Virus record (IMG/VR): IMGVR_UViG_3300025436_000005
Span: 1-41,284 of that record
Direction: 5' to 3' (one strand)
DNA from: a virus
Length of the DNA stretch: 41,284 nt
Shown: piece after piece, positions 1 through 41,284 of the stretch
Layout: each line of letters opens with the position of its first letter
Position numbering within the stretch: position 1 is the stretch's first letter
Notes under the pieces: model-generated
The model's database searches: none
Told to the model about the DNA's origin: nothing
What the model saw: only the letters and a program-made list of their open reading frames with translations
Translations under genes and position numbers: made by a program

Positions 1-787
1 CCTTGGCCGGCTTCTGCTTCTTCGGCTCGTCATCTTCACCATCCCCCTCGTGGTCCACCCCCTCTTCCTGTAGGAAGATCGACTTCAGCTTCTCGTAGTC
101 GAGGACGATCAGCAGATTGTCCAGCGGCTGGGCAGCATCGAGGATCTCTTTTGCCAGCGGGGCAGACCGCTTCTTGAAGCCGACAGTCCCCGTAGACAAA
201 AACGGCTTGCCCTTGCCGATCGATTCCTCCCCCATCCCAACACGTAACGTCATACCGTCTTCGGGGTCGGCAAAGTATTCGTACCCGTCGTCCTCGTCGG
301 CGTTGTTAACTTCCTTCTTCAGCTGCTTGCCGAAGAGGTGATAGCTGATGTCCCAGATCTGAACACCCTTATCGGCATCAGCATGATCGAAGATATTCCA
401 GAGCTGACGCTGCTTCGGAGCCAACTCCTTGATCAGATCCTCGTCTGCGTCCTTGTCCCGCATCAGATCCTTCCGATGCTCACAGATCGGGCATGGCTTC
501 CCGGCGGTCTTGGCTGGGCAGACGTAGGTGTTTTCGTCGACCCCAATCGCACGGTGGGTGAAGTAAGTCCGCTCGTAGTGGAGCTCACCAGGCAGAGCAT
601 TCGGATTCGGTCCGCCGGTGGCCTTCTCCGGAACTTCGTAGGGGATAATCTCGATGCGGTAGACACCAGCTTTCTTCGGTGCGAAAAACTGGACATCGCC
701 AGACAGCTTCACGCAGGTCGGGGTGAAACCACCGTCTGGTGTTTCCGCCCATTTCTTCGCAGACACTTTCGGTCGTTCACGAACCAT
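1..787 (-). CDS. gp32-like single-stranded DNA-binding protein (C-terminus outside window)
   Basis: The reading frame starts at ATG 787 and runs off the left edge, so only the first 262 residues are visible. It matches the T4 gp32-type phage ssDNA-binding protein layout: a basic N-terminus, a core with a CPICEHRKDL zinc-type motif near residue 100 preceded by another Cys (YVCPAK), aromatic-rich strands, and a strongly acidic C-terminal stretch (HEGDGEDDEPKK) of the sort that recruits replisome partners. It would coat single strands during replication and recombination. AAGGAG lies just upstream, and the start overlaps the small gene before it. The neighbouring UvsY-like and clamp-loader genes support the call. 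The family assignment rests on layout and motif only. Confidence 0.75.
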   Translation of the reverse strand, partial: MVRERPKVSAKKWAETPDGGFTPTCVKLSGDVQFFAPKKAGVYRIEIIPYEVPEKATGGPNPNALPGELHYERTYFTHRAIGVDENTYVCPAKTAGKPCPICEHRKDLMRDKDADEDLIKELAPKQRQLWNIFDHADADKGVQIWDISYHLFGKQLKKEVNNADEDDGYEYFADPEDGMTLRVGMGEESIGKGKPFLSTGTVGFKKRSAPLAKEILDAAQPLDNLLIVLDYEKLKSIFLQEEGVDHEGDGEDDEPKKQKPAK

Positions 788-929
788 GCTTGTTCTCCTT
801 TTCCTCTTTTAGCCACATCGCGCGGCCACGATAGTAGCCGTACGCCCCGAACTTCATGCCACCATAGGTCGCCCACGGAAGCAAAATCAAAATGATGGCG
901 ATAGCAGCCAACGTATTAACCGTCATCAT
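777..929 (-). CDS. small single-pass membrane protein, unknown function
   Basis: A 50-residue protein starting MMTVNTLAAIAIILILLP. Residues 7-17 form one hydrophobic segment, followed by a Gly/Tyr-rich stretch and a charged tail (WLKEEKENKHGS). It overlaps the end of the upstream gene and the start of the ssDNA-binding gene by 11 bases, a typical translationally coupled arrangement. Its size and hydrophobic helix suggest a small inner-membrane peptide. I cannot name a family. Confidence 0.5.
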   Translation of the reverse strand: MMTVNTLAAIAIILILLPWATYGGMKFGAYGYYRGRAMWLKEEKENKHGS

Positions 930-1374
930 TATCATCCTTATCCTCACGACGCTGTTTGTTCTTCACCCCAGCCGGCATTCTGGTCGGGGTATCAGAATAA
1001 TAAGACTGACCATGCAACTCTACGAGCATTGACAATGCCCGCTTGCGGTGCTCCAAGCCATCAACGGCCGCCTGCAGAACATTCACGGTGTGCCGAGCAG
1101 CATGCAACTTTTTCGTTGACACCTTCACAGCCGGATGAACGATAACTGCCGTCGAAATCGCAGACTCCGTGACCTTACCAACACCGAATGCTTCCGGGTC
1201 TTCCCTGATCTCCCTGTCTGTCTCTGCCCGTACCATGTCTAGTGCCGACTTCGCTTCGTCAAGCTCAAACTGGGCATCTGCTAGCAGCTCGCCCCATATC
1301 TGGCGCTGCTTCGGCTGGGCCTGCCATTCCTCATCGAGACGAAGCGTGTCAATTTCTAGTCTGAGTTCGGGCAT
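916..1374 (-). CDS. UvsY-like putative recombination mediator
   Basis: A 152-residue, highly charged, mostly helical protein. It contains W-x3-L helices, a DPEAFGVGKVTE stretch and a C-terminal EHRKRALSMLVELHGQSYYS segment ending in a basic/acidic tail (KQRREDKDDNDDG). Its length, coiled helices, Trp-anchored N-terminal helix and a Tyr-Tyr segment resemble T4 UvsY. UvsY loads UvsX recombinase onto gp32-coated DNA. The position directly upstream of the gp32-like gene in the same transcript fits. Sequence similarity is only by pattern, so the role is inferred; an unrelated coiled-coil phage protein is the alternative. Confidence 0.4.
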   Translation of the reverse strand: MPELRLEIDTLRLDEEWQAQPKQRQIWGELLADAQFELDEAKSALDMVRAETDREIREDPEAFGVGKVTESAISTAVIVHPAVKVSTKKLHAARHTVNVLQAAVDGLEHRKRALSMLVELHGQSYYSDTPTRMPAGVKNKQRREDKDDNDDG

Positions 1375-1393
1375 CGTTCAGTCTCCAAGTATC

Positions 1394-1421
1394 AAAAAAG
1401 TCGGGCGGGTTGACGCCCGAC
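1394..1421 (-). terminator. Rho-independent terminator
   Basis: A perfect 8-bp stem (GTCGGGCG at 1400-1407 with CGCCCGAC at 1414-1421) closes a 6-nt loop. On the minus strand it is followed by six T residues. It lies between the 1432-1629 gene and the UvsY-like gene, so it splits the clamp-loader side from the ssDNA-binding side of the transcript. Confidence 0.85.
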
Positions 1422-1431
1422 CAGGTCTCCT

Positions 1432-1629
1432 TCATACCTTAACCGGATAAAATTCAGCACTTGGCTCCTGGTAAAGCCGGTAGTTGGTCTCTGCCTTAAG
1501 TACCTCAACAGAACTGATAGCAGGAATATCAGCCCCAGACAAACGACCAGTGACCATTCTGATCGCCGCGAACGGCCCGCACTGAGTTTGAGCCTCGACC
1601 ACTATTGTGATTCTCGTCGTGCTGAGCAT
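1432..1629 (-). CDS. small hypothetical protein
   Basis: 65 residues starting MLSTTRITIVVEAQTQCGPF, with predicted alternating beta strands and a tail NYRLYQEPSAEFYPVKV. It is the last gene before the terminator at 1394-1421 and follows the clamp-loader gene by about 40 bases. No family is recognised. It is kept because it fills the gap in the same orientation and is followed directly by a terminator. Confidence 0.55.
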   Translation of the reverse strand: MLSTTRITIVVEAQTQCGPFAAIRMVTGRLSGADIPAISSVEVLKAETNYRLYQEPSAEFYPVKV

Positions 1630-1669
1630 ACTAGGTCTATTTTCCCTGCTATCGTAGCTTACATAGGCT

Positions 1670-2593
1670 TCATTCGCCCCGAAGAAGTATCACAGCGCAT
1701 GCCTGGACAAGACCAGCCTTCTTGCTGTTGAAAAACGGCTCTTGAAAAGCCTCGATGATGCTTACTTCCCTGATGGGATTCGGTTTATTGAGGGCCACGG
1801 CAGTTACGTACCCCATAACCATCCATCTGATACTTTCCGGGTCTTCATCGACCGACTTGATTACTGCGGCGACTTCAGGCCACTTGGTCTTCGGATTCAT
1901 CAACAGCTTCGCGATCTCAACCGCAGCCCTCTTGCCATCAGCTCGTTGCAGGGCGGCGATCTTCTCGGCTTCCGAAGTCAGATCAATCACCTGATGAAGC
2001 AGGACCAAAGCCTTGCGGGCGCTCCCTTCTGCGATCTCGACAATCTTCTCAACCACGTCCTCTTCAATCGTCTTCCCCTCGCCGGCCATCACATTCGCAA
2101 TGACCTTCTTCTGGTCAGCCGGCTTCAGTGGCTTGACCCGAATCTCGGTCGACCGAGTGATGATAGTCTTCTTTAGCTTTGACGGGTCAGTCGTGCAGAG
2201 GAAAAAGTAGACGTGCTTCGGAGTATCCTCAAGCAGCTTGAGAAAGCTCTCCTGTGCCTGCGGCGTCAGCTGATGGCACTCATCAATCAACCAGATCCGA
2301 CACGGCCCGGACAGAGGAGATAAACCAGAATGCTGCCTAATCTCACGGACGATGTCAATACCACGATCATCGGCGGCATTGACCTCCTGGAAATCCTTCT
2401 CCCCGCACTTCAGCTTGTCACGGAGAATGCGGGCTAGAGTTGTTTTGCCACAGCCACTTTCACCAGTGAATAGGATGGTATGTGGTATAGCCCCCTTCCG
2501 GCCCATCTCAGACAACATCTTCACAGCATCGTCTTGGCCCAGGACTTCGAAAAATTTCGTTGGTCGGTACCTTTTGTAGAGTTCATCGCTCAC
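1670..2593 (-). CDS. clamp-loader ATPase subunit (DnaX/RFC/T4 gp44-like)
   Basis: A 307-residue AAA+ ATPase that would use ATP to open and load the sliding clamp encoded at 7577-8581. Visible motifs are a start KRYRPTKFFEVLGQ (typical of RFC/DnaX), Walker A GESGCGKTT at residues 44-52, Walker B WLIDE at 101-105 with the following CHQL, and a sensor-like TTDPSKLKKTIITRS near 134-148 in place of the usual SRC motif. A helical collar follows. The start is GTG, overlapping the TGA of the acidic 45-residue protein upstream (GTGA). Length agrees with phage clamp-loader large subunits; no separate small subunit is seen nearby. Confidence 0.9.
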   Translation of the reverse strand: MSDELYKRYRPTKFFEVLGQDDAVKMLSEMGRKGAIPHTILFTGESGCGKTTLARILRDKLKCGEKDFQEVNAADDRGIDIVREIRQHSGLSPLSGPCRIWLIDECHQLTPQAQESFLKLLEDTPKHVYFFLCTTDPSKLKKTIITRSTEIRVKPLKPADQKKVIANVMAGEGKTIEEDVVEKIVEIAEGSARKALVLLHQVIDLTSEAEKIAALQRADGKRAAVEIAKLLMNPKTKWPEVAAVIKSVDEDPESIRWMVMGYVTAVALNKPNPIREVSIIEAFQEPFFNSKKAGLVQACAVILLRGE

Positions 2594-2727
2594 TCGTCGT
2601 CCTCCAATTCTTCCTCTTCCAGTTCGTCCTCATCATCGTCTTCGTCGAAGAGATCCTCGTCATCTTCATCTGTGCCCTCGTCATCGATGTCACTGAGGCA
2701 CGTCTCGATACGCTCTGCCAGTCTCAT
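2590..2727 (-). CDS. very acidic 45-residue protein
   Basis: The product begins MRLAERIETCLSDIDDEG and then consists almost wholly of Asp and Glu, with a few Leu, to its end. It starts at ATG 2727, overlapping the polymerase stop (ATGA), and its TGA overlaps the GTG start of the clamp loader. Both junctions point to translational coupling. An acidic tail-like peptide between polymerase and clamp loader could be a protein-protein contact or DNA mimic, but this is inference. The opposite strand reads as poly-serine, a shadow. Confidence 0.55.
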   Translation of the reverse strand: MRLAERIETCLSDIDDEGTDEDDEDLFDEDDDEDELEEEELEDDE

Positions 2728-4211
2728 TGTTTGATCCTTCCATTCGCTCTACAGGGAACACACTCGCCACCTTTTGAATTGCAGCCCGTATCGCCGCAGG
2801 CTACATATGTTATCGTAGTCTTCGGGTACTTCACTTTGCTATACCAATTTTGCTCCCCTACCTCAATCTCGACCCCAAGCGGGACCGTAATCCACTTCCA
2901 CTCATCCATGATATCTTTCGTAGCAATCCGTGTTACCAACTCGGCATAATCATCGAGTTCCTTCTTGTGAACATCTCCCACGATCGAATCATGGATCTGC
3001 CCTATCACCCTCGACCGCATCTTTCGCTTCTTCAGTTCAGCCACCAACTGAATCATAGTCCATAGCATACAGTGGAAGGCTGGACCCTGGATGTGGAGGT
3101 TCATCACCTGATTCTTCGAGAACACACCGGCACAGACGAAACCCGTTACTAGCTCAAACCATCCACGGCTTCTATACTGACGAACTCGTTCCTGCCGCCA
3201 TGTGTTATAGACCCTGAACCTCGTATTCCAGAATCTGTCCTCTACCTGCATGATGTGGTGCTCAAATGTCCCTTTCACAGCCTTAGCATTCGGATCACAT
3301 TCCCCCAACTCAGTGATCCCCAGTGCACTGAGATGATCCTCTATTCTAGTCCCGTCGGTGTCTGTCAGTCCTATCGATGATGCCCAGAGATTCTGAGCGA
3401 CCTGCTTATGCCAATCACCATAGAATTCAGCGAAGACGAACCCACTCTTAGCGGCACTGCGAATCGCCTTCGTTACCTTCTGTACTGGCAGCATGAAGCA
3501 CTCTGCTGCCATGTCCCGATGCATATCCCCTTCATAGGTATCATGGATCAGTGTTGGGTCGACGCATAGGTTGCAGGCCACCTTGACTTCTTGCGACGAG
3601 AAGTCCGATTCAACCAAGACGTATTCATCGCTTCGTGGGATGAATGCCGTCCGGATCAGCTTCCCGATTTCTGGATCTCGCACTGGGATGTTTTGGAAAT
3701 TTATATCCGAGTTACTGCCACGATAGGAATGCGCAGTATGCAGATTATTGAAGACATGAAGGAAGCCGTCGTCTTCAACCTCCCGTCGTACGCCACGGAG
3801 ATATGTTCCCAGTAGCTTGTTCAGCTTCTCCATCTTCAAAAAGCCTCGGGCATACTTCAGCCCCGTCCGTTCGAGGGCGGACTCGTCTAGTTGAGGCCGT
3901 CTCTTCTTACTCTTACCTCCGCTAGTGTACGATTCACACGGCAATTTCATGTCGTCATACAGAACAGCCGCCAGCTGCTCTCGACTGGTCAGATTGGTTT
4001 CCGATCCATACCGGCGCCGCTGGAGTTTGTACTCATCACATTCTTTCAGCTTCCCCTCGAGGGAGGTAATCCGTTGTTCCGTCTCAGTAATAGTCTTGTC
4101 GAGGTAGGTGACGTCAATCCGCATCCCGGCCGCCTCTATCTCAGAGAACGCCAGAGTTCCTCTGTGGAAGAGTTCGTAGGCTACTGGAGATGCACATTTG
4201 ACGTCGTTCAC
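2724..4211 (-). CDS. polA: family A DNA polymerase, polymerase domain only
   Basis: 495 residues covering the palm, fingers and thumb of a Pol I-type polymerase. Motif A is ESDFSSQEVKVA at residues 201-212 (catalytic D203). Motif B, the O helix, is RSAAKSGFVFAEFYG at 251-265 (R251, K255, Y264). Motif C is QIHDSIVGD at 405-413 (catalytic D408). The conserved FQNIPVRDPEIGKLIRTAF lies just before motif A. No 3'-5' exonuclease is present; that domain sits two genes upstream, fused to a uracil-DNA glycosylase (4699-5946). The Phe at the O-helix position corresponding to E. coli F762 would be expected to limit dideoxynucleotide use, by analogy. It starts at ATG 4211 overlapping the MazG-like stop. 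Confidence 0.93.
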   Translation of the reverse strand: MNDVKCASPVAYELFHRGTLAFSEIEAAGMRIDVTYLDKTITETEQRITSLEGKLKECDEYKLQRRRYGSETNLTSREQLAAVLYDDMKLPCESYTSGGKSKKRRPQLDESALERTGLKYARGFLKMEKLNKLLGTYLRGVRREVEDDGFLHVFNNLHTAHSYRGSNSDINFQNIPVRDPEIGKLIRTAFIPRSDEYVLVESDFSSQEVKVACNLCVDPTLIHDTYEGDMHRDMAAECFMLPVQKVTKAIRSAAKSGFVFAEFYGDWHKQVAQNLWASSIGLTDTDGTRIEDHLSALGITELGECDPNAKAVKGTFEHHIMQVEDRFWNTRFRVYNTWRQERVRQYRSRGWFELVTGFVCAGVFSKNQVMNLHIQGPAFHCMLWTMIQLVAELKKRKMRSRVIGQIHDSIVGDVHKKELDDYAELVTRIATKDIMDEWKWITVPLGVEIEVGEQNWYSKVKYPKTTITYVACGDTGCNSKGGECVPCRANGRIKQ

Positions 4212-4702
4212 GGTGTTTGGTCCTGTAGTACCTTCGTAATATCAGGGGCCTTCCAGTCGGCTGGTTTAATCCATTTCCCGTCCGCCCGTTTATGCCCTCC
4301 GGGACCAAACTTCCGGAGGTTCGATTCATCAACCTCTTTCAGCAGCGGCTTGTCAGAGATCCCACAGGCACTCAGCGTTCCGATGGTGACCACGGAAATA
4401 TCTGCACACCCATCGGCAATCTCGATCAAGTCCGGCGGCCGTTTCTTATTCACCACCAGCTCGTAGAATCCGTCGAGGAGGGCAACCAGTCCCTGCTGAG
4501 ACATCTGAGGGGAAATGACCACATCGACGCCGAGGGCGGTGATCGTCTCCATTGCCTCTTCGAAGATCAGCTTGGCTCGAAGCAGTCGGACGTCTTCCGT
4601 CGGAACGGTTGGCTGCGTCAGAACATCCTGACCAGCCAACCACATGAACGATTCGATCCTCTTCTGATGCGACGATTTCAGCATGTGATTGCTTTGGCTC
4701 AT
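4208..4702 (-). CDS. MazG-like / PRA-PH-family nucleotide pyrophosphohydrolase
   Basis: 164 residues from ATG 4702, chosen because GGAG lies six bases upstream and the start overlaps the previous TGA; an in-frame ATG at 4714 is possible. The all-alpha NTP-pyrophosphatase signature is visible: LIFEEAMETITAL gives the E-E-x2-E helix, and EIADGCADISVVTIGT gives the E-x-x-D helix that binds Mg2+. The C-terminal block EVDESNLRKFGPGGHKRADG matches phage phosphoribosyl-ATP-pyrophosphohydrolase-like proteins. It would hydrolyse (d)NTPs to monophosphates, perhaps sanitising pools. It sits between the two halves of the replicative polymerase, an unusual location. Confidence 0.8.
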   Translation of the reverse strand: MSQSNHMLKSSHQKRIESFMWLAGQDVLTQPTVPTEDVRLLRAKLIFEEAMETITALGVDVVISPQMSQQGLVALLDGFYELVVNKKRPPDLIEIADGCADISVVTIGTLSACGISDKPLLKEVDESNLRKFGPGGHKRADGKWIKPADWKAPDITKVLQDQTP

Positions 4703-5946
4703 TTGTAGCTCCAAGGAATGTCGAACCCCATTATCTGTCTCTGGCGAACGGCCAGACGAAACTCTAGCAATGCGTCTAAACCGCAGTAACGGAGAAGTTC
4801 AGACTTATCAACCTCATTCACTCGATTCTTCCCTCTGGCACTCCCACCGTCCAGATATGGACTAATGTGATCCGAGTATTCGGGAAACCCAAGATGAGCG
4901 AACGATTGGAATTTCAACCCAGTGATTCCCGGCCTACTGTCCATCAGGTGAGCGAACAGCATCGTGTCATGGCACCAATTCCGAACGCGGTGTCCGAATT
5001 CCTTTCGCACCCATCGATCTTCAAACTTCAGATTGCTTGCTATCTTCGGAATCGGTGACCGTGTCACCGCCTGCGTCGCTTCCCTAGCCTTTCCCCTCCA
5101 CGGATATGCGACTGTGATCTCTGGCTTCGTCCTCCCCCATGAAACTGCGCAGCAAACTATCTCTGACCACGGAGTGTCTGGCTTCAGCGTAGTGGTCTCA
5201 AAATCAATCGCAAGCGCCCCATCCTCCATCAAAGAAATGCCGTACAGAATCTGGGCAGCCTCATCATCATCCACCACTACTCGGACATCGCCGACCCAAT
5301 CCTGTTTCTCTGTCCACGGCCGGCCAACCAAGTCAAATGCCAACTCGAGATGGCGCTCGAACCACATATCGAGAACACCATCTTCCTCCCTCAACAGATA
5401 GGAAGGATGGTGTGTTGGGCAGATCCAGACGTTCGGCTTCTGGCACGGGATCTGGAATCCGACCCACCGACTGATCCCACCAACGTCCTCCTTCCAGAGA
5501 TGCCCAATCACACTCTCAACCGCCGGGCCACCGAGGGGGATGATCATTCTCGGTTTCAGCTCTTTTATCGTCTGGATTAGATTAGGTCGGCAGTACCCTA
5601 TCTCGTCCTTCGTTGGGGTTCTGTTTCTTTTACCATCCTCTGTTTTCGTCGATGGCCGGCAGATCAGGGCGTTGGTTTTCCAGCAGTCCCGATCAAGATC
5701 ATAGCCGAGAGCAGCGATGGACTGACGGAGACGCTGCCCCGCCTTGCCAATCAGTTGGATACCCTGTTCATCTTCATCCCCACCAGGCGCCTCTGCGACA
5801 ATCAAAACACCATGTTTTCCCTCTCCAGTCACGGGCATCTTCGGGCTATCACAAGTCTTATGGAGTCCACAAGCCCCGCAAGCCGGAACAAGACCGACAA
5901 TCTTAGGGGCTGGCTTGGCAGCGCTGGCGAAAAATCCCTGAGGCAT
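4699..5946 (-). CDS. uracil-DNA glycosylase (family 4-like) fused to a DnaQ-type 3'-5' exonuclease
   Basis: 415 residues in two domains. Residues 20-210 look like a family 4 UDG: ACGACGLHKTC supplies the first Fe-S cysteines, AEAPGGDED (51-59) is the water-activating motif, NALICRP is at 92-98, and PTHHPSYLL (177-185) is the DNA-intercalation motif. Residues 220-415 form a Pol I-type proofreading domain: Exo I AIDFETT (D248, E250), Exo II ASNLKFED (N305, D310), WCHDTM (D327) and Exo III LLRYCGLDA (Y387, D391). UDG-exo-PolA in one chain is known from SPO1-like phages. Here the chain is split, with a MazG-like gene between the parts. The likely role is proofreading plus uracil removal or detection at the fork. 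Confidence 0.88.
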   Translation of the reverse strand: MPQGFFASAAKPAPKIVGLVPACGACGLHKTCDSPKMPVTGEGKHGVLIVAEAPGGDEDEQGIQLIGKAGQRLRQSIAALGYDLDRDCWKTNALICRPSTKTEDGKRNRTPTKDEIGYCRPNLIQTIKELKPRMIIPLGGPAVESVIGHLWKEDVGGISRWVGFQIPCQKPNVWICPTHHPSYLLREEDGVLDMWFERHLELAFDLVGRPWTEKQDWVGDVRVVVDDDEAAQILYGISLMEDGALAIDFETTTLKPDTPWSEIVCCAVSWGRTKPEITVAYPWRGKAREATQAVTRSPIPKIASNLKFEDRWVRKEFGHRVRNWCHDTMLFAHLMDSRPGITGLKFQSFAHLGFPEYSDHISPYLDGGSARGKNRVNEVDKSELLRYCGLDALLEFRLAVRQRQIMGFDIPWSYK

Positions 5947-6299
5947 TACTTTCTCCTCGCTGCGGCAGCCTTCACCTTGTCGACGAATAAACTGAATTTA
6001 CCATCTCGCATCTCGCGGTAGCCAGCCTTGCGAGCAGCGACCCATGCCCGAGTAACCGTCACTGACTCAACGAAGTTGAATGCCCCGATGTGTCTACGAA
6101 CATCTGATGCCATCGCTTGGTTATCTTCCGTCCCAACCAATTCGACTTCCTGTCTGCCTGGCTGCTTGTCCTCTTGGACCCACACCAGCATCGTATCAAG
6201 AACAGCTATGATTAGCTCAGCCCCAAACCGACTGATCAGGTGCTCGGCCGAAGCGTTCGACTCTGGATACGGCTGTTTTTCTACTGCAAAGAATGGCAT
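5946..6299 (-). CDS. hypothetical protein
   Basis: 117 residues starting MPFFAVEKQPYPESNASAEH. A helical middle section (FGAELIIAVLDTMLVWVQED) is followed by a basic helical tail ending VDKVKAAAARRK. The stop overlaps the UDG-exonuclease start (TAATG), and GGGAGG lies just upstream of ATG 6299. No family recognised; a replication accessory role is possible only from position. Confidence 0.6.
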   Translation of the reverse strand: MPFFAVEKQPYPESNASAEHLISRFGAELIIAVLDTMLVWVQEDKQPGRQEVELVGTEDNQAMASDVRRHIGAFNFVESVTVTRAWVAARKAGYREMRDGKFSLFVDKVKAAAARRK

Positions 6300-6428
6300 T
6301 GTTACCTCCCATCCTAAACACTCGTTTTCATCGGCCTAGCTCGCGCCCTGACACACGTTTGTGGTTCGGTCGTCTATTCGTCCCACGTCCCGTCCGAACG
6401 CGTTATACGTCGTTTATAGCGTTCGCAT
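6300..6428. other. intergenic stretch between hypothetical gene and methyltransferase-like remnant
   Basis: About 130 bases without a convincing gene. It is rich in CGTTC, CGTC and TATA-like short words, including a run of six A at 6439-6444 just outside it. I see no clear terminator here. It may be the residue of the deleted methyltransferase gene and the promoter region for 5946-6299. Confidence 0.4.
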
Positions 6429-6530
6429 TCACCTACTGAAAAAACCCGTAGGAGTCTGTACGCAATCCCCCAACAACAGACGAATACTACCGTCGTCGCT
6501 CCGCCATTCGTCTTTGATCGGACCAGACAT
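6429..6530 (-). pseudogene. possible N-terminal remnant of a DNA methyltransferase
   Basis: A 33-codon reading frame with a good ribosome-binding site (AAGGA seven bases upstream of ATG 6530). It encodes MSGPIKDEWRSDDGSIRLLL followed by GDCVQTPTGFFSR. The string I-R-L-L-L-G-D-C resembles the extreme N-terminus of amino-DNA methyltransferases, where a short lead-in ends in an L-x-x-G-D-C-(L/V) motif. It then stops, and no DPPY motif follows in the roughly 130 remaining bases to the next gene. I read it as a decayed or truncated methyltransferase start. The call is weak because the similarity is short. Confidence 0.3.
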
Positions 6531-6532
6531 CA

Positions 6533-7564
6533 CTATTCCTTCTTCGCAAAGAATCCAACTCGATTGTCCTTCTTCGCGGCGGTCTTGTCCACGGACTGCT
6601 GCTCCCTCCCAGTGAGGATTCTAGTCTCAATCCTCGCCATCTTCAGCAGCATGGTGAACTTGCCAAGATCGAATGGAGGGAACTCTCCGGTCGCATCCTT
6701 ATACACGAACTTGTTCTGCCTTGCACCACGAACAGCCCCGGCATCGATCATATCAATCGCGATCTTCTCGGGGATTGTCTTCGACTCGCCGCGTTCTGGC
6801 TCCCAGAAAGTCTCCTCTTTCAACTGACCCGGTATGCCGGCGACTGAGCCACAGATCGGCTTGGACACGGGGCGAAGACTCCAGCTGTTGGTTGAGCTGA
6901 TAATCGGGCACCGGACTTGGTACAACGCGGCCATCCTCAGCCGCTCGATCCATTCGTTGCTATCCCATGTCCCGTATCCGAATCCTTTGACGGTCTGCTG
7001 CTCCCCGATCTTCTCGACCTGGGGCCACGCGTTGGGGCCGAACTTGATCAGCGACAGGATCAAGTCTGGTTTCAGAATCCCCAGCCCCGTCCATAGAATA
7101 TCACTGTAGACCTCCCAGCAGAAGATCGCGGACAACTTCAGCCCACAGATCTCGAACAGCTTAAACCGAGCCATGAAGTCGGTTTCGGGGGTCACATGGC
7201 CGAAGCCATGGGTGCTGACATGATCATACCGCGGGAGGGCCAGTTTCAGCACCCTGCCGAGGTATTCTCCCTTTTCGTTGATGAACCAGATTGCACTGCG
7301 ATTGGTGTTGGCATCATCCTTCTGCTGTACCCCAACCACGAAGGCTGTCCCGTGCTGCTTATTCAGCTGCCGGAGCTTCGGGTACAGCGAGTCGAATTCT
7401 ATGTCCTTCTGGTGGGGCATCATCACAGCCCCACCGAAGAACTCCTGTGGTGTCACCAGGATGTCCGGCTTGTGCTGCTCACAGGCCGAACGAAGCCACT
7501 CCAGCTTCTTATCAAAGTCGTGAAGCTGGGTCGGTACGGTGGATAGGACTTTTACTGGTGACAT
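6533..7564 (-). CDS. carbon-nitrogen hydrolase (nitrilase superfamily)
   Basis: 343 residues with the nitrilase-superfamily catalytic triad in order. The Glu is in TPQEFF (E41), the Lys in GRVLKLALP (K107), and the Cys nucleophile in AIFCWEVYSD (C149). Members cleave nitriles, amides or carbamoyl groups, or transfer acyl groups. The C-terminal 60 residues are an extra basic segment. It lies immediately downstream of the sliding clamp, in the same direction as the dpdA/folE/queE/queD genes. Because preQ0 of the 7-deazaguanine pathway is itself a nitrile, a role in base modification is an attractive inference, but substrate cannot be read from sequence. Confidence 0.82.
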   Translation of the reverse strand: MSPVKVLSTVPTQLHDFDKKLEWLRSACEQHKPDILVTPQEFFGGAVMMPHQKDIEFDSLYPKLRQLNKQHGTAFVVGVQQKDDANTNRSAIWFINEKGEYLGRVLKLALPRYDHVSTHGFGHVTPETDFMARFKLFEICGLKLSAIFCWEVYSDILWTGLGILKPDLILSLIKFGPNAWPQVEKIGEQQTVKGFGYGTWDSNEWIERLRMAALYQVRCPIISSTNSWSLRPVSKPICGSVAGIPGQLKEETFWEPERGESKTIPEKIAIDMIDAGAVRGARQNKFVYKDATGEFPPFDLGKFTMLLKMARIETRILTGREQQSVDKTAAKKDNRVGFFAKKE

Positions 7565-7576
7565 CGATTCGTCTTT

Positions 7577-8581
7577 CTACTCGACGGAGGAGAGGCACGA
7601 TACGTATGAGAACTTCCCCGTCGAAATCTTCAGCCGTCCCTGCCCGACCACACAGTCGTTGGTCCGCTCGGTGATCTCGACCAGCAGCTTCGGAGCAATC
7701 ATGAACGAAACGTCCCCGGCGAACTTGACCGACTTCTGCTCCTCAAACTTACCATAGGAGCCCTCACCACGAATCAGCAGCTTGCCATCCCTCATCTTGA
7801 CGAAGATCTGATCGTTCTCGACGTTCTCCGAGCTGAAGATTTTCGCCTTGTCAACGGCGTCCTTCAACCCACCGGGCAGCGTGACCGGCTCTCCCTCGCA
7901 GGCAAAGATCGGGTCGAGACTCTCATATGCTTCCTGCCATCGCCGGCAGCTCAACACCAACCCAGCGGCGTTGCGGAAATGGACCCATGCCTCACCTTCA
8001 GACATCTCGGTCATCCCCAACTGCGGGATGTGCTTGATCGATGCCTGACGAATCAGGCAGGACTTCCTCACTCCGGTCTTGACCGGGAACCGAGCCGCCT
8101 GGAAGTTATCGCACGCCTCAGCGTAGTCGGGATGCAGATGGACGCAGGTCAGGTTGAAGTTGGTATCCTTCCCCTGACTCGCGACCGATTGAACGATGCT
8201 AATCGCTTCAAGGAATTCCTTGTCCAGTTCCACCCATTCGGTTGGGGTCTCGATCGAGTCGACCGGCAGGTTGACCTGTTCCTCCATCACGATCTCAGCC
8301 CGCCGCTTGTTTCCTTTGACCTGGATCTTGCCTTGGATCGGGGTGATCTCAAGCTCATCCTCCGGCAGCTTAGACAGCAACTCCATCAATGGCTTCGCGA
8401 CCACAGCCCCAGATAGCCCCTTGACTGGGCTCTCAATGGCGCAGGCAATCTCATCGTTGAATGTGAGAATTCGATCATTCCGAAACACGAAACACGAACT
8501 CTGTTCAATCAACTCCCTACTAGCCAAGCCGGGGGACACGGCCTCAAGACGAGACAAGAACAACTCACGATTCACGCTCAT
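7577..8581 (-). CDS. dnaN: DNA polymerase sliding clamp (DnaN-like)
   Basis: 334 residues with the three-fold beta-clamp pattern and no long insertions. Recognisable pieces are AVVAKPLMELLSKLPEDELE (domain 1), INxx-type strands, and LPVDSIETPTEWVELDKEFL, matching the domain 1/2 linker of bacterial clamps. A C-terminal third holds a cluster of beta strands (FSYVSCLSSVE at the end). It would encircle DNA as a ring and hold the polymerase at 2724-4211, loaded by the ATPase at 1670-2593. ATG 8581 overlaps the stop of the DpdA-like gene upstream (ATGA). It is divergent, with no canonical C-terminal MPMRL. Confidence 0.8.
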   Translation of the reverse strand: MSVNRELFLSRLEAVSPGLASRELIEQSSCFVFRNDRILTFNDEIACAIESPVKGLSGAVVAKPLMELLSKLPEDELEITPIQGKIQVKGNKRRAEIVMEEQVNLPVDSIETPTEWVELDKEFLEAISIVQSVASQGKDTNFNLTCVHLHPDYAEACDNFQAARFPVKTGVRKSCLIRQASIKHIPQLGMTEMSEGEAWVHFRNAAGLVLSCRRWQEAYESLDPIFACEGEPVTLPGGLKDAVDKAKIFSSENVENDQIFVKMRDGKLLIRGEGSYGKFEEQKSVKFAGDVSFMIAPKLLVEITERTNDCVVGQGRLKISTGKFSYVSCLSSVE

Positions 8582-9606
8582 GCCATAGACTCCTTTTCAG
8601 TATTTTCACAGTGCCAAAGAAACAACTCGTATGCCGCGCCTCGCTGGGACAGCAGATCGGGGTAGGCGAATAGACGGTTCTTGATCATCTTCTCGATTCT
8701 AAACTTAACGCCACCACCGGCGAGATAAACCCTCTTGATCGGGACTGCCTCGTTGACCCGCAAGAAGAAAACCGCGTTGACCAGCTTTCTGCATTGGTCA
8801 TAGTTTGTCACGCCCCTCTCAACTATCCGTATGATTCGCTTCCCCCTCTCCCCCCACCGCTCCAAACCTCTCTGTAGCTTGTAATCGGGTGGGACGTCGA
8901 CTTCTTCCGAGTGGCCATACGTTACGCCACAAGAGGCTAGGTAGTCATCGAGGTTGTTACGAGCGATCGGACTCATATCCCTCGTATGACTATTAAACGC
9001 CCCTCGCATGCTAGAAACATCAGAAGTGTATAGCCTAATCGGGTCCAACGAATAGTCGAATTTTCCCCCCACAACGTGAGGAGTGCATATCTTCCCAAAT
9101 GATCCACCCAGTACCCATGAAGCAGAGTCCACCGAATGCCACGGAAAGTACTTCATCATGTCGAGATCAGACACAGCAAAACCGTGGACTGCACGGAGGC
9201 TCTTCCCCTCCGAATCGACCAGATACGGGCGAATCTTCTGAAACCAGTCCATTCGCAATCGTGGTGATTTCGCCCGCCCGAAGCCTATCCCAATGTATGG
9301 AGCCTTACTGTCGAGGATCTTATCGAGCCATTTCAATGACTCTAGATGATGATATACGGGGATCACCTTCTCGATAGGGAGATGGCGGACCATCTCGTTG
9401 TAGTTCTCCCAGCTTCTGGCGGCGGCGCCGTCGATTAGCTCCTCCGTATGCTCCTCGTGTTCCAGCTGAGAACCTGGAATAACATCCAGGCTAACATAGT
9501 AGTCAGCCTGCGGATGCCTCTTGCAAAAACCTATGTACTCCTGCAGATCAATCGGCACCTGACGCGTCCACGCACTCCAGGCACCGCAGTCAAGCATAAA
9601 CGGCAT
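8578..9606 (-). CDS. DpdA-like DNA 7-deazaguanine transglycosylase, divergent copy
   Basis: 342 residues of the TGT-like fold, paralogous to the next gene upstream. Shared landmarks are the N-terminal Asp motif (MLDCGAWSAW here, MLDSGAFSVW there), YYVSLDVIPG, VIPVYHHLESLKWL, and PWHSVDSASW in the barrel. In TGT the DSGGF Asp and a later Asp do the base exchange. Here the Ser-Gly-Ala-Phe part is changed to Cys-Gly-Ala-Trp, and HGFG has become HGFA. It would exchange guanine in DNA for a deazaguanine, or act as a partner or specificity variant. It overlaps the paralogue's stop by 17 bases. The enzyme class is fairly sure, the activity of this copy less so. Confidence 0.75.
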   Translation of the reverse strand: MPFMLDCGAWSAWTRQVPIDLQEYIGFCKRHPQADYYVSLDVIPGSQLEHEEHTEELIDGAAARSWENYNEMVRHLPIEKVIPVYHHLESLKWLDKILDSKAPYIGIGFGRAKSPRLRMDWFQKIRPYLVDSEGKSLRAVHGFAVSDLDMMKYFPWHSVDSASWVLGGSFGKICTPHVVGGKFDYSLDPIRLYTSDVSSMRGAFNSHTRDMSPIARNNLDDYLASCGVTYGHSEEVDVPPDYKLQRGLERWGERGKRIIRIVERGVTNYDQCRKLVNAVFFLRVNEAVPIKRVYLAGGGVKFRIEKMIKNRLFAYPDLLSQRGAAYELFLWHCENTEKESMA

Positions 9607-10627
9607 CGGCTGCCTCCCTCTGAATCACTTCAAGGTACTGGGTGAACGACTTATCAAGTCCAGCGTATGAGTACAGTCGTTTAGCGACCACCCGAGCCAT
9701 CCGCTCCCGATCAGAGTCCCCGCATCCAGCAAAATAGATATGCTGGACAGTGGAAGCCGGCAGTCCTTCCTGATGCTTGATGAACACAGCGTTGACGATA
9801 CGTCTGGCATCGCTGCTAGTACGAACGCCGGCAACCGTCTCACGGACGATCTTGGTCTTGGTCTTATCTAGCCACTGCTCAATCCCATCGACTCGTTTGT
9901 ATCCTGCGGGAACGTCGATCAGCTCGAATTCGCCAAGCGAAACATCGCAGTATCGCAGCCAATCTTCAACGTGTTTCCTCCACACCGGCAGCATGGTATC
10001 ATAGTGGATCTGAAACTCCCCTTTCCACCCAGACTGGGGTGTCATTGCATTGACTGCGGCCTTGAGATCGAAATCGAATTGACCATTGGTCTTCCGCGGC
10101 ACCCATATCTTACCAAAAGCGGCCAGCACCAACCAGCTGGCCGAGTCGACCGAATACCACGGGAACCGTCTGAGTAGCTCAAGGCTGTTGATCCCGAATC
10201 CATGAGTCCGCACGATCGGCTTGCCATCCGGTGCAACAACGCCACGAACTGAATTCAGCCACCCAATCACAGCCCGCCTGTTGACAGATCCCGCCGTCCC
10301 GCCAAGCCCAATGTATGGGCACTCAATCGCCAACATCTTCTCCAACCACTTAAGGGACTCCCCGCGGTGGAAAACCGGGATCACTTTCTCAAAGTCCAGC
10401 TTACGAATCATCCGCAGGTAGTTCTTCCATCCCCGTGCGGCAGCGTCCTCAATGTCCGCGGCGGTCGGAGAACTATCAGCAGTCCCTGGGATCACGTCAA
10501 GGTTGACGTAGTAAGAAATCGCTGGATGAGTCTGGCAGAAGTCAATGTACTGGTCGATGTCGATTGAAGCCCCAGACTTCCAGACTGAGAAGGCACCAGA
10601 GTCGAGCATCAGCAGGCGGTCCGTCAT
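9590..10627 (-). CDS. dpdA: DpdA-like DNA 7-deazaguanine transglycosylase
   Basis: 345 residues matching phage DpdA. The opening MLDSGAFSVWKSG carries the nucleophile-region Asp, followed by YYVNLDVIPG, VIPVFHRGESLKWLEK, YIGLGG, HGFGIN and PWYSVDSASW, which together trace a TGT-type barrel. DpdA inserts preQ0 or a related 7-deazaguanine into DNA by replacing guanine. It lacks the tRNA-binding Zn site of bacterial TGT, as expected for phage members. The upstream neighbour is the PRTase-FolE fusion and the downstream neighbour the second DpdA-like copy, all with coupled starts. This is the core of the proposed DNA-modification block. Confidence 0.83.
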   Translation of the reverse strand: MTDRLLMLDSGAFSVWKSGASIDIDQYIDFCQTHPAISYYVNLDVIPGTADSSPTAADIEDAAARGWKNYLRMIRKLDFEKVIPVFHRGESLKWLEKMLAIECPYIGLGGTAGSVNRRAVIGWLNSVRGVVAPDGKPIVRTHGFGINSLELLRRFPWYSVDSASWLVLAAFGKIWVPRKTNGQFDFDLKAAVNAMTPQSGWKGEFQIHYDTMLPVWRKHVEDWLRYCDVSLGEFELIDVPAGYKRVDGIEQWLDKTKTKIVRETVAGVRTSSDARRIVNAVFIKHQEGLPASTVQHIYFAGCGDSDRERMARVVAKRLYSYAGLDKSFTQYLEVIQREAADAVYA

Positions 10628-10628
10628 G

Positions 10629-11498
10629 CTAACCTCGGATCAACGACAAGAGTTCCTGACGAGCGGGAGCCTTGTCCCGAAACACACCAGTTAGGCTCGA
10701 GGTCACCATCTCACTGCCCTGCTTGTTGACTCCTCGACAGGTCATACAAAAGTGCTTCGCCTCCAGGATACAGGCAGAGCCGAGTGGCTTCAGATACTCG
10801 TCCAGAGCCGCCGTCACCTGCTGACAGATTCGTTCTTGAATCTGAAGCCGGCGAGTGAATACCTCGAGCAGCCGGACCAGCTTCGATACCCCAATCACCT
10901 TGCCATTCGGCACATACGCCAAGTGGGCCTGCCCGAAGAAGGGCTGCATATGATGCTCGCAGACTGAGAAGAACTCGACGTTGCGAACCAACACCATCTC
11001 GTCGCAAGCCCCCTCCTCGAACACCTTGAAGACAGAGGCGGGGTCGATCTTGTACCCCGAGAAGATTTCACCATAGCTGCGGATCACCCGAGCCGGCGTC
11101 TCCCTCAATCCTTCACGATTCGGATCGTCTCCGACGAATTCAAGCAGCCGTCGGATGTTTTCCTCTGGTCCATCCTGCTCATCGGTCTCCCACGGAAACA
11201 CTATCCAGTCGGAATCTTTCCGATTCCTTTTATCAACCAAGACCACAAATGGCTTGTCCGGGAAGCGCCCATTGTATCGTTGCTTAGTCACACCAGAGTC
11301 GATGATGTCATCGACGATAACATCTGCCTCCTCTGGGGTACTCACGAGTCGCATGGCGCCGATCCTACGAATCGCAAGGGCCGCCATCGCACCGCCGCGA
11401 GGAACTCCATAAAGTGCGACACCATCCGGGATGCGACTGCGTGCTACAGCAGCGCAGCTCTCAACATCACGCCACGTCAAAACCGTTCGCTCTGTCAT
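10629..11498 (-). CDS. folE: xanthine/guanine phosphoribosyltransferase-like domain fused to GTP cyclohydrolase I
   Basis: 289 residues in two domains. Residues 1-110 resemble a compact XGPRT: LTWRDVESCAAVA at the N-terminus, YGVPRGG at 30-36, the PRPP loop DVIVDDIIDSGVT at 59-71, and DWIVFPWE at 97-104, matching the base-specificity hood (WIEQPWD in E. coli Gpt). Residues 112-289 are FolE: GLRETPARV, zinc ligands C180 and H183 in CEHHMQPFFG, VIGVSKLVRL, RRLQIQERI, and the third ligand C251 in HFCMTCRGV. FolE makes dihydroneopterin triphosphate from GTP, the first step of the deazaguanine pathway. The fusion suggests guanine salvage feeding GTP to FolE. The start overlaps the upstream stop (ATGA). 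Confidence 0.9.
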   Translation of the reverse strand: MTERTVLTWRDVESCAAVARSRIPDGVALYGVPRGGAMAALAIRRIGAMRLVSTPEEADVIVDDIIDSGVTKQRYNGRFPDKPFVVLVDKRNRKDSDWIVFPWETDEQDGPEENIRRLLEFVGDDPNREGLRETPARVIRSYGEIFSGYKIDPASVFKVFEEGACDEMVLVRNVEFFSVCEHHMQPFFGQAHLAYVPNGKVIGVSKLVRLLEVFTRRLQIQERICQQVTAALDEYLKPLGSACILEAKHFCMTCRGVNKQGSEMVTSSLTGVFRDKAPARQELLSLIRG

Positions 11499-11698
11499 TT
11501 GCTCCCCTTCTCGAAAACGATCCCACCATCCCCATCGACCGGCATCAAGTGGGGATTGTCCCCATAACTGATCTCAACAGGGATACCATCAGGGAACGCT
11601 TTGCAGGCCGGCCTCTCATTGGTCTCGGCGTTATCGTCCGACTTAGTCCCCTGAAAATGAACGCACTGACGGGTGAAGCATTTCGGCACTGCCAACAT
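11495..11698 (-). CDS. small Cys-containing protein of a widespread uncharacterised type
   Basis: 67 residues. Cysteines are placed as CFTRQC near the N-terminus and ACKAFPDGIP in the middle, followed by a GD-x-GIVFE ending. This CxxxxC/C-x-A-F-P-D-G-I-P pattern resembles a small family seen in many bacteria, function unknown. It may bind a metal. It is coupled to the PRTase-FolE gene (ATGA) and follows the metallopeptidase gene by one base, so it is co-transcribed with the modification genes. Confidence 0.6.
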   Translation of the reverse strand: MLAVPKCFTRQCVHFQGTKSDDNAETNERPACKAFPDGIPVEISYGDNPHLMPVDGDGGIVFEKGSK

Positions 11699-11700
11699 CG

Positions 11701-12453
11701 TTATTTTCCTTTCCCGATTACATCGTCGAAGTATTTCGCCAGCGCCTTCGGCATCTTGGCACCGTTCTTAGTACCATAACTAGGATGCGTGTAGGCGAGC
11801 AGTCCCTCGCAGAACATCTCAGCTGGATGGTCCGCCGCGTACTGACTCAACTTGCGGAGCTCACTCTTCGGGGTCACCTTCCAGATATTGACCAGACGGC
11901 CAGGCTCCCCGACACCCTTCCCTCCGTTGGCGGCGAGCATTTGCTCAAGAAGATGGTGGCCGAACTCATGGGTGGCAATATCTGAGACTGCATCACTCAA
12001 CGAGAACTGCCCGCCCTTCAAATGGTCCGATGTTGCGGGATGCCCGAAGCCGGCGACCTCAGCCGTGCCGGTCTCTTTATCATACTGTCCAGTCGTCGCT
12101 CCCTGCCCATTCTTCGAGATCCAGAACGGTGTCCCCTTCAACCGAATACCCATCTCAGACTTTGGCAGCTGGTCAGTCAACTTCTGGCAACGCTCTGCAA
12201 CACCAGCGAGTGACTTCTCAACCTCCACCGCAGTCTGCTGTATCTCTTCCTTGTCAGCCTTGCGCTTCAGTCTCCCCAGTGTCTCTGGATCGACCGACAC
12301 CTTGACAGACACCCTCGCCGAGGACCCACCAGATCCTCCCCCACTGGCAAACCGCCCGCGTTGATCGTGGTTCGGGTTCTCTTTGATGTCGATATGAACC
12401 TTCAATCGACCGTCAACGATTTCAGACTTCACAGTTGCGTCTGTTTCACTCAT
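11701..12453 (-). CDS. putative zinc metallopeptidase with phage head-type N-terminus
   Basis: 250 residues. The segment IATHEFGHHLLEQML carries HExxH (H-E-F-G-H) with an extra His, the signature of zincin metallopeptidases, and a downstream AEMFCEGLLAY offers a Glu ligand candidate. The N-terminal part has KENPNHDQRGRFASGGGSGG, a motif I associate with phage minor head or head-morphogenesis proteins. A lone zincin domain with this lead could be a maturation or structural protease. It lies inside the deazaguanine block between queE and folE, which is odd for a virion gene. Substrate unknown. Confidence 0.6.
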   Translation of the reverse strand: MSETDATVKSEIVDGRLKVHIDIKENPNHDQRGRFASGGGSGGSSARVSVKVSVDPETLGRLKRKADKEEIQQTAVEVEKSLAGVAERCQKLTDQLPKSEMGIRLKGTPFWISKNGQGATTGQYDKETGTAEVAGFGHPATSDHLKGGQFSLSDAVSDIATHEFGHHLLEQMLAANGGKGVGEPGRLVNIWKVTPKSELRKLSQYAADHPAEMFCEGLLAYTHPSYGTKNGAKMPKALAKYFDDVIGKGK

Positions 12454-13112
12454 TTCAGCCCCACGATTTTCTGCATTTGGAGACAGAGACGATAGCCATA
12501 CTGCATGCAGCTCTGAACCGTCGCGTCAACATTCCGTTTGTTTGCTTCCGGATCCTGCTCATCCAGAGGCTGCAGATAGATCTCGGATCGAGGGAAGTCC
12601 TCGGGAGGACGAGCTGGTCGCATCCCACCCAAAGCCGTCAGCGGCAGGCCGTCCGTATCAACTTGACCCGCCTGGAGTACGTACTTGAAGGCATAGGGCC
12701 ACCGCTCCCGCGCGATGCCTGGCGTCTTGGGTGAGCAAACAACCACAGCCCGAGAATGAAGCCCTGGAAGATGAAGAATGCCGTTGGTTTCAATCTGAAC
12801 TTGCGTGCCACGATCAATCAGCAGATCCACTAGCCGAGTGATGTCCTGGCGGAGCGGCTCTCCGCCCGTCAACACAACCAGATCAGCGCCACCCGTCAGT
12901 TCAAGCAGATCCTCCACCAACTCAAACCGACGACCAGTAGTGTAGTTCGTATCACAAGCAGGACACTGAAAGTTGCAACCAGCCAATCGGATAAAAGTTG
13001 CTGGTCTACCGGCAAACGGCCCCTCGCCCTGGATCGTCTTCCATACGTCTACGATCTCAAGAGAATCGGGGCTGCTATGATCTCGGTGTTCGGGTGGTTG
13101 TTTATTCAGCAT
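12450..13112 (-). CDS. queE: QueE, 7-carboxy-7-deazaguanine synthase (radical SAM)
   Basis: 220 residues from ATG 13112, where the start overlaps the previous stop (TAATG); a longer frame exists but would run far into the upstream gene. QGEGPFAGRPATFIRLAGCN leads into the Cys triad C46, C50 and C53 in CNFQCPAC, which binds the [4Fe-4S] cluster. VVLTGGEPL is the SAM-binding GGE motif, and IETNG follows. It converts 6-carboxy-tetrahydropterin to CDG, the ring-contraction step of queuosine-type base synthesis. Its spacing of three then two residues between cysteines is typical of short QueE. QueD is two genes upstream. Confidence 0.92.
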   Translation of the reverse strand: MLNKQPPEHRDHSSPDSLEIVDVWKTIQGEGPFAGRPATFIRLAGCNFQCPACDTNYTTGRRFELVEDLLELTGGADLVVLTGGEPLRQDITRLVDLLIDRGTQVQIETNGILHLPGLHSRAVVVCSPKTPGIARERWPYAFKYVLQAGQVDTDGLPLTALGGMRPARPPEDFPRSEIYLQPLDEQDPEANKRNVDATVQSCMQYGYRLCLQMQKIVGLK

Positions 13113-13339
13113 TAGTCGATCCGTCCGATTCTCCACTGCTTCTCTGCCTGCTTCCGGATAAGATAACGTCTGTCCAGGCACTGACTCACGACCCAAACTA
13201 GTGTCCGAAGATTTGAATCGGCTTTATCAACCACGACAGACTGACCACATTCCATCGCACGCAGAGCCTGAATCAGCTCCCTTCTGAAAGATTCCCCTGC
13301 CTGGGGACACCGGACAACAGGGACATTTTCGATCTCCAT
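13112..13339 (-). CDS. small hypothetical protein, possible DNA-binding
   Basis: 75 residues between queD and queE, coupled to queE by TAATG. It has a helical first half (FRRELIQALRAMECGQSVVVDK) and a C-terminal QAEKQWRIGRID tail. This A-x-M-x-x-G-x-S-V then basic-tail layout recalls short phage proteins that carry a helix-turn-helix-like fold, but I see no decisive motif. Function unknown. Confidence 0.5.
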   Translation of the reverse strand: MEIENVPVVRCPQAGESFRRELIQALRAMECGQSVVVDKADSNLRTLVWVVSQCLDRRYLIRKQAEKQWRIGRID

Positions 13340-13348
13340 GATTCGGTC

Positions 13349-13822
13349 TCACTTCACGTAGTCAGCGCTGCAATTGGGGGTTTCGAATAATCGAACTCGT
13401 ACCACATCAATATCGTACGAACGCAACAATTCACTCGCTACTTGAAACAGCACCCGGGCCATGTTCTCGGCGGTCGGATTGCCGTCCAGCACAAACGGCT
13501 CTTTCCCACCCAACACGGCATCGACCTGACCATTTGCACCCTCAAGAATCTGCTCACCGTCTTGCCGCAAAACAGTCAGCACATGCAGCAGCGGGTCGGC
13601 AGGATGAAGAATGAGGTTGTGGTCCCAGTTTTGGTCGATCCATCCCCCGACCTCAGTTTTGATAACCCCGAAGTCAATCACGCGGCCAAGCTGATCAAGT
13701 TCTGGCGCAGTAACTGTCACCTCGGCGACGTAGCGGTGGCCGTGAAGATGTTTGCACTTCGATTCGTGCTTCAATACCCGATGACCTGCGTCGAATTCAA
13801 GTTTGCGTGTGATACTGATCAT
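13349..13822 (-). CDS. queD: QueD, 6-carboxy-5,6,7,8-tetrahydropterin synthase
   Basis: 157 residues with the QueD/PTPS signature. FDAGHR (H14) and SKCKHLHGHRY supply the catalytic Cys C23 and zinc ligands H27 and H29. DFGVIK, WDHNLIL (catalytic Asp-His), PTAENMA and ETPNCSADY (C-terminal Glu for pterin binding) follow in the usual order. It turns dihydroneopterin triphosphate into 6-carboxy-tetrahydropterin, linking FolE to QueE. Its Cys-x-x-x-His spacing and length agree with QueD rather than PTPS. Start ATG 13822. Confidence 0.93.
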   Translation of the reverse strand: MISITRKLEFDAGHRVLKHESKCKHLHGHRYVAEVTVTAPELDQLGRVIDFGVIKTEVGGWIDQNWDHNLILHPADPLLHVLTVLRQDGEQILEGANGQVDAVLGGKEPFVLDGNPTAENMARVLFQVASELLRSYDIDVVRVRLFETPNCSADYVK

Positions 13823-13885
13823 TGCGTCTCCCTCAACACAAGCAGCCGGGGACTGTCCCCGGCTACTTTGACCACCAACTCGAAA

Positions 13886-14800
13886 CTAGACAGCGGCCGG
13901 GACTGCGGCGGGCTCGGCAACCGCCGCTGCCGCGGGAGCAGCGACCACGGTGGCCCGATCCTCTGGGGCCACCGAGAGAAAGCCGCGAGCAGCGTCACGG
14001 GTGTGGTTGAGAGCGGTCTGGCTCTCCTTCTGGTTCGGCTTGCCATAAGCCTCATCCAGCTTCTTGACCAGCTCCTCGGTGACGTTCAGGCCGTTCTCCT
14101 TCAGCAGCTTGCCAGCGAGGTACAAGCGGCCGGGACGCGTTTCCGGGACTTCGCAGAATCCGCGCAGCCCACCCTGCGTGCGGTAGTACGTGACGTCAAC
14201 AATGGCCTTGCTGTAGCCCCCGCCATACATCACCTCGATGTCGATCCGCTTGAAGTTAGCCAAGCCGACTTTGGCGGCGATCTGGCCGGCGAGGAACGCC
14301 TTGGTCTCCCGCGGCTCTTTCTCAGCCTTTTCGGCCGCTTTCGCCGCGGCCTTCGCGGCCTTCGCGGCCTTCTCCTCCGCCTTGGTGGCCTCCTTCTCGG
14401 CTTTCGCGGCAACGCGCTCCGCTTCCTTGTCAGCCTTCTCCTTTGCCTTCGCGGCCTCCTTCGCGGCCTTGGCCTCGGCGTTGGCGGCAGTCTGCTTCTC
14501 ACGAGCTGCGGCCTTCTCAGCTTTGTCCGCCGCGTTCAGCTCGGCATCGCTCGGCAACTCTGCCGTGGTGGTCCCGTCCGACGTACCATCCTCGAACACC
14601 TCAAACTCTTCACCACCAGTGATCGCCGCCAGGACGGTGTTCAGCGTCCCCTGATCATCGTCCTCGAGCTTGACATCCTCGTCAACCATCTCCTTGACCT
14701 TCGCCAGCTTGGCAGCCATGCGGGCGTCGTTCCACTTGTCAGCATTCTTCAGACCGAGGGCGACAAACAACTTCACAGCAGAACGTTTCGCGATCTTCAT
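13886..14800 (-). CDS. Ala/Lys/Glu-rich low-complexity protein, histone-like or scaffold-like
   Basis: 304 residues. The N-terminal 80 residues are ordered (MKIAKRSAVKLFVALGLKN), residues 90-165 are almost all K, A and E in KAEKEA-type repeats predicting one long helix, and residues 170-260 include YGGGYSKAIVDVTYYRTQGG, which looks like a folded domain. The tail is Ala/Pro-rich. A protein of this composition could bind DNA like a histone-type linker or form a coiled-coil scaffold. The repeat core matches eukaryotic H1-like tails only in composition, so I name no family. Start ATG 14800 has AGGAGA seven bases upstream. Confidence 0.55.
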   Translation of the reverse strand: MKIAKRSAVKLFVALGLKNADKWNDARMAAKLAKVKEMVDEDVKLEDDDQGTLNTVLAAITGGEEFEVFEDGTSDGTTTAELPSDAELNAADKAEKAAAREKQTAANAEAKAAKEAAKAKEKADKEAERVAAKAEKEATKAEEKAAKAAKAAAKAAEKAEKEPRETKAFLAGQIAAKVGLANFKRIDIEVMYGGGYSKAIVDVTYYRTQGGLRGFCEVPETRPGRLYLAGKLLKENGLNVTEELVKKLDEAYGKPNQKESQTALNHTRDAARGFLSVAPEDRATVVAAPAAAAVAEPAAVPAAV

Positions 14801-14916
14801 CTCAGATCTCCTCTAGGAAAGAAACTATGGTTTTGACAGTCACTTGAACGGTTGACCCAACCATTCCTTACAACCTCATATCGTAACTGGTGCTGGGAAA
14901 TCAGGTGAAAATCTTC

Positions 14917-15108
14917 TCAGATTTCAGGTAATTTTCTGGAATTGCCATCGTCCTGCTTTGCATTCCGAACTTCCTGTCGGAGCACCTGGACGTCTTCTGG
15001 AGCCTCGAATCCCAAGCGCACCGAGTTACCTTTCAGCTTCACCACGGTGACCGTGATATTCTCGCCGATGACGATCTTCTGCCCCATCTTCCGTGACAAT
15101 ACCAACAT
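14917..15108 (-). CDS. csrA: CsrA-family carbon storage regulator
   Basis: 63 residues beginning MLVLSRKMGQKIVIGENITV, with VRLGFEAPEDVQVLRQEV following: the full CsrA beta-strand dimer plus C-terminal helix. CsrA binds GGA in hairpin loops of mRNA leaders, often blocking ribosome binding. A phage copy could repress host translation or time its own genes. It lies 13 bases after the helicase gene and before the Ala/Lys-rich gene. The RNA-binding strands (LSRK and VRLGFEAP) are intact, so function is likely retained. Confidence 0.92.
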   Translation of the reverse strand: MLVLSRKMGQKIVIGENITVTVVKLKGNSVRLGFEAPEDVQVLRQEVRNAKQDDGNSRKLPEI

Positions 15109-15121
15109 CTTTAGTATCCTT

Positions 15122-17815
15122 TCAAAAGCAACTCAGAACAAACGGCCTTGACAACGCCAAGCAGTGTGCTATGTTTATGCATCTATATTCGTTGAACTCG
15201 TCCTCTCGCCGAACGATCCAGTTCAACCTCCGAATCCCCTTCTCTTGCTCTTCCTTCGTAACATTGATCCCAATCATCCCAGTCACGTGGGCGTTTTTGC
15301 GTTTGTCCTCTGAGAACGAACCTTTCCCTAAAGTGGCTCGCTCATACGCCCCAGAGTTCGCCTGCGTAGCTGTCACCAGCAGGCAGTGAAGTTCCTGTGA
15401 TGCCCGCCTCATCTGCTTCCAGATCAGGTTCGTACCATGACGGAAATCATTGTTCCCGCTGACACGAGGTGGCTCCAGATTATCGGCGTAATCAATCACC
15501 AGAATATCCGGCGTCCCCCAACCATCCCTCTCCCATCCTTGCAATATTGATCGAATCCCCTCCATCCCTATGGCAGAGTTCGGATGACAGGATAGCTTCA
15601 AATACGGTGCTGTCCGTCCCTGTGTTATCTTCTCACAGGCTTTTACAGCCTTCCCCCATGACAATGCGTCGTCGAATTCGATCTCCTCGTGCTCGACTGT
15701 CACTTCGCCGGTCTCTTTGTTCTTTTCGATCTTCGTCGGCTTCTGAACCTTCTGTGGCCTGAACGGGTGCTTGGTAGCCCGCACCATCATCCTCTTCATA
15801 ATTTGCCGTTCGCTCATGTCTCCGACTTCGAAGAATGCGACCTTCTTCTTCTGCAGCATTCCCCGCCAGGCGACCTCCATCAACCACCAGGTATTATGCA
15901 CTATACAATCATTCGCAACAAAGCTATGATGAGGCGGCACAGTCAAATCATAGGTTCGTCGATCCCCAACGGGCTCTATTGAAGTCACCTCATCCCAGAG
16001 GACATGAGAATTCATATACAGATCGTAAGTGCTAGTGCCGGCCGCCTTGGCGAAGGACTTCCTCATTATCGGGCATTTCTTAGCTATCTGCTCTCGAATG
16101 AATCCCAACTGATCAGTGCCCATATATGCACGAAGTGCGTGGTTCTTTCTAACGCGCTTACCCCTACCAACACCAAGAGAATCTGGAACTGGAGAAGAGG
16201 AGAATTCATGCTCTAGTTCAGAAATAAACCTACCGGCCACCTGATGAGGGAACTTGTCCAAAAAGGATTTATGCAGCCCAACAGCCGTCACAGGTCTCCT
16301 CTTGTAAGACATCATGTTGATTTCGTTGGTGAATAGTTGAGCATTCTCTGCATCACTAATAGACAACGTCCAATGACAGAACCGTTTTCCCTCCCCATTG
16401 TAGGAATCACCAGACTTTATTCGATGAACTATCCCGAACCGCGTCAGTAGGTGACCGATCTGACGCACCATTCGCTCGTTAGCCAATCCAACACCCACTT
16501 CTCCGCTCTTCAGCACATACCCATCGCACGACATGAATATACGAAGGAATAACGCAACTTGATCTTTCGGACACGAAAATACCGCAGCCGGGATAATCTT
16601 TGTCTTCGCAGAGTGACCAGCAATACCCAGTCGTCTCATTAAAGATGTGGCCCCGTGTAAGTGGTAACTGATCCCATCCTTCCTATGCCCAAACCCTAAA
16701 CGATCACAACACCCCAGGAAATCCTCTATCAATTCGTCATCCGTGTTCGTAAATGTACTGCATATCCCATTCTTCTTCCTAGTCCCGTTCTTCTTGCAAT
16801 ACAACTGAACACAGCACCCCTCGGCAAGCATATACGCCAGAAACTTTAGTTCGTCTTCGTCCATCCGACAACCACCGAATACATCCAGTTTCTTTGGAAC
16901 GGCTACAAAATCCCCGACCTTGAGATCTGAGAGGATCTTCCATCCGTCTGGAGTAAGGTACTTATGATTCCCTGTGGTGATCACCCGCCGACCAATCCTC
17001 GTCTCCATCTCCCAACATGGCTTTTTTCCATTATCCCAAAAATCACTCACTGCCACGAACTCAATTCTTTGGGTCTCCTCATTCAACGACAGAATTCTTC
17101 TCGAATCTTCGGATAGCACAATATCCTCAATAGTGCTGAGGCTTCCATCTTCAAGAAGAATCTCCATATCGCCGGCTATACACTTACCAGATTTCTCAGC
17201 ACCGAGGAACGCAAGGAACGCATCGCGCTCAAACGCATTGCCGAAGAATTTCGCCAAGTCCCCAGGCCACTCAATCAGCGATTCTGTTTCCTCCTCAAAT
17301 ACAGCGCGAATCGCCTCCTGATCCTCCAGCACATCAATCCCAGCCCCCTCACCCAACTCGATCTTGCCGAATGATGAAACCTTAGCCAGCGCTTTCTCAT
17401 GTTCACCAAACTCCAGATCCCCTTGGATTCCCTCGACCAGCCGCGATAGGGCCACAGTCTGAAAATGACGGCCGGCGAGGTCGATCACATACTCTGGATT
17501 CTGCTTGGCCGCCAGCTCCTCATACTCGTCTGACAGGCTAGAAAGGAATCGGTCAACCAAAGCAACCGTGTCTTTGTCCTTCTCGCCATTGGACGCCCAG
17601 GATTGGAAGATTGCTTCAATCGAAGCTCCTGGGGCCTTCTGATACTTCAGAAAGTATTTACAGCACCACATGCCGACAAGATTCGACCACTTGGACTTGA
17701 ACATACCATCCTGGCGGTTCCACTTGGCAGCGATCTTGCCGGCGACGACATTGTCGACGATCATACCCGTGAGCACGGTTCGTTCATCACCACCCGAATG
17801 ATCCTTAACCTTCAC
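15122..17815 (-). CDS. dnaB: DnaB-type replicative helicase interrupted by an in-frame intein
   Basis: 897 residues. Residues 1-211 plus 642-897 form a RecA-like helicase; residues 212-641 are an intein. Joining them restores Walker A as GAEKSGK-T, with the intein between the Lys and Thr. Walker B is PDILVIDYAD (769-778), and LLVTATQANSGAYER (812-826) matches the DnaB H3 region. It would unwind the fork with the primase at 25278-26147. The start is GTG 17815, overlapping the TGA of the gene before (GTGA). Without splicing, the P-loop is broken and the helicase inactive. The N-terminal domain is short compared with E. coli DnaB, as in T7/SPP1-like phage helicases. Confidence 0.93.
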   Translation of the reverse strand: MKVKDHSGGDERTVLTGMIVDNVVAGKIAAKWNRQDGMFKSKWSNLVGMWCCKYFLKYQKAPGASIEAIFQSWASNGEKDKDTVALVDRFLSSLSDEYEELAAKQNPEYVIDLAGRHFQTVALSRLVEGIQGDLEFGEHEKALAKVSSFGKIELGEGAGIDVLEDQEAIRAVFEEETESLIEWPGDLAKFFGNAFERDAFLAFLGAEKSGKCIAGDMEILLEDGSLSTIEDIVLSEDSRRILSLNEETQRIEFVAVSDFWDNGKKPCWEMETRIGRRVITTGNHKYLTPDGWKILSDLKVGDFVAVPKKLDVFGGCRMDEDELKFLAYMLAEGCCVQLYCKKNGTRKKNGICSTFTNTDDELIEDFLGCCDRLGFGHRKDGISYHLHGATSLMRRLGIAGHSAKTKIIPAAVFSCPKDQVALFLRIFMSCDGYVLKSGEVGVGLANERMVRQIGHLLTRFGIVHRIKSGDSYNGEGKRFCHWTLSISDAENAQLFTNEINMMSYKRRPVTAVGLHKSFLDKFPHQVAGRFISELEHEFSSSPVPDSLGVGRGKRVRKNHALRAYMGTDQLGFIREQIAKKCPIMRKSFAKAAGTSTYDLYMNSHVLWDEVTSIEPVGDRRTYDLTVPPHHSFVANDCIVHNTWWLMEVAWRGMLQKKKVAFFEVGDMSERQIMKRMMVRATKHPFRPQKVQKPTKIEKNKETGEVTVEHEEIEFDDALSWGKAVKACEKITQGRTAPYLKLSCHPNSAIGMEGIRSILQGWERDGWGTPDILVIDYADNLEPPRVSGNNDFRHGTNLIWKQMRRASQELHCLLVTATQANSGAYERATLGKGSFSEDKRKNAHVTGMIGINVTKEEQEKGIRRLNWIVRREDEFNEYRCINIAHCLALSRPFVLSCF
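15893..17182 (-). other. intein coding segment within the helicase (430 residues, LAGLIDADG-type endonuclease)
   Basis: The intein runs from C212 to N641 of the helicase. Block A begins CIAGDMEILLEDGSLS. Block B is GNHKYLTPDGW. The C-terminal blocks end HHSFVANDCIVHN and are followed by the +1 residue Thr. Cys at the N splice site, His-Asn at the end and Thr after it are all standard splicing residues, so it looks active. Inside are two LAGLIDADG-like motifs: LKFLAYMLAEGCC near residue 324 and LFLRIFMSCDGYV near 422, a homing endonuclease. Insertion in the P-loop matches the known preference of inteins for active sites. Confidence 0.9.
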
Positions 17816-18183
17816 TCGTCACCGCCTTCTGTCTTCATCCTCTGTCGAAACCTGGCAGACTTCACATACCTCTTCAAGTCGCGAATGAATGAGGAATCAT
17901 CCGTCAAGTACGTCAGGTATTCTAGCGGAACATCGTAGACCTTCTCCCCAGCATGGGCCTTGAACTGCGGTGGGAAAGTCCGTCGTTCGAAGTGCTGGGC
18001 GTCGTGCCAGTCCATCTCAGTTGGATCGACTGGCTTTTCTTCCTTCGCCTTGACTTTCTGACGCATCTGCTTGAGGAACTGCTTCGACAGCACTTTCCAC
18101 GCCAGGTCCCGTTCCTCACCCTCGAGACCCATCGACGTCAGTTCATCCCCCGCCCACTCGATAAGCTGCTGCGCTAGTGTCAT
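17812..18183 (-). CDS. phage protein with a YDVPLEYLTYLT domain (DUF3820-like)
   Basis: 123 residues. The C-terminal half, EKVYDVPLEYLTYLTDDSSF then RDLKRYVKSARF, resembles the DUF3820-type motif found at the ends of some exonuclease X-like and phage proteins (G-K-x-x-x-D-V-P-x-x-Y-L). The N-terminal half is helical and charged (WKVLSKQFLKQMRQ). It lies between the helicase (GTGA overlap) and a short gene, so it may assist replication. Function not established. Confidence 0.55.
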   Translation of the reverse strand: MTLAQQLIEWAGDELTSMGLEGEERDLAWKVLSKQFLKQMRQKVKAKEEKPVDPTEMDWHDAQHFERRTFPPQFKAHAGEKVYDVPLEYLTYLTDDSSFIRDLKRYVKSARFRQRMKTEGGDE

Positions 18184-18364
18184 CTTGGTTCCCTACTTTC
18201 TCCCATTCATCTGGATCACTGGCCACCTGCAAGGTGTCCCTGACTGCCACGTCAAGACATGCCTTGATTTGATGACCTAAGTCTACAATCTGAGCTTCAG
18301 ATAGATGCTCCGTAACCCACGGCATATCACCAACTAAACGCCTTGCTCGTTCCTCAGTTGTCAT
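18143..18364 (-). CDS. small hypothetical protein
   Basis: 73 residues, starting at ATG 18364 overlapping the stop of the small membrane-protein gene (ATGA) and overlapping the next gene by about 40 bases. It has a helical MTTEERARRLVGDMPW segment and a Gly-rich end (AYRVGGG). The coupling at 18364 supports it as real; no family is recognised. Confidence 0.5.
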   Translation of the reverse strand: MTTEERARRLVGDMPWVTEHLSEAQIVDLGHQIKACLDVAVRDTLQVASDPDEWEKVGNQDDTSAAAYRVGGG

Positions 18365-18462
18365 TTCAGCACCTTACTCAGAATTAAACAAACCAAAGCG
18401 ACAGCGAAGCAGAACAAGGCCATCCAGTCGTGAAGGAAGTTGATTAGCTTTTCAATCCTCAT
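18361..18462 (-). CDS. 33-residue single-pass membrane peptide
   Basis: Starts MRIEKLINFLHDWMALFCFA; residues 14-29 (ALFCFAVALVCLILS) form a hydrophobic transmembrane helix. ATG 18462 overlaps the ligase stop (ATGA), and the frame ends exactly at the next gene's start, so translational coupling links both. A longer upstream frame exists but would overlap the ligase. Small hydrophobic phage peptides of this size are common; function unknown. Confidence 0.5.
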   Translation of the reverse strand: MRIEKLINFLHDWMALFCFAVALVCLILSKVLK

Positions 18463-19346
18463 GTCCCCATCCCTTCCGGCAGCGTCGATCGAAACCCAAG
18501 AAACACCGGAAACCGCGGGGCATTCTTCACTCCCGTTGGCTGACTCTTGTACTTGACAATCAGACCGTTCAGCTGACTGCGAACGGCCCACAGCTCTGCT
18601 CTGGTCCCATCATCGAATCCTGATCCGATGTTGAACTCCACCCCGGTCTTGCGATCCCGAACGATCAGCGATCCCAACGTCCCCATCGGAACCATCCCAG
18701 CCTTATGCGAGCTATGCTCGGTGTGGCCGAATTCGTCCTTAGTCGCTTCGTTGGCATTGTGCATCTTCTCAACGACGCCGAACACGACCGCATCACCATC
18801 GACAAACCGTTTGATCTTGAGCAGGTAGCCCTCCCGCTCGGTACTCCGTCCACATTTGTACGGTGAACTCGGAGTCCTCACCATCACGCCCTCATATCCT
18901 TCGGAGAGGCACTCAGTCTCATACGTCTGCAGAGCATCTAGATCGGATATCATCCTCGGCAGCACTAGCTCGACGTGAGACCCAGCCGGACGACTCATCA
19001 GCTGGTCAATTCGCTTGTGGTATGGCTCGGAAGTCTCAGATACGAAATCAAACACCCGATAGACGAACTCCGCCGTCCCTTCCCTTGACATAATGGCACT
19101 CGCCACGGCCTGAAAACTGCCAGGGACCATCAACTCACCGTCGAACCCGACCGGGCAGTTGGCCTCTACCCACCGGCGAACGCTATGATTCGGAATCGGC
19201 TTGAAGTTGCGGCTGACAGCCTGAACCCGACCATCCTTCTCAACCACAAGACACCGAATCCCATCCAGCTTCGGCGTTGCCAGAACTGGAAACTTGATCT
19301 TGTTGACATCTGTGCATATCCCTGCGAGCATCGGTTGTGTAATCAT
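18459..19346 (-). CDS. ATP-dependent DNA ligase
   Basis: 295 residues of a short T7-like ligase. Motif I is TPKLDGIR (residues 24-31), with the adenylated Lys K26. Motif III is FDGELMV (68-74), motif IV is EGVMVR (152-157), and motif V is LLKIKRF (175-181). An OB-fold-like C-terminal part follows (LGSLIVRDRKTGVEFNIGS). It would seal nicks between Okazaki fragments. The small size lacks the extra domains of host NAD+ ligases, so this is phage-type. Start ATG 19346 sits directly after the preceding gene's stop. Confidence 0.93.
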   Translation of the reverse strand: MITQPMLAGICTDVNKIKFPVLATPKLDGIRCLVVEKDGRVQAVSRNFKPIPNHSVRRWVEANCPVGFDGELMVPGSFQAVASAIMSREGTAEFVYRVFDFVSETSEPYHKRIDQLMSRPAGSHVELVLPRMISDLDALQTYETECLSEGYEGVMVRTPSSPYKCGRSTEREGYLLKIKRFVDGDAVVFGVVEKMHNANEATKDEFGHTEHSSHKAGMVPMGTLGSLIVRDRKTGVEFNIGSGFDDGTRAELWAVRSQLNGLIVKYKSQPTGVKNAPRFPVFLGFRSTLPEGMGT

Positions 19347-19562
19347 TCAGACTCCTGCCATAATCTTGAGTAAAACCAGATCGCCGTTGAGAGCTAATAG
19401 CGTAGCCTCCAAAGCACCAACACAGCCCTTGTTGATACTACGCATCTCTTGGACTTGAGGATTCGGATCGTGGTTCGTTCGATAATACGACTCAGTGGCA
19501 TGAGCTTTGGCCAAAGCCAGTTGAGTAATCTCACGTAACTGCGCTACGGATACTCGCCTCAT
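19347..19562 (-). CDS. small hypothetical protein
   Basis: 71 residues from ATG 19562, where ATGA couples it to the previous stop; the frame could be opened seven codons earlier. Mostly helical (MRRVSVAQLREITQLALAKA then VGALEATLLALNGDLVLLKI). No family recognised. It lies between the putative initiator protein and the ligase. Confidence 0.5.
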   Translation of the reverse strand: MRRVSVAQLREITQLALAKAHATESYYRTNHDPNPQVQEMRSINKGCVGALEATLLALNGDLVLLKIMAGV

Positions 19563-20287
19563 TTCAGTATCCTTTCGAGCCATTCCCAGTGATTCTCGTT
19601 CCCACCGCGGTAGTCCCTAATCCAGCCATCGATGATTCGTTGAAACCGCGGTGACTGCATACTTATCGTAGCTCGAGCCAGATTCTTGCCCCAGTTTTCC
19701 ATGCCCCAGGCCATCGAGTGAATCTGACGAAACCACCCCTCGACGAATGTCGAGACATCCCTACCGATCACCAGCATATAAGCAAACACACGGGCATGCT
19801 GAGGATGCCTATCTGAAACGGCCCTCAGCTTGGTGAGGAACTCGTTGTAGTTGTTGATTGAGACCTGAATCGCTTTCAGCTCATCCTCCACCTCGATGTC
19901 GCCGGGCCACACCAAGCCACCGAGGTATACTGAGATCCGCCTGGCTTGATCGGTGATCTCGATGTCGGGCAAGATATTCCAATCTTCGCTGCCCCGTGCC
20001 ATCGCGTTTTTGATCTGGACGAACTTCGAGCGGAAGCCAGAGGCAGAATAGACCTTTGGTGTGTATTTATCTTTGACGTGCTTACAGAACCAAATAAGTG
20101 TTTGCTTAATTTCCGATTCTGTTGAATGATGGCGGAGCAGTCGAAATTCTTCTGACCAGTTAGCTATGCTTGGCATACCTTTGATGAGTCGCTGTTCCAG
20201 TAGACTTTTGGCTAGGAACTTGGCGGCATTGCCATCGAATGGTGATGATCCAGTTAAGATCTTCTGTTGTGGTTGGATGAATGGCAT
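19559..20287 (-). CDS. putative phage replication accessory protein
   Basis: 242 residues from ATG 20287, with GGAG 12 bases upstream; a TTG start six codons earlier is possible. It opens MPFIQPQQKILTGSSPFDGN, and shows WSEEFRLLRHHSTESEIKQT and WFCKHVKDKYTPKVYSASGF. The style (short N-terminal arm, W-anchored helices, a P-x-V-x-S-A-x-G-F loop) recalls phage replication-initiation or helicase-loader-type proteins, which often follow a winged-helix gene like the one at 20453-20887. The call is contextual, since no catalytic motif is visible. Confidence 0.4.
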   Translation of the reverse strand: MPFIQPQQKILTGSSPFDGNAAKFLAKSLLEQRLIKGMPSIANWSEEFRLLRHHSTESEIKQTLIWFCKHVKDKYTPKVYSASGFRSKFVQIKNAMARGSEDWNILPDIEITDQARRISVYLGGLVWPGDIEVEDELKAIQVSINNYNEFLTKLRAVSDRHPQHARVFAYMLVIGRDVSTFVEGWFRQIHSMAWGMENWGKNLARATISMQSPRFQRIIDGWIRDYRGGNENHWEWLERILK

Positions 20288-20376
20288 ATTCAGAACAAAC
20301 TCCAAAAACTGTGACGTTTGAGTTCGTCAGAACTCAAACTATTTGTCTTCCTTCTTCTATTTAATACTTCTTTTAT

Positions 20377-20469
20377 GACTCCGTACTCTTACAGATACCA
20401 GAGTCCGTACTCTTACGGACACTAGGTCCGAGGTCTTACAGACTCTGTAAGATCACGGAGTCTGTAAAT
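20377..20469. repeat. nested direct and inverted repeat cluster, candidate origin or regulatory region
   Basis: About 90 bases hold three 24-bp direct repeats of a TCCGTACTCTTAC-type unit. GTCCGTA CTCT TACGGAC at 20403-20420 is a perfect 7-bp hairpin. CTTACAG ACT CTGTAAG at 20435-20451 is another perfect 7-bp hairpin. The outer arms (20377-20395 and 20444-20462) also pair with few mismatches. The flank at 20341-20376 is AT-rich and polypyrimidine. The cluster sits between a winged-helix gene and a putative replication accessory gene, which is where phage origins often lie. It could instead terminate transcription; no long T tract is visible on the minus strand. Confidence 0.5.
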
Positions 20470-20887
20470 CTAGAGGAAACTCGTCAGTCTGCTCTACTTC
20501 CCAGTTGTCATTCTCATCCGGACCGTATGACGGCTCGAGTGCCATAGATACCCTTAGTTTCTTTTCCACTTCTAGCCAATCGATGTAAATCCAACGCTTG
20601 GCTGGCATCCCTTTCTTCCGTGTTAGGATAAAGCCCCTTCTTTCTAGATTGCCCATAAGACGAGTCTGAACATCCGAACTGATATTCAACTCCGCCATCA
20701 TCTGCACCATCCGGCAGAAGAACCACCCCTTACGTTCATGGCACTTGACAACAAAAGCATGATTCGCAAGGAATGACAACACAAGTGCTTCATCCCTCGA
20801 CATGATCTTGAGGAATCCTTTCGGGAACCGGAACCACGCACCAGGATTCATCAACGATTGCATGATGCTATACTGACCGTCCATCAT
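20453..20887 (-). CDS. winged-helix DNA-binding protein, putative replication initiator
   Basis: 144 residues. The central part (MSRDEALVLSFLANHAF, then MMAELNISSDVQTRLMGNLE, RRGFILTRKKGMP and WIYIDW) gives a winged-helix outline: helix, helix, recognition helix and beta wing. The end is acidic (DENDNWEVEQTDEFPLDL). Phage initiators of the O-protein or DnaD-N type look like this. Its stop falls inside the repeat cluster at 20377-20469, so it may bind those repeats. The role is inferred from position and fold pattern. Confidence 0.55.
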   Translation of the reverse strand: MMDGQYSIMQSLMNPGAWFRFPKGFLKIMSRDEALVLSFLANHAFVVKCHERKGWFFCRMVQMMAELNISSDVQTRLMGNLERRGFILTRKKGMPAKRWIYIDWLEVEKKLRVSMALEPSYGPDENDNWEVEQTDEFPLDLQTP

Positions 20888-21350
20888 ATCCCTCTATACT
20901 CCAGCTTGGAAATCTTAACTCACACGCCTTGCAAACATTTCTTCCTTTTCTTGCTTGATTTATATGACACGAAGAACAGAGTTTGTATCCTGGCAACAGG
21001 TTTGGGTGTTTCTTTTCACACCGCCGGCAAAGAGAACTTCCTTTCCTCGGCGTGTTTTTCTGACACATCTTACAGATCCTACCCCTGTTAGTATCTATCC
21101 GAACAGGCTTGTGTACCTTCTTCTTTTTCGACGGAGATTGACGCGACACTCTGGGACATGGTCGTTTTGATGAGAAGAGACTTTTTATCTCTGCGAAACG
21201 AAAGATGGCCTGCTTCATACTCACCTTATCGCCGTCACTGTCGAATTCAACGGCCTCGTGGCATGACTTACATAGTGGGTGAATATACTCGATCGTGCTT
21301 CCGTCAAGATCCTCTTTGCAATATCGTGTGATGGAAGCATTCTGCCTCAC
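20868..21350 (-). pseudogene. C-terminal part of a broken HNH endonuclease-like gene with zinc-knuckle repeats
   Basis: 160 residues, starting with a GTG in this frame. The segment RYCKEDLDGSTIEYIHPLCK then SCHEAV is the second half of a phage HNH motif (Y-x-E-D-L-x-G ... L-C-x-x-C-H). The first half, CxxC...HH, is in the neighbouring frame at 21304-21525. Downstream, CKMCQKN/CRRCEKK and CSSCHIN/CKACELR form two tandem CxxC-pair zinc modules. The two halves align into one intact HNH protein if one frameshift near 21323-21332 is removed. Natural decay, a sequencing error or recoding could each explain it. The end overlaps the 20453-20887 start. Confidence 0.55.
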
Positions 21351-21525
21351 CTCTGCATAGCACGCAAAGAGTGCCCTTTGCCTTCTCTACTTTCACCTTG
21401 ATAGATTTCCATAGGCCACTATCCAAGTAGTCCCGATAACTTTTGAACCCCAGCGAGTTCAGATGGAAGTCTCTTGCGGAGTAGGTTGACCCGTTCTTCC
21501 TGTTATATTCCAGGTCTGTAGTCAT
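21304..21525 (-). pseudogene. N-terminal part of the same broken HNH endonuclease-like gene
   Basis: From ATG 21525, the product includes SARDFHLNSLGFKSYRDYL then DSGLWKSIKVKVEKAKGTLC and CVLCRGEAECFHH. This is the first Cys pair and the catalytic His-His of an HNH nuclease. It ends shortly after HH with ILQRGS in the wrong frame. The correct continuation (RYCKEDLDG) is in the frame of 20868-21350. A frame extending back to 21558 would begin inside the terminator at 21541-21583, so 21525 is preferred. Confidence 0.5.
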
Positions 21526-21540
21526 TAGAGAACTCTCGGA

Positions 21541-21583
21541 AATAAGAAAGCCCCGCACCTAGTTGCTACACAGGGTACGGGGC
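21541..21583 (-). terminator. Rho-independent terminator downstream of a structured RNA
   Basis: GCCCCGCACC (21550-21559) pairs with GGTACGGGGC (21574-21583) except for one mismatch. On the minus strand it is followed by CTTTCTTATTT, a weak but pyrimidine-rich tail. It ends the transcript that contains the structured region at 21585-21665 and separates it from the HNH-like gene. Confidence 0.7.
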
Positions 21584-21690
21584 CTCGAGAGCACGCGGAA
21601 CCAGAAACGACCGCGTTCGTATCAGATTGTAGATGATTTGGTTGACATTCTGGCGCTGCTCTCGATCCCGACTGTGTAGCCTAGCCGGTC
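21541..21690 (-). ncRNA. candidate small structured RNA ending in a terminator
   Basis: A perfect 9-bp stem (TCGAGAGCA at 21585-21593 with TGCTCTCGA at 21657-21665) closes about 63 nt that contain alternative inner pairings (CCAGAA/TTCTGG and ACGCGG/CCGCGT). It runs straight into the terminator at 21541-21583. Upstream on the minus strand, a TATACT -10-like box lies in a small CCCTAC/GTAGGG palindrome. No protein frame of any quality covers it. The true 5' end is unknown; 21690 is a guess. Confidence 0.45.
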
Positions 21691-21737
21691 CCTACAGTAT
21701 AACCTAACCGTAGGGCAGTTCCTATACAGAAAATATT
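21691..21737 (-). promoter_or_regulatory. possible promoter region with palindromic -10
   Basis: Within CCCTACGGTTAGGTTATACT lies TATACT, close to the sigma-70 -10 box, inside an imperfect CCCTAC...GTAGGG palindrome that could be an operator. A matching -35 is poor. It would drive the structured RNA at 21541-21690. Confidence 0.25.
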
Positions 21738-21795
21738 AAAAAGGTGGTGGAGGTCAACCGCCGCTAGGGATAACGGAAGCGACCTCAACACCACC
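21738..21795 (-). terminator. long-stem terminator with internal hairpin
   Basis: On the minus strand GGTGGTG...GAGGTC pairs with GACCTC...CACCACC (arms 21743-21755 and 21781-21795, one two-base bulge), followed by five T. Inside, CCGTTA/TAGCGG makes a second hairpin. It ends transcription coming from 22082-22089. Confidence 0.75.
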
Positions 21796-21927
21796 CGGCG
21801 TAACTGTTTTCGTGGTCACTAGCGCTTCGTCCCACACCTCTCTTTCGTTTAGTAGTCCGAGCAACTATAGTTCCCATCCCTCGATGTGGTATAGTCGTGA
21901 CTAGCAGTGACTTCAACCTAGAAATCT
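21796..21927. other. non-coding spacer
   Basis: About 130 bases with no convincing reading frame. An imperfect 20-bp palindrome, AGTCGTGACTAGCAGTGACT around 21892-21911, could be an operator. Otherwise I see nothing. Confidence 0.3.
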
Positions 21928-22089
21928 TTACAATTTCTCCGAATTCGGACCACCCTCAACATAGACGTTACCGGCACAGTCCTCTTGATCGGCGACCAGC
22001 CAAATCTTCCCACTCTTGCCGACGTGCTTATGATATCGTCTATCCTCTGCGTCGGCGGAAGCACAAATCATCTGCATCTCCTCAGTCAT
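21928..22089 (-). CDS. small hypothetical protein
   Basis: 53 residues from ATG 22089, beginning MTEEMQMICASADAEDRRYH and ending VEGGPNSEKL. A central GKIWLVADQEDCAG. It overlaps the previous stop by six bases. An upstream in-frame extension would run through the neighbouring gene and is rejected. No family recognised. Confidence 0.5.
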   Translation of the reverse strand: MTEEMQMICASADAEDRRYHKHVGKSGKIWLVADQEDCAGNVYVEGGPNSEKL

Positions 22090-22708
22090 ACATCCCAGGG
22101 AATTCGACCCCTTCTGATTCGTCGGCCGCCGATTCCAGCTCGTCGGCGAGCGACTGGAGTTCATCCACGTCGATCCCGTCCGCCTCTTCATTCTTCTCCT
22201 CGTTACCATCTTCACCGGAATTCTCATCGACAAACGACCTGATCTCTTCGGCGGCAGTCCGCATCATTCCGGCCGCTTCTGCCGCCCGGCTTCGTCGACT
22301 GTCCAGATCCCGGCCCGGATAGAAGACGATACTCAGTTTCGCAACGATGTCAGGTACGTCCACGGTCTGGATGTTGGACAGGGTGTCGGAAGCTTCCTGA
22401 ATTCGTTCTCCTTTGTCACTGGCCTGGAATCCTTCCGGGAGGCTATCATACCAACTCTGCATCTCATCGGCTAGGTTCTCAGCCTCGCTGAACGCATCAC
22501 TAATCAGGTCGCCAACCGTAGTGGTGAAGTGGGTGACCTTCATGGTAAGGTAGGCATCTAGTTCCGGCAGATCCTTGAGTACAATGAATTTCCGTCTTTC
22601 GCCCCTGTCGCGGGGAAGTTGGTCTAAGTAACCATGACGAAGAATGGCCTTCCAGTAGGCATAGTTCTTATTCAGAAAATTCACAGTTACGATTGTTCCA
22701 GTCTTCAT
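22082..22708 (-). CDS. conserved phage coiled-coil protein
   Basis: 208 residues. An N-terminal DNA- or RNA-contact-like part (MKTGTIVTVNFLNKNYAYWK) is followed by MQSWYDSLPEGFQASDKGER, a W-Y-D-N/S-x-P-E motif that recurs in a common phage family of unknown function, then a helical tail ending very acidic (ENSGEDGNEEKNEEADG). It is the last gene downstream of the small-gene cassette. Start ATG 22708 has CGAGGAGACC upstream. Confidence 0.6.
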   Translation of the reverse strand: MKTGTIVTVNFLNKNYAYWKAILRHGYLDQLPRDRGERRKFIVLKDLPELDAYLTMKVTHFTTTVGDLISDAFSEAENLADEMQSWYDSLPEGFQASDKGERIQEASDTLSNIQTVDVPDIVAKLSIVFYPGRDLDSRRSRAAEAAGMMRTAAEEIRSFVDENSGEDGNEEKNEEADGIDVDELQSLADELESAADESEGVEFPGMYD

Positions 22709-22736
22709 CTTTCGGTCTCCTCGTCACGGGCCGCGT

Positions 22737-22763
22737 GGCCCTGAGTGTTGCGTGGTTGGCTAC
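22737..22763. repeat. left direct repeat flanking the small-gene cassette
   Basis: GGCCCTGAGTGTTGCGTGGT, continuing TGGCTAC, matches the sequence at 24950-24976 with two mismatches in 27 bases. It partly contains a hairpin copy and the stop region of the 22760-22948 gene. Direct repeats at both ends suggest recombination of the intervening 2.2 kb. Confidence 0.65.
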
Positions 22764-22948
22764 GCCGTCGCCCGGCTCGGTACGTCCATCTGTTCGTCCG
22801 TGTCTGCGTCTCTGACACTTCCCCACGCGCCGTCATTCCACTGCGCGACCGTGATTTTTCGGCTCGCGATGTCCGCGGCATCTGCCAGCGTTTCGGCCTC
22901 GATATCGTCGCGATCTCCGCCGTCAGTCCAAAATTCGTAGGTCTTCAT
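22760..22948 (-). CDS. small hypothetical protein
   Basis: 62 residues starting MKTYEFWTDGGDRDDIEAET, followed by LADAADIASRKITVAQWNDG. The E-x-x-A-x-x-A-A-x-I-A pattern with W suggests a DUF2188-like mini-fold, similar in style to the 24580-24744 product. A hairpin repeat and GGGGAGG lie upstream. Kept as real by its place in the cassette. Confidence 0.55.
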   Translation of the reverse strand: MKTYEFWTDGGDRDDIEAETLADAADIASRKITVAQWNDGAWGSVRDADTDEQMDVPSRATA

Positions 22949-22987
22949 CTTCCCATCCTCCCCGTTGCGGGCCGCGTGGCCCTAGTC

Positions 22988-23224
22988 CTACAGTCGCGAG
23001 TAGTTGTCGTCAGTATGGATTCCAGCCGCAGTGATTGCCCGCTGGCACTGCCGGACGCTTCCGCGGATGGTCTCGCTTCGCACGCTATCGTCGCTCCTAT
23101 CGTGCCAACCGATCACGATCTCCAGTCGCCCGCGGCCAATCGGCCGCTCGGTGATGAAAGGCGTCACGATCTGGCCGGCGTGGTATTGGCTGAGGTTTAC
23201 GTTTCTGGCTTCTGTCGTCCCCAT
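22988..23224 (-). CDS. small hypothetical protein
   Basis: 78 residues beginning MGTTEARNVNLSQYHAGQIV; a RGRLEIVIGWHDRS strand pattern and an Arg-rich helix (RQCQRAITAAGIH) follow. Its start follows a hairpin repeat with a strong ribosome-binding site, and its stop lies just before the next repeat. No family recognised. Confidence 0.55.
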   Translation of the reverse strand: MGTTEARNVNLSQYHAGQIVTPFITERPIGRGRLEIVIGWHDRSDDSVRSETIRGSVRQCQRAITAAGIHTDDNYSRL

Positions 23225-23263
23225 CTTCCGTCTCCCCGTTGCGGGCCGGTTGTCCGGCCCTGG

Positions 23264-23322
23264 TCTGATCGTCTCCCCACATCACCGGCCCCTCACACGG
23301 GCCGGGGTCTGGGGAGATCAGA
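23264..23322 (-). promoter_or_regulatory. large two-tier stem-loop between cassette genes
   Basis: Outer arms TCTGATC and TCTCCCCA (23264-23279) pair with TGGGGAGA and TCAGA (23310-23322). Inside, CCGGCCC (23285-23291) pairs with GGGCCGG (23299-23305). It overlaps the stop of the 23318-23536 gene and precedes the hairpin repeat at 23234. No T tract follows on the minus strand, so it is unlikely to be a simple terminator; an RNA processing or regulatory site is possible. Confidence 0.5.
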
Positions 23323-23536
23323 CCGTAGCCAGTTGCGCGGCAGAGTAATCCGATTCCGTGGCGCTACGCTCGACGCGCACCGACCGCGGCTCGGAATACA
23401 CCGGACCATAGAACGCCGGGCCGTATTGAGTCCACCGGATCGACCGCCACCCGACCCGCTCTCCGTCAGTCACGGCTCTCTCTGCCTCACTCATGATAGG
23501 CTCGTCGGACACCAGATTCCAGTTTTTCGTCCTCAT
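23318..23536 (-). CDS. small hypothetical protein
   Basis: 72 residues from ATG 23536, which follows the hairpin repeat at 23547-23572. The product starts MRTKNWNLVSDEPIMSEAER and contains DGERVGWRSIRWTQYGP. A longer frame to 23590 would run through the hairpin and is not preferred. No family recognised. Confidence 0.5.
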   Translation of the reverse strand: MRTKNWNLVSDEPIMSEAERAVTDGERVGWRSIRWTQYGPAFYGPVYSEPRSVRVERSATESDYSAAQLATV

Positions 23537-23567
23537 TTTCTCACCCTCCTTTGCGGGCCGCGTGGCC

Positions 23568-24218
23568 CTAGTGTCGTAACAGTCCGCCAACCGTAGCCAC
23601 TCGTTCTAGTCGGTTGGCCGTATCCGCATACGGCTCGCCAGATCGCGACCACAGGTGTAGCCGGATCTCGCGTCCGACGACGTGGACAATCTCGCACGTG
23701 CACACCGGGCCGAGTGTGCGGCGAGTGTCCATCACCAACCGCGAGTCAGCCGGCACATCGTGGACTTGCTGCGTATCCGTCTCGTATTCCGTCACGGTCA
23801 TCGGCCACGGCAGCCTGGCCTTGCGGATCGTGCCTCGCGCCCGACCGCCGTGGCGCTGATTGCGCCCGTCGTAGTCGAGATCCTGGGGCAGTGCCAGTAG
23901 GTTGTCAATAACGCCGTCGATGCGGACGATGCCGCACCACAGAATCACGTCGCGATGCCGCTCAGCATTCCGCCTCCGATTCGTCGCCCGACGTTCGCGA
24001 CGTAATGGTCCGCTCAGTCGCCTCCGCACCTCACGGAGATCGACCGGCGTAGGCAGGTCTGCCATTGTCGCCAAGACCGGCTCTTGGCCGAAAATCTGAA
24101 TCAATCCGGCCAGAGTCAATCGGCTCTCGCCAGCGTGCTCCGCGGCCAAGCCGGCCACGGCTCCACTTGCTGCGGCAGTCACGAGACCGCCGCCAAAAAA
24201 CTGTCTACGTGTCAACAC
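23568..24218 (-). CDS. protein with a twin-arginine (TAT) type signal peptide, function unknown
   Basis: 216 residues from GTG 24218, chosen because GGAGGAGGTG lies four to thirteen bases upstream. The N-terminus VLTRRQFFGGGLVTAAASGA has the twin-arginine core T-R-R-Q-F-F, a hydrophobic stretch and a small-residue segment before A-G-E-S, so export through the Tat system is likely. The mature part is Arg-rich (RREVRRRLSGPLRRERRATN) with a beta-rich end (CTCEIVHVVGREIRLHLWSR). Secreted phage proteins are uncommon; it may act in the envelope. The stop sits within a hairpin repeat copy. Confidence 0.6.
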   Translation of the reverse strand: MLTRRQFFGGGLVTAAASGAVAGLAAEHAGESRLTLAGLIQIFGQEPVLATMADLPTPVDLREVRRRLSGPLRRERRATNRRRNAERHRDVILWCGIVRIDGVIDNLLALPQDLDYDGRNQRHGGRARGTIRKARLPWPMTVTEYETDTQQVHDVPADSRLVMDTRRTLGPVCTCEIVHVVGREIRLHLWSRSGEPYADTANRLERVATVGGLLRH

Positions 24219-24543
24219 GATACACCTCCTCCAGGTAAGATTGATCCCCACGTGCCGCGCGGGTAGAAAACTCGCCCACGCCACCCGTCCGCGTGTTACC
24301 GTCTATGGCCATATCCGCGGAGTAGATCGGCAGCGAACCGACCGACTGCGGATAGAGCGATTCCACCAGCCGCAACAGCGCGGCTTGGTCTGGCCAATCC
24401 TCGCCGCTGGCCCACCGGCGCACCGTGCGGTCAGATACTCCGCAGCGTCGACCGATCTCGCGGGCACCGAACTCGCTGACGATAGCGAGTGCGAAGCGGG
24501 CTGCGTCTGTCGAGTGTCGTCGGGTTCCGCGTGGCCAAACCAT
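24205..24543 (-). CDS. helix-turn-helix DNA-binding protein
   Basis: 112 residues. EFGAREIGRRCGVSDRTVRR followed by WASGEDWP is a clear HTH: helix A, turn, and recognition helix V-S-D-R-T-V-R-R-W. The rest is short and unlike full repressors, but cro/Cox-sized regulators look like this. It would bind DNA, possibly regulating the surrounding small-gene cassette. Its end overlaps the start region of the TAT protein gene; the start follows a hairpin repeat with GGGGAGGATG. Confidence 0.7.
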   Translation of the reverse strand: MVWPRGTRRHSTDAARFALAIVSEFGAREIGRRCGVSDRTVRRWASGEDWPDQAALLRLVESLYPQSVGSLPIYSADMAIDGNTRTGGVGEFSTRAARGDQSYLEEVYRVDT

Positions 24544-24579
24544 CTCGTCATCCTCCCCGTTGCGGGCCGGTTGCCGGCC

Positions 24580-24744
24580 CTAGAACTGCCAATTGAAATC
24601 AGACTCCAGCATTTTGCCAGCCGACGGCGCCGAAGCGGCACTCTCGGCCTCGTCGCGAGACAGGAACTCCGTCCACGCTCCGTCTTCGCGGACTACCGAC
24701 CAGGATCCGGTTTCCCCGCCCTCTCTGATAGTGTATCTCTTCAT
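24580..24744 (-). CDS. small DUF2188-like protein
   Basis: 54 residues beginning MKRYTIREGGETGSWSVVRE and continuing DGAWTEFLSRDEAESAASAP. The W-x-V-x-x-E-D-G ... F-x-S-R-D-E-A-x-x-A-A order matches the DUF2188 mini-fold. Its TAG is the T-A-G of a hairpin repeat. ATG 24744 has GGGTGG upstream. It is shorter than the usual automatic cutoff but well supported by its boundaries. Confidence 0.55.
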   Translation of the reverse strand: MKRYTIREGGETGSWSVVREDGAWTEFLSRDEAESAASAPSAGKMLESDFNWQF

Positions 24745-24926
24745 CTTTCCACCCTCCCCGTTGCGGGCCGGTTGGCCCTAGTCCCGCGATGCCAATCGCA
24801 TCGCGTCCGAACACCACCAGCAGCCATTGCCGTCCACATAATCGTAGTATCCGCGGCGGGCTCGGATACCACCGTAGCAGACTCACCGAGCACTTGTTGC
24901 GCGTGTGCCGCGTCATGGCACCGCAC
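24741..24926 (-). CDS. uncertain small reading frame, possibly frameshifted
   Basis: From GTG 24926 this frame gives VRCHDAAHAQQVLGESATVV and continues through the hairpin repeat to a TGA overlapping ATG 24744. Another frame in the same stretch gives RRGYYDYVDGNGCWWCSDAM with a stop inside the hairpin repeat, as its cassette neighbours have. The two halves look like one protein broken by a frameshift. I give low weight to either. Confidence 0.3.
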   Translation of the reverse strand: MRCHDAAHAQQVLGESATVVSEPAADTTIMWTAMAAGGVRTRCDWHRGTRANRPATGRVER

Positions 24927-24949
24927 GACCCCCGAACGGGTCGGTTGTC

Positions 24950-24976
24950 GGCCCTGTGTGTTGCGTGGTTGACTAC
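24950..24976. repeat. right direct repeat flanking the small-gene cassette
   Basis: GGCCCTGTGTGTTGCGTGGT, continuing TGACTAC, is the partner of 22737-22763 (25 of 27 bases identical). It marks the upstream edge of the GC-rich cassette, beyond which the base composition drops. Confidence 0.65.
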
Positions 24977-25014
24977 TTCACTTTTCGAATGGAAACCAAT
25001 TGAGTGGCACTTAG

Positions 25015-25206
25015 TCAGTCAGTCAACTCGGCCTCACTCACTTTCGTATCGATCAGAGTATTAAGTAAATCCTCGTCGGATAGACTAGTGAGATACGCAC
25101 TATACTCCGCAGCCGTCCTCTTCTCCATCCGGCTAAACCACACGGAGCACACTAACCTGTCAATAATCAGTTCTCGTATCGTCTTCATTTTCGTGATCAT
25201 CTTCAT
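25015..25206 (-). CDS. small hypothetical protein
   Basis: 63 residues starting MKMITKMKTIRELIIDRLVC; a later Met at codon 7 is possible. The helix RTAAEYSAYLTSLSDEDLLN follows. It is preceded by the conserved AATAAC element at 25215-25264. No family recognised. Confidence 0.5.
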   Translation of the reverse strand: MKMITKMKTIRELIIDRLVCSVWFSRMEKRTAAEYSAYLTSLSDEDLLNTLIDTKVSEAELTD

Positions 25207-25214
25207 TTCCCCTT

Positions 25215-25264
25215 CCCTAGTTGAATCGTCTACTAGTTATTCGTTCACCGGGGCTGATTATTAG
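25215..25264 (-). promoter_or_regulatory. AATAAC direct-repeat element, copy 1
   Basis: On the minus strand, AATAAT, 15 bases, AATAAC, then TAGTAGACGATTCAACTAGGG. It sits between the primase stop and the start of the 25015-25206 gene. The upstream polypyrimidine stretch matches copy 5 almost exactly. Confidence 0.55.
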
Positions 25265-25277
25265 AAAGAAAGGAAGA

Positions 25278-26147
25278 TTATTCGAGAAACTTTTGCCGCA
25301 GTTCGGCGATCTCCTCGTCGTCTGCCGACCCCGGATCAGTTCCGCTCTCGAGCTGAACCCGGATGGTCTTACCGGGGAACACCGATAGATCATCTGCCAG
25401 TTTCTTACCGACAAACTGGGCTTTTTCAGCATTGTCCAGGCAGATCACCCGCAGTGGATACTTGGCAATCCTGGCAACCTGAGACCCGGAATAGTTCAAC
25501 CCGAACAAAGCGACCGCCCCAGGTCCGGTCTTCCAGACGTCGAGCGGTCCCTCGTGAACGATCACGGCCGACCTCACATAATCCTCACCATAGAGCAGGG
25601 ATTTCGCCGGCATCGATTCTTCTTCCGGTCCGGCTGTGATATATCGCCGGTCGGCATCCTGCTTGACCGCCCGTGTCGTCCAGCTGACTTCCTGCCCGAG
25701 GTGGACAATCGGGATGAAGATCCGCCACCGAAGTTTGGCGGCGATTCCGATCCCCATTGCTCCCCACAACGTAGCAGCCTGGCTCGCGTCGAGGCCCCGC
25801 CGGCGCAGGTAGCGTATGTGCATCGGGCCCAGCGCTGAAACCCCGCCGGGCCGCGAGAGATGGCCTGAAACGCGGGCTTTACCGGGTCGGCGGACCAGGT
25901 GTAAAGATGCCAGTATCTCACTGGTCTCTTGGGCATCTCTGGTTAGTGCCCGAAGGACTTCATACAGAGAATGAGGTCCACACTTCCAGCAGTTGGCGCT
26001 GCCAAGATCATGGATGCCGAGGTGGAATTTTCCGCTCTCTTGGCAGAAGGGGCAGTCAATATTCGTCCACCCCTGCCGGCCGTGGTGGTGTCCGTGGCCG
26101 GCAGTCTGGACGTGGATCTGGGATAAGACCTCAGCGATGGTGGTCAT
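25278..26147 (-). CDS. DNA primase with zinc finger and TOPRIM
   Basis: 289 residues. A zinc-binding domain has DCPFCQESGKFHL and NCWKCG (C32, C35, C53, C56). The TOPRIM core shows VHEGPLDVWKTG (E199, D203) and VICLDNAEK (D238). Such short primases, zinc ribbon plus TOPRIM without the helicase half, make the RNA primers and are known from T7-like and bacterial DnaG-like phage proteins. It would work with the intein-bearing DnaB helicase. The stop codon leads directly into the conserved AATAAC element at 25215-25264. Confidence 0.92.
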   Translation of the reverse strand: MTTIAEVLSQIHVQTAGHGHHHGRQGWTNIDCPFCQESGKFHLGIHDLGSANCWKCGPHSLYEVLRALTRDAQETSEILASLHLVRRPGKARVSGHLSRPGGVSALGPMHIRYLRRRGLDASQAATLWGAMGIGIAAKLRWRIFIPIVHLGQEVSWTTRAVKQDADRRYITAGPEEESMPAKSLLYGEDYVRSAVIVHEGPLDVWKTGPGAVALFGLNYSGSQVARIAKYPLRVICLDNAEKAQFVGKKLADDLSVFPGKTIRVQLESGTDPGSADDEEIAELRQKFLE

Positions 26148-26467
26148 TCGACGCCAATCGTATCATCCCCACACTGAGGGACTTCCTTTCCTGTATCTTT
26201 CAGTAGTTTCAGAAGATCAGCAATGAATGGAATCTTCTGTCCCTCGATCGGGGCACCCCGCTTGAACATGAACCAAATGCGCTGAGCTTCGAACAACGTC
26301 TTAGGAAATAACTGAACTTCCCGCTCGCAGTCCATTAACTCTAACCGGATGTTGTCCGGCATATCCCAGTCAGTTGCTTCCGTGGCTTCCCCTTCGGCGA
26401 ACCAGATGATCCTCGCTGACCATCGGCCACCACGCCCATTTCTCCACATCTTGTGTCTGCTGCGCAT
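26144..26467 (-). CDS. hypothetical protein
   Basis: 107 residues from ATG 26467, with GGGAGG nine bases upstream. It shows WSARIIWFAEGEATEATDWD and a helical LFEAQRIWFMFKRG. It couples to the primase (overlap by four bases) and overlaps the preceding gene by 98 bases in another frame, a fairly large overlap that leaves doubt about one of the two. No family recognised. Confidence 0.5.
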   Translation of the reverse strand: MRSRHKMWRNGRGGRWSARIIWFAEGEATEATDWDMPDNIRLELMDCEREVQLFPKTLFEAQRIWFMFKRGAPIEGQKIPFIADLLKLLKDTGKEVPQCGDDTIGVE

Positions 26468-26693
26468 CTTTCGGCCCTCCCGAATGAAATCGGTCCCACG
26501 CCTCGTTGAGCATGGCCGCCAGCTCAGCGGCCGGTGTCTTTCCGCCGTCCGATCCAGTGAACATACTGACAATCGCCTCGACCCCGGTCTTTCTACCATC
26601 CGGGGTGAACGTGCCAACAACCACCAGCGTTGCCGGCCCATCGGCCGGCAATCCTCTATTCGCCCTCTTGGTCTTGAACGGACCCATCTTCAT
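26370..26693 (-). CDS. hypothetical protein
   Basis: 107 residues from ATG 26693, preceded by GGAGGGG, with a second ATG two codons later. Shows ATLVVVGTFTPDGRKTG and a C-terminal WDRFHSGGPKD. It overlaps both neighbours. Family not recognised; possibly a small structural or regulatory protein. Confidence 0.45.
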   Translation of the reverse strand: MKMGPFKTKRANRGLPADGPATLVVVGTFTPDGRKTGVEAIVSMFTGSDGGKTPAAELAAMLNEAWDRFHSGGPKDAQQTQDVEKWAWWPMVSEDHLVRRRGSHGSN

Positions 26694-26973
26694 TCCCCTC
26701 CACTTGGGTGTCCTCATCTTCTCCACCGAACGTCAGCTTCCATCCCTCCGGCGACATGCCGGACATCAGGAACTCGCGGTCGTCTGCCGGCATGTTCGGA
26801 AAGGCGGTCTGCATGTATGCGCCCCGCCGATACGCGAACAGGCCATCCGCAGGAACATCAACGGAATAGCTCTTGCCAGTCACAACGCACTTCCCAGTGA
26901 AACGATAGAAGTGCGTCCCGTTTTCAAACTGCTCTTCGTAGGTGCAATGGTTGTCGGCGTACCGCATCGTCAA
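26656..26973 (-). CDS. common small phage protein (NMPADDREFLMSGMSPEGW type)
   Basis: 105 residues. TGKSYSVDVPADGLFAYRRG, then AFPNMPADDREFLMSGMSPE, matches a widespread uncharacterised phage family whose core reads AFP-x-L-x-x-x-D-R-E-F-L-x-S-G. The tail is acidic (GEDEDTQVEGNEDGSVQDQE). It lies in the small-gene stretch before the primase. Function unknown. Confidence 0.6.
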   Translation of the reverse strand: MTMRYADNHCTYEEQFENGTHFYRFTGKCVVTGKSYSVDVPADGLFAYRRGAYMQTAFPNMPADDREFLMSGMSPEGWKLTFGGEDEDTQVEGNEDGSVQDQEGE

Positions 26974-27164
26974 TTCTCCCTATCATGAAGTCGTTCGGTC
27001 TCAGACTTTCCACTCAGCTCTTTCAGTGCCTGAGCTGCGGTCAGCTCCCCGGCCTTGATCCTGGCGGCGAGCTTGGCCGCTGCCAGGGCGTTCTGTTTGA
27101 TCTTCTGGATAGCCCTGGCGTTCTGCCGGGCCATTCGTTCCGAGTTGGTTAGTTTACTCTTCAT
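26970..27164 (-). CDS. small helical hypothetical protein
   Basis: 64 residues from ATG 27164, two bases past the previous stop. It reads MKSKLTNSERMARQNARAIQ then KIKQNALAAAKLAARIKAGE. Basic and Ala-rich, one long helix. An upstream frame extension would overlap the next gene. Family not recognised. Confidence 0.5.
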   Translation of the reverse strand: MKSKLTNSERMARQNARAIQKIKQNALAAAKLAARIKAGELTAAQALKELSGKSETERLHDREN

Positions 27165-27165
27165 G

Positions 27166-27546
27166 TCAGTTGTTCTCGATTCGAGTAGCTTCAAGCAGGC
27201 GCGCCTGCTCACGGTCAATGTCTTGGTTGGCATAGGAATCCGGAATCGGTCCAATCGCCTCTTCCATCTCCCGGCCCTGCCGAGCATTGACCTCTGCGAT
27301 GCTGAAAGCAGGCTTGGTCTCAGCGCCCCCGCTGATCCGCTCCAGGTAGAGGGCCTTATCAGTAGCCGGCTCCCGAAATTTGGCAGCTGATCGGGCTATC
27401 GTCTGGCGGCCTGTGGACAGATTGGTTACGCCATAGACCTCCCGGCCCCGGTAGTCTTCCCGGATTTCATCCACCCGAACGGTCCGAATAATCCCGTTCA
27501 CCTTCATCCGATACTTCCCACCAACTTTGATTTCGTTAGCCTTCAT
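27166..27546 (-). CDS. conserved phage hypothetical protein (KVGGKYRMKVNG type)
   Basis: 126 residues from ATG 27546, with GGAG eight bases upstream. KANEIKVGGKYRMKVNGIIR, then YGVTNLSTGRQTIARSAAKF, is a small beta-rich pattern recurring in phage proteins (K-V-G-x-K-Y ... T-N-L-x-T-G-R ... R-S-A-A-K-F). It lies in the small-gene block. Function unknown. Confidence 0.6.
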   Translation of the reverse strand: MKANEIKVGGKYRMKVNGIIRTVRVDEIREDYRGREVYGVTNLSTGRQTIARSAAKFREPATDKALYLERISGGAETKPAFSIAEVNARQGREMEEAIGPIPDSYANQDIDREQARLLEATRIENN

Positions 27547-27561
27547 CTTCAAGTCTCCTTC

Positions 27562-27592
27562 AAAAATCCCATTCCCAGTTGAACCTACTAGA
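27562..27592 (-). promoter_or_regulatory. degenerate partial copy of the AATAAC element
   Basis: Only the downstream half is recognisable: TAGTAGGTTCAACTGGGAA resembles TAGTAGACGATTCAACTAGG of copy 1. It lies just upstream of the 27166-27546 gene. Confidence 0.3.
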
Positions 27593-27594
27593 GC

Positions 27595-28287
27595 TTACCA
27601 GCTGTGATACTGCCGACGCACCGCGTCCCAGACTGCCTCTTCGTCGGTGGCGTAACGTGCCGAGCTACATGAAGCGAAGCTGCCCGAGCTTCCGTTGCAG
27701 TAGGTGTAGACCGCCTCGACCTTGGTCACCGTCGCACGATTCTCCGACGTCCAATCGTAATCCTCAACGTTCTTGCAGCGAACGATTACCCGCTCCCAAC
27801 CCATCTTTCGTTCGGCATACTGTTGAGCAACTGGGATGTCAAGGGTATAGATGCGACTACCATCAGGCATCACGTCCCGAGCCCGTGTCACGTCAGCCAG
27901 CTTCTTGCTATCCTGCGGCCCGCATCCAAAAGCCACCTGGACAGCCACCAGCTCCTCAGCCAAACGCTGAGCTTGTTGTCCTCGCCGAGTCTGTTCGGCG
28001 GCCTTCTTTTCGAGAGCATTCGCTTCGGCCTCGGTCGCATTCGCGTTCAGCTCCTTCTCATTCTCCTCCGTCTTAGCCCAAACCGAGCTGTAGGTTCGGC
28101 AGTTGCCGGATTTGGCCGCCCCGTGCTGGCCGCTAAACGCCTCCCTATTGAACGCGCCGGCTTCGGTACCGTCGACCAGCGTGACCCGAACCTGCGTCTT
28201 GGTCACCCGGTGGACGTTCCCAGCGACCGGACGCGCACCGTAGGTCTTCACAAACAGAACCGCATCACCGACGTTCAGAATACTCAT
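27595..28287 (-). CDS. hypothetical protein with SH3-like N-terminus
   Basis: 230 residues from ATG 28287, with GGAG six bases upstream. The N-terminal MSILNVGDAVLFVKTYGARP with VTLVDGTEAGAF resembles a small beta-barrel; the middle is helical and charged (ENEKELNANATEAEANALEK); the C-terminal third has Tyr and Ser-rich segments (YCNGSSGSFASCSSARY). Preceded by the AATAAC element (28310-28359). No family recognised. Confidence 0.55.
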   Translation of the reverse strand: MSILNVGDAVLFVKTYGARPVAGNVHRVTKTQVRVTLVDGTEAGAFNREAFSGQHGAAKSGNCRTYSSVWAKTEENEKELNANATEAEANALEKKAAEQTRRGQQAQRLAEELVAVQVAFGCGPQDSKKLADVTRARDVMPDGSRIYTLDIPVAQQYAERKMGWERVIVRCKNVEDYDWTSENRATVTKVEAVYTYCNGSSGSFASCSSARYATDEEAVWDAVRRQYHSW

Positions 28288-28309
28288 TTCGTTCTCCTTC
28301 AAGTTTCGT

Positions 28310-28359
28310 TCCCTAGTTGAGTTGTCTGATAGTTATTCGTCCGCCGGACCTCATTATTG
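28310..28359 (-). promoter_or_regulatory. AATAAC direct-repeat element, copy 2
   Basis: On the minus strand, CCAATAAT, 15 bases containing GTCC-GGC-GGAC, AATAAC, TATCAGACAACTCAACTAGGG. It lies between the amidotransferase stop and the 27595-28287 start. Confidence 0.55.
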
Positions 28360-28370
28360 GAGACGATCCC

Positions 28371-29000
28371 TCAATTCTTCAAGATTCTGACGTAATCGTC
28401 CGGCAAGGACCAGCGCTTGCCTGGCATGCCGTTCGGCAGGCTGGCGAAGTAAAGGCCATCGCCAAGAGAGCAGAAGTGGAGCGGATTGCCGCTGCGAATC
28501 ACCAGCATTCGGTTGGGCTTTGTCCAGATCCCGAGCACGGCCATCGGACCTTCGACCATCTCTTTGATGCGGGCGGCGCGGCTAACCAAGTTGCCAGAGC
28601 CGTTGGCCATCAGCAAGCCGAGCACTTCACTATCGCACTCGGTCTGCATGGTGAGGTCGAAGCGGTCGACCAGCTCGCGGTAGTTCCGCACCACCCCGTT
28701 GTGGACCAACCACCCACGACCCGCAGGATGCGGATGGTTGTTGGTGTTGTTGTCCGGGCTGCCATGAGTCGCCCAGCGGCAGTGGCCGATCATCATGCTG
28801 GACTCGCGGACCATCCGCAGGTCGCCCAAACTGTCAGTGATCGGGCCGGGTTTCTTGAAGGTCTGGATCTGGTCACCGTCCGCCCAGGCGAGGCCGAACG
28901 CATGGTCTCCGCGTTGCTCGGTAATGATCGCCAGCTTGCGGAGCAGCTTCATGTCGGGAACCGCCCCGTTGTCACCGAAGAATCCGAAGATGCCACACAT
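28371..29000 (-). CDS. class II glutamine amidotransferase (Ntn-hydrolase domain)
   Basis: 209 residues from ATG 29000, so the product begins MCGIFGFFGD with Cys2 as the N-terminal nucleophile once Met is removed; a GTG one codon earlier is possible. IGHCRWATHGSPDN and LVHNGVVRN are the other class II glutaminase motifs (Arg, Asn and Gly oxyanion region). It has only the glutaminase half and no transferase partner domain, so it probably supplies ammonia to a separate enzyme. The neighbour is an amidoligase. A role in deazaguanine amidation is possible but speculative. Confidence 0.85.
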   Translation of the reverse strand: MCGIFGFFGDNGAVPDMKLLRKLAIITEQRGDHAFGLAWADGDQIQTFKKPGPITDSLGDLRMVRESSMMIGHCRWATHGSPDNNTNNHPHPAGRGWLVHNGVVRNYRELVDRFDLTMQTECDSEVLGLLMANGSGNLVSRAARIKEMVEGPMAVLGIWTKPNRMLVIRSGNPLHFCSLGDGLYFASLPNGMPGKRWSLPDDYVRILKN

Positions 29001-29032
29001 CACAAGTCTCCTTGATCCAGTTCGCAGTCTTG

Positions 29033-29070
29033 TTCCCTACTAGTTATTCGTCCGGGCCGGCTCGTTATTG
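29033..29070 (-). promoter_or_regulatory. AATAAC direct-repeat element, copy 3
   Basis: On the minus strand, CCAATAAC, 15 bases containing CCGG-C-CCGG, AATAAC, TAGTAGGGAAC. Shorter than copies 1 and 5 on its downstream side. Upstream of the amidotransferase. Confidence 0.5.
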
Positions 29071-29096
29071 GCCGGTCCGGAGGAAATTCTCAGAAT

Positions 29097-29927
29097 TTAG
29101 ACCATTTCGTCATACTTCTTGGCGAGGCGGTTGAAAGCGTTTAACACATCTCGGCGAGAGATGGTTTCGCTCATCCACCCGTAGTGATGCTTCTCGTTTT
29201 CGACCCAGCCCAGGAAGATCGAGAGGCGGAAAGTCTCGAGCTGGCCAATCTTATTGGCAGCGGTCGGCTTCCGTTTGGGGTTCCACGGGGCGTTCTTCTT
29301 CCCGTTGAGGGCCTTCTCGACCAGCCCGAGGCAAACTTGAATCCATCCGGCGATCTTGACGGGGTTCAAGCTGCCGGAGAACACGCGGAACTCAACTGTG
29401 GATTTCCGGCCGTTGGCCAGATTGGCCACATTCAGTGCATGGTATCGGCTGTAGTCCATGTTCTTCTTGGCTTCGGTGGCGTTCCCGTACTTCCGCACGC
29501 CACCACAGAAGTGACCGCGCTCGCGGTTCTTGGTCCCGGTGATCGCGTATAGGCCTTTCTCGACGCAGGCCACATACGTGATCAGACGGGCTAGGCTTTG
29601 GGACGGCCAGCACCGATTCCAACCAATATGAACGTGTACGCCACAGCTGGCGTTGACCTTGTGGCCCTTAGCTTCTAGGATCTTGACTACTTCGACCGCC
29701 TGGGCTAGCCCCTCAGCCCCCCTCAAGATCGGGCTGACGATTTCGCAGCCCATGTGGCCGTTTGGGCTTTGGATGCTGCCATCGCTTTTCGCTTCCCAGC
29801 CGGCCGGCAGGTAGGGCACCTGGATGCCGCTGTAGTAAGAACCAACCTGCAGTAGGTTGGCGGCTGCGGTTTGGACGTCGACTGTGGTTTCGATTTCGAT
29901 TCCGAAGGTCAGTTCTGTCGCGTTCAT
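29097..29927 (-). CDS. amidoligase-family enzyme
   Basis: 276 residues. TFGIEIETT near residue 7, AKSDGSI, GHMGCEIVSPILRG, and NASCGVHVHIGWNR form the conserved metal- and substrate-binding set of the PF12224-type amidoligases (carboxylate-amine ligases). These are predicted to link an amine to a carboxylate using ATP. The start overlaps no neighbour and follows the AATAAC element at 29941-29990. Together with the adjacent glutaminase, it could make a small peptide or amide-modified product; neither substrate nor product is readable. Active-site residues look intact. Confidence 0.83.
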   Translation of the reverse strand: MNATELTFGIEIETTVDVQTAAANLLQVGSYYSGIQVPYLPAGWEAKSDGSIQSPNGHMGCEIVSPILRGAEGLAQAVEVVKILEAKGHKVNASCGVHVHIGWNRCWPSQSLARLITYVACVEKGLYAITGTKNRERGHFCGGVRKYGNATEAKKNMDYSRYHALNVANLANGRKSTVEFRVFSGSLNPVKIAGWIQVCLGLVEKALNGKKNAPWNPKRKPTAANKIGQLETFRLSIFLGWVENEKHHYGWMSETISRRDVLNAFNRLAKKYDEMV

Positions 29928-29940
29928 CTTTCGTCTCCAG

Positions 29941-29990
29941 TGCGGTTGAGTTGTCTGCTAGTTATTCGTCAGCCGGACCTCATTATTGGA
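29941..29990 (-). promoter_or_regulatory. AATAAC direct-repeat element, copy 4
   Basis: On the minus strand, CCAATAAT, 15 bases containing GTCCGGC, AATAAC, TAGCAGACAACTCAACCGCA. Upstream of the amidoligase. Confidence 0.55.
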
Positions 29991-30087
29991 AACGAAAAAC
30001 AAAATACCAAAGAAAGTTTTCTAGGTAACTGCACCAGAAAGATAGGATATCTAGGTGCTGGGAGAAGGCCGGCTGAATAAGCAAGAA

Positions 30088-30110
30088 GACGGCTAGATTA
30101 TCTAGCCGTC
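30088..30110 (-). terminator. Rho-independent terminator of the SNF2 gene
   Basis: A perfect 10-bp stem (GACGGCTAGA at 30088-30097 with TCTAGCCGTC at 30101-30110) and a 3-nt loop, overlapping the gene stop at 30098-30100. It is followed on the minus strand by TTCTTGCTTATT. Confidence 0.85.
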
Positions 30111-31498
30111 TGGAGAAGGCCGGGCTGCCTCAGCTCATCGAGTAGCTGGTCCAGGATATTGAGATCATCACCTATAGGTCCACCGTCCAGAACGGTTCGG
30201 ACCGTCTGTTGTTTCTCTTGCAGAACGCGGCAGAGCTTCTCTTCGATAGTCCCGTTGGCGACTAGATAATAGTACCATGCAGTGGCGTCCTGGCCGATCC
30301 GGTGGGTCCGGTCTTCCAGCTGGGTGAGGTCGGCCGGCCGCCAAGGCAGCTCGGCGATCACGCTAGTCGAACAGACGCGTTGAAGGCCATCGACGCCTTG
30401 ACCGGCCGCCTGGATGTTGCCGATGAACACCCGCGTCTTTGGATCTCGCTGAAATTGGTCGACAGCCGCCTTCCGCATTCGGCCAGTCACTGATCCGTCT
30501 ACCACAACGTGCTTGCCGAGCAGCCTGCGGTTTAGTGCCTCGACCATCTTGATATGGATTGCGAATACGACCAGCTTCTCATCGGTCTCGGTGAGGAACT
30601 TGTTACACCAGTCAACCACCGACCTCAGCTTCAGCTTGGCGCATAGGCGGAGAAGATAGCCGAGCTGAGTGACCTGCTGGGCCTTCATCGCGGATGCTAC
30701 CCTGTCTCCCTGCCGCTGCTTCAACCATCCGATGAAATCGTCCTTCGCGAGTTCATACTCTTTTGGATCGGACAGCTCGACAGGAACCACACAGCGGATC
30801 TTCTCGGGTAGGTCTTTGAGAACGTCCTTCTTCAACCTCCGCACCATGCATGTTCTGGTCAGCGTAGAGTGTAGGATGTCCAAGTTGGATGCCCCGGAGA
30901 AATTCCAGCCCCACGGAGTTCGTCTTGGTTTGCAGAAGCGTTGGGCGAACGCCCAGAATGAGGGATAGAGATCGGGACGGAGGATGTGGAGTATTGGCCA
31001 GAGTTCTGCCGGCCGATTGACCAATGGCGTGCCAGATAGGGCGATCACGTGCTGTGCAGCTCGGCCAAGTTTAACGCTCGCCTTGGTACGCTGCGACGTT
31101 CGGCTGAGCAGATACTGGGACTCGTCGAAGATCACAGTACCAACTCCCCGCTTCAGCAGGGCCGGCAGCCAGAATTTCAGAATGTCATAGTTGACGATGG
31201 TCATCCGCGGCGGCTCTGATTTCCGTCCCTTGGATGATGGGACCCGCTGGCCCTCGAGAATGGTGGGGCGAATCCCCAGACGGAGCGCCTCATGCTCCCA
31301 CTGATACTTGACGGAGGCGGGGCAGACGACCACGGCCGGGAACGATTGAATCCTCCCCCGCTTCAGCAGCCAGAGAGCGACGAGAGTCTTGCCAAGGCCC
31401 ATATCCAGAGCGCAGAGAGCTCGCCCATCAAAATCTTCTACGTCGTACACGACGTCCTTTTGGTACTCAAAGGCGATTGGTCTCTCAGTGGTGGTCAT
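30098..31498 (-). CDS. SNF2/SWI2-family helicase-like ATPase
   Basis: 466 residues with both RecA lobes. Walker A is ALDMGLGKT (30-38), DESQYL (125-130) is motif II in the DExx style of SNF2 proteins, LSGTPLVNRPAELWPIL (154-170) is motif III, and AAGQGVDGLQ plus WRPADLTQLEDRTHRIGQ in the C-terminal lobe give motifs V and VI. SNF2 family phage proteins are common and may translocate on double-stranded DNA to clear roadblocks or repair forks. No extra DNA-binding domain is seen. It follows the non-coding RNA terminator by about a dozen bases. Confidence 0.93.
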   Translation of the reverse strand: MTTTERPIAFEYQKDVVYDVEDFDGRALCALDMGLGKTLVALWLLKRGRIQSFPAVVVCPASVKYQWEHEALRLGIRPTILEGQRVPSSKGRKSEPPRMTIVNYDILKFWLPALLKRGVGTVIFDESQYLLSRTSQRTKASVKLGRAAQHVIALSGTPLVNRPAELWPILHILRPDLYPSFWAFAQRFCKPRRTPWGWNFSGASNLDILHSTLTRTCMVRRLKKDVLKDLPEKIRCVVPVELSDPKEYELAKDDFIGWLKQRQGDRVASAMKAQQVTQLGYLLRLCAKLKLRSVVDWCNKFLTETDEKLVVFAIHIKMVEALNRRLLGKHVVVDGSVTGRMRKAAVDQFQRDPKTRVFIGNIQAAGQGVDGLQRVCSTSVIAELPWRPADLTQLEDRTHRIGQDATAWYYYLVANGTIEEKLCRVLQEKQQTVRTVLDGGPIGDDLNILDQLLDELRQPGLLQTAR

Positions 31499-31512
31499 GG
31501 GTGATCCGCTAG

Positions 31513-31551
31513 AATAAAACGACCGCCTGCCAGTTGCCCTACGTGGGCGGT
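31513..31551 (-). terminator. Rho-independent terminator of the non-coding locus
   Basis: ACCGCC (31522-31527) pairs with GGCGGT (31546-31551) around a GCCC/GGGC inner pairing, followed on the minus strand by CGTTTTATTC. It ends the structured region at 31513-32338, just before the SNF2 gene start. Confidence 0.75.
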
Positions 31552-31938
31552 TCTCTGACTGTCTGTCCCAGATCAGAGTTTCTATGATCCTCCTATTTTT
31601 CCTCGCTCGTTGGAACGAGTTAGCAGGTTAAAATCGATAGACACTCTGGCAAGCGGTCGAATACGCGCGGGGCTGAGGGCCTTTAGCCCTGATGCGTTGG
31701 ATGCGATCAGCGGTAGGCTTTTTGCTACTGCCTTGCGAGCAGCTCACGTACACCGTTTGATGGACCGCCAGCCCCTATCCCTCGGGAATACAAAAGGCCC
31801 GGACCTTACACCACAGCGGTGTCAACCGCCGCCAACCAACCCACTCTGGACTTCCGGGGTATGAGCTCGGCGTGCATTCTGCCTGTTAGAGCAAGGGTCT
31901 AGTCCCTCCGCTAACACGGAGCGGCCTATTTCAAAATA

Positions 31939-32054
31939 TGGTCTGGGCGGCAGGATTTTCACCTGCATCCTGGTTCCGTAAACCGGATAGCGCTTTGTCC
32001 GCCAGAACCTATGCATTGGCTTGCTAGCGTCCTAGCTACCTACACCACGCCCAG
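31939..32054 (-). tRNA. tRNA-like element with encoded CCA, non-standard
   Basis: The 5' CTGGGCG (32048-32054) pairs perfectly with CGCCCAG before A-CCA, with CCA at 31939-31941. A D-arm-like GTGT...ACGC follows the 5' arm, and a T-arm-like hairpin, GCAGG-TGAAAAT-CCTGC, has the non-standard loop TGAAAAT (TTCAAAT usual). A long extra segment lies between, with hairpins such as ATCC-GGTT...AACC-GGAT. The total is 116 nt, too long for a usual tRNA, and no sure anticodon can be named (ACG is one option). It begins five bases after tRNA-Pro. A decayed or unusual tRNA, or part of the larger RNA, is possible. Confidence 0.4.
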
Positions 32055-32059
32055 TTAGT

Positions 32060-32132
32060 CGGAATGGCTGGATTCGAACCAGCGGTCTCCTGCTCCCAAA
32101 GCAGGCGGATTACCAGGCTATCCTACATTCCG
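32060..32132 (-). tRNA. tRNA-Pro (anticodon TGG)
   Basis: A 73-nt cloverleaf. The acceptor CGGAATG/CATTCCG has seven pairs. A GGATAGCCTGGTAATCC-type D arm follows. The anticodon arm CCTGC-TTTGGGA-GCAGG gives anticodon TGG, reading CCA for proline. The T arm is GCTGGTTCGAATCCAGC, fully canonical. No CCA is encoded after position 73. It is embedded in the structured region at 31513-32338. Confidence 0.95.
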
Positions 32133-32363
32133 TGAAGACAACTACCTATAGGATGCGGTGCCTACTCGTCGCTAGCGGATGCCAAGCCGCAGGTGTTGTC
32201 TTGTCGATAGCACCAATGCCGAGGCTCATGGACGTTGACTGATGAATCATTGCTTCTACCCGCTATGTCGGGCATGACTCTTTCGCATTAAAGTATTTGG
32301 CGTTCCCATCCCGTCAAACCAATCTGCCTATCAGTCAAAATCCACCGGGGCCGACGTCGTCGA

Positions 32364-32417
32364 TCACATCGCGGTCATATAGCGGCAAACTCGAGCATGC
32401 TGCTTTAGGTGCTTCAT
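32364..32417 (-). CDS. possible 17-residue peptide
   Basis: From ATG 32417 with AAGGAAG upstream, the frame reads MKHLKQHARVCRYMTAM, then TGA. It lies between the sigma-factor stop and the non-coding RNA. It may be a leader peptide or chance. Confidence 0.2.
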   Translation of the reverse strand: MKHLKQHARVCRYMTAM

Positions 32418-32442
32418 GGTCTGCTTCCTTTCTTGGTAGATG

Positions 32443-33003
32443 TTAGTCAGCAAGAACTCGTTGAATTTCAAAGAACGTCTCGGCGACTCGCTTCGCAGTC
32501 CAGCCGATCCCGTCTAGGTAGGATCGTACTGTACTACGAAAATTTCGTGGCTGACCGCCCTTTCCTGCCACGATTTCTGCCAGTTCTTGGGGCGTATCCA
32601 CGACCAGCTTGATGACGGTCGTGGCATCTTCGGAGAGTCCCTCGAGCACATCCTCAACTTTCCAGTTGTGAGACGGTCGGGCGATATCGCAATCCTCAAC
32701 CGACTCGTAGCGAGCGTGCTCAACACACCGAGCCCGTACGTTATCGACTAGCTCATATGTCACCAGCTGCCGAACCCAGGCCGAGAACGGGATTCGACCA
32801 TCGAACGTATCATAAGCCTCGATGAAAGCGACATTCGCCTCAGAGACCATGTCGTCGAAGTGGCCGCCATACTTCTTGACGATCCTCCAGACCGTGTGAT
32901 AGATCAAATCCTTGACCTCGACGTAGGTCTCTTCTGCGGTCGCCTTCCGACGTTCATCCCATCGTTCCGTACGCTTCATCAGATGTGCTGTGGCGAATCC
33001 CAT
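32443..33003 (-). CDS. phage-encoded RNA polymerase sigma factor (sigma-70 region 2)
   Basis: 186 residues. IYHTVWRIVKKYGGHFDDMV and EANVAFIEAYDTFDGRIPFS, then WVRQLVTYELVDNVR, are sigma region 2.1-2.4: core-binding helix, the Y-D loop, and the promoter-melting W. A region 4-like helical part follows (DTPQELAEIVAGKGGQPRNF). Short, ECF-like in size, and unlike the housekeeping sigma. It would direct host RNA polymerase to phage promoters. ATG 33003 has TAAGGAG upstream; a later Met (MKRTERW) is less likely. Its own promoter at 33045-33073 looks sigma-70-like. Confidence 0.85.
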   Translation of the reverse strand: MGFATAHLMKRTERWDERRKATAEETYVEVKDLIYHTVWRIVKKYGGHFDDMVSEANVAFIEAYDTFDGRIPFSAWVRQLVTYELVDNVRARCVEHARYESVEDCDIARPSHNWKVEDVLEGLSEDATTVIKLVVDTPQELAEIVAGKGGQPRNFRSTVRSYLDGIGWTAKRVAETFFEIQRVLAD

Positions 33004-33044
33004 CGCTGTCTCCTTATGATGAATAGGGTGGTTTCTGTCCCACT

Positions 33045-33073
33045 ATTCTACATGATTCCCTAGTCTGAAACAA
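33045..33073 (-). promoter_or_regulatory. sigma-70-type promoter of the sigma-factor gene
   Basis: On the minus strand TTGTTT (33068-33073) and TAGAAT (33045-33050) are separated by exactly 17 bases, matching -35 (TTGACA) in 4 of 6 and -10 (TATAAT) in 5 of 6 positions. The transcript would start about 35 bases before the ATG. This points to expression by the host polymerase early in infection. Confidence 0.6.
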
Positions 33074-33098
33074 GCGGGGTGTCTACTGCATTTCCCGC
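33068..33098 (-). terminator. weak terminator before the sigma-factor promoter
   Basis: GCGGG (33074-33078) pairs with CCCGC (33094-33098); on the minus strand it is followed by TTGTTT. The hairpin loop holds the stop of a short downstream reading frame. Confidence 0.4.
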
Positions 33099-33144
33099 AC
33101 TTGGTGGGCCTGGACTTTGATCTCTCGCCCATCGAGATCCATCT

Positions 33145-33378
33145 TCACCACAACGTAGGGATTCCGAAATCGCCGTACGGATTGATCTCCAACCGAAGCG
33201 TGACGCCCTCGCGGTCGGCGTCTTCCAAGACCTGCTCTAGCAGTGCGGTGCCATAGCCCCTGCCACGGTACTCCCGCGGCACGTTGATCCTCGTTATCCA
33301 ATGGCAGCGACCGAGCGGATGGACGTCGGCGACCGCCGCTCGGTGTGGTCCCAGTCTAATTGCGTATTGAGTCTTCAC
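33145..33378 (-). CDS. short GNAT-type acetyltransferase-like protein
   Basis: 77 residues. INVPREYRGRGYGTALLEQV is the GNAT motif A, where R-G-x-G-x-G/A binds acetyl-CoA, and LRLEINPYGDFGI follows as the next strand. GNAT proteins are usually 130 residues or more, so this is short. A second frame (33083 onward, VVVKMDLDGREIKVQAHQVR) continues in register with the missing C-terminal third, so a frameshift or truncation is likely. It may be inactive. The fold assignment is solid for motif A only. Confidence 0.6.
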   Translation of the reverse strand: MKTQYAIRLGPHRAAVADVHPLGRCHWITRINVPREYRGRGYGTALLEQVLEDADREGVTLRLEINPYGDFGIPTLW

Positions 33379-33536
33379 TGCTCATGCGCCTCCACGAGAG
33401 CGACCAGCAGGTCGGCCGCCTCCGCAACATCCGGCCAGAAATCACCATCCAGCCTCCCATCTTGGGCCAGTCGCTTGAGTTCTGGCAGAGCTGCCTCAAT
33501 CTTCCGTAACAACTCCTCGGCGATTTCGTATTCCAT
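33375..33536 (-). CDS. small hypothetical protein
   Basis: 53 residues from ATG 33536, overlapping the previous stop by one base (TGATG). It reads MEYEIAEELLRKIEAALPEL then KRLAQDGRLDGDFWPDVAEA. A helical mini-protein. Family not recognised. Confidence 0.5.
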   Translation of the reverse strand: MEYEIAEELLRKIEAALPELKRLAQDGRLDGDFWPDVAEAADLLVALVEAHEQ

Positions 33537-33748
33537 CACAGCACCCCTTCCTCTTGAAGGTCTTGAATCACGCTCCGCCAATCTGGGGAGTTGATCGTAT
33601 TCTCAACCCCGCAACGGTCCGCCTCAGCCTCGAGCAGGCTAGCGTATGGTCCCATCGCAACGAAGTAATGTGGTGGAAATCTTGGGATCCACCACTGTCC
33701 ATCATCCCGTTTCACGGGATCCGGCAGCTCAACATACAACACGGACAC
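33536..33748 (-). CDS. small hypothetical protein
   Basis: 70 residues from GTG 33748, with GGAGG five bases upstream. VSVLYVELPDPVKRDDGQWW then FPPHYFVAMGPYASLLEAEA. Beta-rich and Trp-rich. A longer frame reaches back through the preceding gene and is not preferred. No family recognised. Confidence 0.5.
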   Translation of the reverse strand: MSVLYVELPDPVKRDDGQWWIPRFPPHYFVAMGPYASLLEAEADRCGVENTINSPDWRSVIQDLQEEGVL

Positions 33749-33749
33749 T

Positions 33750-34553
33750 CTAACCTCCGATCTTCGCCATGCGAAGCGCGCTAACGTCCGACCGTTTCCC
33801 ATCGGTGACTCCCTCACGGAACGCTTCGTATGATCCCGAGGCCCCAGGAGAGCCATATCCCCTTTGCAGCTTTATCCCCGTAGCCTTCCGCAGCCACTGC
33901 TTGGCGGTCTCCTCTTTGCGGCGGATCAGATCATTCCGCCTCTCAATCAAGATCAACGCCCTTGACCCACTTTCGTGGGCCAGCAACTTCTCCTCTTTGG
34001 TCTGCTGCACGATCTTGGTATACAGACCGTTGACGAATCCCTCTGCATACGCTCCACCATCCTTCTTATAGCACCCACCCCAACGCAGACGGGACATCGC
34101 CCGGATAGTCATGCGTAGTTCGTGAAACAATTCGGCAGCCATCATCGCATCTTCAGCAATCCCGTAAAAGCAGAACCGCTTCCCTTTGTACGGTTCATCC
34201 TGCTCATTGAGGATCACGATGTTCCGATGGTCGCGAGCGACTTTGTCCTTGCTAGGATCACGATACGTCCCGACACCGCCAACGAATTGAGCGCAGAACA
34301 TCGCGAGGTGACCCTCCCACCTGTAGGTCTTCCCGCCAACGGAAACGAATACCCGATCCCGTGTTGCAGCCTCGACCCTCTTCCACTGGTCAACCGGCTC
34401 CTCGACCAGATCTTCTTCCTCCAGGTGGTACTTATCCATCATGCTCGTGGCAAATCGAAGTGCGTTGTCCACTTCACCCTCCGTCGCCGCCGAGTTGCCG
34501 ACAACCGCCAGCAGTTTACGAATTCGTTCTTTGATTTCTGCTTCGTTGTGCAT
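33750..34553 (-). CDS. DUF2786 family protein
   Basis: 267 residues from ATG 34553, with AGGAG seven bases upstream. The N-terminal KERIRKLLAVVGNSAATEGE then LRFATSMMDKYHLEEED matches the DUF2786 helical motif (I-R-K-L-L-A ... N/S-E-x-E ... A-x-x-M-x-K-Y). The rest is a putative metal-site-bearing domain (RFCFYGIAEDAMMAAELFHE with E/H residues). Function unknown; DUF2786 proteins are frequent in phages. Confidence 0.7.
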   Translation of the reverse strand: MHNEAEIKERIRKLLAVVGNSAATEGEVDNALRFATSMMDKYHLEEEDLVEEPVDQWKRVEAATRDRVFVSVGGKTYRWEGHLAMFCAQFVGGVGTYRDPSKDKVARDHRNIVILNEQDEPYKGKRFCFYGIAEDAMMAAELFHELRMTIRAMSRLRWGGCYKKDGGAYAEGFVNGLYTKIVQQTKEEKLLAHESGSRALILIERRNDLIRRKEETAKQWLRKATGIKLQRGYGSPGASGSYEAFREGVTDGKRSDVSALRMAKIGG

Positions 34554-34563
34554 CCCTATTCTC

Positions 34564-34860
34564 CTAGTCGTTGAAAACAACCACCGATGTCACCGGGCCG
34601 GCATTGTCGAGCGGCTTGAAACGCCGTGACAGCAGATCGCCGTCCTTCTCCTCGGTCCGCTCGAGATAGAACCGAACCGTTCTCCCAGTTGTTGGGCTAT
34701 GGATAGCGATCCCCAAATCACACGCATCGTTGTACAGTCGCTGGAGCCACATGCCCCGCGCTGCCAGACCGCTCACCTCAGCGACTAAGCACTTGGTCTC
34801 CTTGTGATAGGTGAACAGAGCGAGATCGAAACTCCGCAGTTGCAGATCGCGGGCTGTCAT
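34564..34860 (-). CDS. hypothetical protein
   Basis: 98 residues from ATG 34860, with GGAG upstream. MTARDLQLRSFDLALFTYHK then LVAEVSGLAARGMWLQRLYN. Its end is RFKPLDNAGPVTSVVVFND. An extension to 34920 would overlap the hairpin. No family recognised. Confidence 0.55.
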   Translation of the reverse strand: MTARDLQLRSFDLALFTYHKETKCLVAEVSGLAARGMWLQRLYNDACDLGIAIHSPTTGRTVRFYLERTEEKDGDLLSRRFKPLDNAGPVTSVVVFND

Positions 34861-34889
34861 GCCTAGTCTCCTTTGTAGTGCCCAGCAAG

Positions 34890-34914
34890 AATCCCGGCCA
34901 TATTGGCCGGGATT
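34890..34914 (-). terminator. strong hairpin terminator
   Basis: A perfect 10-bp stem (AATCCCGGCC at 34890-34899 with GGCCGGGATT at 34905-34914) and a 5-nt loop, followed on the minus strand by CTTGCTGGG with a short T-rich start. It ends the DUF932 transcript. Confidence 0.75.
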
Positions 34915-34931
34915 CACCATACCAACTTAGC

Positions 34932-35948
34932 CTACAGAGCCATCGCAGCGGTCAGTGCGTTGTACGCTCGCACAGAGTCCTTGCCGAACAGCTTGCTTTC
35001 AACCTTCCGTTCGGCCGCCTTCTCCTGATCCTTCAACCGACCGAGGTCATGTTGCGTCATCCAGGTGTAGGCGTTGAGCATGTTCCATGCCGTCGCCCCG
35101 CAGAGATCTCGCTCCTGGTCGAAGCGGTTGAACATCTTCGCGCAGGCATCCATCGCCTTGTCCCGCGCGTTCTGTTCAGTCTTTTTCTTCGGCTCGGTCG
35201 GGATCACGGCGAAGTCGCGGGTGTAACACTCAAGGAAGAACTTCTGGACATCTTCCCGGCTGACGTCCTTTGCGGCGAGTTGGTCGATCACCTGCCGGGT
35301 GGCGTCCAGCGACTTCCCGTACAGCTTCAGGGCTGCTTGGGCTTCGTGAACCCGCCCGAGGATCGTCGAGGTGTGGTGAGCGACGAAGCTGGCCGGCATC
35401 GCCTTCTGGATGCGCCCCTCGGCTTCCCGCTGCGGGATCACCATGTGGAGCGTATTTGAGCAAACCACCCGAATCGTGGTCGGTGTGCACCGCAGGGCGG
35501 TCCAACCATCGTGGCCGTTGCTGACCAGAATATATGGTTTGACCTCGTCCTTGTCGCGGACGCTGAATGATTCGCCCTTCAGCAGGAACCAGACCTTCTT
35601 TCCGTTCCGAATCGACCCGCAGCTCTCGACCTTAATCGTGTCCCCTTGTTCGGCGAGAGCGTCGCAAAACGCGGCTAGTTCCGAGTTCTGGATCGGGCAG
35701 TAACCCGTCCCGACGATCCCCAGCTGGTCGTGTGTGTCTGACCGATAGTTCAACTGGTAATCGTGGACCGCGAGGTCTTCGCCATCATCGCACATCGCGA
35801 GCAGAGGCGCCTGAAGAACCTCCCAGTCCAGCACCCGCTTTTGGGCAGCGACCGCAGTCGGTGCGTCGGGAACTACCTGCCCGAAGCCATGCCAAGCCGG
35901 GGCTGCGTGGAGGAGAACTTGATCGTGTTCCAGGATTTCGTGGGCCAT
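34932..35948 (-). CDS. DUF932 phage/plasmid-like protein
   Basis: 338 residues. PAWHGFGQVVPDAPTAVAAQ, then YRSDTHDQLGIVGTGYCPIQ and SNTLHMVIPQREAEG, follow the order of the DUF932 (TIGR03299-type) family, found in phages and plasmids, function unknown. The C-terminal half is helical and charged. It is transcribed before the terminator at 34890-34914, apart from its neighbours, so it is probably a one-gene transcript. Start ATG 35948. Confidence 0.8.
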   Translation of the reverse strand: MAHEILEHDQVLLHAAPAWHGFGQVVPDAPTAVAAQKRVLDWEVLQAPLLAMCDDGEDLAVHDYQLNYRSDTHDQLGIVGTGYCPIQNSELAAFCDALAEQGDTIKVESCGSIRNGKKVWFLLKGESFSVRDKDEVKPYILVSNGHDGWTALRCTPTTIRVVCSNTLHMVIPQREAEGRIQKAMPASFVAHHTSTILGRVHEAQAALKLYGKSLDATRQVIDQLAAKDVSREDVQKFFLECYTRDFAVIPTEPKKKTEQNARDKAMDACAKMFNRFDQERDLCGATAWNMLNAYTWMTQHDLGRLKDQEKAAERKVESKLFGKDSVRAYNALTAAMAL

Positions 35949-36163
35949 CGTTCGATTCCTTTGTGTTGGTGGATTTGATGCTTACGACCAGTATTCGTAT
36001 CTCACAGCAGAAACTTTTCGTGATTACAAGAAGTTTTCGGCTATAGAAACAGGCTCCAAAGCCCGATTAGCCGGCAGAATGGGTAAATATACGATCCCGG
36101 CCCCGGAACGCCGTAGGGCGTGAGCTAGGGGCCTAGAATTGGATGATTTCGGGGCGGTCGGGT
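35949..36163. other. intergenic region with a GC hairpin and a degenerate AATAAC element
   Basis: About 215 bases. GGCCCC (36099-36104) pairs with GGGGCC (36128-36133), and ACGCC (36108-36112) with GGCGT (36117-36121), a two-tier hairpin without a T tract. Near 35980-36005, GAATACTGGTC resembles the AATAAC element only loosely. No gene is seen. Confidence 0.4.
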
Positions 36164-36361
36164 CTACAGTAACTCGACCGGCACCGTTTCTACCCTCGAT
36201 CTGGCAAGCCCGGAAGAGTTGACGAATACGACTACCTGCTCAGCCGTCATGCCTACCGCATGGCACTGACGATCAATCCGTCCGCTTCGGAATTCCACCA
36301 GGAATGTACGTGGCTTTCCGCCGCGATTTCGTTTGCGCTTCTCGGTATAAATCTGGAACAT
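36164..36361 (-). CDS. small basic hypothetical protein
   Basis: 65 residues, MFQIYTEKRKRNRGGKPRTF then LVEFRSGRIDRQCHAVGMTA. Basic N-terminus, possibly nucleic-acid-binding. Preceded by the AATAAC element at 36381-36425. No family recognised. Confidence 0.5.
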   Translation of the reverse strand: MFQIYTEKRKRNRGGKPRTFLVEFRSGRIDRQCHAVGMTAEQVVVFVNSSGLARSRVETVPVELL

Positions 36362-36380
36362 CTGTGCATCTCCTTCGTGT

Positions 36381-36425
36381 AATTGAATCGTCTGCTAGTT
36401 ATTCGTCCAGCAGCGTTCATTATTA
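36381..36425 (-). promoter_or_regulatory. AATAAC direct-repeat element, copy 5
   Basis: On the minus strand, AATAAT, 15 bases, AATAAC, TAGCAGACGATTCAATTACAC, preceded by a polypyrimidine stretch nearly identical to copy 1. Located between the glycosyltransferase stop and the 36164-36361 start. Confidence 0.55.
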
Positions 36426-36443
36426 GAAGGAAAGGAAGATTAT

Positions 36444-37178
36444 TCAAGAAATCTTCTGCGGCTGATTCTTGTATGTCAGACAAGAATGTCTGATTCTATA
36501 CAAGTTCGGAATGTCGATTGGCGTGATCGGCCCGTGCTGAAGGCAGAACTTACGATATGCCACATCGTCGTGGAAGTTGGCGAAAGGCCGGCCGAGTGGT
36601 TGCTGATACCGACGATGGTGATCCAAGTATCCATACTTCCTGGCAAATGATCCGGAAACTATCTGTACACCACCGATGGCCTTTCGATACCGCATTGGGC
36701 GGAACTCCCCAGCGATATTTACCAAACCGACCATATCAGAGATGGCAACACAGTCATCGCCCATTTTATGCGTAGAATGGACCATGACCTGTTGCGGGAA
36801 GTACATTGAGGAGAATTCAGTCTGGGCTTGCCATGCTGCCCATAGCCCGTCAAGGCATCCCTCCCCAAAGCAATGATCAACATCAGTGAACCATACCAAG
36901 TCGGAATGACTTCGGAGGGCGGCGGCATTCCGACCAATAGCCCGACGAAACAGCCGATCAGCAGGCAAGGGGGGTGTTATCTCGACTCGCACACTGGTAT
37001 AGCGGATGAACCATTCGAGGACATCCGTCGTCCTTCTGTCCATGTCAGTATAGCATACCTCAATGGTTACGGGAACTTTCGGTGGATGAAGTGCCAAAGA
37101 CGAGAGTTGGAACTGCAGCATCCGTGAATAAGCAGGTAACTCTACGGCATAACAATGGACGACGATGTGTACGGACAT
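36444..37178 (-). CDS. glycosyltransferase-like protein (GT2 style)
   Basis: 244 residues. SVHIVVHCYAVELPAYSRML opens the nucleotide-sugar-binding fold, and LVWFTDVDHCFGEGCLDGLW holds the D-x-D motif (T-D-V-D) that binds the metal and sugar nucleotide. FHDDVAYRKFCLQHGP is a possible catalytic region. It would transfer a sugar to an unknown acceptor. Its neighbours include a sulfotransferase and two methyltransferases, suggesting glycan building. Start at ATG 37178 overlaps the sulfotransferase stop. Confidence 0.7.
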   Translation of the reverse strand: MSVHIVVHCYAVELPAYSRMLQFQLSSLALHPPKVPVTIEVCYTDMDRRTTDVLEWFIRYTSVRVEITPPLPADRLFRRAIGRNAAALRSHSDLVWFTDVDHCFGEGCLDGLWAAWQAQTEFSSMYFPQQVMVHSTHKMGDDCVAISDMVGLVNIAGEFRPMRYRKAIGGVQIVSGSFARKYGYLDHHRRYQQPLGRPFANFHDDVAYRKFCLQHGPITPIDIPNLYRIRHSCLTYKNQPQKIS

Positions 37179-37726
37179 CAGTAGTGGTACTCCTGTAAGA
37201 AGGCCCGCTCAGCTTCCAAAACCCTAGCACGCAGCGAAGGCGACCATGTGGGGTGCCTTTCACGCTTCGATGAGTTCTGTGGGGTGAGGGCCAGGCACCT
37301 CTCGCGCATTTTCTTCGGGACACCGAGGGACTCCAGGAACTCGATAAATGCCCACGGCAGATCTTCGACACGCAGGCAAACGTCGGCATTGTACGCCTTG
37401 AACATCAATCCAACGGAGCACAGATCCATCAGATAGCTACGGACAAAAGCATCGAAGGTAGGGATGCAAAGGGAAGGTCGAAAACAGTCGACCTCTGGAA
37501 TGCCAACTACACCTGGATAGATCTCCACATAGTAACTGGCAAGCCACGAACACGGGTGACGCACTGTGGACAGCTTGATGGTATTCTTCTCAGCCAGATC
37601 ATGGGGGACGTGGACCTTATTCGGTTCAAGCTCCGTCAGCCCACACATCACGGCTGCCTGCTTGATCCAAGACGTTGCTGTCCTCGGAGGAGAAGCGAAC
37701 CGAAACAACCCGAAGTCCATCGCCAT
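37178..37726 (-). CDS. sulfotransferase-like protein
   Basis: 182 residues. GLFRFASPPRTATSWIKQA carries the 5'-phosphosulfate-binding P-loop (P-x-x-x-x-T/S-x-W), and STVRHPCSWLASYYVEIYP the 3'-phosphate-binding motif (R-H-P-x-x-x-x-x-S-x-Y). Together these define PAPS-dependent sulfotransferases. The acceptor may be a sugar or protein. It is short but covers both motifs. The context of glycosyl- and methyltransferases supports modification of a surface glycan. Confidence 0.75.
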   Translation of the reverse strand: MAMDFGLFRFASPPRTATSWIKQAAVMCGLTELEPNKVHVPHDLAEKNTIKLSTVRHPCSWLASYYVEIYPGVVGIPEVDCFRPSLCIPTFDAFVRSYLMDLCSVGLMFKAYNADVCLRVEDLPWAFIEFLESLGVPKKMRERCLALTPQNSSKRERHPTWSPSLRARVLEAERAFLQEYHY

Positions 37727-37727
37727 C

Positions 37728-37934
37728 TCAGATTCTCTTACTCTGTTGCGTTTGTCGGATTTTATCTGCTAGAACAGCGGCATCGTACCAACTAAAGCTC
37801 AGATCTTGGCTGGAAGCGAACCGACCGAACTGCCCAAGAACTTCTCGAATATTATCGTCACTGAAGACAAAAACATACCGCTCTTTCCCCTTGGCGAGTA
37901 CGAGAATGTTGACGTCACGGTCGGTTATTACCAT
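37728..37934 (-). CDS. small conserved protein (YVFVFSDD ... DAAVLADKIR type)
   Basis: 68 residues. NILVLAKGKERYVFVFSDDN then LGQFGRFASSQDLSFSWYDA and VLADKIR. I associate this Y-V-F-x-x-x-D-D ... GRFA ... SF-x-WYDAAVL-x-x-KIR pattern with planctomycete genomes and some phages. Function unknown. It is one hint at host group, but weak alone. Confidence 0.6.
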   Translation of the reverse strand: MVITDRDVNILVLAKGKERYVFVFSDDNIREVLGQFGRFASSQDLSFSWYDAAVLADKIRQTQQSKRI

Positions 37935-37940
37935 TTGACA

Positions 37941-38489
37941 TCATGCTTTCGTCTGTACCCACCACACCAGACCGGGCAATACGTTGACACCCTTTCCGAA
38001 TTTCTCATCGACGGCCCTTTTCACTCCCCACCCCTTCCGCCTGTCCCCGACACCATTATAGTCGTGCCCACAGACGATTCCATTCGGAACGATCAGCGGA
38101 AGCCAAAGCTCAATATCTTCCTTGACAGATTCATAGAGATGGTTCGCATCGATGAAAACGAAGTTGAGCTTGAACTTCGTCAAGGTGCTGTCGGTCGCAG
38201 CGACCTTGCTCGTCATCTGATAGATCGCATGGCGACTGAATGTGTGCACGTTTGCTTCTGCTGCCTCCCTGGCACGAATCACCTCATCCCGTTCCTTCCG
38301 CATCGTGGGAGTGATCGCATCGAGTTCCTCCCACGGATCGACCATAGCCAGCGTCAGCCGCGGGAAACTCATCAACAGTGTGCGAGACAAATCCCCCCGC
38401 CACACCCCAACCTCTACCCCGTGAATATAGCGGAAGAGACCAAAATGATGTGTGAATAAATCGACAAGAGATTTTGCGTGCTTATGCAT
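37941..38489 (-). CDS. class I SAM-dependent methyltransferase (FkbM/TylF-like)
   Basis: 182 residues. HGVEVGVWRGDLSRTLLMSF is motif I, the glycine-rich SAM loop (E-V-G-V-W-x-G), LAMVDPWEELDA is motif II, and NFVFIDANHLYESVKEDIEL with NGIVCGHDYNG are motif III and post-motif III. This order matches Methyltransf_24-type enzymes that act on sugars or small molecules. It lies in the decoration cluster. Confidence 0.78.
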   Translation of the reverse strand: MHKHAKSLVDLFTHHFGLFRYIHGVEVGVWRGDLSRTLLMSFPRLTLAMVDPWEELDAITPTMRKERDEVIRAREAAEANVHTFSRHAIYQMTSKVAATDSTLTKFKLNFVFIDANHLYESVKEDIELWLPLIVPNGIVCGHDYNGVGDRRKGWGVKRAVDEKFGKGVNVLPGLVWWVQTKA

Positions 38490-39048
38490 GTCTCTTCCTC
38501 GCCACGATTGTCAAGATTGTGTTGCCATGATAGATGACATCCATCACTTGTCCTATTTTCCCTATCATACTGATATACTCATGGAATTCGGCCCCGAAGC
38601 AGTCACCACCCCTGGTTGTGACATGCCACCTACTCCATTGGGTGAGGAGGTAGCCGTTTTCCTTTAGCTGCCCAAACCAGCAGGTCAGTGCCTTTACTGG
38701 ATCGTAGGAATGGTCGAGAGCGTTTGAGTAGACGAAATCAAACGCTCCAACCCACTTAGGGTTCTCCTCGTGGAAGTCATGCTGAACTACCTTATCATGC
38801 CCCTTAGGGAACAGGTCAGTACCCCAAACCTTAGCACGAGGGAATTCGTCCTGATACCAATCGACTTCCTGCCCCTGCCGAGCACCATGACACATCCCAG
38901 TTGAAACGATGGCATTATGATGTCGGAGCCAATGGGCAACATCAGACACTTCCACTCTAGACAGGCAGGGGCGGAGCCGCTTGCGCCTATCAGTCCGCCG
39001 TTGTTGCTTTATGTATTCTTCATAGCTACTGAATGACAGCAGTTTCAT
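38482..39048 (-). CDS. class I SAM-dependent methyltransferase (Methyltransf_11-like)
   Basis: 188 residues from ATG 39048; it overlaps the upstream gene by 23 bases, and a frame back to 39123 is less likely. AIVSTGMCHGARQGQEVDWY corresponds to the SAM region. FDFVYSNALDHSYDPVKALT then WFGQLKENGYLLTQWS match the substrate-side motifs of Methyltransf_11 enzymes. Probably modifies sugar or lipid precursors within the decoration cluster. Confidence 0.68.
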   Translation of the reverse strand: MKLLSFSSYEEYIKQQRRTDRRKRLRPCLSRVEVSDVAHWLRHHNAIVSTGMCHGARQGQEVDWYQDEFPRAKVWGTDLFPKGHDKVVQHDFHEENPKWVGAFDFVYSNALDHSYDPVKALTCWFGQLKENGYLLTQWSRWHVTTRGGDCFGAEFHEYISMIGKIGQVMDVIYHGNTILTIVARKRHA

Positions 39049-39904
39049 GCTTTTGCTCTCTAGAAAGGAGGATGTCAAGATACTTGTTCCCGACAGAATT
39101 GATCCACTGATTGATCCCGCCAAGGTTCAGATGTCGGACCTTTTCTAGAGCCGCCCACCATATATCATGTCCGCGAGCACATTTATCTGGTCGAGTGAAG
39201 CAATCCCCGTGACCGTGGCAGATCCTCACATTTTCGAGATTGGTGTACTTCGGTGAGGAATTGAAATAGCCAGGGGCCACGATCAACTTCCCCTCCGGCT
39301 GGAACAGAGGAGTCATCAGATGAAGTACGCATTCGTCTGCGATGAAAATCGATCTCGCCTCCCATGACCATCTGTACCAGAGAGGCAGCACCGGGCTGTC
39401 GGGTTCGCTAGCGAACACCCCACCGTTGACTGACGGGTATGTCGAGATCAGGACGTGCTCAACTACGCTCTGAATGATAGCTGGAAATTCTCGAAGCCGG
39501 GCGAGGCGGTTTCGGATAAGTGGTCCTCCAGTCATCCAGTTGTTGAATTGTGTGGAAGCGAAACCATAGGATGCTGCTGCGGTAAACATCTCATCTAGTG
39601 AACCGAGCACCAACGTGTCCGCGTCGAGGTAGAGATTCTGCCCGTCACCGAGTGACTGCATCAGCAGAATCTTATTCAAGAATTGATCATTCTTGCCACG
39701 GTACGCAGGGAGGATCTCGATCGCCATCGCGTGGATAAGTGGATCATTGGCAATCTGACGAGCGATTTCGATCGACTCTGGCCATGCATAGATGACCACA
39801 GCTCCACTCCAATGCTTACGCAGCGAATAGATACTGGTAGCAAGATATGGGAGATGAGCAGCACCAGACATGAGGTACACAACGCGTCTAGTCATTGAAA
39901 TCAT
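39026..39904 (-). CDS. glycosyltransferase-like protein (GT8 style)
   Basis: 292 residues from ATG 39904, where ATGA couples it to the previous stop; a longer frame is less likely. VVYLMSGAAHLPYLATSIYS opens the fold. LYLDADTLVLGSLDEMF contains the D-x-D (D-A-D) motif. FNNWMTGGPLIRNR and HGHGDCFTRPD continue the GT8-like pattern, where a Gly-rich/His segment closes the active site. Part of the decoration cluster. Confidence 0.75.
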   Translation of the reverse strand: MISMTRRVVYLMSGAAHLPYLATSIYSLRKHWSGAVVIYAWPESIEIARQIANDPLIHAMAIEILPAYRGKNDQFLNKILLMQSLGDGQNLYLDADTLVLGSLDEMFTAAASYGFASTQFNNWMTGGPLIRNRLARLREFPAIIQSVVEHVLISTYPSVNGGVFASEPDSPVLPLWYRWSWEARSIFIADECVLHLMTPLFQPEGKLIVAPGYFNSSPKYTNLENVRICHGHGDCFTRPDKCARGHDIWWAALEKVRHLNLGGINQWINSVGNKYLDILLSREQKHETAVIQ

Positions 39905-40173
39905 CCTTCTGGTTTGAATTCTGAGCCATCTTCCCAAACCGGCTTCTTGTCCGTTCGTTGAGACCACGCTTTCCAAAACTCGTGTGGGTTAAGTGCCTTC
40001 TCCGGTCCAACTAGGTAGGCACCGTGCGGGTCCCAGACTTCGAGTTTCATCCCGTGGACTAGGCCAACGGCCATTCGCTGGATCTTCCCTTCGATGAAGC
40101 ATTCGAGGGATGTGACGCGTTCCTCTTCCTCAGAGAGCCACCGCTTTACTACTTTACGCAACCACTTAAACAT
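39901..40173 (-). CDS. hypothetical protein
   Basis: 90 residues, MFKWLRKVVKRWLSEEEERV then HGMKLEVWDPHGAYLVGPEK. The first 15 residues are basic and amphipathic, so it may associate with membrane or another protein. It is coupled to both neighbours. No family recognised. Confidence 0.5.
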   Translation of the reverse strand: MFKWLRKVVKRWLSEEEERVTSLECFIEGKIQRMAVGLVHGMKLEVWDPHGAYLVGPEKALNPHEFWKAWSQRTDKKPVWEDGSEFKPEG

Positions 40174-40945
40174 TTCTCATCGCCATTTCCGCCGCGGCTT
40201 CGATATTCGACATGCAGCCCCAATGCTCAAACCCACATTTCTTCATGTCCACTCGGTTCACGGGCATCTTCAATCTCGTAGCCAGATAAAACATGAATCC
40301 GTCCTGCGACGGAACAGGGAGGTGTCCTACCCCACATGTAGTCGTGGCATACTTCGATGCAGCCATCGAGAGCGTTCGACTAAAGAAGCCACACCATGAG
40401 ATAATACGCTTGTGCCGGAGTTTATCAGCCCCTGGCTCTGGGATCAGATTCAGTGGTAGACTGGACTTTAGGATAGTCATTCCAGTCGTGCTTTGTTCGA
40501 CCCACTGATCAAGCTTCATCATCTGATCTGGCGGTTTTGTATAACCCCAGCCCTGGGCTACGATAGCCGAATTGTCCTCAAACCACTCTTCTTTGATCCA
40601 GTCATTCTGACCAGTTGCCACTGTATCCGTGTCGAGTTTCAACCAGTATTTCGTCTGGACATGGGCTGCCGGCACATGAACGAAACCGGCCAACATACGA
40701 TACCGCTGTTGGTTAGACCACTTGTCTTCCCCTGCGGGATAATGAACTCCTGGCGGCGGCCACGGAACAGTAAGGAGGTCCGGATGATCAATTACCTGAA
40801 AGACCTGCCCGGCATTCACCTGCTCGTGATCGAAGAAGATCACCATCGGATGATTCAGCAGTGAAGGCTTATGCCTCTTCCACGTCGGCCACGTCACGGA
40901 TAGTTGACGAAGGTGGTAATCGTCCGCCCCAACAACAAGAGTCAT
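40166..40945 (-). CDS. glycosyltransferase-like protein
   Basis: 259 residues from ATG 40945, a few bases after the previous stop; GTG-type frames further upstream overlap the cupin gene. MTLVVGADDYHLRQLSVTWP begins the fold, and KYWLKLDTDTVATGQNDWIK holds a D-T-D motif. SWCGFFSRTLSMAASKYA and LPVPSQDGFMFYLAT contribute acceptor-side features. GT-A-type fold by pattern. Adjacent to the cupin gene and the other decoration genes. Confidence 0.6.
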   Translation of the reverse strand: MTLVVGADDYHLRQLSVTWPTWKRHKPSLLNHPMVIFFDHEQVNAGQVFQVIDHPDLLTVPWPPPGVHYPAGEDKWSNQQRYRMLAGFVHVPAAHVQTKYWLKLDTDTVATGQNDWIKEEWFEDNSAIVAQGWGYTKPPDQMMKLDQWVEQSTTGMTILKSSLPLNLIPEPGADKLRHKRIISWCGFFSRTLSMAASKYATTTCGVGHLPVPSQDGFMFYLATRLKMPVNRVDMKKCGFEHWGCMSNIEAAAEMAMRNV

Positions 40946-40952
40946 ATCGGGA

Positions 40953-41284
40953 CTAAACACACGGGCCTCCTTCGTCAAAGCGGGTGATGTCGTCGGCCCG
41001 AACAGGTCCGCCGTTCGCCGTATAGATCTCGACCATCAAGCCAGGTCGCCATACTCGAAACATATGAGGTATGTTGATCCTGATTGAGATCTGTTCTGAT
41101 ACTCCGGGGATCAGTATATGCCGCCACGCCGGCCGATCTGGATATTTCCGACAATCCTCTTCGTTACACCACTCATCAATCTCAACAGAGCCAGATAGAA
41201 TGATGAATTTATTAACACGGTGGGTATGCAGGTGACGGGAGCAACGAAATCCAGCCTCTAGTTTGAGAATGGAAACGGCTACCT
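40953..41284 (-). CDS. cupin-fold protein, C-terminal part (N-terminus outside window)
   Basis: The frame is open to the right edge and ends at TAG 40953-40955. RCSRHLHTHRVNKFIILSGS contains the H-x-H and following strands of a cupin, in the style of sugar isomerase or dTDP-sugar epimerase-type cupins, and PHMFRVWRPGLMVEIYTANG is a second strand set. It may make nucleotide-sugar precursors for the glycosyltransferases. Only about 110 residues are visible. Confidence 0.6.
   Translation of the reverse strand, partial: VAVSILKLEAGFRCSRHLHTHRVNKFIILSGSVEIDEWCNEEDCRKYPDRPAWRHILIPGVSEQISIRINIPHMFRVWRPGLMVEIYTANGGPVRADDITRFDEGGPCV

Follow-up and report, generated by a model that had tools for sequence, protein, structure and literature searches.

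The Queuovirinae-type module of phages 9g, CAjan and NP1 runs QueE-QueC/Gat-QueC-QueD-FolE-DpdA-clamp-PolA, and in known phage modules with the same gene order as ours QueC or Gat-QueC sits inside the block. The locus described here lies in a 41,284-nucleotide stretch of viral DNA, the whole of which was analysed (the window); it has the same pathway enzymes, the same phosphoribosyltransferase (PRTase)-FolE fusion, and dpdA followed by clamp and polymerase genes, but it differs in having neither QueC nor Gat-QueC, two DpdAs that both appear permuted, and an additional nitrilase. The Acidovorax phage ACP17 class, which includes our lineages L020 and L022, also has FolE, QueD and QueE without QueC; there, however, an accessory pair, the glycosyltransferase-like gp124 and the PTPS-like gp125, replaces the nitrilase. 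The presence of 7-carboxy-7-deazaguanine (CDG) in phage DNA has already been reported. The complete record of Mycobacterium phage Bipper has DpdA, QueD, QueE and FolE but no QueC, the only gene it lacks, and CDG has been suggested for this phage (Hutinet et al. 2019, PMC6884629); unlike the window it has no nitrilase, and its DpdA lies on a different branch. The Streptomyces tubercidin pathway (TubABC, TubE) likewise has no QueC, ends at CDG and makes use of that base directly (PMC6112128), but directs it to a nucleoside antibiotic and not to DNA.

Pathway and transglycosylase genes of the block

QueD, QueE, the PRTase-FolE fusion and two DpdA-type transglycosylases, all with intact active-site motifs, lie in one minus-strand block (Table 1), so that the set for CDG synthesis (folE, queD, queE) shares its block with dpdA. 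The first-pass annotation had described this block, and the profile matches and motifs agree with it; the genes it named are real, but its limits (8578-13822) were too narrow, since the functional unit reaches as far as a nitrilase-like gene of the same transcription unit that had been missed. Three ORFs within the block, of 75, 250 and 67 aa, were also absent from it. The order dpdA then sliding clamp is usual in these phages and is seen in NP1 and vB_SM_ytsc_ply2008005c.

Table 1. Coordinates, strand and supporting matches for the genes of the block.
Feature	Position	Strand	Evidence
QueD, 6-carboxytetrahydropterin synthase	13349..13822	-	PF01242 3e-31; phrog_2389 6e-40; TIGR03367 1e-23, just below cut-off
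ORF 75 aa, between QueD and QueE	13112..13339	-	no match in Pfam/PHROG; no homologue in related loci
QueE	12450..13112	-	phrog_2076 2e-46; CX3CX2C at residue 46
ORF 250 aa, zincin-like motif HEFGHH	11701..12453	-	no family match; no homologue in related loci
ORF 67 aa	11495..11698	-	no match in Pfam/PHROG; no homologue in related loci
Phosphoribosyltransferase-like domain fused to FolE (GTP cyclohydrolase I)	10629..11498	-	PF01227 3e-67; phrog_8995 PRTase 5e-4
DpdA-b, predicted DNA guanine transglycosylase, apparently circularly permuted barrel	9590..10627	-	phrog_887 1e-43
DpdA-a, second DpdA, apparently permuted	8578..9606	-	phrog_887 2.5e-36
Sliding clamp	7577..8581	-	phrog_947 3e-26
Nitrilase-type carbon-nitrogen hydrolase, viral family replacing QueC	6533..7564	-	PF00795 7e-5, fold, triad

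The QueD motifs HGH, DH and PTAEN are intact. QueE starts at the ATG at 13112 and not at the TTG at 13196; many QueE proteins of phages align with it from end to end at 43-49% identity, and a single-sequence scan with it gave no matches. The FolE zinc motifs CEHH and HFC are present, the N-terminal PRTase-like domain carries the motif VDDIIDSG, and full-length homologues of the fusion occur in many phages at 46-50% identity. That CDG is the predicted end product of the viral enzymes, as had been proposed on first reading, is well supported by these intact-looking proteins and by the lack of QueC, both in the window and in all related records with this nitrilase.

The two DpdA-like genes were correctly recognised in the first-pass annotation, but the permutation of both went unseen. 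Each matches the PHROG family annotated "queuine tRNA-ribosyltransferase", each keeps both catalytic Asp motifs (LD[SC]GA and VDSASW), and they are about 46% identical to one another across the core; for DpdA-b, whose AlphaFold model had a pLDDT of 83, structure comparison gave Z scores of 11-12 to TGT/DpdA structures. In both proteins the first two barrel strands look to have been moved to the C-terminus. A frameshift between DpdA-b and DpdA-a as the source of the displaced N-terminal module was considered and rejected, because relatives with a single DpdA (L020-L023) share the C-terminal module, followed by the clamp. The nearest DpdA relatives are those of L020 and L022. The PADLOC Dpd models matched neither of the window DpdAs nor the nitrilase; phage DpdAs are divergent.

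The nitrilase-type gene and its relation to QueC

The window nitrilase is of the true-nitrilase type, with Glu41-Lys107-Cys149 and a CWE motif, and its PF00795 (CN_hydrolase) score falls half a bit under the cut-off that relatives exceed (L087 4e-10, L104 1e-5). Its full-length model was of low confidence (pLDDT 54); comparison of structures gave an alpha-beta-beta-alpha fold with Z scores of 17-19 to nitrilases and amidases, nitrilases being the best fold matches (19.3 to Nitrilase 4). The viral proteins share fold, Glu-Lys-Cys triad and CWE motif with the nitrilase superfamily (Nitrilase 4, Nit6803, cyanide dihydratase), but are only 11-16% identical to it, are tied to dpdA and have so far been found only in viruses. 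The search of phage GenBank records gave no match, nor did a search of 84,980 prokaryote genomes by strict nitrilase patterns; a scan with the nitrilase gave about 70 weak partial matches (25-34% over about 100 aa). Ten further lineages with the nitrilase were found in IMG/VR, making a total of 11, in all of which the triad and CWE motif are invariant; motifs TPQE and IKF are also conserved, and there is a long C-terminal extension. Matches in L066, L073, L092, L093 and L096 were rejected as false: the HMM behind them had taken in a lysine-rich ORF from L099, and it was rebuilt and the search repeated. The family appears to be new.

As had been claimed at the outset, QueC is missing from the window: the PF06508 search gave no candidates there and was positive in 12 of 14 control genomes. 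This alone proves little, since the window covers only part of a virus, with no structural gene recognised in its 41 kb of linear DNA. All 20 other records that carry the nitrilase or otherwise lack QueC were searched whole and gave none either, and the same searches recovered QueC in L021, L002, L057 and L035; since all IMG/VR records may be fragments, the gene could lie elsewhere.

The nitrilase gene lies beside dpdA in 11 of 11 lineages, mostly within folE/queD/queE blocks, and QueD and QueE were present in those nitrilase records that were tested. Across records of 15-95 kb, not one of the 11 carries QueC; QueC is present in 33 of 38 other lineages with complete blocks. By lineage the counts were 11 with nitrilase and without QueC, none with both, 33 with QueC only and 5 with neither (Fisher p = 1.5e-7). 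In L087 and L099 the nitrilase gene stands between queE and folE, where relatives such as L021 and L035 have QueC. Nitrilase-bearing lineages are scattered over the DpdA tree and their grouping in one clade was rejected (AU p = 0.004); the exchange of nitrilase and QueC has therefore happened repeatedly. A sign test on independent pairs had three supported pairs to go on, too few for significance; all three pointed the way expected.

The base expected in the viral DNA

We propose a QueC-less 7-deazaguanine pathway, for which we judge the chances to be about even. FolE, QueD and QueE would convert GTP to CDG, and the two DpdA transglycosylases would insert the free CDG base, unaltered, into the viral DNA in place of guanine. 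Host QueC would make preQ0, a nitrile, from CDG, and the viral nitrilase would hydrolyse preQ0 back to CDG, thus keeping both the base pool and the DNA in the carboxyl form. We would expect dCDG in the DNA, presumably as a shield against restriction; what we infer here is the substrate and direction of the nitrilase, which base DpdA accepts, and why the DNA is modified. When the DpdA of phage 9g was expressed in E. coli, it put preQ0 into the DNA but gave no dCDG (Hutinet et al. 2019, PMC6884629), so that DpdAs accepting CDG must differ from it. The first-pass annotation had left the choice between CDG, a CDG-derived base, or preQ0 by way of host QueC; CDG is now favoured and the preQ0 fallback weakened, because the nitrilase excludes QueC in eleven lineages and its obvious substrate would be preQ0. 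The DNA might instead carry a further derivative, amide or decarboxylated.

Carbon-nitrogen hydrolases also include amidases and carbamoylases, which counts against hydrolysis of preQ0 to CDG, as does the fact that a nitrile hydratase-like outcome would yield the amide (ADG). Host QueC, fed by viral CDG, might thus give preQ0 or ADG, with the viral enzyme hydrating preQ0 to 7-amido-7-deazaguanine and the DNA carrying dADG, a base known from phage DNA (PMC8306585); the fold matches of the nitrilase include cyanide hydratase, an amide-forming enzyme. We regard this as unlikely, since it needs host QueC and a viral QueC should help, yet QueC is never kept with the nitrilase.

The nitrilase superfamily includes acyl transferases as well. 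The viral enzyme excludes QueC and, in L087 and L099, has its gene at the QueC position; it might tailor CDG itself to a new base by an acyl-transfer type of reaction. This seems somewhat less probable: CDG has an unactivated carboxylate, neither a ligase nor an ATP-using partner was seen with the nitrilase, and the window amidoligase was not found in the nitrilase relatives, by a search that is weak since no positive control signalled. That amidoligase (29097-29927), with a class II glutamine amidotransferase (28371-29003), was also considered as a QueC substitute that could amidate CDG, and was rejected; in other phages it accompanies gamma-glutamylcyclotransferase and not dpdA.

In some phages DpdA stands alone and the preQ0 comes from the host (PMC6884629, PMC8651126), and the window virus could do the same, its nitrilase having an unrelated role; the constant place of the nitrilase beside dpdA and the strictness of QueC exclusion make this quite improbable. 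A QueC gene in an unsequenced part of the genome, with preQ0 or a derivative as the product of the block, is very unlikely: although the window is a fragment, 33 relatives have QueC within or close to the block, and no nitrilase record, up to 95 kb, contains it. Decarboxylation of CDG to leave 7-deazaguanine (dDG) in the DNA is the least probable; Cui et al. 2023 reportedly found dDG and a CDG decarboxylase (DpdL) in some phages, and ACP17, L020, L022 and L077 are QueC-less with the gp124/gp125 pair, but no homologue of either was matched in the window and nitrilases are not known to act as decarboxylases.

The question whether the carboxyl form in viral DNA is a deliberate end product, or just what remains when gene sets are incomplete, goes back at least to Hutinet et al. 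2019; with a dedicated, QueC-excluding enzyme in eleven lineages it becomes directly testable. It may or may not prove, with little to tip the balance, that the viral nitrilase family acts on 7-deazaguanines (preQ0 to CDG) and defines a recurrent QueC-swapping class of viruses with carboxylated guanine in their DNA, some inserting it by a circularly permuted transglycosylase. A preQ0 nitrilase, if true, would add a new step to deazaguanine metabolism and provide a new tool, and it should also deplete the host of its queuosine precursor; guanine with a negative charge in DNA, if true, would be a notable chemistry for evading restriction.

The modification block and its surroundings

The first-pass annotation had described a minus-strand block of QueD, QueE, a FolE fusion and two DpdA transglycosylases without QueC, and this description was borne out: the genes lie at the positions tabulated, the zinc, radical SAM and transglycosylase motifs of the block enzymes are all intact, and PF06508 gave no QueC match across the 41,284-base record. 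The zincin-like protein, with an N-terminal stretch resembling head-morphogenesis proteins, was seen inserted between queE and folE in the window virus only. A MazG-like pyrophosphohydrolase gene separates the two parts of DNA polymerase I (2724-5946); L020 and L022, two related IMG/VR records, have a similar split arrangement. The sequence, a linear contig of viral origin, is extended by 345 bases in L001, a second contig from the same virus. Comparison with PHROGs and Pfam identified no structural gene among the ORFs so examined, setting aside a low-complexity tape-measure hit of doubtful value; the genome is therefore incomplete.

Features of the window and of related virus records (L handles)
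Feature	Record	Position	Strand	Remark
Split DNA polymerase I, polymerase protein	window	2724-4211	-	
Split DNA polymerase I, uracil-DNA-glycosylase/3'-5' exonuclease protein	window	4699-5946	-	UDG 5e-20
Carbon-nitrogen hydrolase	window	6533-7564	-	after clamp; then small ORF and split polymerase
Sliding clamp	window	7577-8581	-	downstream of DpdA-a
DpdA-a	window	8578-9606	-	permuted
DpdA-b	window	9590-10627	-	permuted
Phosphoribosyltransferase-FolE fusion	window	10629-11498	-	
67 aa ORF	window		-	between 250 aa ORF and FolE fusion
Zincin-like protein, 250 aa	window	11701-12453	-	HEFGHH; downstream of QueE
QueE	window	12450-13112	-	after 75 aa ORF
75 aa ORF	window		-	between QueD and QueE
QueD	window	13349-13822	-	first in transcription order
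CsrA-like regulator, phage-encoded	window	14917-15108		phrog_9500, 9e-21
DnaB-like helicase	window	15122-17815		broken by intein with LAGLIDADG endonuclease domain
Class II glutamine amidotransferase adjoining PF12224 amidoligase	window	28371-29927		
Permuted DpdA	L020, L021, L022, L023, L041, L056, L057, L060, L080			as in window, first two barrel strands C-terminal
Separate DpdA module (apparent)	L077	9380-9640		small downstream ORF
gp124/gp125	L016 (phage ACP17)	12804-14216		
gp124/gp125	L020	2815-5844		
gp124/gp125	L022	2564-5543		
gp124/gp125	L077	6584-7973		
gp124	L005	2389-3330		truncated; gp125 not seen
Tandem unpermuted DpdA pair	L002	8955-10882		QueC in block
Tandem unpermuted DpdA pair	L031	1975-3860		QueC in block
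Tandem unpermuted DpdA pair	L097	1935-3805		QueC in block

A nitrilase family that excludes QueC

The carbon-nitrogen hydrolase matched Pfam CN_hydrolase at 7e-5 (4e-10 for its homologue in L087), and a fold search with its structure model, low in overall confidence and good in the first half, matched nitrilases and the amidases related to them, with Z of 17-19 (Foldseek best E 2e-10). All 11 nitrilase lineages keep the Glu (TPQE), the Lys (K..LP.Y) and the Cys (FCWE) without exception; CWE is the motif of true nitrilases, and preQ0 is the only nitrile in the pathway.

A DpdA-profile scan of IMG/VR yielded 80 loci; in L087-L089 the homologue sits between queE and folE, the usual place of QueC, and QueC is missing. 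Context-blind scans with the nitrilase itself gave ten lineages beyond the window (the L087 group, L099, L104, L105 and L178-L183), and in every lineage the gene adjoins dpdA or is no more than a few genes away from it. QueD and QueE accompany it in nine of the 11, the retrieved pieces of L179 and L181 having neither. No QueC was found in the nitrilase-bearing records, searched whole over 15 to 95 kb, by searches that detect it in QueC-bearing records. Counting as lineages those with DpdA under 80% identical, 33 had QueC only, 11 nitrilase only, five neither and none both (Fisher p 1.5e-7; with the nitrilase lineages limited to the nine certain ones, 1.5e-6, and with DpdA-found loci only, 0.027). 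For the first five nitrilase lineages a single DpdA clade was rejected (AU p 0.004) and parsimony required five changes; the nitrilase and the lack of QueC therefore coincide repeatedly. The new element is a nitrilase family excluding QueC; no paper in the literature searched linked a nitrilase to 7-deazaguanine DNA.

Apparent circular permutation of the transglycosylases

In canonical phage DpdA an N-terminal module of about 50 residues ('[IVL][YFW].AG' first strand, then 'RL.SY.Y') precedes the catalytic strand LDSGAFSAW; DpdA-a and DpdA-b instead begin with the catalytic strand, and the module is found at their C-terminal ends (VQHIYFAG...RLYSYAGL; KRVYLAG...RLFAYPDL). An HMM built from N-terminal modules gave C-terminal matches solely in DpdAs without a front module (L020-L023, L041, L056; E 4e-7 to 9e-5). 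The two DpdAs of the window, at 0.006 and 0.03, fall inside or near the span of scores reached by the best shuffled controls (0.02), and their assignment therefore rests on alignment with L020-L022. In the DpdA-b model (pLDDT 83) six core strands are followed by two at the C-terminus; TGT structures align to its residues 1-292 from their own residue 94 onward (Z 12.4), the DpdA structure 7ui4 likewise from residue 87 (Z 11.6), whereas unrelated TIM barrels align from their own first strand over 1-339/345 (Z 10.6-11.5). This modelled pattern is the one predicted for a circular permutation, of which no mention was found for DpdA in the literature searched.

Relation to known modules and the final base

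Stenotrophomonas phage vB_SM_ytsc_ply2008005c and Pseudomonas phage NP1 have the order QueE, QueC/Gat-QueC, QueD, FolE, DpdA, clamp, polymerase, and phosphoribosyltransferase-FolE fusions are frequent in known deazaguanine-module phages, making the window's fusion ordinary; the block is therefore related to these modules, minus QueC. Within its DpdA branch there are three alternatives: the nitrilase (window), a glycosyltransferase-like and PTPS-like pair (L020, L022), or QueC (L021). That pair, the gp124 and gp125 families, defines a second QueC-less class adjoining folE/queD/queE/dpdA, in whose records QueC was not found; gp125 may be the CDG decarboxylase DpdL. Tandem DpdAs also occur in QueC-containing blocks; whichever base is made, transglycosylases recur in pairs.

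The first-pass prediction of CDG in the DNA is strengthened by the QueC-excluding nitrilase family; the base itself is inferred, as are the nitrilase's substrate and direction. Cui et al. are said to have found dCDG and dDG in phage DNA in 2023. Phage Bipper, lacking only QueC, might carry CDG (Hutinet et al. 2019, PMC6884629), and tubercidin biosynthesis is a natural use of CDG without QueC (PMC6112128). The final base could instead be an amide, some other CDG derivative, or preQ0; the 9g DpdA in E. coli gave dPreQ0 and no dCDG (PMC6884629).

With CDG as the base sought, the nitrilase would run opposite to QueC, which forms the nitrile preQ0 from the acid CDG. Such a virus would find its own QueC useless, and host QueC, which would consume its CDG, would have to be countered, as a preQ0 nitrilase would do; mutual exclusion of nitrilase and QueC would follow, and the DpdAs would then put CDG into the DNA.

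Follow-up and report, generated by a model that had tools for sequence, protein, structure and literature searches.

Among described systems, those nearest to the locus analysed here are the GOLLD and ROOL RNAs, the tRNA arrays of phages and the RNAs that mimic tRNAs. GOLLD forms a 14-mer RNA cage and increases during lysis, phage tRNAs are taken either to be codon supplements or to replace tRNAs that host defences cut, tRNAs within longer transcripts are excised, and the Bacterial Y RNA-like YrlA and tmRNA are tRNA mimics. GOLLD occurs in phages and prophages near tRNAs, and its linkers sometimes carry tRNAs (PMC12286853), and phages without a recognised GOLLD or ROOL produce other RNAs of ~800 nt, such as that of ICP1 (PMC7567579). 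RNase P recognises the acceptor plus the T-arm, aided by a 3' RCCA (compare PMC12710915).

The window (the whole stretch of DNA that was analysed, a virus record of 41,284 nt) has recognisable genes nearly all on the minus strand, including a clamp loader, a two-part family-A DNA polymerase and a DnaB-like helicase with an intein, and also among them are genes for ligase, primase and several 7-deazaguanine functions. The polymerase (2724-5946) is divided over two frames (2724-4211 and 4699-5946) with a MazG-like pyrophosphohydrolase gene in between, and the intein of the DnaB-like helicase (15122-17815) is of the LAGLIDADG type. Two queuine tRNA-ribosyltransferase-like genes, a GTP cyclohydrolase, QueE and QueD (8578-13822) make up a 7-deazaguanine pathway, which possibly serves to modify DNA. 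Between genes at 22717-24784 there are hairpin-like repeats of 26-52 nt (CTCCCCGTTGCGGGCCG..TGGCCCTAG), and a 40-nt intergenic element with the minus-strand form AATAAY-N14-GAATAACTA, a candidate phage promoter, is present in five copies (25218, 28314, 29032, 29943 and 36380), none of which was found upstream of the gene-free block described below.

The block lies between the genes for a phage sigma factor and an SNF2-type helicase (Table 1). A preliminary description had placed here, at 31513-32338, a non-coding RNA locus with no credible protein frame, the largest unexplained block in the window. In a coding-signal scan, positions 31441-32700 were among the longest coding-signal-free stretches of the window and throughout the block the coding scores of both strands were either negative or close to zero. 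The longest stop-to-stop frames had no match in Pfam or PHROGs except for two below threshold, and six-pattern scans with two of these frames found no relatives in viral contigs and, for one of the two, none in genome contigs either. These results bear out both the gene-free block and the lack of a credible protein frame, and the reading as non-coding RNA genes is retained, with the bounds corrected to 31499-32442 and the minus strand as the RNA strand. Directly past the sigma factor, at 32364-32417 on the minus strand, 17 residues (MKHLKQHARVCRYMTAM) may be encoded by a leader frame, with GGAAG as a stretch resembling a ribosome site.

Table 1. Coordinates of the gene-free block, its flanking genes and the elements within it
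Feature	Position	Strand	Evidence and remarks
Upstream flank, gene for a phage sigma factor with sigma70 region 2	32443..33003	minus	PF04542 7.6e-9; phrog_351
Gene-free block (0.94 kb)	31499..32442	minus	negative coding score; flanked by sigma-factor and SNF2-helicase genes
5' unit, 9-bp stem UUGACUGAU/AUCAGUCAA	32235..32338	minus	folding energy within shuffles
Unit, 8-bp stem AAGACAAC/GUUGUCUU	32135..32202	minus	2 nt upstream of tRNA-Pro; folding energy within shuffles
tRNA-Pro, anticodon UGG, no encoded CCA	32058..32132	minus	ARAGORN; RF00005 68.1 bits
tRNA-like element, 116 nt	31939..32054	minus	acceptor CUGGGCG/CGCCCAG, T-arm GCAGG-UGAAAAU-CCUGC, ACCA
Possible unit, GGGGCUG/CAGCCCC	31669..31775	minus	abutting hairpin AGGGC-UAAAG-GCCCU; low confidence, region z +0.8
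3' structured domain	31520..31659	minus	14-bp closing stem CGACCGCUUGCCAG/CUGGCAGGCGGUCG with inner hairpins; inverted repeat
Downstream gene, SNF2-type helicase (SNF2/Helicase_C)	30098..31498	minus	PF00176 4.4e-28; phrog_62

The sigma-helicase gene pair occurs in other phage contigs, where the sigma factors are 30-34% and the helicases 44-53% identical to those of the window. The block is absent from all four orthologous pairs: the two genes abut in L002 and L009, and small open frames lie between them in L007 and L008. No convincing match to the block was present in ten relative contigs, distant blastn against named phages gave no whole-block homologue, and frame-pattern scans plus exact motifs across viral and genome contigs recovered only an identical contig (3300004693_000086) and chance matches. 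As the block is absent in relatives and has no homologues in these searches, it was either inserted in the lineage of the window or lost in the others.

The setting of the locus, a virus record with a tRNA-Pro inside, is the one in which GOLLD is found (phage or prophage, near or containing tRNAs), and an identity as GOLLD or ROOL, or else as a new class, had been suggested for it. The covariance model of GOLLD (RF02032, conserved 3' region) and that of ROOL (RF03087) both gave no match in the locus at E<=10, with a positive control that covered ROOL only, the ROOL locus of plasmid pMP118 being detected at 130.4 bits in a like search. The GOLLD or ROOL identity is therefore not upheld. The tRNA was the sole Rfam family found in the block, without any other noteworthy match at E<=10, and by these model searches the block as a whole is outside the known giant-RNA families. 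It follows as a caution that a gene-free, tRNA-bearing phage block is not automatically a GOLLD-like giant RNA.

The tRNA-Pro, claimed earlier from the letters of the sequence, was recovered by two programs and has the full cloverleaf and anticodon of a canonical tRNA. CCA is over-represented among the A-ending codons of the phage, making up 25% of its Pro codons where A-ending codons are 15% of codons overall. The tRNA-like element, likewise claimed earlier, starts 4 nt after the tRNA-Pro and is well above chance in its geometry. Its T-arm (5 bp, 7-nt loop) is joined without a gap to the 7-bp acceptor, and a discriminator A followed by CCA completes the acceptor and N-CCA end of a canonical tRNA. 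A filter for this geometry (7+5 Watson-Crick pairs, i.e., 12 bp of acceptor and T-arm, a 7-nt loop and N-CCA) found the element as the sole case on both strands of the window and gave no match among 400 shuffled versions of the locus; applied to about 1 Mb of DNA from other phages, it returned six matches inside known tRNAs and one that was A+T-rich. Further, the last 35 nt at the 3' end of the element have 86% identity to part of a tRNA cluster in a Vibrio phage, a part that comprises a tRNA's T-arm and acceptor. The 5-bp T-stem is present, and the T-loop, UGAAAAU, departs from the canonical UUCRANY; the interior is oversized and has no clear anticodon loop, ARAGORN did not detect the element even with introns allowed, and a covariance model built from 21 phage tRNAs scored it at 6.4 bits. 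Based on the T-loop, the long interior, the unclear anticodon arm, the ARAGORN result and the low score, the element is not an ordinary tRNA. Because the tRNA-Pro has no encoded CCA, the two genes also differ in 3' processing.

Relatives of the element were sought with a T-arm motif picked after the element of the window had been seen, and the skeleton is present in only three sequences. An exact scan for GGTGAAAATCCTGCCG returned 19 viral contigs, mostly as chance matches, with upstream bases completing the 5-bp T-stem in four of the 18 other contigs. In a 398-kb jumbo-phage contig (L119), the element belongs to a tRNA array, where it starts 2-3 nt past a tRNA, and is about 125 nt long with an acceptor UUUCCCG/CGGGGAA and no CCA. 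In L112, the element is a solitary RNA, about 140 nt long and closed by a 9-bp stem (GGCUGGUUG/CGGCCAGCC), that fills a 176-nt intergenic gap. The 5' acceptor strands of both were identified by partner search, for which the chance of a 7-bp partner in shuffled upstream regions is 7% (L119) and 3% (L112). When the skeletons of the window, L119 and L112 are aligned, 36 of 36 cells hold standard pairs, albeit in only three sequences, and four acceptor pairs, all outside the searched pattern, are changed on both sides.

In a further contig (L121), the T-arm motif opens a ~740-nt non-coding block upstream of terminase and portal genes, in which units of 99-122 nt, each closed by a stem, form an array (L121:2230-2783; stems of 10, 8, 7 and 7 bp). 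Such stems are not rare there (12 of 200 shuffles); all four, selected without a CCA criterion, are followed by N-CCA, and a 6-nt spacer GUUUAU (GTTTAT) comes after the first two units. Compared with Rfam at the gathering score, the L119, L112 and L121 loci matched no known family other than tRNA, and in named phages the elements of the three contigs had only weak tRNA-like matches. A new RNA class may be represented in the locus, but the part of the block with relatives elsewhere is the ~116-nt tRNA-like element and not the whole block.

Several other tRNA-like genes were seen in these and other phages. One in L119 (7697-7770, minus strand), with a T-loop GGCAGAA and an ACCA end, scores 26 bits with the phage tRNA model and was overlooked by ARAGORN and by Rfam at the gathering score. 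An unannotated tRNA-like gene with a CAU anticodon (L005:1995-2072; 20 bits) lies inside the annotated tRNA array of Mycobacterium phage ScoobyDoobyDoo. In Gordonia phage Mollymur (L132), unannotated tRNA-like genes flank a tRNA-Asn on either side (1452-1527 and about 1768-1876), all within a gene-free block of ~0.8 kb, and the second has an apparent insertion of about 34 nt in the anticodon arm. No description of tRNA-like phage RNAs of this kind was found in the openly accessible literature.

The analysis shows the two elements, how they are spaced and that the tRNA-like skeleton recurs in other phages, and the interpretation with the highest probability, roughly 55%, is that the block is a phage tRNA cluster in which a normal tRNA-Pro(UGG) is accompanied by a non-canonical, probably non-decoding tRNA-like RNA, both excised by tRNA-processing enzymes. 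The 4-nt spacing between the two is that of tandem tRNA genes. The block would most likely be co-transcribed with the sigma-factor and helicase genes on the minus strand, RNase P and 3'-processing enzymes would cut the tRNA-Pro and the tRNA-like unit from the longer transcript, and the tRNA-Pro would serve in decoding CCA/CCG codons. The tRNA-like RNA would take no part in decoding and would be a stable tRNA mimic with a CCA end, most likely serving enzymes that handle tRNAs as a decoy or substrate, with processing, CCA addition, EF-Tu and tRNA-cutting defences as candidate partners, and the stable 3' domain may protect or delimit the end of the transcript before the helicase gene. Points against this interpretation are the 6.4 bits given by the tRNA model, the restriction to three sequences with a motif picked after the first had been seen, the 7% and 3% of shuffles in which an acceptor partner arises by chance, the L119 element, which is without CCA, and the difference in 3' processing between the two genes.

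As a lead, the tRNA-like unit, a variant of the tRNA-like genes in phage arrays, hints at an unrecognised group. It can tentatively be suggested that phages possess non-decoding RNAs of about 100-140 nt, built on a tRNA scaffold, that form a class not recognised so far, are processed by tRNA enzymes and have an interior free for another role. In such a class, the acceptor stem, T-arm and CCA may be kept for processing and protection by tRNA enzymes, and its members may occur singly (L112), in tRNA arrays (L119 and the window) or in stem-closed, CCA-ended arrays (L121). If real, the class would be missed by standard tRNA finders, and part of the RNA gene content of phages would have been overlooked by those now in use. 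An RNA of tRNA shape that is not plainly able to decode and yet has the parts recognised by tRNA enzymes would point to a role as decoy or scaffold.

It is rather unlikely that the block is instead one ornate phage RNA of 0.8-0.9 kb, a new class working in the manner of GOLLD or ROOL and having a tRNA in the linker between its 5' and 3' domains. The size, phage setting and internal tRNA fit such an RNA, given the tRNAs sometimes held in GOLLD linkers (PMC12286853) and the ~800-nt RNAs, as in ICP1, of phages with no recognised GOLLD or ROOL (PMC7567579), and so do a very stable 3' domain and tandem closing stems. The preliminary description had reported at least three long-range closing stems, and four of 7-14 bp are present (9 bp, 32338/32235; 8 bp, 32202/32135; 7 bp, 32054/31943; 14 bp, 31659/31520); the best tandem arrangement exceeds all of 200 shuffles and is equalled in three of 42 further windows of the phage. 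A stem at 31800/31677 competes with the possible unit at 31669..31775 as an alternative. On the minus strand, an 826-nt block had a folding z of about -3 to -4 relative to shuffles and ranked sixth of 49 equal windows of the phage in folding stability, the five more extreme windows being all or mostly coding. The description of the locus as strongly structured applies to the 3' domain (z -6.9 for 31513-31665, a value reached in 0 of 100 shuffles), the tRNA-Pro (z -2.9) and the tRNA-like element (z -2.6 to -3.3), but not to the middle (31666-31925; z +0.8) or the 5' part (32133-32345; z -0.5), which are no more stable than shuffles, and a uniformly structured 0.8-kb RNA is rejected. The supposed terminator at the end of the locus has a 14-bp stem that encloses 112 nt, and UUUUAUU comes after it, about 20 nt upstream of the helicase start codon; it is not a classical intrinsic terminator and is missing from the terminator-scan list. 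A single 0.8-kb RNA is doubtful because half of the block is no more stably folded than its shuffles and because a tRNA gene and a CCA-ended unit would be expected to be excised from it. Also against it are the rank among windows and the lack of a GOLLD or ROOL match and of a whole-block homologue, and hence of covariation, in the searches described above.

Next in order, and likewise unlikely, is a decaying tRNA array with a live tRNA-Pro; the tRNA-like element and a 42-nt CAU-anticodon-like piece (at about 31853-31894) would be its remnants, left in intergenic junk. The CAU piece resembles the unannotated CAU tRNA-like gene in the ScoobyDoobyDoo array and is the second-best match to the tRNA model within the locus, half of the block is unstructured, and relatives are without the block. 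Conversely, the tRNA-like element has a perfect acceptor, T-stem and CCA, the same odd T-loop is found in unrelated phages, and the CAU piece, as a tRNA remnant, is not significant across the window, its pattern elsewhere occurring in unrelated sequence with no tRNA near. A long structured 5' leader regulating the helicase gene is very unlikely: the stablest domain does end close to the helicase start codon and the surrounding genes all have the same direction, but the upstream tRNA and CCA-ended unit would be excised from such a leader, the orthologous helicases have none, and riboswitch families are unmatched. The remnant of a protein gene, to which only the small open frames that L007 and L008 have in this position point, is scarcely credible, as coding signal is absent and protein families are unmatched in every frame.

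Read as a tRNA cluster with a normal tRNA-Pro and a non-canonical companion, the block can be placed beside the known systems as follows. The block shares its phage setting, size, internal tRNA and structured 3' domain with GOLLD (RF02032), but has no match to it at E<=10 and middle and 5' parts that are no stabler than shuffles; with ROOL (RF03087) it shares the phage setting, size and tRNA linkage, but again there is no match at E<=10, in contrast to the 130 bits of a known ROOL. The hairpin loop of the tRNA-like element, GGUGAAAAUCC, is a T-loop fold also seen in the L5 motif of the cobalamin riboswitch, GGUGnAAnUCC, whereas the architecture around it in the block is tRNA-like and a cobalamin riboswitch had no match in the locus at E<=10, nor in L119, L121 and L112 at the gathering score. 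Like YrlA and tmRNA, the element is probably non-decoding and borrows tRNA parts, but neither an mRNA-like part nor a long Ro-binding stem is recognised and neither RNA has an Rfam match in the locus, on which ground tmRNA was rejected. From canonical tRNAs it differs in its length of 116 nt, in UGAAAAU in place of UUCRANY, in the unclear anticodon loop and in a score of 6 bits, whereas the 7-bp acceptor, 5-bp T-stem, 7-nt loop and ACCA are shared with them, and the block resembles phage tRNA arrays (RF00005) in its tandem units a few bases apart, one of them a canonical tRNA-Pro.
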